This document shows positions 1 through 37,991 of a stretch of DNA of 37,991 nucleotides, one piece after another. Source of the DNA: Acidobacteriaceae bacterium (GTDB lineage: Bacteria; Acidobacteriota; Terriglobia; Terriglobales; Acidobacteriaceae); the NCBI GenBank assembly GCA_030038315.1, contig JASHPD010000177.1, positions 1 to 37,991 on the forward strand. Direction: 5' to 3'. Below the pieces are notes generated by a model. It did no database searches, was not told where the DNA came from, and saw only the letters and a program-made list of their open reading frames with translations. The number at the start of each line of letters is the position of its first letter. Position 1 is the first letter of the stretch. Position numbers and translations under genes: made by a program.

Positions 1-935
1 GGAACAAAGATCATGCCCGGCTTGGTGCACATCTGCCCCGCGCCCAGCGTGAATGAATTGAACAGTCCCTGCGCAAACGCCTCCGCGCCGCCGCGCAACG
101 CCGAAGGCAGCAGAAAAACCGGATTCGTGCTCGCCATCTCCGCAAAGCAGGGAATCGGCTGCGGCCGTGCCGCCGCCAGGTCCATCAGCGCCCGCCCGCC
201 GCGGAACGAGCCTGTAAACGCCACCGCCTGCACCAGCGGATGCCGCACCAGCGCCGCGCCAACCTCCGTGCCCGCGTCATAGAGCAGCGAGAAAACACCC
301 TCCGGCAATCCCGCCGCGGCAATGGCTCTCTGAAAGACCTCGGCAACCATCTCGCTCGTGCCCGGATGCGCCGGGTGCGCCTTCACAATCACCGGACAGC
401 CCGCCGCCAGCGCCGAAGCCGTATCCCCGCCGGCCGCGGAAAACGCCAGCGGAAAATTGCTCGCGCCAAACACCGCCACCGGCCCCAGCGCTCGCAGCAT
501 CGAGCGCAGATCGGCCCGCGGCAGAGGCTTGCGCTCCGGCAGCGGAGAATCCAACCGCGCCTGCACCCACGAGCCTTCTTCCGCCACAGAAGCAAAAAGC
601 CGCAACTGTCCCGTCGTGCGGGCCGCCTCGCCTAGCAGCCGCGGCGTCGTCGGCAGCGCGGTTTCCAGATGCGCCCGCTCCGCCACCTGCTCCCTGATCG
701 CATCGAGCCCATCGGCAACCGAGCGCAAAAACGCCGCTCTCGTCCTGCCATCCGTCTGCGAGTAAACAGAGAACGCAGCCGCGGCAAGCTCCACCGCGCG
801 ATTCACCTCTTCGGCGGAAGCCGAAAAGTACGCCGGCTCAAGCCGCTGCCCATTCGCCGGATTGATCGCGTAGACAGGCGCGCCCGTACGCGCGCCCCGC
901 GCACTGCCAAGGAAGGATTCACCAGTAAGCTGCAT
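1..935 (-). CDS. 2,5-dioxovalerate (alpha-ketoglutaric semialdehyde) dehydrogenase, aldehyde dehydrogenase family; 3' end runs off the window
   Basis: Manual reverse translation from ATG at 935: MQLTGESFLGSARGARTGAPVYAINPANGQRLEPAYFSAS...VAVFGASNFPLAFSAAGGDTASALAAGCPVIVKAHPAHPGTSE...VAFTGSFRGGRAL...; ALDH-fold signatures; not in the ORF track because it is open at the edge. Operon context fits the hydroxyproline pathway. Confidence 0.88.
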   Translation of the reverse strand, partial: MQLTGESFLGSARGARTGAPVYAINPANGQRLEPAYFSASAEEVNRAVELAAAAFSVYSQTDGRTRAAFLRSVADGLDAIREQVAERAHLETALPTTPRLLGEAARTTGQLRLFASVAEEGSWVQARLDSPLPERKPLPRADLRSMLRALGPVAVFGASNFPLAFSAAGGDTASALAAGCPVIVKAHPAHPGTSEMVAEVFQRAIAAAGLPEGVFSLLYDAGTEVGAALVRHPLVQAVAFTGSFRGGRALMDLAAARPQPIPCFAEMASTNPVFLLPSALRGGAEAFAQGLFNSFTLGAGQMCTKPGMIFV

Positions 936-973
936 CGTAAAAACTCCCAAATGTCCAGGCTAATCCCGAAACG

Positions 974-1894
974 TTAAGCCTTAAACGGTGTGCTCGCCAC
1001 GGCAACCGCCGGACGATGCGCCTGCGCATAAGCATAAGCCGCGCGCGTAGCCTCCAGCTCTTCGCCCACCACTTCCAGCCGCGGCGCGCGCACCCGCGCA
1101 GAACCGGCGCCGGCCTCCTGCTGCACCTGCTTGATGAGCTGAATGAACTTCGGCGCCGTATCCATCCGCAGCAGCGGCAGAAACCAGCGATACAGCTCAA
1201 ACGTCTCTTTTTTCTTGCCCGCGCTCGCCAGCTTGAACAGATCGACAGACTCACGCGGAAAAGCGTTCACCAGCCCCGCAACCCAGCCCACGGCGCCGGC
1301 CTCAATGCCCTCCACAATCGCATCATCCACGCCCACAAAGATCGCCAACCTGTCTCCAACCAGCGCGCGAATCGCCGTCACTCTCCGCACATCGGTCGAA
1401 GACTCCTTCACCGCCGCGAGATTCGCGTACTCACTCGCCAGCTCCGCAATCTGCTCCGGCAGAAAGTCCGTGCCATACGCGACCGGATTGTTATAGAGCA
1501 TTCCCTCAAGCGGCGTAGCCCTCAGAATCACCGCCACATGCGCCTTCATCTCGCGCCAGTCGCCCTTGTAAACATAAGGCGGCAGAATCATCAGCCCCGA
1601 GCAGTCCGCCGCGTGCGCAGCCTTCGCCAGTTCCACAGCCTCCGCCGTTGAAAGCGCGGAAATCGCCGCAACCACCGGCGCCTTGCCATTGATCGCCGCA
1701 ACCACGGTCCTGAGAATCTCAACCTTCTCATGGAAGCTCAGCGTAGCCGCCTCGCCCAGCGAGCCCAGGCAGATGATCCCCACGCAGCCGTTCTTAATCA
1801 GCCACTGCGCATGGTGCGCAATGGCCGCGTAATCCAGGCTGAAATCCGGTTTAAATTGAGTCGTCATCGCAGGCATTACGCCGCTCCAGTTCAT
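974..1894 (-). CDS. DapA-family lyase, probable 1-pyrroline-4-hydroxy-2-carboxylate deaminase
   Basis: 306 aa, N-term MNWSGVMPAMTTQFKPDFSLDYAAIAHHAQWLIKNGCVGIICLGSLGEAATLS, LLYNNPVAYGTD-like segment and AAVKESS Schiff-base Lys region typical of the DHDPS family; ATGA overlap with upstream FAD gene. Confidence 0.85.
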   Translation of the reverse strand: MNWSGVMPAMTTQFKPDFSLDYAAIAHHAQWLIKNGCVGIICLGSLGEAATLSFHEKVEILRTVVAAINGKAPVVAAISALSTAEAVELAKAAHAADCSGLMILPPYVYKGDWREMKAHVAVILRATPLEGMLYNNPVAYGTDFLPEQIAELASEYANLAAVKESSTDVRRVTAIRALVGDRLAIFVGVDDAIVEGIEAGAVGWVAGLVNAFPRESVDLFKLASAGKKKETFELYRWFLPLLRMDTAPKFIQLIKQVQQEAGAGSARVRAPRLEVVGEELEATRAAYAYAQAHRPAVAVASTPFKA

Positions 1895-3039
1895 AGCTCC
1901 TCCAAAGTCGCAGATAAAGATGTTGCAGCCGGCGCAAACCGCGCTGGCAGGTAAGGCTCCGGTGCAATCGCCGGCTTTTTGCCCGTAAAATCCGAAGCAA
2001 TCAGTTCCGCCGTTCCCAGCGCCGTAGTAATTCCCAACCCTTCATGCCCCGTAGCGAGCCACAGCGTCTCATCGCCCGGCATCGGCCCGATCAGCGGCAG
2101 CTTGTCCGGCGTAGCCGCGCGAAATCCCGTCCACACGCGAATCGCATGGAGCCCGCTCAACCCCGGCATATAAATCTCCGCGCGTTCGAGCATCGCTCTC
2201 AGAATCTCGCGGTCCACACCCGCGTCCTCCGCGCCGTACTGCCGCGATGAGCCAATCAGCAACTGCCCCGTAGGCCGCGGCTGCACATTGAACGCAACCG
2301 AGTCTCCGGAAGAGCTATGCGCGCTCTTCAAATATCCCAGCTCGACAAGCTGGTGTCGCACAAACCCCGGATAGCGATCGGTAATCACAAGATGCCCTTT
2401 GCGCCTGCGAACCGGCAGTCCCGGCGACAACGCCGTAGCATTTGCGCCCAGCGCATGAATCAGCCGCTCTGCGCGCAATTCCATCCCATCGTCCAGCGCC
2501 ATGCGCCCGTCGCCAATCGCCCTCACCGCACGGCCCACAATCAACTGCGCTCCAAGCTGCTCCGCGCGCCGCGCCATCTCCAGCGCGGCCACCGGCGGAT
2601 ACACAACCCCATCCTCCGCAACCAGCAGCGCGCCGGCCAATCCCGCCACAAGGTTCGGCTCAGCCTCCGCAAGCTCGCTCGCCGTCAGCAGCCGGCTCGG
2701 CACGCCGCGCTCGGCGTACCACGCCTGCTTGCGCTCCGCGCCATCCATCTCTTCGCCGTCGGCCGCAATCCACAGCGTTCCCGCCTCCACATACTCCGCC
2801 GCAGCCGGCAGCTTCAACTCCCGCCAAAGCTGCCGCGAATAGCGTGTCAGCGCAAACTGCGCCTCCGAGTCGTCCATCACCACAACGTGGCCCATGCCCG
2901 CCGCGGTCGCGCCGCTGCCCAGCGCATCGCGCTCCACCAGCACCACGCGAAAGCCCTGCTTCGCGCAGGCCAGAGCGCAGGCGCAGCCCACAATGCCGCC
3001 TCCGGCAATGGCCACGTCAAAGCGGGCGACCGCGCTCAT
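1891..3039 (-). CDS. FAD-dependent D-amino acid oxidoreductase, probable cis-4-hydroxy-D-proline dehydrogenase
   Basis: Start trimmed from 3324 to ATG 3039 (MSAVARFDVAIAGGGIVGCACALACAKQGFRVVLVERD): GxGxxG dinucleotide-binding motif; C-term ...GHEGLGITTALGTAELIASDF typical of the DAO family; 4-nt ATGA overlaps at both ends. Confidence 0.85.
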   Translation of the reverse strand: MSAVARFDVAIAGGGIVGCACALACAKQGFRVVLVERDALGSGATAAGMGHVVVMDDSEAQFALTRYSRQLWRELKLPAAAEYVEAGTLWIAADGEEMDGAERKQAWYAERGVPSRLLTASELAEAEPNLVAGLAGALLVAEDGVVYPPVAALEMARRAEQLGAQLIVGRAVRAIGDGRMALDDGMELRAERLIHALGANATALSPGLPVRRRKGHLVITDRYPGFVRHQLVELGYLKSAHSSSGDSVAFNVQPRPTGQLLIGSSRQYGAEDAGVDREILRAMLERAEIYMPGLSGLHAIRVWTGFRAATPDKLPLIGPMPGDETLWLATGHEGLGITTALGTAELIASDFTGKKPAIAPEPYLPARFAPAATSLSATLEEL

Positions 3040-4022
3040 CCAAGTTTTCCATTGGGCTTCCCATTGTGGTTGGGAATCCCATTGCGAAACGGATCGTGCG
3101 ATTGAAAGATCAGCGAAGCCGCCGAGGTCACATATGCCGAGCCGGTAATGTACGGCAAAATCCTGTCGCCATCCATCTCCACGCGTCCCGTAAAGACGCT
3201 GCCTAGAATTCCCTCCTGCCGCCACAGCTCGCCCGGCTTCAGCTTTCCATCGGCCACCAGGCAAGCCATCTTTGCGCTCGTCCCCGTCCCGCACGGCGAG
3301 CGATCGTAGACCTTGCCGGGGCAAAGCACAAAATTCCGGCTCTGGTTTATCGGATCATGCGCGGCGGTAAACAGCTCAATGTGGTCAATCTCCGCGTCCT
3401 TCGCGCCCGTGACGCCATTCGCTTGAAGCGCCTGCCGCACCTGCCACGTAAAATCCATCAGCTCTTCTTCGTTTTCGAGGCTCAGCATAAAAGGATGCTC
3501 CTCAATCAGGAAAAACCAGTTCCCGCCCCAGGCCACATCGCCATGCACTACGCCATATCCCGGCAGCTCCACCGGAACGCGCGCGCGATGCCGGTACGCC
3601 GCAACATTCGAAATTGTGACTTCGTCCTTTTCGTCCAGCGTGATCGTCACATCGCCCACCGGCGTCTCAATACGGTGCCGCCCCGGCCCGATTTTGCCAA
3701 GATACGCAAGCGTCGCCGCCACGCCGATCATGCCGTGCCCGCACATCCCCAGATAGCCGGCGTTATTGAAAAAAATCACCCCGGCCGCCGCAGCCGGGTC
3801 CACCGGCTCCAGCAGCCACGCGCCCACAAGCACCTCCGAGCCGCGCGGCTCGCAGAGAATCGCGCGGCGATACACGTCGTGCTCAGCGCGCAGCCTTGTC
3901 AGCCGTTCGGCAAGCGAGCCGGAACCCAGGTGCGGCCCACCGGAAAGCACACAGCGAGTGGGCTCGCCTGCGGTGTGGGAATCAATGATCTCGATGCGGA
4001 GCGGCAAAGCGGAATTCGGCAT
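3036..4022 (-). CDS. 4-hydroxyproline 2-epimerase (proline racemase superfamily)
   Basis: 328 aa: DSHTAGEPTRCV, MCGHGMIG (first catalytic Cys), DRSPCGTGTSA (second catalytic Cys). Confidence 0.93.
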   Translation of the reverse strand: MPNSALPLRIEIIDSHTAGEPTRCVLSGGPHLGSGSLAERLTRLRAEHDVYRRAILCEPRGSEVLVGAWLLEPVDPAAAAGVIFFNNAGYLGMCGHGMIGVAATLAYLGKIGPGRHRIETPVGDVTITLDEKDEVTISNVAAYRHRARVPVELPGYGVVHGDVAWGGNWFFLIEEHPFMLSLENEEELMDFTWQVRQALQANGVTGAKDAEIDHIELFTAAHDPINQSRNFVLCPGKVYDRSPCGTGTSAKMACLVADGKLKPGELWRQEGILGSVFTGRVEMDGDRILPYITGSAYVTSAASLIFQSHDPFRNGIPNHNGKPNGKLG

Positions 4023-4165
4023 AAAATTGTCTACAAAATTGCATACGTTGAGAGAATTCTATCCCGAAATTCCGGCTACGCGGCAGCCAAATCTTACGAA
4101 AAGAAGAAAATTCCCCTTCATTCCAGATAAGATGCCGGCAACCCAGCCATTGAATGAATTTTCCA

Positions 4166-4193
4166 TTGAAAAGAATACGAAGTTGGATACAAT
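4166..4193 (+). promoter_or_regulatory. Candidate sigma70 promoter TTGAAA-N16-TACAAT for the DUF5695-like gene
   Basis: TTGAAA 4166-4171, TACAAT 4188-4193; ATG 4209 only about 15 nt downstream of the -10 with no obvious Shine-Dalgarno. Confidence 0.45.
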
Positions 4194-4208
4194 CATCCAC
4201 ACGCTGCC

Positions 4209-7067
4209 ATGTCTACCCTACCCCTCGCTAATGCGCAGCACCGCCAAAGTGCCGCGCCAGGTCCGCGCCGTCCGGCGCGCCCCGGCGCAGCCCTCCTCGC
4301 TGCCGCGCTGGTTCTGTCAGCCGGCGCGCCGGCCACAGCCCAGTGGCATCCCGCGGGCCGCGACGCCCGCATGGGCTCCATGCTCGATCAGGGGCTGGTG
4401 ACGTATCAAACACCGGAGCTGACGCTGCGCCTCGTGCGCTCTTCAGGAACCGTTGCCGCGCTGGAGCCAAAGGATAGCGACGGATTTGACTTTATCCCTG
4501 CGGAGCTGCTGGCTGCGCGCTCCGTCGATGGCTACTACCATCTCGGCGACCTCGATCTCCGCCTGCGCGTCGCAGGGACGCGGCAATGGCGCGGTTATTC
4601 GACAGCTCTCGAACGCCATCCCGTTCAAACTTTGCCGCCCGGCCGCGGTGACCTGCGCCGCGACGATCTCCGTCCCACCCTGCCAGCCGATTTCCCGCTC
4701 CAGCTCACGCGAAGCTGGGCGGTCGTGGATGGCAAGCTGGCATTGCGCTTCACGCTCAGGAACCCCGGCTCGCAGGCCATCGAGATCGGCGCTCTCGGCA
4801 TTCCGCTCATCTTCGACAACATCCTGAGCGGTAAAACCTTAGAAGAAGCCCACACAATCTGCAGCTTCTCCGACCCATCCATCGCTCTCGACGCCGGCTA
4901 CGTGCAGGTCACGCGGCTCAACGGACACGGCCCGGCGCTCGTCGTCGTTCCTGACGGCAAAACGCCCTTTGAAGCCTACAACCCCATCGCCGGCCCGAGC
5001 GGCCGTACGCACAAGGCCGAGCTTTTCCACGATCTCACGCCGCGCAGTATAACCTTTGAAGGCTTCTACGAGTGGATGGTCGCCTCGGCTGCCTATCAGC
5101 AGAACGAGTGGAAGCAGGCCCAGCCGTGGAACCCAGCCACCAGCATCGTGCTTGAGCCCGGCCAGCAACGCACCATCGGCCTGCGCTTCCTCGTCTCAGA
5201 CTCCATCCGTCATATCGAGCAAACCCTCGCCGCAAACCGCAGGCCGGTGGCCATCGGCATCCCCGGCTACATCCTGCCCGAAGATATCGACGCCAGCCTC
5301 TTCCTGAGATACCCGCATCCCGTCAGGAAAATCAGCGTAGAGCCAGCCGATGCTATCGAAATCAGCCCCGCGGGCAGAACACCAAACGGCCTCTGGCAGC
5401 GCTACACGCTGCACGGCAGGCAGTGGGGCCGCGCGCGGCTCACCGTCACCTACGCCGACGGCCTGACGCAAACCGTGCAGTACAAAGTCATCAAGCCGGA
5501 AGCGGAAGCCGTCAACGATCTCGGCAATTTTCTCTTCACCAAACAGTGGTTCGATGACAGGAACGATCCCTTTCATCGCGCTCCGTCCATCATGAGCTAC
5601 GATCGCGAGGCCAATGCCATCGTCACGCAGGACAGCCGCGTCTGGATCGCGGGCCTGAGCGATGAAGCCGGCGCGGGCTCATGGCTTGCCGCCGCGATGA
5701 AAGAGTACGGCCGCCCCGACAAGCAGCAGGTCGAGCAGCTCGAAGAATTCGTCGATGGAGTTCTCTGGGGCGGCATTCAATTCAAGGACGGCCCAAAGAA
5801 ATACGGCGTCCGCAAAAGCCTTTTCTACTACCAGCCCGACAAACTGCCCGCCGGCTACTACCGCAAAGATCTGAACTGGTCCACGTGGGAGAGCTGGAAT
5901 CAAGAGGCGAGCGAAGACGTGGGCCGTTCCTACAATTACCCGCACGTCGTAGCGGCCTACTGGGCGCTCTATCGCCTTGCGCGCGATCATCAGGGACTCG
6001 TCACGCATCACGACTGGCGCTGGTATCTTACGCAGGCCTACGAGACTTCCATGGCCATGACGCGCTTTGCGCCCGATCTCGCGCAGTTCGGCCAGATGGA
6101 AGGCGACATCTTCGTCGCCGTGCTCAACGACCTGCGCCGCGAAGGCATGACCGCGGAAGCCGCGCAACTGGAAGCCGCCATGCGCGCCCGTGCCAACGCC
6201 TGGCAAAAGCTGGCCTACCCCTTCGGCAGCGAGATGCCGTGGGACTCGACCGGCCAGGAAGAGGTTTACGCCTGGACGCGCTACTTCGGCATGAACGACA
6301 AAGCGCAGGTCACGCTCGACGCCATCACCGGCTACATGCCCACCATTCCAAGCTGGGGTTACAACGGCAGCGCGCGCCGTTACTGGGACTTCCTCTACGG
6401 CGGCAAATATCCGCGCCTGGAGCGCCAGTTGCACCACTACGGCTCCGGCATCAACGCCATTCCCGTGCTCGACGCTTACCGCCGCAACCCATCGGATTTG
6501 TATCTGCTACGCATCGGCTACGGCGGCACCATGGGCGCCATCAGCGGCATCGATCAGGAAGGCTTCGCCTCCGCCGCATTTCACAGTTATCCAGACAGGA
6601 TGAAGTTCGATCCGTACAGCGGCGACTATGGCCCGAACTTCTTCGGCCACGCCTGGGCCACGGCAACCTATCTTGCCCGCGACCCGGAGTTAGGCTGGCT
6701 GGTCTTCGGCGGCAATCTACAGTTCTCCGGGCAGACAATCGTCGTCGAACCGCGCGACAGCTTTCGCCAGAGGGTTTATCTTGCGCCGCTCGGCCTCTGG
6801 CTCACGCTCGATAGTGGCCGCTTCGAGCGTGTCGCGCTGGATCAGGCAACGGATCAGGTGGAAATCACACTGGCTCCCGGCGACGCCTACACGTCCACCG
6901 CTCTGCTGCGAGTGGCCCAACCGGCAAAGATCGCCGGCATTGGCAACATTGCTCCCATCGGCAACTTCGCGCAGGTGCGCGGAGCCTTCGCAGTGCCGCT
7001 CGGGAGCAGGCCGGCCATTCTCCGCCTCAGCCCGAATGCAGAAGCGGAATTGAAATCGAAGCCGTGA
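4209..7067 (+). CDS. Large secreted protein, DUF5695-like (predicted carbohydrate-active/glycoside-hydrolase-like)
   Basis: 952 aa; hydrophobic N-terminal segment ending ATAQW; N-terminal beta-sandwich-like part followed by alpha-rich part (TRYFGMNDKAQVTLDAITGYMPTIPSWGYNGSARRYWDF...). Family name from memory, not searched. Confidence 0.65.
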   Translation: MSTLPLANAQHRQSAAPGPRRPARPGAALLAAALVLSAGAPATAQWHPAGRDARMGSMLDQGLVTYQTPELTLRLVRSSGTVAALEPKDSDGFDFIPAELLAARSVDGYYHLGDLDLRLRVAGTRQWRGYSTALERHPVQTLPPGRGDLRRDDLRPTLPADFPLQLTRSWAVVDGKLALRFTLRNPGSQAIEIGALGIPLIFDNILSGKTLEEAHTICSFSDPSIALDAGYVQVTRLNGHGPALVVVPDGKTPFEAYNPIAGPSGRTHKAELFHDLTPRSITFEGFYEWMVASAAYQQNEWKQAQPWNPATSIVLEPGQQRTIGLRFLVSDSIRHIEQTLAANRRPVAIGIPGYILPEDIDASLFLRYPHPVRKISVEPADAIEISPAGRTPNGLWQRYTLHGRQWGRARLTVTYADGLTQTVQYKVIKPEAEAVNDLGNFLFTKQWFDDRNDPFHRAPSIMSYDREANAIVTQDSRVWIAGLSDEAGAGSWLAAAMKEYGRPDKQQVEQLEEFVDGVLWGGIQFKDGPKKYGVRKSLFYYQPDKLPAGYYRKDLNWSTWESWNQEASEDVGRSYNYPHVVAAYWALYRLARDHQGLVTHHDWRWYLTQAYETSMAMTRFAPDLAQFGQMEGDIFVAVLNDLRREGMTAEAAQLEAAMRARANAWQKLAYPFGSEMPWDSTGQEEVYAWTRYFGMNDKAQVTLDAITGYMPTIPSWGYNGSARRYWDFLYGGKYPRLERQLHHYGSGINAIPVLDAYRRNPSDLYLLRIGYGGTMGAISGIDQEGFASAAFHSYPDRMKFDPYSGDYGPNFFGHAWATATYLARDPELGWLVFGGNLQFSGQTIVVEPRDSFRQRVYLAPLGLWLTLDSGRFERVALDQATDQVEITLAPGDAYTSTALLRVAQPAKIAGIGNIAPIGNFAQVRGAFAVPLGSRPAILRLSPNAEAELKSKP

Positions 7068-7156
7068 ATCCAGCTTGTTATTTGCCGGTATGCGGTCATA
7101 AAGACGCTCCCCGCGCATCTTTACGGGAACGTGGCGCGGTATAAATCGATGGGTGT

Positions 7157-9277
7157 TTAAGGGTTCTTTGTTGCCGATGCGCTTCGGTCCGCCCACTTGC
7201 TCCAGATGGCCGGATCGGCCAGCATCTTGATGTAGACCCCGCCCACAACGGAGCGCGCCTGAAAGCCGACCTGCCGCGCAGTAATGGTGTCATACCAATC
7301 CGTCATCGGCACGCGGTCCGGCGTCTGGTTCAGGAATTCAAAGACCAGATGCACAATGGCCTGAAAGTCTGCTGCATTGCGTGCCAGCGTGGCAGACCAG
7401 ATCGTCCAGTCGAGCTTGGTGTACGTGGCGCGATTGTCCAGCGGAAGCCCGAAGCGGTTCAGATGCGATTTGTAGTACGCAACCTCGCGCTCGGCAATCT
7501 CCGCGGGAAAGAGATGCAGGCCGAGAATCGAGTCCCACACAAGGTTGTACTTCTGACTCCATGTCCCCGGCTTGTCGAAGGCCAGGCGGTAGTGATCGCC
7601 GTCGAGCGCTTTGGGTCCCCACTTGGCGGCCATCGACCGCGCGGCGCTTTCATAGCGCTCGGCGGTTTGTGTTTCGCCGCGTTCCCTGGCCAGTTGCGCG
7701 TAAGCGGCCAGCGCCTCAATAGCCTTGATGGAAAGGTTCGTGTTGTGCGCAAGATGCCCGGCGAAATCATCCGTGCAGAGCTGATTGGCCGGATCGAAAC
7801 CCTCGGCAAGCAGATAATTCGCCCACTTGGTCAGCAGCGGCCAGTAACGCGAGGCAAAATCCGTGTTGTGCTCCACGTGCGCAATCGCGTCGGCAAGGAT
7901 AAGGACGTTGCCCGATTCTTCCACCGGCATCTGATCCTCTTCGCTTACTTCGCCGCCGCCATACAACTGCCCATCGGCAAGCGGATAGACGCCGAGATCG
8001 TGCGGCGCAAAGGGAAACTTCCAGTGTGGGCTCTCCGCATAGCGCAGCACCGGCTCCAGTTGCGCCTCAACGAGCTTCGGATTCAGAAGCAGAAACATCG
8101 GCGCGGAGGGATAAATCACATCGACGGTCGAGATGGAGCCGTTGCTGAAGTTCTCCTTCGGCATGAAGAACGGCACGCCATGATCGTCCTCCACCAGCTT
8201 GTGCGCGGCAATGGCCTGGCGGAAGGCAAGAACTGCGATGGAGGCGTATTCCGGTCCGCCCTCGCGCGCCAGATCGCGTGTCAGCTCAGCGTCATAGGCT
8301 TCGCTTCGCTGCGTCAGCGAAGCATAATCATGCTCCGCGCCTTCGAGCAGCGCGCTGACCGTCGGGAACTCCTTGTGCCAGTATGCAAGCAGCCTCTGCC
8401 GCATGTACTCGATGGAGTAAATGTCGTCATAGCCGATAAGAATGTGACGCGAAACATCTGCGGCGCCCACCTCGCCGAACGGCAGAACCAGATTCAACGC
8501 CGGAGCCGAAGGAAACCGGCTGCGCGGCGCGCGCGGCTGATCGAGATCGTCCACCTTGGGAATATGCCCCGTCGCCGCAAAGTGGTCGCGATAGGATTGG
8601 TTGCCCGCGGCGAGCTCCGCTGCCTCCTTATCGGGAATAGCGAGATAGAAATATCCCCAGTCAATGCGCAGATTATCGCCGGAGTGCGCGAGAATCGGCT
8701 GCTGCTGGCTGCCGATCCGCAGCACGTGCAGGCCTTTGATCTCCGCGCGTGACCACACCACCGGCTCATCGGATTCATTGACGGCTGTCATCCCGCTCGC
8801 GTCGAAATACACGGCCACGTTGTGGGTGCGTCCATCGCGCGACTTCACATCCCAGGTCAGGTAAGTTACCGGCCGCGCCATTACGGCCAGATCGTCAGGG
8901 AACGCGGGCGTCAGAAACGTCAGCGTCAGCTCGATCTCCGGCGACTGCATGGTGACGATCGTCCGCGTGGGCGTGACCTGCTGTCGTGTCTCCTTGAGCG
9001 CGGGGATCTCATCCTCCGCGTCGCCAAGGTAACGGTAGGTCTTATCGTCCACGCGAATCAGCCCGTTGAGCGGCTGCGGCGTGCCGGTCCAGTGCCGCGT
9101 GGGCCCATCGGTCAGTGCATCGGCATTCGACCAGATGCTGAAATACGGATCATGCGCAATCAGCGGCGTCGCCGGCGGGCGCAGCGGGGCGGGTGAACCC
9201 GGTTGCGCGGAGAGTGAAAGAGAGACAGCGCACAATAACAGGCCGCCCAACAACGGGAGAGAAAAATGCCGGCTCAT
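7157..9277 (-). CDS. Secreted glutaminase-family protein (DUF4964/DUF5127/DUF4965/DUF1793 architecture, GtaA-like)
   Basis: 706 aa; signal peptide MSRHFSLPLLGGLLLCAVSLSLSAQ; PLIAHDPYFSIWSNADALTDGPTRHWTGTPQPLNGLIRVDDKTYRYLG and DNLRIDWGYFYLA characteristic of this family. Confidence 0.85.
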   Translation of the reverse strand: MSRHFSLPLLGGLLLCAVSLSLSAQPGSPAPLRPPATPLIAHDPYFSIWSNADALTDGPTRHWTGTPQPLNGLIRVDDKTYRYLGDAEDEIPALKETRQQVTPTRTIVTMQSPEIELTLTFLTPAFPDDLAVMARPVTYLTWDVKSRDGRTHNVAVYFDASGMTAVNESDEPVVWSRAEIKGLHVLRIGSQQQPILAHSGDNLRIDWGYFYLAIPDKEAAELAAGNQSYRDHFAATGHIPKVDDLDQPRAPRSRFPSAPALNLVLPFGEVGAADVSRHILIGYDDIYSIEYMRQRLLAYWHKEFPTVSALLEGAEHDYASLTQRSEAYDAELTRDLAREGGPEYASIAVLAFRQAIAAHKLVEDDHGVPFFMPKENFSNGSISTVDVIYPSAPMFLLLNPKLVEAQLEPVLRYAESPHWKFPFAPHDLGVYPLADGQLYGGGEVSEEDQMPVEESGNVLILADAIAHVEHNTDFASRYWPLLTKWANYLLAEGFDPANQLCTDDFAGHLAHNTNLSIKAIEALAAYAQLARERGETQTAERYESAARSMAAKWGPKALDGDHYRLAFDKPGTWSQKYNLVWDSILGLHLFPAEIAEREVAYYKSHLNRFGLPLDNRATYTKLDWTIWSATLARNAADFQAIVHLVFEFLNQTPDRVPMTDWYDTITARQVGFQARSVVGGVYIKMLADPAIWSKWADRSASATKNP

Positions 9278-9328
9278 GTTTTCCTTTCTGTTTTTCGCGC
9301 CGGGCTCATGCTTTGCCCGGCACGATCT

Positions 9329-12596
<3,268 letters not shown>

Positions 12597-12666
12597 AGAA
12601 AAATGCGCCGGGCTTGTGAGGCCAAGTCTAACAGGCGTGTTGTGCGGCTTCTATACTTGAGCCAGC

Positions 12667-13986
12667 ATGAGCCGGCCGATTTCCGCCCCAGCACATTCCC
12701 GTTCGCAAGCCTTGCAGCAGCGAGCCGAGCACCTTTTTCCCGGCGGAGTCAACTCGCCTGTCCGCGCCTTCCGCGCTGTCGGCGGCGCGCCGCCATTCCT
12801 TGAAAGCGCGCAGGGCGCATGGCTCACCGATGCCGACGGCAACCGCTACATCGACTACTTCGGCTCCTGGGGTCCGATGATTCTCGGCCATGCCTTTCCG
12901 CCGGCCGTTGAAGCCATCGAGCGGACCGCGCGCAAATCCGCCAGCTTCGGCGCGTCCACGGAATCGGAAGGCGACCTGGCCGAGCGCGTCGTCGCCTGCT
13001 ATCCCGCCATCGAAAAGCTCCGCTTCGTATCGAGCGGCACCGAAGCCACAATGTCGGCAATCCGCCTCGCCCGCGCCGCCACCAACCGCAGCGTCATCGT
13101 CAAATTTGAAGGCAACTACCACGGCCACGCCGATGGCCTGCTTGTCAAAGCCGGCTCCGGGGTTGCCACCTTCGGCATTCCCGGCTCGGCCGGCGTGCCG
13201 GAAGCTGTCGCCCACCTTACGCTCGCGCTGCCTTACAACGATCTCGCCGCCGTCGAAGCTGCATTCGCCGCGCACAAGGGCGAAATCGCCGCTGTCATTC
13301 TGGAACCTGTCGTGGGCAATGCCGGCTGCATTCCTCCGGCTCCCGGCTATCTCGGCGGCCTGCGCGCCATTACCCGCCGTGAAGGCGCGCTGCTCATCGC
13401 CGATGAGGTCATGACCGGCTTCCGCGTCTCGCTCGGCGGCGCAGTCCAGCTTTACAAAATGGACCCCGACCTCATCACGCTGGGCAAAATCGTCGGCGGC
13501 GGTCTGCCGGTCGGAGCCTTCGGTGGCAAGCGCGCGATCATGGATCTGCTCGCGCCTCTCGGGCCGGTCTACCAGGCCGGTACGCTCAGCGGCAATCCGC
13601 TGGCCATGGCCGCTGGAATCGCGACCGTTAGCTACCTGCAGGACCACGCCGCCGAAATCTACCCGCAATTAGAAGCCGCATCGAAAGCCGTCTTCGAGGG
13701 CGTAGCCGCCGAAGCCGTCAAAGCCGGCGTGCCGCTCACAACCAACCGCGTAGGCTCCATGGGCACATGGTTCTTCGCCTCCGGTCCGGTCACCAATTAC
13801 GACGAAGCCGCAAAATCCGACACTGCCGCCTTCGGCCGTTTCCACCGCGCCATGCTCGATCAAGGCGTCTGGCTCCCGCCCTCGCAATTCGAGGCAGCAT
13901 TCCTGAGCGCCGCCCACGGCAAAGCCGAAATCGATGCCACCATCGAAGCCGCACGAACCGCATTGCAAGCGGTTTTAACTGCGTGA
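12667..13986 (+). CDS. hemL: Glutamate-1-semialdehyde 2,1-aminomutase
   Basis: 439 aa; [23 protein letters not shown]-like N-term, [55 protein letters not shown] (PLP Lys), [14 protein letters not shown]. Confidence 0.97.
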
Positions 13987-14009
13987 CTCCATATTCAGCT
14001 CACGGTAGA

Positions 14010-14309
14010 ATGGTGCGCATGAGACCTTCGCAGGTTCTGCCGGAACATCGAAGCGCGATTCGCCGGATGGTGCTCGAGTCCGGCATGGCAAACCCGCGTG
14101 TCTTCGGCTCCGTCGTCCGCGGGGAAGACAGCGAAGGCAGCGACCTCGACCTGCTCGTCGATCCTTCGCCGGAGACCAGCCTCCTCGACATTGCCAAGCT
14201 GCAGCTTCGTCTCGAAGCCGCCACCGGCGTCAAGATCGACCTCCTCACGCCAAAGGCTCTGCCAAGTTCCTTCCGCGAAAAAGCACTCACGGAAGCCATT
14301 CCTGTATAA
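14010..14309 (+). CDS. MNT-type nucleotidyltransferase domain protein (minimal nucleotidyltransferase)
   Basis: MVRMRPSQVLPEHRSAIRRMVLESGMANPRVFGSVVRGEDSEGSDLDLLVDPSPETSLLDIAKLQLRLEAATGVKIDLLTPKAL: GS-x(9-11)-DxD signature. The track's ORF start 13767 overlaps hemL; start trimmed. Confidence 0.85.
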   Translation: MVRMRPSQVLPEHRSAIRRMVLESGMANPRVFGSVVRGEDSEGSDLDLLVDPSPETSLLDIAKLQLRLEAATGVKIDLLTPKALPSSFREKALTEAIPV

Positions 14310-14359
14310 TTTCGCACTCTTCAGCGTGTGAAGTTTTTGCATCAGGAAAGAAGGCGGTC

Positions 14360-14983
14360 GTGAACAAGATCGTAAGAGATGAGATCGTGCTTGCTGAAGA
14401 ATTTCGTAACAAGATAGAAAAACTGATGCTTGAGAAAGGGCAATGTCCAATTGATGAACGCAATACTCTGTTAGTTGCTTATTGGTCACTCAGCTTTGAA
14501 TTTCATAGGGGCATACTTCGTTTAATTGACCAAGGGCTTTTCGGCGCGGCATTTGCTTTGCTTCGTCCAATTATTGAATCGGTAGTTCGTGCGCATGTGG
14601 TTTTAATATGTTCAGCTGATGACCTCACGAGACTTGCAAACGACGAATATAGAATCAATTTTCAAACGATCGGTGCGGAGATAGATAGAAATTTTGGGAT
14701 GGGTGATTTTTTTGAAAACTTTTTGAAGAACACAAGGCTAGCTCTGCATAGTTATACGCATGCTGGATTATTGCAACTCGGTAGACGGTTTACCGGCAAC
14801 AACGTGATTCCAAATTATTCTGAAGAGGAAATTATTGAATCCATTCATATAGCTACAAATGCTGTATTTATGGCAAATAACCTTACGACAAAACATTTCG
14901 GTTTTGAAGCCGCATGGAATTCAAACACTGAACAGTTTGCAGTTTGGTCAGATGCATCTATAAATCTTCCATTGATATCTTGA
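14360..14983 (+). CDS. DUF6988-like / HEPN-like alpha-helical protein
   Basis: GTG start with AAGAAGG upstream; LFGAAFALLRPIIESVVRAHVVLICSADDLTRLANDE and LHSYTHAGLLQLGRR resemble DUF6988/DUF5677-type proteins (recalled, not searched). Markedly lower GC than neighbours. Confidence 0.55.
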   Translation: MNKIVRDEIVLAEEFRNKIEKLMLEKGQCPIDERNTLLVAYWSLSFEFHRGILRLIDQGLFGAAFALLRPIIESVVRAHVVLICSADDLTRLANDEYRINFQTIGAEIDRNFGMGDFFENFLKNTRLALHSYTHAGLLQLGRRFTGNNVIPNYSEEEIIESIHIATNAVFMANNLTTKHFGFEAAWNSNTEQFAVWSDASINLPLIS

Positions 14984-14996
14984 TCAACTCTTCAAA

Positions 14997-15437
14997 TTAT
15001 TTAGCCTTGCCATGACCGATCGCGTTACAGATGTCTTTTACGGCATTTGCCAATTCATGTGTCTTTGCACTAAATACCGCATCCCCATCCTTGTTGAATA
15101 ATGCAAATTTATATCCCCTTGATTGGCCGTTTGGAGTGCAGCACCATGAATGGCCTGCTTCCAAGCGGTAGTCTGCTTTTTCAGCACTATCCGTTAAAAC
15201 AACACCGCTGCATTTTGCGCTGAATTCCTTGAGTAGATCGGCACTTGAAATCTCGCCTTGGACACTATTGACGTCTTTATCCGATATCCAGATACGCACA
15301 GGAGCATTTGACGGAGCACTCGAAGATGGGTTCTGCGCATAAACAAAACTGGAAAACAAGATAAGAACCATACAGCTTTGTGTCAATCGCCGCACAAATT
15401 TCTCCCATTCTGAATTTGCCCCAAGGGTATCACGCAA
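14997..15437 (-). CDS. Small secreted hypothetical protein
   Basis: 146 aa; signal-peptide-like VRRLTQSCMVLILFSSFVYAQ; lower GC. Confidence 0.5.
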   Translation of the reverse strand: MRDTLGANSEWEKFVRRLTQSCMVLILFSSFVYAQNPSSSAPSNAPVRIWISDKDVNSVQGEISSADLLKEFSAKCSGVVLTDSAEKADYRLEAGHSWCCTPNGQSRGYKFALFNKDGDAVFSAKTHELANAVKDICNAIGHGKAK

Positions 15438-15466
15438 AGCTAATTAGTTTTCTAGCAACTAAACAT

Positions 15467-16204
15467 TCAGCCCCACTCCCCCACCGTCACAAAACGGTGC
15501 GTCCCCGCATACCGCTCCAGCAGCCGTCCCGCAGCCGTGATAGAAGCCTCCCGATTCGCCTTCGGCTCCTGGTGCCCGCCGTCGTGCAGCACGATATTCG
15601 CCGCAAATCCGCGCCGCGTTAGCCGGTCGATCTTCCCGCTCAGATTCGCGGCAATGCGTTCTGGGGAAGGCTCGTTCCAGTCGCTCGTCATGGCGTTCCA
15701 CAGCACCGGCGTCATGCCCAGCTCGCGCGCGGCGCGCAGCACATCCGGGCGGCGCGCTCCAAAGGGCGGACGAAAATGCCGCACGGGTTTGCCGATGATC
15801 TGCTCCAGCGCGTCTTTCGTATTGCGCAGCTCCTCGCGAACCTTCGCTGGCGCGGTCAATGCCAGATTTGGATGCGACCACGAGTGATTGCCGATTGCGT
15901 GGCCGTTGTTGGCGATGAAGCGCGTCAGCACCGACTGCTCGCTTGCATATTTGCCGACGAGAAAGAACGTCGCCTTTACTCCATATTGGTCCAGCAACTC
16001 CAGCAGCCGCGGCGTCCATGCCGGATTCGGCCCGTCGTCAAAAGTCAGCGCCAGCTCGCCCGGCTTTCCCAAATCAAGTCTCGGAGCAATCAGCGTGCGG
16101 CCAAAGATCTGCGAGCCCGGCCACAGAGCCGCGTAGGCACAGCCGCCCGCAAGCAGCCCAATCGCCGCCGCGCCAATCGCCGTTTCCGCCAGAATTCCTG
16201 CCAT
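15467..16204 (-). CDS. Polysaccharide deacetylase family protein (NodB homology domain, CE4-like)
   Basis: LALTFDDGPNP, IGNHSWSHPNL, RPPFGARRPDVL, IVLHDGG motifs; start trimmed from 16261 to MAGILAETAIG. Confidence 0.93.
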   Translation of the reverse strand: MAGILAETAIGAAAIGLLAGGCAYAALWPGSQIFGRTLIAPRLDLGKPGELALTFDDGPNPAWTPRLLELLDQYGVKATFFLVGKYASEQSVLTRFIANNGHAIGNHSWSHPNLALTAPAKVREELRNTKDALEQIIGKPVRHFRPPFGARRPDVLRAARELGMTPVLWNAMTSDWNEPSPERIAANLSGKIDRLTRRGFAANIVLHDGGHQEPKANREASITAAGRLLERYAGTHRFVTVGEWG

Positions 16205-16426
16205 CTTTTCCAGTTTGCGGTCCGGCGGTCCCACCCTGCAAGAAATCCGTTCTGAATCCAAATTGCCGCGCGACTATCCTTATTGCGTGCGGCGCGAAGC
16301 GCGTTCTACCCCACGCAGCAAAAATCGTTACGTGGGGACCCCGCGTTGCCCGGACGGCCAGTCCCAAGCGTATACTCTGCCTGTACGGGCTGCATCCTGA
16401 GTGTACGGAGCGGCACTGGAGCGAAT

Positions 16427-17314
16427 ATGAGCCTTACCAACTTCTCCGCAGGCGGCCTTTCGCCGGCCGCGACCCCCGCGACAAAAGTCACCATCCCCGC
16501 GCTGGCTGAGATGAAGCGCCAGCTCAAGCCTATCTCCGCGCTCACGGCTTATGACTACGCGACGGCGCGGCTCGTCGATGAGGCCGGCATCGACATGATT
16601 CTCGTCGGCGACTCGCTCGCCATGGTCGTCATGGGCCACGACAACACGCTGGCCATCACGGTGGACGAGATGCTGCACCATACGCGCGCCGTGCGCCGTG
16701 CCGTGCGCCGCGCGCTGGTGGTTGCGGATATGCCTTTCGGCAGCTACCACGCGACGGTTGCCGAGGGCGTGACGAATGCCGTGCGCTTCGTCAAGGAAGC
16801 GGGCGCCGAAGCGGTCAAGATCGAAGGCCCGCGCGTCGAGCTTGTCCGCGCGCTTACGGAAGCCGAAATCCCCGTGGTTGCCCACCTGGGCCTTACGCCG
16901 CAGAGCGTGCACCGCATGGGCGGCTATCGCGTGCAGGCGCGCACCGCCGAGGCTGTGCGGCAACTGAAAGCCGATGCGCTTGCGCTGGCCGAAGCCGGCG
17001 CGGGAGTCATGGTTCTCGAAGGCGTGCCGCGTGAAGTTGCCGCGGCAATTACCGCCGAGCTGCCGATTCCGACGATTGGCATTGGCGCGGGACCGGAGTG
17101 CGACGGGCAGATTCTGGTCTTCCACGATCTGGTCAACCTGAGCTTTTCGCCGCAGGCCAAGTTCGTTCGCCGCTATGCGGATGCTTCCGCGCTCTTCCGC
17201 TCGGCGATGGAACACTACCGCGAAGATGTGGAGCATCGGACGTTTCCGTCGGATGCGGAGAGCTATCATCTGCCGGATTCCGCTCGCCAAGCTCTCGGAC
17301 CGCGCACGGCATAA
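16427..17314 (+). CDS. panB: 3-methyl-2-oxobutanoate hydroxymethyltransferase
   Basis: ISALTAYDYATARLVDEAGIDMILVGDSLAMVVMGHDNTLAITVDEM, VVADMPFGSY, GLTPQSVHRMGGYRVQ, TIGIGAGPECDGQILVFHDL. Start trimmed to MSLTNFSAGG. Confidence 0.97.
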   Translation: MSLTNFSAGGLSPAATPATKVTIPALAEMKRQLKPISALTAYDYATARLVDEAGIDMILVGDSLAMVVMGHDNTLAITVDEMLHHTRAVRRAVRRALVVADMPFGSYHATVAEGVTNAVRFVKEAGAEAVKIEGPRVELVRALTEAEIPVVAHLGLTPQSVHRMGGYRVQARTAEAVRQLKADALALAEAGAGVMVLEGVPREVAAAITAELPIPTIGIGAGPECDGQILVFHDLVNLSFSPQAKFVRRYADASALFRSAMEHYREDVEHRTFPSDAESYHLPDSARQALGPRTA

Positions 17315-17442
17315 ACCCCTGTCAAGCCCCCGGCGCGCAGAAAATATCGCAACCAGCTCAAAACAAACGAAATAAAATCCGCGCAGGTTTGCAAAGAATT
17401 TCTCCGACCTCTGCCACAATGGAATCAGGCGGAAAAAACCAC

Positions 17443-17469
17443 GGCCCGGTGCTCATCAGGAACCGGGCC
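17443..17469. terminator. GC-rich hairpin GGCCCGGT...ACCGGGCC; T-run follows on the minus strand
   Basis: On the minus strand the stem is followed by GTGGTTTTTTCC; located between convergent panB and ggt. Confidence 0.6.
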
Positions 17470-17663
17470 ATTTCTCTCGCCGTCACCATAAGGATCGTTT
17501 TCCGCGCTTCTTCTCAAAACCGGCGCAATTTGCGCGCAAAAAGTGTCATTTAAACATCATTCAAACGTTTTAAGTTGCATTTAAGGCACCTTCAAATCAC
17601 CCGCATAACAAAGAAAACAAAATAATTACGAGAGAAGATCCGCAAAAAGCTCAAAAATCTTCT

Positions 17664-17684
17664 CACAGATTCTGTAAATCTGTG
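17664..17684 (-). terminator. Hairpin CACAGATT-CTGTA-AATCTGTG downstream of ggt
   Basis: Perfect 8-bp stem starting 10 nt past the ggt stop; minus strand continues AGAAGATTTTTGAGC. Confidence 0.5.
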
Positions 17685-17694
17685 GTCCCGTGGC

Positions 17695-19461
17695 TCAGTA
17701 GCCGGCGGCTTTGCCGTAGTGGCTGCGGTGGTCCTGGCCGCCTTCCAGTTCGCCGGTTTCGGGGTCCACGGCGATGCACTCGCCGTCAGACCAGTGGCGC
17801 TTGCCGGCTGCTACGTTGTAGCCCTCCTTGCGCAAGGCGTCGATGGTCTCGGGTGCAAAACCGGGTTCGAGGTAGAGCTTGTCGGGCAGGTACTGGTGGT
17901 GGAAGCGCGGCGCGTCTACCGCTTCCTGAATGTTGAGGCCGCCCTCGGTTGCGGACAGGAAGATATTGGCCACGGTGGTGATGATGCGCGGGCCGCCCGG
18001 TGAACCGAGGACGTAGCGCAGCTTGCCATGCTCCAGCACGATGGTCGGCGTCATGGCAGAGAGCGGGCGCTTGCCGGGGGCGATGGCGTTGGCCGGGCCC
18101 TGGATGAGGCCGTACATGTTGGGCGTGTCCATTTTGGAGGCGAAGTCGTCCATCTCGTCGTTGAGCAGGAAGCCGAGCGAGCCGGAAGTCACATAGGAGC
18201 CGAAGCTGTTGTTGAGCGTTGTGGTGACGCTGACGGCGTTGCCCTGCGCATCGACCACGGAGTAATGCGTAGTGTTGTTCGACTCGTGATAATGGCCGGC
18301 GGTTTTGGCCGGCGGCGGCAGGAAGCCGGCGGGACGAGTGAGCGATGCGCTGGGCGTGGCGGCGTCGGGTTGGATGGATTTGCGCCATGCGGCGTCGTAT
18401 TTCTTCGCGATGAGCTGCTTGACCGGGATGGGGTTGAAGTCGGGGTCGCCCATATAGTCGGCGCGGTCCATGAAGGCGCGGCGGTAGGCTTCGGTGACGA
18501 GGTGAATCCACTGGGGCGAGCGGTCGCCGAGGTTGCTCAGGTCGTACTTCGAGAGGATGTTGAGCGCGGAGACGAGGACGATTCCGCCGGAGGATGGCGG
18601 CGGCGCGCTCAAGATGGTGTAGCCGCGGAAGTGGCCGCTGAGCCTTTCTTCAATGGGCTTGCGCTCGACGGCCTTGTACTGGGCGAGATCGTCGAGGGTG
18701 ATGAGCGCGCCGCCTTTCTGGAGATCGGCGACGAGCTCTTTGGCCATTTGGCCGTGGTAGAAGTCATCGGGGTCTTCGGAGATGCGCTCCAAAGTCGCGG
18801 CGAGCTCGGGCTGCTTGAAGACTTCACCGGCTTTGTAGAGATTGCCGTCGCGCTGGAAGATGCGATGCGTGTCGGCAAAGCCGGCGAGGCCCGGCGTGGC
18901 GAGCTCATGCGCCTCCTGCTCGGTGAGCACAAAGCCCTCACTGGCAAGCCGGATGGCCGGGGCCATGACTTTTTTGAGGTCGAGCCTGCCGTATTTTTTC
19001 TCGGCGTAGACCATGCCCGCCACCGAGCCGGGGACGCCGATGGCCTTGTAGCCGGTAATGCTCGCGCCGGGAATAATGTTCCCCTGCGCGTCCTGGTACA
19101 TCGTCGCCGTTGCGGCCAGCGGAGCCTTTTCGCGGTAGTCGATGAAGGTGCTTTTGCCGCTGTGCAGGCGGATGAGCATGAAGCCGCCGCCGCCGAGGTT
19201 GCCTGCCGAAGGATGGACGACGGCGAGCGCGAAGCCGGTGGCTACGGCGGCGTCTACGGCGTTGCCGCCGGATTGGAGAATCTCAACGCCCGCGTCGGAA
19301 GCGAGATGATGCACGCTCACCACCATGCCGTGCTGCGCGCGCACGGGCTGCTCGCCCTTGTAGGGCAATGCGTCAGGTTGTGCGTTTTGCGCGGCTGCGA
19401 GGAGCGGCGATGCGGAAACAAGAACTGCGGCAAGGAGGGAAAGCACGGAGCGTCTGTTCAT
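17695..19461 (-). CDS. ggt: Gamma-glutamyltranspeptidase (precursor)
   Basis: 588 aa; signal peptide; GGNAVDAAVATGFALAVVHPSAGNLGGGGFML; NNTTHYSVVDAQGNAVSVTTTLNNSFGS with catalytic Thr; LGSPGGPRIITTV. Confidence 0.96.
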   Translation of the reverse strand: MNRRSVLSLLAAVLVSASPLLAAAQNAQPDALPYKGEQPVRAQHGMVVSVHHLASDAGVEILQSGGNAVDAAVATGFALAVVHPSAGNLGGGGFMLIRLHSGKSTFIDYREKAPLAATATMYQDAQGNIIPGASITGYKAIGVPGSVAGMVYAEKKYGRLDLKKVMAPAIRLASEGFVLTEQEAHELATPGLAGFADTHRIFQRDGNLYKAGEVFKQPELAATLERISEDPDDFYHGQMAKELVADLQKGGALITLDDLAQYKAVERKPIEERLSGHFRGYTILSAPPPSSGGIVLVSALNILSKYDLSNLGDRSPQWIHLVTEAYRRAFMDRADYMGDPDFNPIPVKQLIAKKYDAAWRKSIQPDAATPSASLTRPAGFLPPPAKTAGHYHESNNTTHYSVVDAQGNAVSVTTTLNNSFGSYVTSGSLGFLLNDEMDDFASKMDTPNMYGLIQGPANAIAPGKRPLSAMTPTIVLEHGKLRYVLGSPGGPRIITTVANIFLSATEGGLNIQEAVDAPRFHHQYLPDKLYLEPGFAPETIDALRKEGYNVAAGKRHWSDGECIAVDPETGELEGGQDHRSHYGKAAGY

Positions 19462-19605
19462 CGGTGCAGACAGGATAAACGAGATTTACCGGAGAACAAT
19501 CGCAATTAGCGATCCGAGCGCTTGATAAAATAAGCTGTTTAGCCCTGTTTCGCTGCGCCTGACCTGTATGCCAGGGCTGTGCGCGGCGGAATTCCGATCA
19601 GGGCG

Positions 19606-22140
19606 ATGGAAGCGAACCGACAATCTATGCAACTGGAAACCGAGAGCCGGCTCCCGAAGGAAATCGAAACAGCCGAAGTGGAAGCCTTTTGCCAGCGGCT
19701 GTGGGATGAGCTGGGGATTTATTCTTACGACCCGAAGGCGGCGGGCGAAACCTTTTCGATTGACACGCCGCCGCCCTATGTTTCGGCCTCGCACCTGCAC
19801 GTGGGCCATGCGATGAGCTACGCGCAGGCGGAGTTCATTGTGCGCTATCACCGCATGAACGGGCGGAAGATTTTTTATCCGATGGGCTTTGACGATAACG
19901 GGTTGCCCACGGAGCGGTATGTCGAGAAGACTTTCAAGATTAATAAGTCGAAGACTACGCGGAGCGAGTTTCGTGCGCTGTGTCTGCAGGTGACGACTGA
20001 GGGCGCGAAGGAATATGAGAAGCTTTGGCGCTCGCTGGGGCTGAGCGTGGACTGGAAGCTGCGCTACTCGACGATTGACGACCATTGCCAGCGGACTTCG
20101 CAGAAGTCGTTTATCGAGCTTTACAAGGCGGGGCGGATTTATCGCTCGCATGAGCCGGTGCTCTGGGACCCGGTGCTGGAGACTTCGCTGGCGCAGGCGG
20201 ATCTCGAAACGATTGAGCGCAAGGGCAAGCTGCACGATATTGTCTTCAAGGGCGCGAATGGCGAGCCGCTGACGATTTCGACGACGCGGCCGGAGCTGCT
20301 TCCGGCCTGCGTGGCGCTCTATTGCAATGGGAAAGATGCGCGCTATACGCACCTGATTGGGCAGAAGGCTACGGTGCCGCTCTTTGGGCAGACGGTGCCG
20401 GTGCTGGCGGATGAGGATGTCGATCCGGCCTTTGGCACGGGACTGATGATGGTCTGTACCTTTGGCGATTCGGAGGACGTGCGGCGGTGGAAGCGCGATG
20501 GGCTGGAGCTGCGCATTGCCATTGGCTCGAATGGGCGCATGACGGAGATCGCCGGCGAGTTTGCCGGGCTCAAGAGCGAGGAGGCGCGCGGCAAGGTTGT
20601 GGCTGCGCTGACCGAAGCGGGCGTGCTGACCGGCTCGAAGGTTGTGGACCAGGTGGTTTCGGTTTCCGACCGCTCGGATGCGCCGGTTGAGTTTGTGATG
20701 GCTCCGCAGTGGTTTATCCGCGTGCTCGATATGAAGGATGAGCTGCTGGAGCGCGCCAAGGAGCTGAAGTGGTTTCCGGAGTGGATGCAGGTTCGGCTTG
20801 AGGACTGGATCAAGGGGCTCAAGTACGACTGGAATATCTCGCGGCAGCGGTTTTACGGCGTGCCGGTGCCGGTGTGGTTCTGCGCGAAGTGCGGTGAGGT
20901 GGTGCTGGCGGATGAGGCTGCGCTGCCTGTCGATCCGCTGGAGTCGAAAGCTCCTGCTGAAAAGTGTCCTAAGTGCGGCGCGAGCGAGTTTACGCCGGAT
21001 GCGGACGTGCTGGACACGTGGATGACTTCGTCGGTTTCGCCGCTCATCAATTCGAACTGGGCGGGAACGCCGGGGCGGATTGGCGATGGCCGGCTTTATC
21101 CGATGACGGTGCGCGTGCAGGCTTTTGAGATTATCCGCACGTGGCTGTTTTATACGCTCGTGAAGTCGCATCTGCACACCAACAGCCTGCCGTGGCAGAA
21201 CGTGATGATCTCCGGGTGGGGGTTGAACGAGAACGGCAAGAAGATTTCCAAGCGCGACCTGGAACAGTACACCGACGCGAATGGGTACAACCGGTACGAT
21301 CCTTACGCGGTGGTTCAGAAGTTCGGCGCGGACGCGGTGCGCTACTGGGCCGCGGGCGGGTCGCTGGGGCATGATCTGCGCTACAACGAGAAGGATGTGC
21401 AGATCGGGCGCAAGCTCGTCGTGAAGCTGTGGAATGCGGCGCGGTTTGCGGATTTGCAGATGGGGAGCTACGATCCGGCGAAGGATTTTGTGCCGTTTGC
21501 GGAGAGAACGCCGGAGGATCGCTGGCTGCTGGCGGAGCTGAACAAGGTTCTGCCGGTTGCGCGGAAGGCTTTTGAGAATTACAGCTACCACGAGGCGCGC
21601 GAAGCTACGGACAGCTTTTTCTGGTCGATCTTCTGCGACGACTACCTGGAGCTGATTAAGGACCGCTTCTGGACGCCGGAGAATTATTCGGAGCAGACGC
21701 GGGCTTCGGCGCGCTCGACGCTCTTCGAGAGCCTGCGGATTGTGCTTGGGCTTTATGCGCCGTTTCTGCCGTTTGTGAGCGAGTACCTTTACCAGCAGTT
21801 CTACAAGGGGCACGAAGTTGATCAGGTCACGGCCGGCTCGCTGCACGTTTCCGCGTGGCCCGAGGAGCGCGCGGAGTGGAGGGTGACGGTGCCGGAGATG
21901 GAAGTGCTGGGCGCGATTCTGCGCGCGGTGCGCGGGCTGCGGACCACGGCGAAGGTCTCGCAGACGCGGCGGCTCCAGCGGGTGACGCTGGACATTGCCG
22001 GGGCGAAGCCGGAGATTGCGGCGACGGTGGAGCGGATGCAGGCTTCGATCCGCGCCGCGGTGCGGACGACGGAGATGGTTTACGGGCCGGCGGAGACGGC
22101 TTCCGAACTTGAAGGCGTGCGGGTGGATATCGTCGCCTGA
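19606..22140 (+). CDS. valS: Valyl-tRNA synthetase, archaeal/Rickettsia-like type (type 2)
   Basis: PPPYVSASHLHVGHAMSYAQAEFIVRYHRMNGRKIFYPMGFDDNGLPTERYVEK (HIGH-like HVGH), ISTTRPEL editing motif, DVLDTWMTSSVSPLINSNW, NGKKISKRDL (KMSKS-like). Start trimmed from 19579. Confidence 0.9.
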   Translation: MEANRQSMQLETESRLPKEIETAEVEAFCQRLWDELGIYSYDPKAAGETFSIDTPPPYVSASHLHVGHAMSYAQAEFIVRYHRMNGRKIFYPMGFDDNGLPTERYVEKTFKINKSKTTRSEFRALCLQVTTEGAKEYEKLWRSLGLSVDWKLRYSTIDDHCQRTSQKSFIELYKAGRIYRSHEPVLWDPVLETSLAQADLETIERKGKLHDIVFKGANGEPLTISTTRPELLPACVALYCNGKDARYTHLIGQKATVPLFGQTVPVLADEDVDPAFGTGLMMVCTFGDSEDVRRWKRDGLELRIAIGSNGRMTEIAGEFAGLKSEEARGKVVAALTEAGVLTGSKVVDQVVSVSDRSDAPVEFVMAPQWFIRVLDMKDELLERAKELKWFPEWMQVRLEDWIKGLKYDWNISRQRFYGVPVPVWFCAKCGEVVLADEAALPVDPLESKAPAEKCPKCGASEFTPDADVLDTWMTSSVSPLINSNWAGTPGRIGDGRLYPMTVRVQAFEIIRTWLFYTLVKSHLHTNSLPWQNVMISGWGLNENGKKISKRDLEQYTDANGYNRYDPYAVVQKFGADAVRYWAAGGSLGHDLRYNEKDVQIGRKLVVKLWNAARFADLQMGSYDPAKDFVPFAERTPEDRWLLAELNKVLPVARKAFENYSYHEAREATDSFFWSIFCDDYLELIKDRFWTPENYSEQTRASARSTLFESLRIVLGLYAPFLPFVSEYLYQQFYKGHEVDQVTAGSLHVSAWPEERAEWRVTVPEMEVLGAILRAVRGLRTTAKVSQTRRLQRVTLDIAGAKPEIAATVERMQASIRAAVRTTEMVYGPAETASELEGVRVDIVA

Positions 22141-22164
22141 AACTTGAATTGAGGTTTGTGTGAT

Positions 22165-22190
22165 CCCACGTCCGAACATACGGACGTGGG
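22165..22190. repeat. Perfect 10-bp stem hairpin CCCACGTCCG-AACATA-CGGACGTGGG downstream of valS
   Basis: Direct reading; no T-run on the + strand, so REP-like rather than a canonical terminator. Confidence 0.6.
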
Positions 22191-22239
22191 GCACTCATTC
22201 GTATCCGCACTGAAATCGATTTTGCCTGCTCAAAAAATT

Positions 22240-22266
22240 GCCCTCGCGGAATTTCTCCGCGAGGGC
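22240..22266 (-). terminator. Rho-independent terminator for the 22312-27402 gene
   Basis: GCCCTCGCGGA-loop-TCCGCGAGGGC, 11-bp stem; on the minus strand followed by AATTTTTTG. Confidence 0.8.
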
Positions 22267-22311
22267 TTGCCATTTTCAACAAGGTTTTTTGTTGAGCCTT
22301 ACTGCGCCTGT

Positions 22312-25300
22312 TTACTGCACGACCACGGTGAGCGGGATGCTTTGCACGGTTCCGGCAGTGACCTGGACCTCGATGTTGTAGGTACCGGCCGGGGTGTGTC
22401 CCGCGCTTGAAGAGCCGCCGGCGCATCCGGTGAGGCTGCCGACTCCGGCGATGCCGGCCAGGAGCAGGGCCATCAGGGCGAGGTAGCGGCTGAGGCGCTT
22501 GCGCGCTTTGCCCAGCGCCAAAAGGCCGGCGAAGATTCCGGCGAGCGCGGCCAGCGGCACGGCGCCTGAAGCCAATCCGGAGCCGTGCCGCTGCGCGGAG
22601 GCCTGCGCGCCGGTTCGGGAGATTGCGCTGGAGCTGCTACTGGTTGCGCTGGACGAGCCGCCGGTGGAGATTGTCAGCGTGGTGCTGGCTGTTGTGGTGG
22701 ATGAGGTGAAGGTGGAGGTTGCGGGCGAGAAGCTGCACGTCATGTCTACGGGCAGCAGCGCGCAGCTATACGTGGCGGTTCCGGTGTAACCGCCCTGCGC
22801 CGCGATGTTGACGGTCACGGTGGCTGTTGATCCGGAGGAGACGTTCACCGAGGAGGACGACGTGGTTCCGCTGACGACGGGGACGGTGACCGTTTCACTA
22901 ACCGGAGATGAGGTCGAGGCAGTGAAGTCGGTGCTGCCGGCGTAAGCGGCGGTCACGCTCAGCGCGCCTACAGGCAGGCTGCTGGTGGTGCAGGGCGCTA
23001 CGCCGCCGGAAAGCGTGATGGTGCAGATAGTGGAGCCGCTGGCGGAAAAGACCACCGAGCCGCTCGGCGTGCCGCTGGTGGCGGAGGCCACGGTTGCGGT
23101 GAAGGTGACTGAGTCTCCGGAGCCGATGCTCGGGTTCGATGTGGCCAGCGTGATGGTGGTGCCGGCCTGCGTGACGGTCAGCGTGCCGGGCGTTACGGCT
23201 CCCAGCGCGTAGTCGGCTGCCGCGGAGCCGGCGAGCGCCGTTGCGGTGATGGGATAGCTGCCTACCGACGAGGTTGCCGTGGCTGTTGTCGAATAAACGG
23301 CTGTGACGTTGGCGGCATCGGCAGGCAGCACGCCGGTGAGCGTTCCGCTAAAGGCCGGATTCGCTGCTCCGTAGGCGCGCGTAGCGTTGTTGACGGCGAC
23401 GGCGACGGCGGAGGCTTTGATGCTGACTGTGGGCGAGCCGGTGAGCGTGACGGTGTAGTTGCCCGCGGCGGAGCCGGTGAGCGCCACGGTGATGGGATAG
23501 CTGCCCACCGGCGAAGCGGAAGTTGCCGTGGTGGAGAAGACCGGCGTTACGTTGGCGGTGTCCGCGGCGAGCACGCCGGTGAGTGAGCCGGTGATGGCCG
23601 GAATGGCCTGGCCGTAGGCCGCGGTGACGGAGTTGGCCGTGGCCGTGATGGCGAGCGGCGTGACCGCCAGCGAGCCCTGCGTGACCGTGCCGAGCGTGTA
23701 GTTGCCCGCGGCGGAGCCGGTGAGCGCCGTTGCGGTGATGGGATAGCTGCCCACGGCTGAGCTTGCCGTGGCTATTGTGGAGTAGTTTGCCGAAACATTC
23801 GCCGCATCCGCGGCGAGCACGCCGGTGAAGGTTCCGCTGAAGGTTGGATTGGCCGCGCCGTAGGTCTTTGTGGCGTTGGCGATGGCCAGCGTGACCGTGG
23901 CCGGGGTGATGGTGACCGTGGGCGAGCCGGTCGTCGTGACTGTGTAGTTGCCCGCGGCCGAGCCGGTGAGCGCGCAGGTGATGGGATAGCTGCCCACTTT
24001 GGAGCCCGCTGTGGCCGCGGACGAGCAGCTTGCGGCCACGTTGGCAGTATCCGCGGCGAGCACGCCGGTGAGCGAGCCGGTGATGGCCGGGATGGCCGTG
24101 CCGTAGACCGCGCTGACGGAAGTTGCCGAGGCCGTGATGGCCAGCGGCGCGACAGTGAAGGTGAAGGTTGTGGCGGTGCTCGATGGATTGAAGTTCGCGC
24201 TCGTGCCCGGCGTATAGCTGGCGGTGACCGTGTGCTGGGCCGCGCTGAGTCCGGTGAGCGTGAAAGCATAAGCGCCGCCGGTAAGCGTCTCCGCCGCGCT
24301 GGCCGTGCCGCCGTCCACGGTGTAGGTGATGGTTCCGGCGGGGGTGTTGCTGCCGCTCTGCGGAGCCACGGTCACCGTCAACTGCACGCTGCCGCCATAG
24401 ACCGGCGAAGCGGGACTCAGGTCGCCGATGGTGGTGGTGGTATCGACCTTGGCCACGGTATTGGTTCCGGTGAGCGTCAGCGTGGGATTGCCGTTGACCG
24501 AGTTGCCGGTGAAGGTCACCGTGTCAGTGAGCGTGCCTGTTGCCGAGGGGACAAAGAGCGCGGTGTAGCCGCAGTTCTGGCCCACGGCAAGGGCAAGCGA
24601 AGCGGTGCCGGGGCAGCCGTTGCTCGAAGCGTCCGTCAGCTCGAAGTCGGTGCTGTCGGTCGAGGTGAGCGTGCCGCTATAGGCAACATTGCCGATGCTG
24701 GTGACGGTGGCGTTCAGCGGGTCGCTGCTGGCGTCGTAGGTCTGCGCGGAGGCGTTGCGCGGGTAGTAGAGGACGCCGGTCTGGGAGGTGTCGGCCAGGT
24801 AGACGCCGCCGTTGGCGTCGAGCGCCACGCCCGCTGGCGTGGTGAGGCCGGAGGCGATGACGGAATTTGCGCCGCTGGCGGGAATCTCCACGACTTCGAG
24901 CAGCGCGGTGTCGGTGTAGACCACGTCGCCGGCCGCATCGACGGCGAGGCTGGCCGGAGCCACGCTGCCGGCCAGGGTCGTTTGCGTGCCGCTGGCGGTG
25001 ATCTTGACGATGCTGTCGATGCCGGTGTCGGCTACGTAGACGTTGCCGCCGGCATCGACGGCGACGGCGACGGGAGTCTCAAAGCCGCTGCCCAGAACCC
25101 TGGACTGGCCGCTGACCGGCACGAAGAGCACACGCGCGTTGCCGGTATCGGCGATGTAGAGATTGCCGGAGCCATCCACGGCTACGCCCTGCGGGCTGCT
25201 GAGGTTGGAGCCGCCGAAGGCGCTGACGGCGGTTGTGAAGCTCGTTGCGCCGGAGGCCAGCTCCGCAATGCGGTTGTTGCCGGTGTCGGCCACGTAGACG

Positions 25301-27402
25301 TCGCCCGCGCCGTCGATGGCGATCTGGTGCGGATTGACGGTGGCTCCGGTGATGGCTGTGGCCAGCGGCCCGGCGGGCGTGCTGGAAAGCGTTCCGTTCT
25401 GCCACGCGATGTAGGTGTTGCCCGCGGCGTCGGTGGCCACACCCTGCGGAGCGGTTCCCGAGCCGATGGCCGAGGACGCGCTGGGGTCGATGGCCAGCGC
25501 CGCGCCGAGGCCCGTACCGTTGAGGAAGGCGGTTGAGGTCATGGCGGCGCTGTTGACGGTGGCGGCGATCTGAACCGCGCCGGCGCGCAGGCCGGCTTTG
25601 GCCGGGGTGAAGGTGACGGGAACCACGCAGGTGCTGTCGGCCTGGGTGCCGGCGTTGTCCGGGAAGCCGGTGAGCGTGGTCGAGCCGGTGCAGGTGTCGG
25701 CGCTGCCGCCGGGATTGACGAACTCATTGCTGGCCGTGCCCTGCGTGACGACGGTTGCGGCCACATTGCTTGCGGCCTCACTGGAGCTGCCGGTGAGGAG
25801 CGAAAAGGCGATGGACTGCGTAGCAGCCGCCGTGCCGACCGATGTGGCCGGGAAGCTGCTGAAGGTGAGCTTGCGGATGAGGCCGTCGTCGTTGTCGGCA
25901 AAGTAGAGGTTGCCCTGGGAATCGAAGGAGGGATTGCCCTCGGCGTGGTGCGCGCTGGCCTGCGTGGCCGGGCAGCCGTCGCCGTAGGCGTCGGTCATGG
26001 CAGGGCCGTTCGAGCCGCCGTTGCAGTAGTCGCCGCTGCCGAGCGAGGATGCGACGGAGCCGCCAGCAATGTAATACAGGTAGCCGTTGGATGCGTTCAG
26101 CTCGGCAACGGACATATCGTCCGCGCCGTTGTAGTCCACGATGTAAAGGTTGCCGTTGCTGTCGAGGGTGAGGCCGGTGATCCTGTCGAAGCCGACGTTG
26201 CTGGCCGTGGCCAGGCTGCCGTTGCCCACCGAGGTGCTTCCGCCGTTGGCGTAACCGGCGATGGTGTAAACGTAGCCCGCGGTGGGCGTGCTGACGCCGG
26301 TTTCGAGGCTGATGAGGTTGGCAACGGGGTTGTTGGAGCCGCCGGCGTAGATGACGCGCACGGATGCCGTCGCGCTGACTGCATCGGCGTTGTCGCCGAC
26401 GTAGACGTTGCCGTAGGCATCGACGGCGATGCCGGCCGGGTCCACGAAGGCCGCGCCGATGGCCGCCGTGTTGGAGGCCGCCGTGCCGCTCAGCGCGGTG
26501 CAGCCGGAGCTGGTGCAATCGCCGGCGATGGTGTGGATGTAACCGGGACCGACGCCGCCGCTGGTAGTGTTGGGGCCGTTGATCATGCGCACGGCGTCGT
26601 TCTCGTAATCGGCGATGTAGAGGTTCTCGTTTGCATCGACGGCGATGCCGTAGGACTCGTGGATCTTGCCGCTGGTGGCCAGCACGCCGTCGGCATAGCC
26701 GCCGCCTTTGCCGGCGACGAGGTAGATGGAGCCGACGGTGAGCGTTGCGCCGGAGTCTTCAAGGCTCACGAGCTGGGCTGCGAGGTCCGTGGAGTTGGCG
26801 AGCAGCACATACGCGTCGGATTCGCTCTCGTCGAGGATGAAGATGTTGCCGTCAGCGTCCACGGCGATGCCATAGGCCTTTTTGAGGTAGCTGCCGGTGC
26901 CGGGGCAGCCGCTGCCGTTGCCGCTTGGAGTGGCGCCGTTGGTGCAGGAGGACGGCGCGCCGGAGAGTCCGCCGGCTACCGTGTAAACGTCGCCGGCCAC
27001 GGGCGTGCCCACGGCGGAATTGGCGGCCTCAATCAGTGCCGTGGCGGGATTGGACACGCCGTTGACGATGACGGCGCCGGCGTAGATGACCTGCACGATG
27101 CCGGCGGAGGGAGTTGCCGCGTAGTAGACATTGCCCCACTTGTCCACGGCGGTGCTGTAAGGCGCAGTGATGGCTACCTGCGTGGCCGGGCAGCCGTCGC
27201 CGTAATTTGTGCCATCCACGTCAATCGCGCCGGAGCAGGTGGTGCCTCCGGCCTCAAGGCTGGCAAACGGCACCTGGACGAAGACGGGCGGAACGCCGGT
27301 CTGTGTGCCGGTCTGGGCGGAGGCGCAAAGAGATGCGGCGAAAACGGCGGCAAGGGCAAAGACTGGGGCGGAAAGAGTACGGAATAACGCGGTCTTTTTC
27401 AT
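22312..27402 (-). CDS. Giant secreted surface protein: signal peptide, two NHL beta-propellers separated by an ASH-like domain, Ig-like repeats, four MBG repeats, C-terminal TM1-basic-TM2-lipobox-like module
   Basis: MKKTALFRTLSAPVFALAAVFAASLCASAQ; repeated NLYIADYENDAV/DVYVADTGNNRI/NLYIADTGNARV; TYGAANPTFSGTFTGVLAADAANVSANYST MBG repeats; C-term SGLASGAVPLAALAGIFAGLLALGKARKRLSRYLALMALLLAGIAGVGSLTGCAGG...GTYNIEVQVTAGTVQSIPLTVVVQ. Start trimmed from 27429. Confidence 0.85.
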   Translation of the reverse strand: MKKTALFRTLSAPVFALAAVFAASLCASAQTGTQTGVPPVFVQVPFASLEAGGTTCSGAIDVDGTNYGDGCPATQVAITAPYSTAVDKWGNVYYAATPSAGIVQVIYAGAVIVNGVSNPATALIEAANSAVGTPVAGDVYTVAGGLSGAPSSCTNGATPSGNGSGCPGTGSYLKKAYGIAVDADGNIFILDESESDAYVLLANSTDLAAQLVSLEDSGATLTVGSIYLVAGKGGGYADGVLATSGKIHESYGIAVDANENLYIADYENDAVRMINGPNTTSGGVGPGYIHTIAGDCTSSGCTALSGTAASNTAAIGAAFVDPAGIAVDAYGNVYVGDNADAVSATASVRVIYAGGSNNPVANLISLETGVSTPTAGYVYTIAGYANGGSTSVGNGSLATASNVGFDRITGLTLDSNGNLYIVDYNGADDMSVAELNASNGYLYYIAGGSVASSLGSGDYCNGGSNGPAMTDAYGDGCPATQASAHHAEGNPSFDSQGNLYFADNDDGLIRKLTFSSFPATSVGTAAATQSIAFSLLTGSSSEAASNVAATVVTQGTASNEFVNPGGSADTCTGSTTLTGFPDNAGTQADSTCVVPVTFTPAKAGLRAGAVQIAATVNSAAMTSTAFLNGTGLGAALAIDPSASSAIGSGTAPQGVATDAAGNTYIAWQNGTLSSTPAGPLATAITGATVNPHQIAIDGAGDVYVADTGNNRIAELASGATSFTTAVSAFGGSNLSSPQGVAVDGSGNLYIADTGNARVLFVPVSGQSRVLGSGFETPVAVAVDAGGNVYVADTGIDSIVKITASGTQTTLAGSVAPASLAVDAAGDVVYTDTALLEVVEIPASGANSVIASGLTTPAGVALDANGGVYLADTSQTGVLYYPRNASAQTYDASSDPLNATVTSIGNVAYSGTLTSTDSTDFELTDASSNGCPGTASLALAVGQNCGYTALFVPSATGTLTDTVTFTGNSVNGNPTLTLTGTNTVAKVDTTTTIGDLSPASPVYGGSVQLTVTVAPQSGSNTPAGTITYTVDGGTASAAETLTGGAYAFTLTGLSAAQHTVTASYTPGTSANFNPSSTATTFTFTVAPLAITASATSVSAVYGTAIPAITGSLTGVLAADTANVAASCSSAATAGSKVGSYPITCALTGSAAGNYTVTTTGSPTVTITPATVTLAIANATKTYGAANPTFSGTFTGVLAADAANVSANYSTIATASSAVGSYPITATALTGSAAGNYTLGTVTQGSLAVTPLAITATANSVTAAYGQAIPAITGSLTGVLAADTANVTPVFSTTATSASPVGSYPITVALTGSAAGNYTVTLTGSPTVSIKASAVAVAVNNATRAYGAANPAFSGTLTGVLPADAANVTAVYSTTATATSSVGSYPITATALAGSAAADYALGAVTPGTLTVTQAGTTITLATSNPSIGSGDSVTFTATVASATSGTPSGSVVFSASGSTICTITLSGGVAPCTTSSLPVGALSVTAAYAGSTDFTASTSSPVSETVTVPVVSGTTSSSSVNVSSGSTATVTVNIAAQGGYTGTATYSCALLPVDMTCSFSPATSTFTSSTTTASTTLTISTGGSSSATSSSSSAISRTGAQASAQRHGSGLASGAVPLAALAGIFAGLLALGKARKRLSRYLALMALLLAGIAGVGSLTGCAGGSSSAGHTPAGTYNIEVQVTAGTVQSIPLTVVVQ

Positions 27403-27564
27403 GGACGGACAATTCCTCGGCAACAACATTCGAAACGGCTTGCAAAATCGCGGGCGCCTGCGCCCCTGCGCGGAGATTTCCCGCGGAGCAGGGACTGCCG
27501 AAACGCCGGCTGCGAACTTGCGGGTAGCAACTGCGGTAAGCCCATCGCGCCTGTGTGGCAGGAT

Positions 27565-27577
27565 GTGGTCTGACCAC
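27565..27577. promoter_or_regulatory. Palindrome GTGGTC-T-GACCAC, candidate GntR/FadR-type operator of the 22312-27402 gene
   Basis: Perfect palindrome 4 nt downstream of a minus-strand TTGACA (27606-27611)-N18-TAGTAT (27582-27587) promoter. Confidence 0.65.
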
Positions 27578-27581
27578 GCGC

Positions 27582-27611
27582 ATACTACTGAGGCGCGATA
27601 ACGGCTGTCAA
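27582..27611 (-). promoter_or_regulatory. Candidate sigma70 promoter TTGACA-N18-TAGTAT
   Basis: Consensus -35; near-consensus -10; implies a 5' UTR of about 170 nt for the gene starting at 27402. Confidence 0.55.
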
Positions 27612-27656
27612 GGAGATTCTCCGCGCGCGCCGGGTTACCGTTGCCGTGGGCTGCGA

Positions 27657-30416
27657 TTACTGAACGTTCACGGCGATTGTTGCCATGTGAGAAAGCGTTC
27701 CGGCTGCGGTGGTGACGGTGGCCGTAACGGTCGCGGTCTCGGTGCCGGGCGGTGGTGCCTGGTTTCCGCTATTGGTCGAACCACTGCTGCCGCCGCAGGC
27801 CGAGAGCGCGAGGCAGCAGACGGCCAGGCCGAGCAGCATAACGAGCCTGCGGCGCGCGCGGCGGCGCGTGAAAACCAGCACGAAAGGCAGCGGCAGCAGG
27901 CCGGAAGCCAGGGTGGAGGCAACGCTGACGCTGAGCGTGGCCGTTGCGGCGCTTGCGCTGCTGATGGTTGCCGTGCCGCCGGCGCAACTGATGTAGGTGG
28001 GCAGGCCGCTGCACGTGTAGGTAACGGTTCCGGTGAGGCCGCCGAGCGGCGTAAAGGTGAGCGTGGCCGTGCCGGAGCTGCCGGGCTCGATGTTCAGCGT
28101 GGATGGGCTTGCGGCAAGCGTGAAATCCTGCACCGCGACGGCGACCGGCGCGGAAACCGAAGCGGCATTGCTGCCCGCGCCGGCGTAGGAGGCGGTGATG
28201 CTGTGCGTGCCTCCGGCCAGCGAGGACGCGGTGAAGGTGGCCGTGCCGTTTGTGCTCAGGCTGGCTGTGCCGAGCGCCGTGGTTCCGTCGAGGAAGGTCA
28301 CCGTGCCGCTCAGCGCGCCGCTGCCGCCGCTTACCGCGGCCGTGAGCGTGACGGACTGGCCGGCATTGATCGTCGTTTGCGAGGCGGTGAGCGCGGTTGA
28401 GGTGGCCGTGTTCGCGGAAATCGTTACGGTCACCGCGGCTGAAGTGGAAGCGGCGTAATTCGAGTCGCCCTGGTAGGCGGCGGTGATGCTGTCGATGCCA
28501 GCGGGCAGGCTGGCCAAGGTGAGCGTGGCAATGCCGCCGGCGTTGAGCGTGGCCGAGCCGAGCGCGGTTGCGCCGCTGACAAAGTTGACTGTGCCGGTGG
28601 GCGTTCCGCCGCTGGTGGAGGTGACGGTTGCGGTGAGCGTTACGGATGCGCCGGCCAGCGCCTGCGTGAGCGAGGCCGTGAGCACGGTGGAAGATGCGAG
28701 CGCCGTGACGGTGACCGTGGCCGCGCCGGTGGTCATGGAGGCGTAGTTCGAGTCGCCGGAGTAGACGGCGGTGTAAGTGTGCGTGCCGGCGGTTTCGGTG
28801 TTGAGGGTAAGCGCGGCGAGATCGACGCTGCCGCTCAGCGTTACGCTGCCTACGCTAGCCGCGCCGTCGTAGAAGGTGACGGTTCCGGTGGGCTCGGTGG
28901 CGACGAGCGTGGTGGGCGACTCGATGACCGGCTCGAAGATGGCGGTGAGCGTGACGGGCGCATTGGGCGCTGACTGCTGCGCACTGGCGAAGAATTCCGG
29001 CGCGAGCGTGGGGAAGCTGGCGCTGGTGCAGCTATAGGCCGCTTCCGTTGAGGTGACGTTATCCGTCACCGTCACGTTGTTGCCGGCGTTGGTTGCAACG
29101 GGAATGTTCACAGGACCGGGGCCGAGCGCGATGTTGGCGTTCGAGGCCGTTACATCGCTCGACGGCAAGGCGGAGGAAAAATTCACGTTGTCGAGGGTGA
29201 GGCCGAGCGGGTACGCGGCGCTGTAACCCTCCAACTGCACGGTTCCGGGAGTGAGCACGGTAACGTTTGAGAGCAGGATGTTCTGGAATTGCGGGTATTC
29301 CGTGCCGGTGGAGCTGGAATAGAAGGGATTGAAGGTGATGGGCGTGGCGACGTTCGTCATGCAGACGTCTTCATAGGTCACGCCGTCGATGAGGCCGCCG
29401 TTGCTCGATTCGCTCTTGATGCGGATGCCGGTGTCGTTCGAGTTGGTCGGGTCGCCGTCGATGTTCAAATTCTGGACGAGAATGTTCGTTGCGCCGCCAC
29501 TGGTCTGGCTGCCGATGGACATGCCGTGGCCGACGTAAAAGTGGTTGTTGGTGATGCTGACATCGGAGACCGTTCCGCCGGTTGTGGCGCTGCCGCCGGG
29601 CTTGAGCGCGATGTTGTCGTCGCCGTCGCCGATGTAGGAATCGGTGATGGTCACGTTCTGCGCGGGGCCGGGATCGATGCCGTCGGTGTTGCGTGCCGTG
29701 CCGGGGGCGATGATCTTCACGTCCCAGACGGTGAGGCCGTTGCCCTCATAGGTGACGTGGAACATGGGCGAGTTTTGCAGTGTGATTTTGTAGAGCGTGA
29801 AGTTGCCGGCGTTGACGTTCAGCAGGACTGGATTGTTCTGGTTGAGGCTTTCTGCCTGCGCTTCGCTTGAAAGCTGCCACCAGGTGGTGTCGGCAGGCGC
29901 GCCGGCGCCGATGAGCGTCTGGCCGCCGCGGCCGTCGATGACGCCGTAGCCCATGATGGCGGCGTTTGCGCCGTTGACGCTGATGAGCGGGTTGCAGCCG
30001 TTGCTGTAGGAAGCGACGGTGCCGCATTCGTTGGCTACCGCGTCGTAGTCGCGCGGGTCGCGCGAGCCGTAGACGGTGACGCCGGCATCGACCAGAAGCG
30101 TTACGCCGGCGGGGATGGTGATGGGCTGGATCAGATAAGCGTTTGCGCCGCCGGAGCCTTGCGCAAGCTCAACCGCCTGGCCCGCGGCGCAGCCGTTGAG
30201 CGCGGACTGGATGCGGCTGGTGTCGAACTCGGTTTCATCGGCCGAGGGGAGCTGATTGCCGGTTTCGGTCAACTGCGCGGTGAGCACCGTGCAGGAGGCT
30301 GGAAAAACGGGCTCGGTGACGGTGCGCGTGTCCTGCGCGGCGGCCGTGCGCAGGCAGAGCAGGAAGACGAGAAACGAAAGCTGGGGGAAAATGCGCAGGC
30401 GCGGAATGGAAGTCAC
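27657..30416 (-). CDS. Secreted GH28 polygalacturonase-like enzyme with C-terminal Ig-like (Big_3_5-type) repeats and TM1-basic-TM2-lipobox-like module
   Basis: N-terminal SP; GYGVIDGRGG; GH28 catalytic motifs NTDG (ARNTDGIDPG), DD (IGDGDDNIALK), GHG (VGHGMSIGS), RIK (TGIRIKSES); three repeats like TVTFLDGTTALGTASLSTNGTATFTASSLAGGTHSITASYAG; C-term LASGLLPLPFVLVFTRRRARRRLVMLLGLAVCCLALSACGGSS. Confidence 0.9.
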   Translation of the reverse strand: MTSIPRLRIFPQLSFLVFLLCLRTAAAQDTRTVTEPVFPASCTVLTAQLTETGNQLPSADETEFDTSRIQSALNGCAAGQAVELAQGSGGANAYLIQPITIPAGVTLLVDAGVTVYGSRDPRDYDAVANECGTVASYSNGCNPLISVNGANAAIMGYGVIDGRGGQTLIGAGAPADTTWWQLSSEAQAESLNQNNPVLLNVNAGNFTLYKITLQNSPMFHVTYEGNGLTVWDVKIIAPGTARNTDGIDPGPAQNVTITDSYIGDGDDNIALKPGGSATTGGTVSDVSITNNHFYVGHGMSIGSQTSGGATNILVQNLNIDGDPTNSNDTGIRIKSESSNGGLIDGVTYEDVCMTNVATPITFNPFYSSSTGTEYPQFQNILLSNVTVLTPGTVQLEGYSAAYPLGLTLDNVNFSSALPSSDVTASNANIALGPGPVNIPVATNAGNNVTVTDNVTSTEAAYSCTSASFPTLAPEFFASAQQSAPNAPVTLTAIFEPVIESPTTLVATEPTGTVTFYDGAASVGSVTLSGSVDLAALTLNTETAGTHTYTAVYSGDSNYASMTTGAATVTVTALASSTVLTASLTQALAGASVTLTATVTSTSGGTPTGTVNFVSGATALGSATLNAGGIATLTLASLPAGIDSITAAYQGDSNYAASTSAAVTVTISANTATSTALTASQTTINAGQSVTLTAAVSGGSGALSGTVTFLDGTTALGTASLSTNGTATFTASSLAGGTHSITASYAGAGSNAASVSAPVAVAVQDFTLAASPSTLNIEPGSSGTATLTFTPLGGLTGTVTYTCSGLPTYISCAGGTATISSASAATATLSVSVASTLASGLLPLPFVLVFTRRRARRRLVMLLGLAVCCLALSACGGSSGSTNSGNQAPPPGTETATVTATVTTAAGTLSHMATIAVNVQ

Positions 30417-30510
30417 GGTAAAAGCTGCTCGCAGAGGAAAAATGAGAAACCGAAGGCAGAAAGAAGGATTGCACGCGGGTCAGACAACAGGCAAGCGAAA
30501 GATTGCATAT

Positions 30511-30520
30511 TGGTCTGACC
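30511..30520. promoter_or_regulatory. TGGTCTGACC, candidate operator of the GH28 gene (second degenerate copy GGTCAGAC near 30478-30485)
   Basis: Core GGTCTGACC identical to the 27565 palindrome core; about 95 bp upstream of ATG 30416. Confidence 0.55.
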
Positions 30521-30649
30521 TCTAGATTTTTCAGAGCTGGCTTCGCAGCCTGGATGATGGGAAATATCTTGTATTTTCGGATAGAATTTGGATTTTCAGG
30601 AAAATATAGCAGTGAATGGGGTTCGATTTTGCGGCCAGGAACGAATTTC

Positions 30650-30660
30650 AGGTCTGACCA
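30650..30660. promoter_or_regulatory. AGGTCTGACCA, candidate operator of the VWFA-related gene
   Basis: Core GGTCTGACC; about 70 bp upstream of TTG 30728. Confidence 0.55.
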
Positions 30661-30727
30661 CAGAGGCGTAGTTTGAGTGATTATGATGGAAGCTGTCTGC
30701 CGCTGACGATTCCGGAGGTTTTCTTTC

Positions 30728-32281
30728 TTGCGCAACGCACTGGCCGTTTTTGCCCTTGGTTTTTCTGTTTGCGGATTTGCTTTCGCGCAGGCTCCTGCCG
30801 CGCCGGAGCAGGAGCCGACGCTTTCCGTCACGACGCGGCTTGTGGTGCTGGACGTTGTGGTGACCGATAAGGCCGGCCACACGGTGCCGGGGCTGACGAA
30901 GAGCGACTTCACCGTGCTTGAGGACAAGCAGCCGCAGACGATCCGTTACTTTGAAGGGCCGGAGCAGCACAGGCTGCCGGCGGGCGTGGAGATTCATTCG
31001 ACGGCCGACCTGGCCAGGGTTCCCGATGCGCCGGTGACGATGATTGTGCTCGATGAGCTGAATACGCGCTTTGAGGACATGGCGTATGCGCGGCAGGCCG
31101 TGGTGAACTACCTCAAGAGCCAGCCGACGCGGCTGGCGCAGCCGACGGAGCTGCTGGTGGCGAGCAACACGAAATTTCAGGTGCTGCAGGATTACACGCT
31201 GGACCGCGATGCGCTGCTGGCGGCGCTGAAGAATCACTTTCCGCAGTATCCGTGGCGGCTGATGCAGAGCGGCAAGGGCGGGCCAGGCACGGCGGAGCGG
31301 CTGGCGATGTCGCTTGGCTCGCTCGAACAGATTGCGCAGGCTTCGGCGGGGCATCCGGGACGCAAGAACGTGATCTGGGTGGGGCGCGGATTTCCGGCGG
31401 TGAATACGAACGAATCGACGGACGCGGAGGCCGCGGTGATTGAGCAGGCGGTGCGGCACGCGATCGGGATGATGCGCGACGAGCGCATTACGCTGACTTC
31501 GATTGACCCGACGGAGGTTTCCGCGGGGACGGTGCTGATCCAGACGCCGGACGACCTTGACGCCGCCGAGGACGAAAACGGCAGCGATCCTTTTGCGGGC
31601 GATGTGAACTTTCAACTGCTGGCTCCGGCGACGGGCGGGCGGATTTTTGCCTCGCGCAACGACGTGGATGCGGCGATTGGCACGTCGGTGCGCGACGGGG
31701 ACAACTACTACACGCTGAGCTATGAGCCGACGAACCGGAGCGACGCGGCGGCTTACCGGCGGATTGAAGTGAAGATGAATCGCCCCGGCCTGCACGCGAC
31801 GACGCGCAACGGCTACTATACGCAGGCCGCGGCGACGGCTGCGTCGGCGGAGACGGGGAATCTTGAGTTATTGCGCAAAAAAATCGCGTTCGACCTGGGC
31901 AGCGCAGCGAACAGCAACATTGCTTATACCGGCCTTGCAGTTGCGGCGCATCCGGTTGCGGGCGCGGCGGGGGTGCTGGCGGTAGACGTGGGCGCGAGGG
32001 ATCTCTCGCTGAGCGAGCTGGAGGACGGCTCGGGACCGGATTCGGCGCGGGCAGAGGTGACGCTGATGGTGGCCTTCTTCAAGGACAACCGGATGATCGG
32101 CCACGAGATCCGGGAGATGGCGGCAAAGCTGGTTGCGGGGCAGGGCGCGGGGACGATTGAGTTTCGGATTCCGGCGCAGATGCCGGCGGGAGCTACGCGG
32201 GCGCGGGTGATTGTGCGCGATACGGCCAGCGGGAAGATGGGTACGGCGGATCTTTCGGCTGCGGTGTATGGAGGGAAGTAG
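30728..32281 (+). CDS. VWFA-related Acidobacterial domain protein (TIGR03436-like), secreted
   Basis: 517 aa, TTG start; LSVTTRLVVLDVVVTDKAGHTVPGLTKSDFTVLEDKQPQTIRYFE then VTMIVLDELNTRFEDMAYARQAVVNYL, typical N-terminal part of this family. Confidence 0.88.
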   Translation: MRNALAVFALGFSVCGFAFAQAPAAPEQEPTLSVTTRLVVLDVVVTDKAGHTVPGLTKSDFTVLEDKQPQTIRYFEGPEQHRLPAGVEIHSTADLARVPDAPVTMIVLDELNTRFEDMAYARQAVVNYLKSQPTRLAQPTELLVASNTKFQVLQDYTLDRDALLAALKNHFPQYPWRLMQSGKGGPGTAERLAMSLGSLEQIAQASAGHPGRKNVIWVGRGFPAVNTNESTDAEAAVIEQAVRHAIGMMRDERITLTSIDPTEVSAGTVLIQTPDDLDAAEDENGSDPFAGDVNFQLLAPATGGRIFASRNDVDAAIGTSVRDGDNYYTLSYEPTNRSDAAAYRRIEVKMNRPGLHATTRNGYYTQAAATAASAETGNLELLRKKIAFDLGSAANSNIAYTGLAVAAHPVAGAAGVLAVDVGARDLSLSELEDGSGPDSARAEVTLMVAFFKDNRMIGHEIREMAAKLVAGQGAGTIEFRIPAQMPAGATRARVIVRDTASGKMGTADLSAAVYGGK

Positions 32282-32310
32282 CAGACGGCGCTTTTCTGTT
32301 GTGGGAATGG

Positions 32311-32469
32311 GCTATTATGGCGCGGATGCAGAAAGTCTCAAACTGAGGCGAAAAGCATATCTCAGGGCCTAAATGAAACTTCCCACCTAAAGGCCCCACT
32401 TATTACTGACTTTATTGCCGGGGCTAAAAAAGCCCCGGCCTACCTTTTGTGCGTCAGCGCCATAATAGC
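32311..32469. mobile_element. MITE/REP-like element of 159 bp with terminal inverted repeats
   Basis: Perfect 13-bp inverted repeats GCTATTATGGCGC (32311-32323) and GCGCCATAATAGC (32457-32469), extendable imperfectly to about 20 bp; internal hairpin GCCGGGGC-TAAAAAA-GCCCCGGC (32417-32439). No clear target-site duplication seen. Confidence 0.5.
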
Positions 32470-32605
32470 GAAGAAATTTTTGGGCACAAACACCGAAACA
32501 ACGCTACAGAAGGTAGTCTCGAAGATCGTATCCCTACAGTGCATTCTCCCAGCCGGTCGGAATGGCATCTGAGTCCTCCGTGGGCGCATAATTTTCAGAG
32601 AATGA

Positions 32606-32618
32606 ATTACAATGTAAT
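32606..32618. promoter_or_regulatory. Palindrome ATTACA-A-TGTAAT, candidate TA autoregulatory operator
   Basis: Perfect 6+1+6 palindrome 13 nt upstream of the antitoxin ATG (32632). Confidence 0.5.
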
Positions 32619-32631
32619 GCAGAGGTGCAAG

Positions 32632-32898
32632 ATGGCTGCCGCAAACGCGCTGGTACAGACTCGCATCAACCCGAAAATCAAGGCCGAGGCCGCCGCTGTC
32701 CTCGAAACCATCGGCCTAACCGTGTCCGACGCGGTGCGCCTCATGCTTACGCGCGTTGCGCATGAGAAGGCGCTTCCGTTTGAACCGCTGATTCCGAATG
32801 CAGCGACCATCGCGGCGATGCGCGATGCGCGCGCCGGCAAGGTTAAGAGCTTTAGCAGCGTTGAGGATTTGATGACGGACCTGAATGCGGAGGATTGA
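32632..32898 (+). CDS. RelB/DinJ-family antitoxin
   Basis: 88 aa: MAAANALVQTRINPKIKAEAAAVLETIGLTVSDAVRLMLTRVAHEKALPFEPLIPNAATIAAMRDARAGK; RBS AGAGGT upstream; overlaps toxin by 14 nt. Start trimmed from 32449. Confidence 0.9.
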   Translation: MAAANALVQTRINPKIKAEAAAVLETIGLTVSDAVRLMLTRVAHEKALPFEPLIPNAATIAAMRDARAGKVKSFSSVEDLMTDLNAED

Positions 32899-33166
32899 TC
32901 GTACCGCCAAATTCAAGCGCGACTACAAGCGGGAATTGAAAGGGCCGCATCGGGCCTATCTCGCGGAGCATTTTGCCGGAGCGGTAGCGGCTCTCGCCAA
33001 CGATGATCCGTTAGAAGCGCGCTTGTATGACCACGCTTTAACCGGCGATTGGCGGGGCTTTCGGGATTGTCATATCAGGCCCGATCTTGTGCTGATTTAT
33101 GCAAAGCCTGACTCTGAGACGTTGCAGCTCGTCCGCCTTGGATCGCATTCTGAACTAAGTTTGTAG
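32885..33166 (+). CDS. YafQ-family mRNA interferase toxin
   Basis: 93 aa: MRRIDRTAKFKRDYKRELKGPH...LYDHALTGDWRGFRDCHIRPDLVLIYAKPDSETLQLVRLGSHSEL, typical YafQ/RelE C-terminal pattern. Confidence 0.9.
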   Translation: MRRIDRTAKFKRDYKRELKGPHRAYLAEHFAGAVAALANDDPLEARLYDHALTGDWRGFRDCHIRPDLVLIYAKPDSETLQLVRLGSHSELSL

Positions 33167-33420
33167 GGACTGCGCCCTGGCAATTCGGCCCGGCCGCCTG
33201 CGGATTTGCCCGGAACGTATCCCGGCGCCGGCATCCAAGCCCGGCGCGATGCCAGACTCAAAGGCAAAGCCTGCTTACTCTAACGGGATCATCCAGGATT
33301 CGAGCTTATTGATTCGAGCTTATCGCGCAGCTTGAATGCAGCTAGGCGTATTTTGCTCTTGCCCATCTGCCCCGGCCCGACGCCTCTCATCCTTTGCAAA
33401 ATGGCGTGGGAATGCAGCAA

Positions 33421-33450
33421 GGCCCGGTTCCTGACGGAACCGGGCCTTTT
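33421..33450 (+). terminator. Rho-independent terminator GGCCCGGTTCC-TGAC-GGAACCGGGCC-TTTTTT
   Basis: 11-bp stem, tetraloop-sized loop and T-run on the + strand; sits between convergent genes. Confidence 0.8.
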
Positions 33451-33473
33451 TTGCTGCTCGGAGGAATGTTGGT

Positions 33474-36400
33474 TTAGTGAAGCAGGGAAGCGATGGACAG
33501 GTTTGTGTGCAGCGCCAGGGCGTGAGCGGCTGGCGCGCCCATCGGAAGCGGGTTGGCTTTCGCGGTGACGGGCGTGGCGGCTACCACGGTGAGAGTCAGT
33601 GTCTGGGTTTGGGTGACGCTGTTCTGGCCGGTCAGCGTGACTGTTACGGTGCTGGTGCCGGTGGGCGTGACCTGCGCGGGCTGCTGGGTGATGTTGCTGG
33701 TACAGCCGGAGAGCGCGGTCAGGCCGGAGAGCGCGAGCACCGCGAAGGCGATGGTCCAGAGCACACTGCGTTTCCTGTTGCTGAAGATTCCGCCTAAACC
33801 GAAAAGCAGGCTCGGAAAGAGGATGGCCAAGGCCAGCCCCGAACCGTGGCCAGCGCCGCGGCTCATGCCGTCGGCTTTAGCCTGCGTAGCGGCGGGTGAG
33901 AGGTTGGTGGCGATCGTCAGCGTGGTGCAGACGGTGGAGGCCGGCATGGACGCGGGCACGGTGCAGCTCGGCACGGAGGTGGGATTGCCGCCGAGGTTGA
34001 GCGTTGTCGGGTAGAAGGTGCAGTTGGAGTTTGCGGGCAGGCCGGAGCAGCTTAGCGTGACGGTTCCGGTGAGGCCGCCCTGCGGGGTGACGTAGAGCGT
34101 GGTCTGCGCCTGGCCGCCCTGCGGAATGCTGAGCGAGGTGGTTTGCGCGCTGACGATCATGCCCGGAGGGATGGGGTTGATGGTGAGCGCGACGGCCGCC
34201 GAGGTGGACGTGGCGTAGTTGGGGTCGCCGGAGTAGACAGCGGTGACGGAGTAGCCGGCGATGGCCAGGGAGCTTGTGGTAAAGGTAGCTGCGCCGGTGG
34301 CGCTCAGCGTGCCGGAGCCGAGGACCGTTCCGCCGGAGACGAAGTTCACGGAGCCGGTGGGCGTTCCGGTGGTGGAGGAGGTTACCTGCGCGGTGAAGGT
34401 GACCGGCTGGAGCTGGATTTGCGTGGTGGGCGAGATGGTGAGCGTGGTGGTGGTGGCCGCCTGCGCTACCGGGACGGAAAGTGTGGCGTTCGAGGATGCG
34501 TAGGTGTTGTCGCCGCTGTAGACTGCGCCGATGGTGTGGTTGCCGACGGGGAGGGTGATGGTGAGCGTGGCCTGGTCGGAAGCGCCGAGCGTGATGGCCG
34601 GCTGGCGCGTGCCGTCCACTGAGAAGACGATGGTTCCGGTGGGTGTGCCCGAGCCGGAGGTTGGGGCAACGGTGGCGGTGAAGGTGGCAGACTGGCCGTA
34701 GGTGAGCGCGCCGGTGGGGCTGGTTTGCGCGAGCGTGGTGGTAGTGGTGGCCAGCATCACGCCGTTGCCGGTGAGCTGGAGGCTGGCCGCGCCCTGATTC
34801 ACGGCGTTGCTGGCGAAGGCCAGTGTCTCTGCGAGCGCGCTCTGCGTGGCGGGATCGAAGGCGGCGGCGAGGGTGCAGTTGGCGCCGGCGGTTACGGTGC
34901 CGGAACCGGCACAGGCCGTTGTGGCGGAGGTGTCGAGGGTGAAGTCGGCGGTGTCTCCGGTGGCCGTATAAACGGGCGAGTTTGCGAAGGTCAGCGCGGC
35001 GTTGCCGAGATTGGCCAGCGTGGCCGTCTGCTCAGGCGTGGCAACGTTGAGGTTGCTGTTGCCGAAGGCGAGCAGGGCGCTGTTGCGGTTGTCCGCGATG
35101 AGGCGGTTGTTGGCGGTGTCGGCGACGTAGAGATTGCCCTGCGCGCTGGCGGCAATTCCCTGCGGGCTGCTGAGGAGCAGCTCGCTCGCGGCTCCGGTTC
35201 CGCCGCTGGAGCCGGCTGTGCCGCCCTGGCCGAGCAGCGTGGAGATGGTTCCGGTAGCGGAGCTGACGATGCGGACGGCGGCATTGCCGGTGTCGGCGAT
35301 GTAGAGGTCATCGGCGGCGTCGAGTGCGATAGCCGTGGGCGCGTTGAGCGAGGCCGAAGTGGCCGCGCCGCCGTCGCCGGTGAAGGTGGACTGGCCGTTG
35401 CCGGCAACGGCCGTCACGAGGCCGGTGGCGGGGCTCAGCTCGCGGATGATGTTGTCGCCCGTGTCCGCAACGAAGACGTTGTTGGCGGCGTCGAGTGCGA
35501 GGCCCGTGGGCGCGTTGAAGACGGTGGAAGCCGAGATCAGCGGGCAGCCGTCGCCGTAATTGTCAGTGGAAGCGGAGCAGGCCACGTTGGCGTTGGTTCC
35601 GGCGTGGAGGTTGATGGCTCCGGTGCTGGAGTCCACGCGGCGGATGGCGTTGTTGCCGGTGTCGGCGATGAAGAGATCGCCGTCGGTGGAGACGGCCACG
35701 CCGGAGGGCGATTTCAGGCTCGCCTGGGTTGCGGGACAACCATCGCCGAGCGTGTCATTGGCGGCGGCGCAGGCTGTGGTAGCTCCGCCGGCGTAGGTGG
35801 AGATGAGGCCGGTCACCGGATTGACGGCGCGGATGACGTTGTTTCCCGTGTCGGCAATGTAGAGGGCGCCGCTGGGGCTGACTGCGACGGCCTTCGGGGC
35901 GTTGAGCGTGGCGCTTGTGGCGGCCTTGCCGTTTCCGGAGTAGCCCGCCGTGCCGGTTCCGGCGATAACGGTCTGCGTGAGCGTGGAGGCGTTGATCTCG
36001 ATGACGCGGTTGTTTCCGGTGTCGGCGATGTAGAGGTTGCCCTGCGCGTCGAGCGCCGCGCCCTGCGAGGCCGAAAGCCCGCTGCCGAGCGTGCTCACGG
36101 TGCCGGGATCGACGGTCATCAGCGCGGCCTGGCCCGTGCCGCTCATCGGGTACGAAGCCAGCTCGGATTTGGCGCTGACAATGGCGAGCGGAGCGGCGCG
36201 CAGGCCGGGATAGAGCGCGTTGAAGGTGACCGCGACGGTGCAGTTGTCGGTGTTGTCGGTGGCTACGGTGCAGGCCGGCGTGCCGAGCGTGAAGTCACCC
36301 GCATTGGCGCCGAAGGCGATGCCGTTCGAGGCGGCCGGCGTGTCGTTGGCCGCGAAGTGGACCTCGACGGTCTGCGTGGCGGCGGTTCCGGCGGCCGTGG

Positions 36401-37742
36401 CCGGGAAGGCCAGGTTGCTTGCGGCCTCGCGGATGCGCGCGTCGCCGGGATCGGTGATGTAGAGGTTGTTGAGCGCATCGACGGCTACGCCCAGCACGCT
36501 TCCGCTCGCGTAGAGCAGCGCCTGCGTGGCCGGGCAGCCGTCGCCCAGCGTGTCGGTCGCGTTGCTGCAGACGGTGAATCCCGTGGATGAGCCGGAGTAG
36601 CCCCACTGGCCGGCGACCGGCGTAATGGTCTGCGCGGTGGGATCGTAGAGATAGATCACGTCTTCGCCGGAATCGGCGATGTAGACATTGCCCGCGGCAT
36701 CGGTGGCTACGGCGTTCGGGCCGCCGAGATAGGTTGAGGCCGCGGTTGCAGGGAAGGTCGGAGCCGAGGTTGGAGCCGACGAGATGGAGTGGTCGCCGGC
36801 GATGGTGGAGATGATGCTGCTGCCGGTGACCGCGCCGCCGGTAGCGGTGACTTTGCGGATGACCTTGTTGTCGTAGTCTGCGATGTAGAGATTGCCGGCG
36901 GGATCGAAGGCGAGGCCGATGGGCTCATCGAGCAGGACACCGGAGCTGTTGGCTGCGGAGCCGTCGCCGCCGTAGCCGGATTTTGAGGAGCCGTTTGTGG
37001 CGGTGCCGGTGTTGTAGCCCACCACGGTGTTGATGTCGCCGGTAGCGGCGCTCACTTCGCGGACGACGTTGTTGCCGGTGTCGGCGATCCAGACATTGCC
37101 CTGGCTGTCCACGGTGACGCCGCGCGGCTCGTTGAGCGCGGCTATGTCGGCCGGTCCGCCGTCGCCGCTGTATCCCTTGTTGTTGCCGCTGTTGCTCTTG
37201 CCGGAAGGCGAGCCGGCCAGCACGGTCATAATGCCGGTCTGCATGTTGACCTTGTGCACCAGGTAGGCGTCATAGTCGGCGATGTAGAGGTTGCCGGCGC
37301 TGTCCACGGCGATGCCGCGCGGCGTCTTGAGCGTGGTCTGCGTGGCGGCGATGCAGTTGTCGCCCTGCTCGTCGATGGCCGCGGCGCAGAGCGTGCTGCT
37401 GCTGCCGCCGCCGGCTACGACGCTGATGATGCCGGTGGCGGCGTTGATCTCGCGGACGTCGTTGTTGTCGGCGTCCACGATGAAGACGTTGCCCTGTCCA
37501 TCGACGGCCAGGTCACGCATATCCGTCGAGAGCTCGGCGGCTGTTGCCGGCCCGCCGTTGCCGGACGAGCCGTTGCTGCCGTTTCCCGCGATTGTCGAGA
37601 TCGTCGCGGGCAGCACGACCGGCGCCTGGGCGCGCGCCGATGGCGCCGCTGTGAGAGTTGCAAGGCCAACGCAGATGGCGAGTGTGAGCCGACCGGACAG
37701 GCATTTGCCCGCCTTCCGCGATCGGTCGAATCCTGTTTTCAT
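33474..37742 (-). CDS. Giant secreted surface protein: two six-repeat NHL propellers flanking an ASH-like domain, Ig-like repeats, C-terminal TM1-basic-TM2-lipobox-like module plus extra tail
   Basis: MKTGFDRSRKAGKCLSGRLTLAICVGLATLTAAPSARAQ; 12 NHL motifs (NVWIADTGNNVV, NLYIADYDNKVI, NLYIADTGNNRV ...); Big_3_5-type Ig; C-term GSGLALAILFPSLLFGLGGIFSNRKRSVLWTIAFAVLALSGLTALSGCTSN...TLTLTVV. Start trimmed from 37871. Confidence 0.85.
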   Translation of the reverse strand: MKTGFDRSRKAGKCLSGRLTLAICVGLATLTAAPSARAQAPVVLPATISTIAGNGSNGSSGNGGPATAAELSTDMRDLAVDGQGNVFIVDADNNDVREINAATGIISVVAGGGSSSTLCAAAIDEQGDNCIAATQTTLKTPRGIAVDSAGNLYIADYDAYLVHKVNMQTGIMTVLAGSPSGKSNSGNNKGYSGDGGPADIAALNEPRGVTVDSQGNVWIADTGNNVVREVSAATGDINTVVGYNTGTATNGSSKSGYGGDGSAANSSGVLLDEPIGLAFDPAGNLYIADYDNKVIRKVTATGGAVTGSSIISTIAGDHSISSAPTSAPTFPATAASTYLGGPNAVATDAAGNVYIADSGEDVIYLYDPTAQTITPVAGQWGYSGSSTGFTVCSNATDTLGDGCPATQALLYASGSVLGVAVDALNNLYITDPGDARIREAASNLAFPATAAGTAATQTVEVHFAANDTPAASNGIAFGANAGDFTLGTPACTVATDNTDNCTVAVTFNALYPGLRAAPLAIVSAKSELASYPMSGTGQAALMTVDPGTVSTLGSGLSASQGAALDAQGNLYIADTGNNRVIEINASTLTQTVIAGTGTAGYSGNGKAATSATLNAPKAVAVSPSGALYIADTGNNVIRAVNPVTGLISTYAGGATTACAAANDTLGDGCPATQASLKSPSGVAVSTDGDLFIADTGNNAIRRVDSSTGAINLHAGTNANVACSASTDNYGDGCPLISASTVFNAPTGLALDAANNVFVADTGDNIIRELSPATGLVTAVAGNGQSTFTGDGGAATSASLNAPTAIALDAADDLYIADTGNAAVRIVSSATGTISTLLGQGGTAGSSGGTGAASELLLSSPQGIAASAQGNLYVADTANNRLIADNRNSALLAFGNSNLNVATPEQTATLANLGNAALTFANSPVYTATGDTADFTLDTSATTACAGSGTVTAGANCTLAAAFDPATQSALAETLAFASNAVNQGAASLQLTGNGVMLATTTTTLAQTSPTGALTYGQSATFTATVAPTSGSGTPTGTIVFSVDGTRQPAITLGASDQATLTITLPVGNHTIGAVYSGDNTYASSNATLSVPVAQAATTTTLTISPTTQIQLQPVTFTAQVTSSTTGTPTGSVNFVSGGTVLGSGTLSATGAATFTTSSLAIAGYSVTAVYSGDPNYATSTSAAVALTINPIPPGMIVSAQTTSLSIPQGGQAQTTLYVTPQGGLTGTVTLSCSGLPANSNCTFYPTTLNLGGNPTSVPSCTVPASMPASTVCTTLTIATNLSPAATQAKADGMSRGAGHGSGLALAILFPSLLFGLGGIFSNRKRSVLWTIAFAVLALSGLTALSGCTSNITQQPAQVTPTGTSTVTVTLTGQNSVTQTQTLTLTVVAATPVTAKANPLPMGAPAAHALALHTNLSIASLLH

Positions 37743-37853
37743 TGTTTTGAAACTCCAATCAGGTTTTTCTCGCGGCTGGAATGCTGTGGGTTGCGCTTCC
37801 CGCGCGCCAAGGCACAAGTCCCCATCCGGGCAAGACTTCAAGACCGATGTACT

Positions 37854-37881
37854 CTTATATGGTCCGACCACTCGTTGTCAA
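37854..37881 (-). promoter_or_regulatory. Candidate sigma70 promoter TTGACA-N16-TATAAG with a TGGTC-C-GACCA operator (37860-37870) in the spacer
   Basis: Minus strand TTGACA ACGAGTGGTCGGACCA TATAAG; operator lies wholly inside the spacer. Confidence 0.65.
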
Positions 37882-37991
37882 GAAAGATTGCGGGTCGAAT
37901 CCTTTGCCTTTGCGCGGAAGATGGCGGAAATGGCGGCTTCAGACGCTCTTTCCTGGAAATTCAGGGTGGGCGGGAGCAATTTGCTTGACAG

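Follow-up and report, generated by a model that had tools for sequence, protein, structure and literature searches.

Three large proteins encoded in the window (the whole stretch of 37,991 nucleotides of Acidobacteriaceae DNA that we analysed) end in a module in which an Ig-like domain is interrupted by a membrane hairpin carrying an apparent type II signal in the interior of the protein. From sequence comparison and structure models, we consider it rather probable (about 0.6) that Lgt lipidates the Cys of this signal, that LspA probably cuts there, and that the nicked Ig domain is held by the resulting lipid anchor. The order of the elements, assigned from sequence or model, is strands A-E, a first transmembrane segment (TM1), an Arg-rich loop, a second one (TM2) that closes with [hydrophobic]-x-[GAS]-Cys, a linker rich in Gly/Ser, and strands F and G. 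Many surface proteins of one soil Acidobacteriota order carry the module at their C-terminus.

The three genes lie on the minus strand, and their ORFs translate into proteins of 1705 aa (A), 919 aa (B) and 1465 aa (C). Protein A (22312-27429) comprises a signal peptide, an NHL/SBBP propeller, MBG_2 and Big_3_5 domains, and the terminal split-Ig lipo-invert module; protein B (27657-30416) has a signal peptide, a GH28 polygalacturonase-type domain and three Big_3_5 domains before the module, and protein C (33474-37871) a signal peptide, NHL propellers, and choice-of-anchor D-like and Big_3_5 domains. Since each ORF opens with a type I signal peptide-like stretch (..AASLCASAQ in A, ..LCLRTAAAQ in B, ..LTAAPSARAQ in C), the ectodomains should be exported; by a permissive test, a signal-peptide-like start is present in 44 of the 49 tail ORFs that are complete.

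In A, the first part of the split Ig-like domain (strands A-E, approximately 22660-22875, from sequence and family profile) is followed by TM1 (22510-22575), the basic loop KARKRLSR (22486-22509) and TM2, an h-region with an SLTG end (22426-22485), all three read from the sequence, then by the lipobox Cys (minus-strand codon 22425-22423, sequence and alignment) and the post-Cys strands F-G (22315-22392, sequence and family profile). The corresponding elements of B are strands A-E (27921-28127, at 5-73 of the AlphaFold model), TM1 (27870-27911), the loop TRRRARRR (27846-27869), TM2 with an ALSA end (27798-27845, also a helix in the AlphaFold model), the Cys (codon 27797-27795, the only invariant alignment column) and strands F-G (27660-27740, modelled at 134-144 and 150-159, with a block pLDDT of 86-94). 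TM1 of B is short, 14 residues as delimited here and about 14-16 hydrophobic residues in all, with two prolines among them. In C, the first part of the domain (approximately 33897-34166, sequence and family profile) precedes TM1 (33783-33836), the loop SNRKRS (33765-33782), TM2 with an ALSG end (33705-33764), the Cys (codon 33704-33702, sequence and alignment) and strands F-G (33582-33668, sequence and family profile). Proteins A and B stop at the last position of the family model described below, and C runs 35 residues further, in an extension beyond the last strand (33477-33581) that is rare in the family. Our re-translation agrees letter for letter with the three tails of TM1, Arg/Lys loop, TM2, [GA]C, linker and two beta strands that the first-pass annotation had described.

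The module corresponds to NCBIfam NF058595, 'invert_tail', a 'lipo-invert putative C-terminal anchoring domain' (NCBIfam 20.0, June 2026); the first-pass annotation had taken it for a signal without a name. The isolated tails of A, B and C score 37.9, 46.4 and 45.0 bits, all above the curated cut-off of 37 bits, and are therefore more than chance resemblances; the genome search gave 46.1, 48.5 and 45.5 bits, respectively. With full-length queries at E <= 5 the family is reported for B only, A and C requiring that the C-terminal stretch be searched alone. The genome of the window holds 13 tails above the cut-off, versus none in 14 control genomes, and all 70 modules of our alignment match NF058595. 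Every genome sampled from the window's family has the module, with up to about 25 copies each; it is also present in the sister family and rare elsewhere in the phylum. Among the papers that our literature search covered, none mentions a lipo-invert module or an internal lipobox.

The post-Cys tail is, according to homology and modelling, the strand pair F-G of the Ig-like domain ahead of TM1, the hairpin splitting its E-F loop. Intact Ig-like copies upstream are gapless, while the terminal copy bears an insert of 50-84 residues, and tandem intact and split copies align with each other. When the first half and the tail are profiled separately, their matches lie 50-84 residues apart in nearly all C-terminal pairs, but follow on directly (-8 to +5) in the intact internal domains of that protein set. 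The AlphaFold models join the post-Cys strands to the first half in one Ig fold that spans the insert, and they show the nine strands of the split copy in the same order as those of the intact one, save that two helices come between strands 7 and 8; confidence in the hairpin itself is low, and the method has no knowledge of the membrane. A fold search of the PDB with the module returned weak Ig-like matches only, none at E <= 0.001. The earlier suggestion that the tail might complement a truncated Ig fold thus finds backing in both homology and the model. The split becomes visible only when intact copies are compared with the tag; that the tail is the second half of a divided domain was worked out here, and it may or may not already stand in NCBI's notes to NF058595.

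The Cys that follows TM2 is the sole invariant column in the alignment of 70 modules. The residue before it is G, A or S in all 138 distinct modules; such residues make up 32% of the TM2 background, and they precede the Cys in 21 of 43 N-terminal controls (Fisher p about 1e-16, for sequences that are not independent). This control is a rough collection of hydrophobic segments at N-termini with a Cys behind them, taken from 800 kb of a complete congener, and it replaced a smaller one of nine N-terminal lipoproteins from the locus flanks. The strict motif [LVI][ASTVI][GAS]C fits only 38% of the modules and a relaxed form 84%, with the Cys misassigned in a few of them. The last charged residue stands 17-21 positions from the Cys in most modules, and nearly all have an acid-poor hairpin with at least three R/K per 8-residue window, which points to a positive-inside topology. 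The internal signal lies 34-74 residues from the C-terminus. Because the profile that gathered part of the loci includes the Cys, and because the sequences are related, these module counts are not independent events. The n-region, h-region and lipobox layout read at first in three proteins recurs across the modules, and both the Cys and the strands after it are strictly kept in relatives; their loss there would have counted against the first-pass reading.

In the mechanism that we favour, the ectodomain would be exported by Sec until TM1 acts as a stop-transfer segment, passing from out to in and leaving the basic loop in the cytosol. TM2 would then re-initiate in the manner of an N-terminal lipoprotein signal and bring the Cys to the periplasmic face, where the housekeeping Lgt could add diacylglycerol and LspA would probably cut before the Cys. 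The short lipidated C-terminal peptide would supply strands F-G and keep its pairing with strands A-E on the N-terminal fragment, so that strand pairing in a nicked Ig domain would give the ectodomain its lipid anchor, with TM1, loop and TM2 forming a further anchor in the inner membrane unless some other protease takes them off. LspA is single-copy and Lgt present, as in any bacterium that makes lipoproteins. Against the proposal count the low share of modules that fit the strict lipobox motif, the low confidence of the modelled hairpin and the short TM1 of B; moreover, the substrates of LspA are normally N-terminal signal peptides, and the enzyme would have to accept a TM2 sitting behind TM1 and a large ectodomain. 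Release of the ectodomain by Lgt and LspA, as first imagined, is not expected, because after LspA cleavage alone TM1, loop and TM2 stay joined to the N-terminal part. A more tentative version, to which we give limited credence, has Lgt and LspA process the internal signal in mid-domain, a further protease remove TM1, and the Lol pathway carry the product to the outer membrane, the ectodomain being held only by strands F-G.

The most serious competitor, possible yet rather doubtful, is that nothing is cut and that the hairpin merely clamps the last Ig domain to the inner membrane, the Cys being perhaps lipidated by Lgt without LspA cleavage or serving another purpose. A hairpin in the E-F loop would already suffice as an anchor, the Ig domain can form without a cut in the AlphaFold model, and our enzyme survey, which covered LspA, Lgt, exosortase and rhombosortase, revealed no dedicated processing enzyme of the kind that the first-pass annotation suggested looking for. 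LspA occurs once in each of the 38 relatives that gave a match, tail-poor ones included; Lgt is mostly present in two or three copies in the window's family, but in one copy in most of the tail-bearing sister family, and tail-less genomes elsewhere also carry two. A plain hairpin, however, needs neither an invariant Cys nor a small residue before it in every module, and we saw no hairpin lacking the Cys, while C-terminal Ig domains lacking the hairpin (loci L158 and L221) lack the Cys as well.

We regard it as improbable that TM1 and the Arg cluster form a sortase-type tag like PEP-CTERM, GlyGly-CTERM or MYXO-CTERM, which an intramembrane enzyme would cut, TM2 and the tail then being discarded or of secondary importance. 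TM1 followed by RRR does resemble the TM-Arg end of those tags, which have dedicated enzymes, and GG often precedes TM1 in the window's genus; yet complete tail-bearing genomes such as G002, G009 and G018 lack exosortase, rhombosortase (TIGR03902) exceeds its cut-off in 0 of 31 genomes, and no motif around TM1 is universal, whereas the Cys after TM2 is. A disulfide between this Cys and the Ig domain or a partner, in place of lipidation, is very improbable: most Ig halves do have two Cys, but the number is even (0 or 2) in 130 of 135 modules, which makes the lipobox Cys the odd one, and it is kept even in the 38 modules without any Ig Cys. Hardly any weight falls on two proteins in one frame, an internal start yielding a small lipoprotein of TM2, Cys and tail. 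TM2 and its basic loop do have the look of an independent lipoprotein signal peptide, and isolated windows weakly match lipoprotein N-termini (NF053532, NF046053); against this, the reading frame runs on unbroken, the tail makes up half of a domain, and only 11 of 138 modules have a start codon that comes with a Shine-Dalgarno-like stretch, on which ground we rejected a separate internal gene.

If internal processing does take place, the universal Lgt/LspA pathway takes signals from the interior of a protein, behind both an exported domain and a first TM, which would break the rule that lipoproteins are recognised at the N-terminus only and would add several lipoproteins per genome to those that N-terminal predictors find. 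It would also explain how secreted kumamolisin-type proteases, pectin and arabinan enzymes, and giant propeller proteins are fixed to the cell in a large soil order. The two-chain version, if true, would represent a sortase-free C-terminal lipid anchor for Sec-exported proteins, and it might give way under force or when it unfolds.

Among known systems, the module resembles the bacterial type II signal peptide (Lgt/LspA/Lnt, as in Braun lipoprotein) in its basic n-region, h-region, [GAS]-Cys and Gly/Ser-rich tether. It departs from bacterial lipoproteins in that the signal is not N-terminal and lies near the C-terminus, behind an exported ectodomain and a stop-transfer TM1, and in that the predicted mature lipopeptide has only about 35-75 residues. 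With MYXO-CTERM it shares a C-terminal membrane tag, an invariant Cys, an Arg cluster and predicted lipidation; in that tag, the Cys on which myxosortase depends stands near the TM and precedes a single TM with an Arg cluster at the protein end, in what its authors describe as an inverted topology without a lipobox (PMC11980579), whereas in our module the Cys comes after a second TM and is followed by a folded beta-strand tail, which sets it outside that class. GlyGly-CTERM/rhombosortase and PEP-CTERM/exosortase tags likewise place a TM and an Arg-rich segment near the C-terminus of secreted proteins, but lack the second TM and the lipobox Cys, and their enzymes are absent or uncorrelated with the module. 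No LPXTG motif occurs in the three window tails, and weak matches appear in a few family members only. The GAIN domain of adhesion GPCRs and the SEA domain belong to ectodomains that are proteolysed yet held together non-covalently, their cut being autocatalytic. The lipo-invert module would work in a similar way, with a cut inside a domain whose last strands remain paired, except that LspA would make the cut; the likeness is one of working, and no homology is claimed.

The three minus-strand ORFs and their tails lie exactly where the first-pass annotation had placed them, at 22312-27429 (protein A, 1705 aa), 27657-30416 (protein B, 919 aa) and 33474-37871 (protein C, 1465 aa), and each protein begins with a signal-peptide-like stretch, judged, like the lipoboxes, by simple rules and not by SignalP. 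According to Pfam, protein A carries an NHL/SBBP propeller, four MBG_2 stretches and two Big_3_5 stretches; protein B, a GH28 domain (polygalacturonase type) and three Big_3_5; and protein C, NHL repeats and Big_3_5. Their shared module, which the first-pass annotation did not recognise as a named sorting signal, is already catalogued: NF058595 (“invert_tail”) in NCBIfam 20.0 is a domain model described as a “lipo-invert putative C-terminal anchoring domain”, and all three isolated tails pass its cut-off (37 bits). Going by the name, “lipo-invert” suggests that the model's authors likely shared the reading of an internal lipoprotein signal; no mention of the module was found in the literature searched. 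Since a search with the full-length proteins reports protein B alone, many tails may escape automatic annotation.

Protein C continues for 35 residues past its last strand (33477-33581, minus strand; AATPVTAKANPLPMG...), possibly through a lost stop codon or as a genuine extension, and nearly all other tails lack such a sequence. On the plus strand, a RelB/DinJ-like and YafQ/RelE-like pair recognised by eye between proteins B and C (32449-33166; ORFs of 149 and 93 aa) is probably a type II toxin-antitoxin system, and a 517-aa secreted protein (30728-32281) resembles by eye the acidobacterial VWFA-related family, with no Pfam match at E <= 1e-5. The G+C content drops to 50% at 14001-16000, versus 60-69% elsewhere in the window.

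The “beta-strand tail” is, judging from alignments and structural models, the last two strands of the Ig-like domain preceding TM1. A joint search with two profiles, one covering the ~75 residues upstream of TM1 and one the tail, placed them 50-84 residues apart at almost every C-terminus; in some forty internal intact domains of the same protein set they were adjacent (-8 to +5). Larger internal gaps correspond to pairs of different domains and contain no strong hydrophobic segment, except in protein C, which has the extension. In nine proteins an intact copy directly precedes the split one and both align through, as in locus L111 (intact, ..TSTLTVSTTSTTTAGSYTVSTTGTSG..; split, ..TSTLTINASSN, then the TM1-loop-TM2 hairpin, C and GGG linker, then KSATYTVTVTGTSG...). 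AlphaFold2, which ignores the membrane, was given the protein B module (160 aa, 70 sequences) and the L111 tandem (279 aa, 9 sequences). In the former, seven strand segments are followed by a hairpin region of low confidence and then by strands 134-144 and 150-159 (block pLDDT 86-94); the latter has nine strands in the intact copy and the same nine in the split copy, with helices 199-217 and 226-241 inserted between strands seven and eight. Split/intact alignment and modelled strand order thus agree with the earlier guess that the tail complements a truncated Ig fold; we infer the pairing of its strands with the first half from model confidence and strand order.

The Cys, whose conservation was in question, is the only invariant column in an alignment of 70 modules. 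The fetched contig loci were seeded with a pattern confined to the post-Cys strand; for the other loci, from genome profile searches, the gathering profile includes the Cys, and as the sequences are related, the counts are not independent. A post-Cys-tail-only profile gave 153 C-terminal matches among the loci, 152 of them with a hydrophobic stretch and Cys upstream; the exception, L158, has an uninterrupted C-terminal domain without hairpin. The same search in five whole genomes found the hairpin with Cys in all loci read but two: the match in L221 is an intact Ig domain at the C-terminus, that in L230 an Ig domain inside the protein. Locus L214 is protein B of the window itself, for which the automatic reading took a wrong frame. 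L158 and L221 have same-type C-terminal Ig domains without hairpin. The L158 ORF (L158:3802-6093) also contains a lipoprotein-like stretch, ..LSLCAFSC, which may be its own N-terminal signal; if so, a C-terminal tag would not be needed.

Among 138 distinct modules, position -1 is G in 77, A in 46 and S in 15 (G+A+S background within TM2, 32%); L, A, V, M, I and G predominate at -3, and G or S at +1 and +2. In a crude control scan of 800 kb of a complete congener genome (G002), 21 of 43 N-terminal hydrophobic segment-then-Cys cases had G/A/S at -1, and the lipoprotein-like ones (LAGC, LSAC, LTAC, IAGC) resemble the tails.

Matches at E <= 1e-8 occur in 36 of 297 sampled genomes of the phylum and in none of 14 control genomes; 31 of the 36 belong to the window's family, all of whose listed members match, and the other five are single matches in four other families. 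Tails above the NF058595 cut-off occur in 39 of 41 genomes (the window's own and relatives), with 13 in the window's genome; the two without any above the cut-off belong to other families of the same class. The organisms named for the fetched contig loci include Granulicella, Silvibacterium, Terracidiphilus and further Acidobacteriaceae, and the distant cases L064 and L068 share the anatomy of an Ig half followed by hairpin, [GA]C and tail. The passengers met most often in 35 tail proteins of nearly full length are Big_3_5, pro-kumamolisin activation domains (accompanied in some by subtilase-type catalytic domains), SBBP/NHL/Kelch propellers, and ASH/HYDIN-like Ig, chitobiase C-terminal-like and arabinofuranosidase domains. 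Judged from sequence, an end module common to unrelated exported proteins looks like a sorting tag.

A consistent topology of out, in, out would result from the signal peptide at the N-terminus together with TM1, the positive loop, TM2 and the lipobox, and the loop and TM2 appear built, as first proposed, like the n-region/h-region/lipobox of a type II signal peptide. Housekeeping Lgt and LspA would be the simplest enzymes; no dedicated one emerged, LspA being single-copy in relatives with a match and Lgt occurring in one to three copies, a number that does not correlate with tails. Most of the window's family have two or three divergent Lgt homologues (G000:C200, C347 and C194, and relatives), and most members of the sister tail-bearing family have one. 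The competing explanations are that the hairpin is an uncut anchor, that a sortase-like cut falls at TM1, that the segment is an internal lipoprotein gene, or that the Cys lies in a disulfide. Under lipidation and cleavage, a cut before the Cys would, contrary to one earlier suggestion, not release the ectodomain, because TM1-TM2 would hold the N-terminal fragment at the membrane; the protein would then be attached to the membrane at two points, linked by a nicked Ig domain. The post-Cys length is 34-74 residues (median 43), and the Gly/Ser-rich linker fits a tether from membrane to strand F.

An invariant Cys and predicted lipidation are also features of MYXO-CTERM proteins, but according to their authors the Cys precedes a single TM there, without lipobox and with a topology inverted relative to lipoproteins (PMC11980579). 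The present module would be arranged oppositely, TM1 reversing the chain and thereby giving TM2 the usual topology of a lipoprotein.

Follow-up and report, generated by a model that had tools for sequence, protein, structure and literature searches.

The window, that is, the whole 37,991-bp stretch of DNA that was analysed, contains a cluster of four genes and, upstream of them, four copies of a short palindrome. These features are listed below together with a promoter-like element and a possible accessory site; the palindromes are called operators in the sense argued for in the following sections.

22312-27402, minus strand: propeller gene 1 (NHL1), 1696 aa, with NHL repeats and MBG and Big_3_5 domains
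27565-27577, no strand assigned: putative operator 1, GTGGTCTGACCAC, in full agreement with the extended consensus GWGGTCNGACCWC; precedes the start of propeller gene 1 by 165 bp
27582-27611, minus strand: promoter-like TTGACA-18-TAGTAT of propeller gene 1 (10/12 matches; shuffles average 0.1)
27657-30416, minus strand: GH28 polygalacturonase-type protein, 919 aa, with a C-terminal lipo-invert anchoring domain in addition to Big_3_5 domains
30478-30486, plus strand: possible accessory site, GGTCAGACA, an 8/9 match, 34 bp from operator 2
30511-30521, no strand assigned: putative operator 2, TGGTCTGACCT(C); precedes the GH28 gene by 96 bp
30650-30660, no strand assigned: putative operator 3, AGGTCTGACCA(C); precedes the GH28 gene by 235 bp and the VWA gene by 68 bp
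30728-32281, plus strand: VWA-domain protein (TIGR03436), a doubtful regulon member
33474-37742, minus strand: propeller gene 2 (NHL2), 1422 aa, with NHL/teneurin-type repeats and Big_3_5 domains
37860-37870, no strand assigned: putative operator 4, TGGTCCGACCA(C); precedes propeller gene 2 by 119 bp

TIGR03436, the family of the VWA protein, is specific to Acidobacteria, and the VWA gene has a TTG start behind a GGAGG sequence. Elsewhere in the window, a full-length DUF5695 protein (4209-7067; 1291 bits), from a family of unknown function, has a glutaminase-A-like protein (7157-9277) as its neighbour.

The original prediction had placed four matches to GGTCNGACC in the window, one upstream of each of the four genes. 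Exactly four were found (27567-27575, 30512-30520, 30651-30659 and 37861-37869), with no further match in the 38-kb window, and all of them were intergenic and upstream of genes of the cluster. However, the sites at 30512 and 30651 lie in a common divergent intergenic region, with the GH28 gene on the left and the VWA gene on the right. Whether each gene has one site therefore depends on how the sites are assigned: operator 3 could serve either the GH28 or the VWA gene, and both sites can serve the GH28 gene. The accessory site close to operator 2 is possibly functional, with chance as a live alternative.

The genome is a MAG from a soil acidobacterium, of 3.77 Mb in 392 contigs, 92.5% complete and with strain variation. 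It contained 25 copies of GGTCNGACC, compared with 70 copies of the reversed control pattern. At this rate, 0.25 sites would be expected in 38 kb versus the four that were seen (P for at least four, ~1.4e-4), and 1 of 100 dinucleotide shuffles of the window reached at least four matches. The bare 11-mer TGGTCNGACCA was found 5 times genome-wide versus 4 times for its control; the count of this string therefore proves nothing by itself.

Other sites in the genome and the extended consensus

Every contig bearing a GGTCNGACC site was fetched, and its genes were inspected. One gene for an FCD-domain (FadR-type) GntR regulator was found in the genome, on contig C351 (7050-7754), and the regulator is thus encoded outside the window, as had been foreseen. 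The gene order on this contig was GH88, TonB-type receptor, site, GntR, site, uxaC (glucuronate isomerase), MFS transporter of the galactonate-transporter type and Lar_N protein. The regulator gene is flanked by two palindromes, its own promoter included, which provides a candidate for the autoregulatory site that the original prediction had proposed to look for. One site was located on contig C80, between a GH28-pectinesterase gene and a KDG-kinase-like gene, and two sites were located on contig C212, upstream of another TonB-type receptor gene. The proposed search near GH28 and uronate genes thus gave a positive answer, with operators preceding genes for uronate isomerase, KDG kinase, pectinase and uptake. 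Most of the remaining GGTCNGACC 9-mers of the genome fell within genes.

Positions 37848-37991 of the window overlap the beginning of C212 end-to-end (L034:1-144; 138 of 144 bases identical, 95.8%), a sign of strain variation in the MAG. Most simply, C212 would be the next stretch of the chromosome after the right end of the window, taken from a slightly different strain. Its site at position 14 was not accepted as an independent fifth site because it is probably the 37861 site of the window on an overlapping strain-variant contig. Operator 4 thus probably lies between propeller gene 2 and a divergently oriented TonB-type receptor gene, which starts on C212, and would be shared by the two. A search for orthologues of this receptor in the genus returned the query only, few candidates having been scored per genome.

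The extended consensus GWGGTCNGACCWC was obtained from 86 aligned operators of regulator loci and of the giant genes described below; it was derived from other species and then applied to the genome under study. The corresponding filter demanded A or T directly on each side of the 9-mer and an outer G/C on at least one side. Nine sites (eight distinct) were retained, namely four in the window, two at the regulator gene, one between the GH28-pectinesterase and KDG-kinase genes and two on C212, and all nine adjoin pectin/uronate genes or genes of the window. Sites that failed the extended consensus and were dropped were those on C271 (GGGTCAGACCC, upstream of a receptor gene), C384 (IS66) and C136 (near a Cas Csd1 gene). 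In Terracidiphilus gabretensis, whose orthologue of the regulator is 93% identical, the filter reduced 35 bare 9-mers to 4, which precede uxaC/GntR, the GH28-pectinesterase/KDG-kinase pair and two receptor genes; the pyruvate-kinase and GH3 sites of this species failed the extended consensus and were dropped.

A total of 150 genomes of the family were compared, 36 with an orthologous regulator and 114 without it. The mean number of extended 13-mers per genome was 1.61 in the former versus 0.43 in the latter (P ~1e-7), a co-occurrence that is partly circular because the regulator's own site is counted. The bare 11-mer did not separate the two groups (means of 3.14 and 2.68; P 0.07). Since the exact 11-mer count per genome matched its control and barely differed with and without the regulator, it was not used as evidence. 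An equal frequency of the motif elsewhere in the genome, which had been named in advance as an argument against the sites, was thus found for the bare 11-mer but not for the extended form or for the positions of the sites.

Conservation of the sites at orthologous loci

Relatives of the regulator were found at 59 loci (62-94% identity), all of them from Acidobacteriaceae or related acidobacterial MAGs. Of the 58 testable loci (one locus had no upstream sequence), 54 had GGTCNGACC within the 350 bp that precede the regulator gene, mostly at a distance of 170-205 bp. Across 756 kb of these loci, the palindrome was intergenic 102 times and coding 15 times, although intergenic DNA made up 18% of the sequence, and 11 composition-matched palindromes were intergenic 1-7 times each. 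The genes downstream of the sites were the regulator gene or uxaC in the majority of cases, as well as genes for TonB-type receptors, KDG kinase and GH28 proteins. In 11 loci (L044, L045, L046, L048, L049, L052, L053, L054, L056, L072 and L096), the uxaC promoter had tandem operators, GTGGTCTGACCTCnnnnATGGTCNGACCAC-like and 16-18 bp apart.

It is conceivable that the sites serve another FCD regulator, missing from a MAG that is 92.5% complete and divided into 392 contigs, and some relatives (G133, G104 and G137) do have a second, diverged FCD regulator. However, the same palindrome occurs family-wide at the promoter of the C351-type regulator itself, as autoregulation predicts, and the 13-mer count follows the presence of this regulator. 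A missing regulator is therefore considered very unlikely.

Homologues of the window's GH28 gene in the genus fell mainly into two kinds: genes of the GH28-pectinesterase type and giant genes encoding approximately 3,000-3,900 aa. A site was present within 900 bp upstream of 13 of the 29 non-self GH28 homologues examined, some of the others being short of upstream sequence. The giant GH28 proteins comprised 3,052-3,927 aa, and all five genes with a known 5' end had a palindrome 100-208 bp upstream. The following genes encode the arrangement NHL-GH28-Big-NHL as a single giant protein:

L195:2833-13023
L196:1921-13704
L197:8398-18738
L198:8253-18059
L200:6239-15397

A Pfam scan of one giant gave, in order, NHL repeats, MBG, GH28, Big_3_5 repeats, NHL repeats again and a terminal Big_3_5 domain. 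The proteins of the window aligned to successive parts of the giants at 28-44% identity: the GH28 protein to the middle, NHL2 best to the C-terminal propeller and NHL1 to either propeller. These alignments indicate that NHL1, GH28 and NHL2 have counterparts in other species that are joined in one polypeptide behind one operator. In contrast to the giant genes (5/5), none of the 13 stand-alone NHL homologues, a paralogue from the same genome included, had a site upstream (0/13; Fisher P ~1e-4). It is therefore by association with GH28 that the propeller proteins seem to be part of the pectin programme.

Among 19 homologues of the VWA gene, a site was found upstream of none; this was a weak test because the homologues are distant (31-45% identity) and perhaps not orthologous. 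As both nearby sites can serve the GH28 gene, the VWA gene was left unsupported as a target and may be a mere neighbour rather than a regulon member. Conservation upstream of orthologues, the lack of which the original prediction had named as counter-evidence, was thus observed at the giant GH28/propeller genes (5/5) and was absent at the distant VWA homologues. Of the single regulon that had been proposed for the four genes, the part comprising the pectinase and both propeller proteins was supported, but not the part comprising the VWA protein.

That the palindromes are a chance cluster with no function might be argued from the bare 11-mer, which is as frequent as its control genome-wide, and from the location of most other 9-mers of the genome within genes. 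This explanation is scarcely credible in view of the clustering (P ~1e-4), the intergenic placement, the conservation before orthologous genes and the matched palindromes, which showed nothing of the kind.

Promoters, regulator and the proposed regulon

In the TTGACA-18-TAGTAT element of propeller gene 1, the second hexamer is followed 6 nt later by the start of operator 1. In the uxaC promoters, the operator is immediately preceded by a TGTATACT-like -10 element and starts 2-4 nt after it (43 operators in 59 loci). For propeller gene 2, operator 4 appears to lie between TTGACA and TATAAG (spacing 16), although this was read by eye, and TATAAG fails the scanner's rule. The C212 receptor gene has TTGACA-18-GATACT with the operator just downstream. 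Operators placed on or beside core promoters suit a repressor that blocks polymerase.

The positions and the conservation of the sites, their linkage to pectin and uronate genes and their co-occurrence with the regulator were demonstrated. Very probably, the palindromes are operators of the one FCD-GntR (C351:7050-7754), which would control a pectin/galacturonate regulon by repression that a sugar acid relieves. A dimer of the regulator would sit on or beside the core promoter and block transcription. Binding of a uronic-acid intermediate from pectin degradation (galacturonate, tagaturonate, fructuronate or KDG) to the metal site of the FCD domain would set it free. From the outside to the inside of the cell, the proposed regulon would comprise the surface propeller-GH28 proteins, the secreted GH28-pectinesterase, the TonB-type receptors, the uxaC/transporter operon, KDG kinase and the regulator itself.

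Alternatively, the ligand-bound regulator could act as an activator that recruits polymerase to these promoters. Some FCD regulators do activate, as described for CitO (PMC4746285), and at the receptor promoters the position of the operator relative to the core promoter is unclear. However, operators 2-4 nt after the -10 element (uxaC), 6 nt after it (propeller gene 1) and apparently in the spacer (propeller gene 2) occupy classical repressor positions, and activation is thus regarded as unlikely.

The regulator protein has an N-terminal GntR winged helix (PF00392, E 1.4e-14) and a C-terminal FCD domain (PF07729, E 2.6e-26). Its residues R26, R36, R40, H56 and G57, which were invariant in 30 orthologues, correspond to Arg-35, Arg-45, Arg-49, His-65 and Gly-66 of FadR, the positions of DNA contact (Table 1, PMC4494728). 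The nearest solved relatives are other GntR/FCD proteins. None of the NCBIfam cut-offs was reached (NanR 111/260 bits, LldR 102/311, UxuR 51/442, ExuR 46/396 and FadR 41.5/189); therefore, the regulator is not an orthologue of FadR, UxuR, ExuR, NanR or LldR. It would work like a hexuronate repressor but belongs to an unnamed FCD group.

The FadR-type operator style that had been assigned to the palindrome was corroborated. The published consensus of FadR-subfamily operators is NyGTM-N0-1-KACNy with TKGT/ACMA arms (PMC4494728). The GT-C-N-G-AC core, TGGT/ACCA arms and 3-nt spacing found here fit this consensus, and GWGGTCNGACCWC conforms to the GTM-N0-1-KAC palindrome with its arms; in addition, the outer G and C positions are conserved here. 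Acidobacterial regulators are absent from the table of analysed regulators in that publication.

UxuR and ExuR of gammaproteobacteria are likewise FCD-GntR proteins linked to uxaC, hexuronate transport and KDG formation, and ExuR has the same 3-nt GT-AC spacing (PMC4494728). In contrast to these systems, the regulon proposed here would reach surface propeller-GH28 proteins and TonB-type receptors, and the score of the regulator is far below the equivalog cut-offs. DgoR, the D-galactonate repressor of E. coli, is also an FCD-GntR, in whose effector pocket Asp and His hold a divalent metal (PMC7674646). The four presumptive FCD metal ligands D136, H140, H184 and H206 were invariant in the 30 orthologues, and the first three, as well as H206, are equivalent to those of DgoR, although pathway and effector differ. 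Since DgoR binds a sugar acid via a metal at the equivalent Asp/His residues, a uronic-acid intermediate is the likely effector of the present regulator.

As in PULs, TonB-type receptors, surface proteins and glycosidases would be co-regulated for one glycan. Unlike in PULs, the genes are spread over at least three contigs and linked by the operator, not by contiguity; an FCD-GntR is the regulator, and no SusD homologue was found among the genes examined. Two traits are unusual here: the proposed regulon extends to large propeller surface proteins, and it is scattered over several loci. Literature searches returned nothing relevant on this palindrome or on a known acidobacterial regulon of the pectin or GntR kind. 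Tentatively, these genes might form a dedicated acidobacterial cell-surface apparatus for pectin, PUL-like but held together by an operator. In it, NHL propellers, as pectin-handling scaffolds, and GH28, fused (~3,000-3,900 aa) or separate, would be coupled to TonB-type receptors under one FCD-GntR.

Acidobacteria are abundant degraders of soil polymers, and a family-wide operator offers a way to compile pectin genes from many uncultured genomes. It also hints at a function for large NHL-propeller/Ig-like proteins, which are co-marked with a pectinase here and fused to a pectinase in relatives.

A Lar_N-domain (lactate-racemase-like) protein was conserved in the uxaC operon, with the MFS transporter on one side and UxaE (tagaturonate epimerase) on the other, for example at L038:10748-11605 and L041:3682-4944. 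As neither mannonate nor altronate dehydratase was seen among the uxaC-operon genes scanned, this could be a uronate-pathway enzyme that has escaped recognition.
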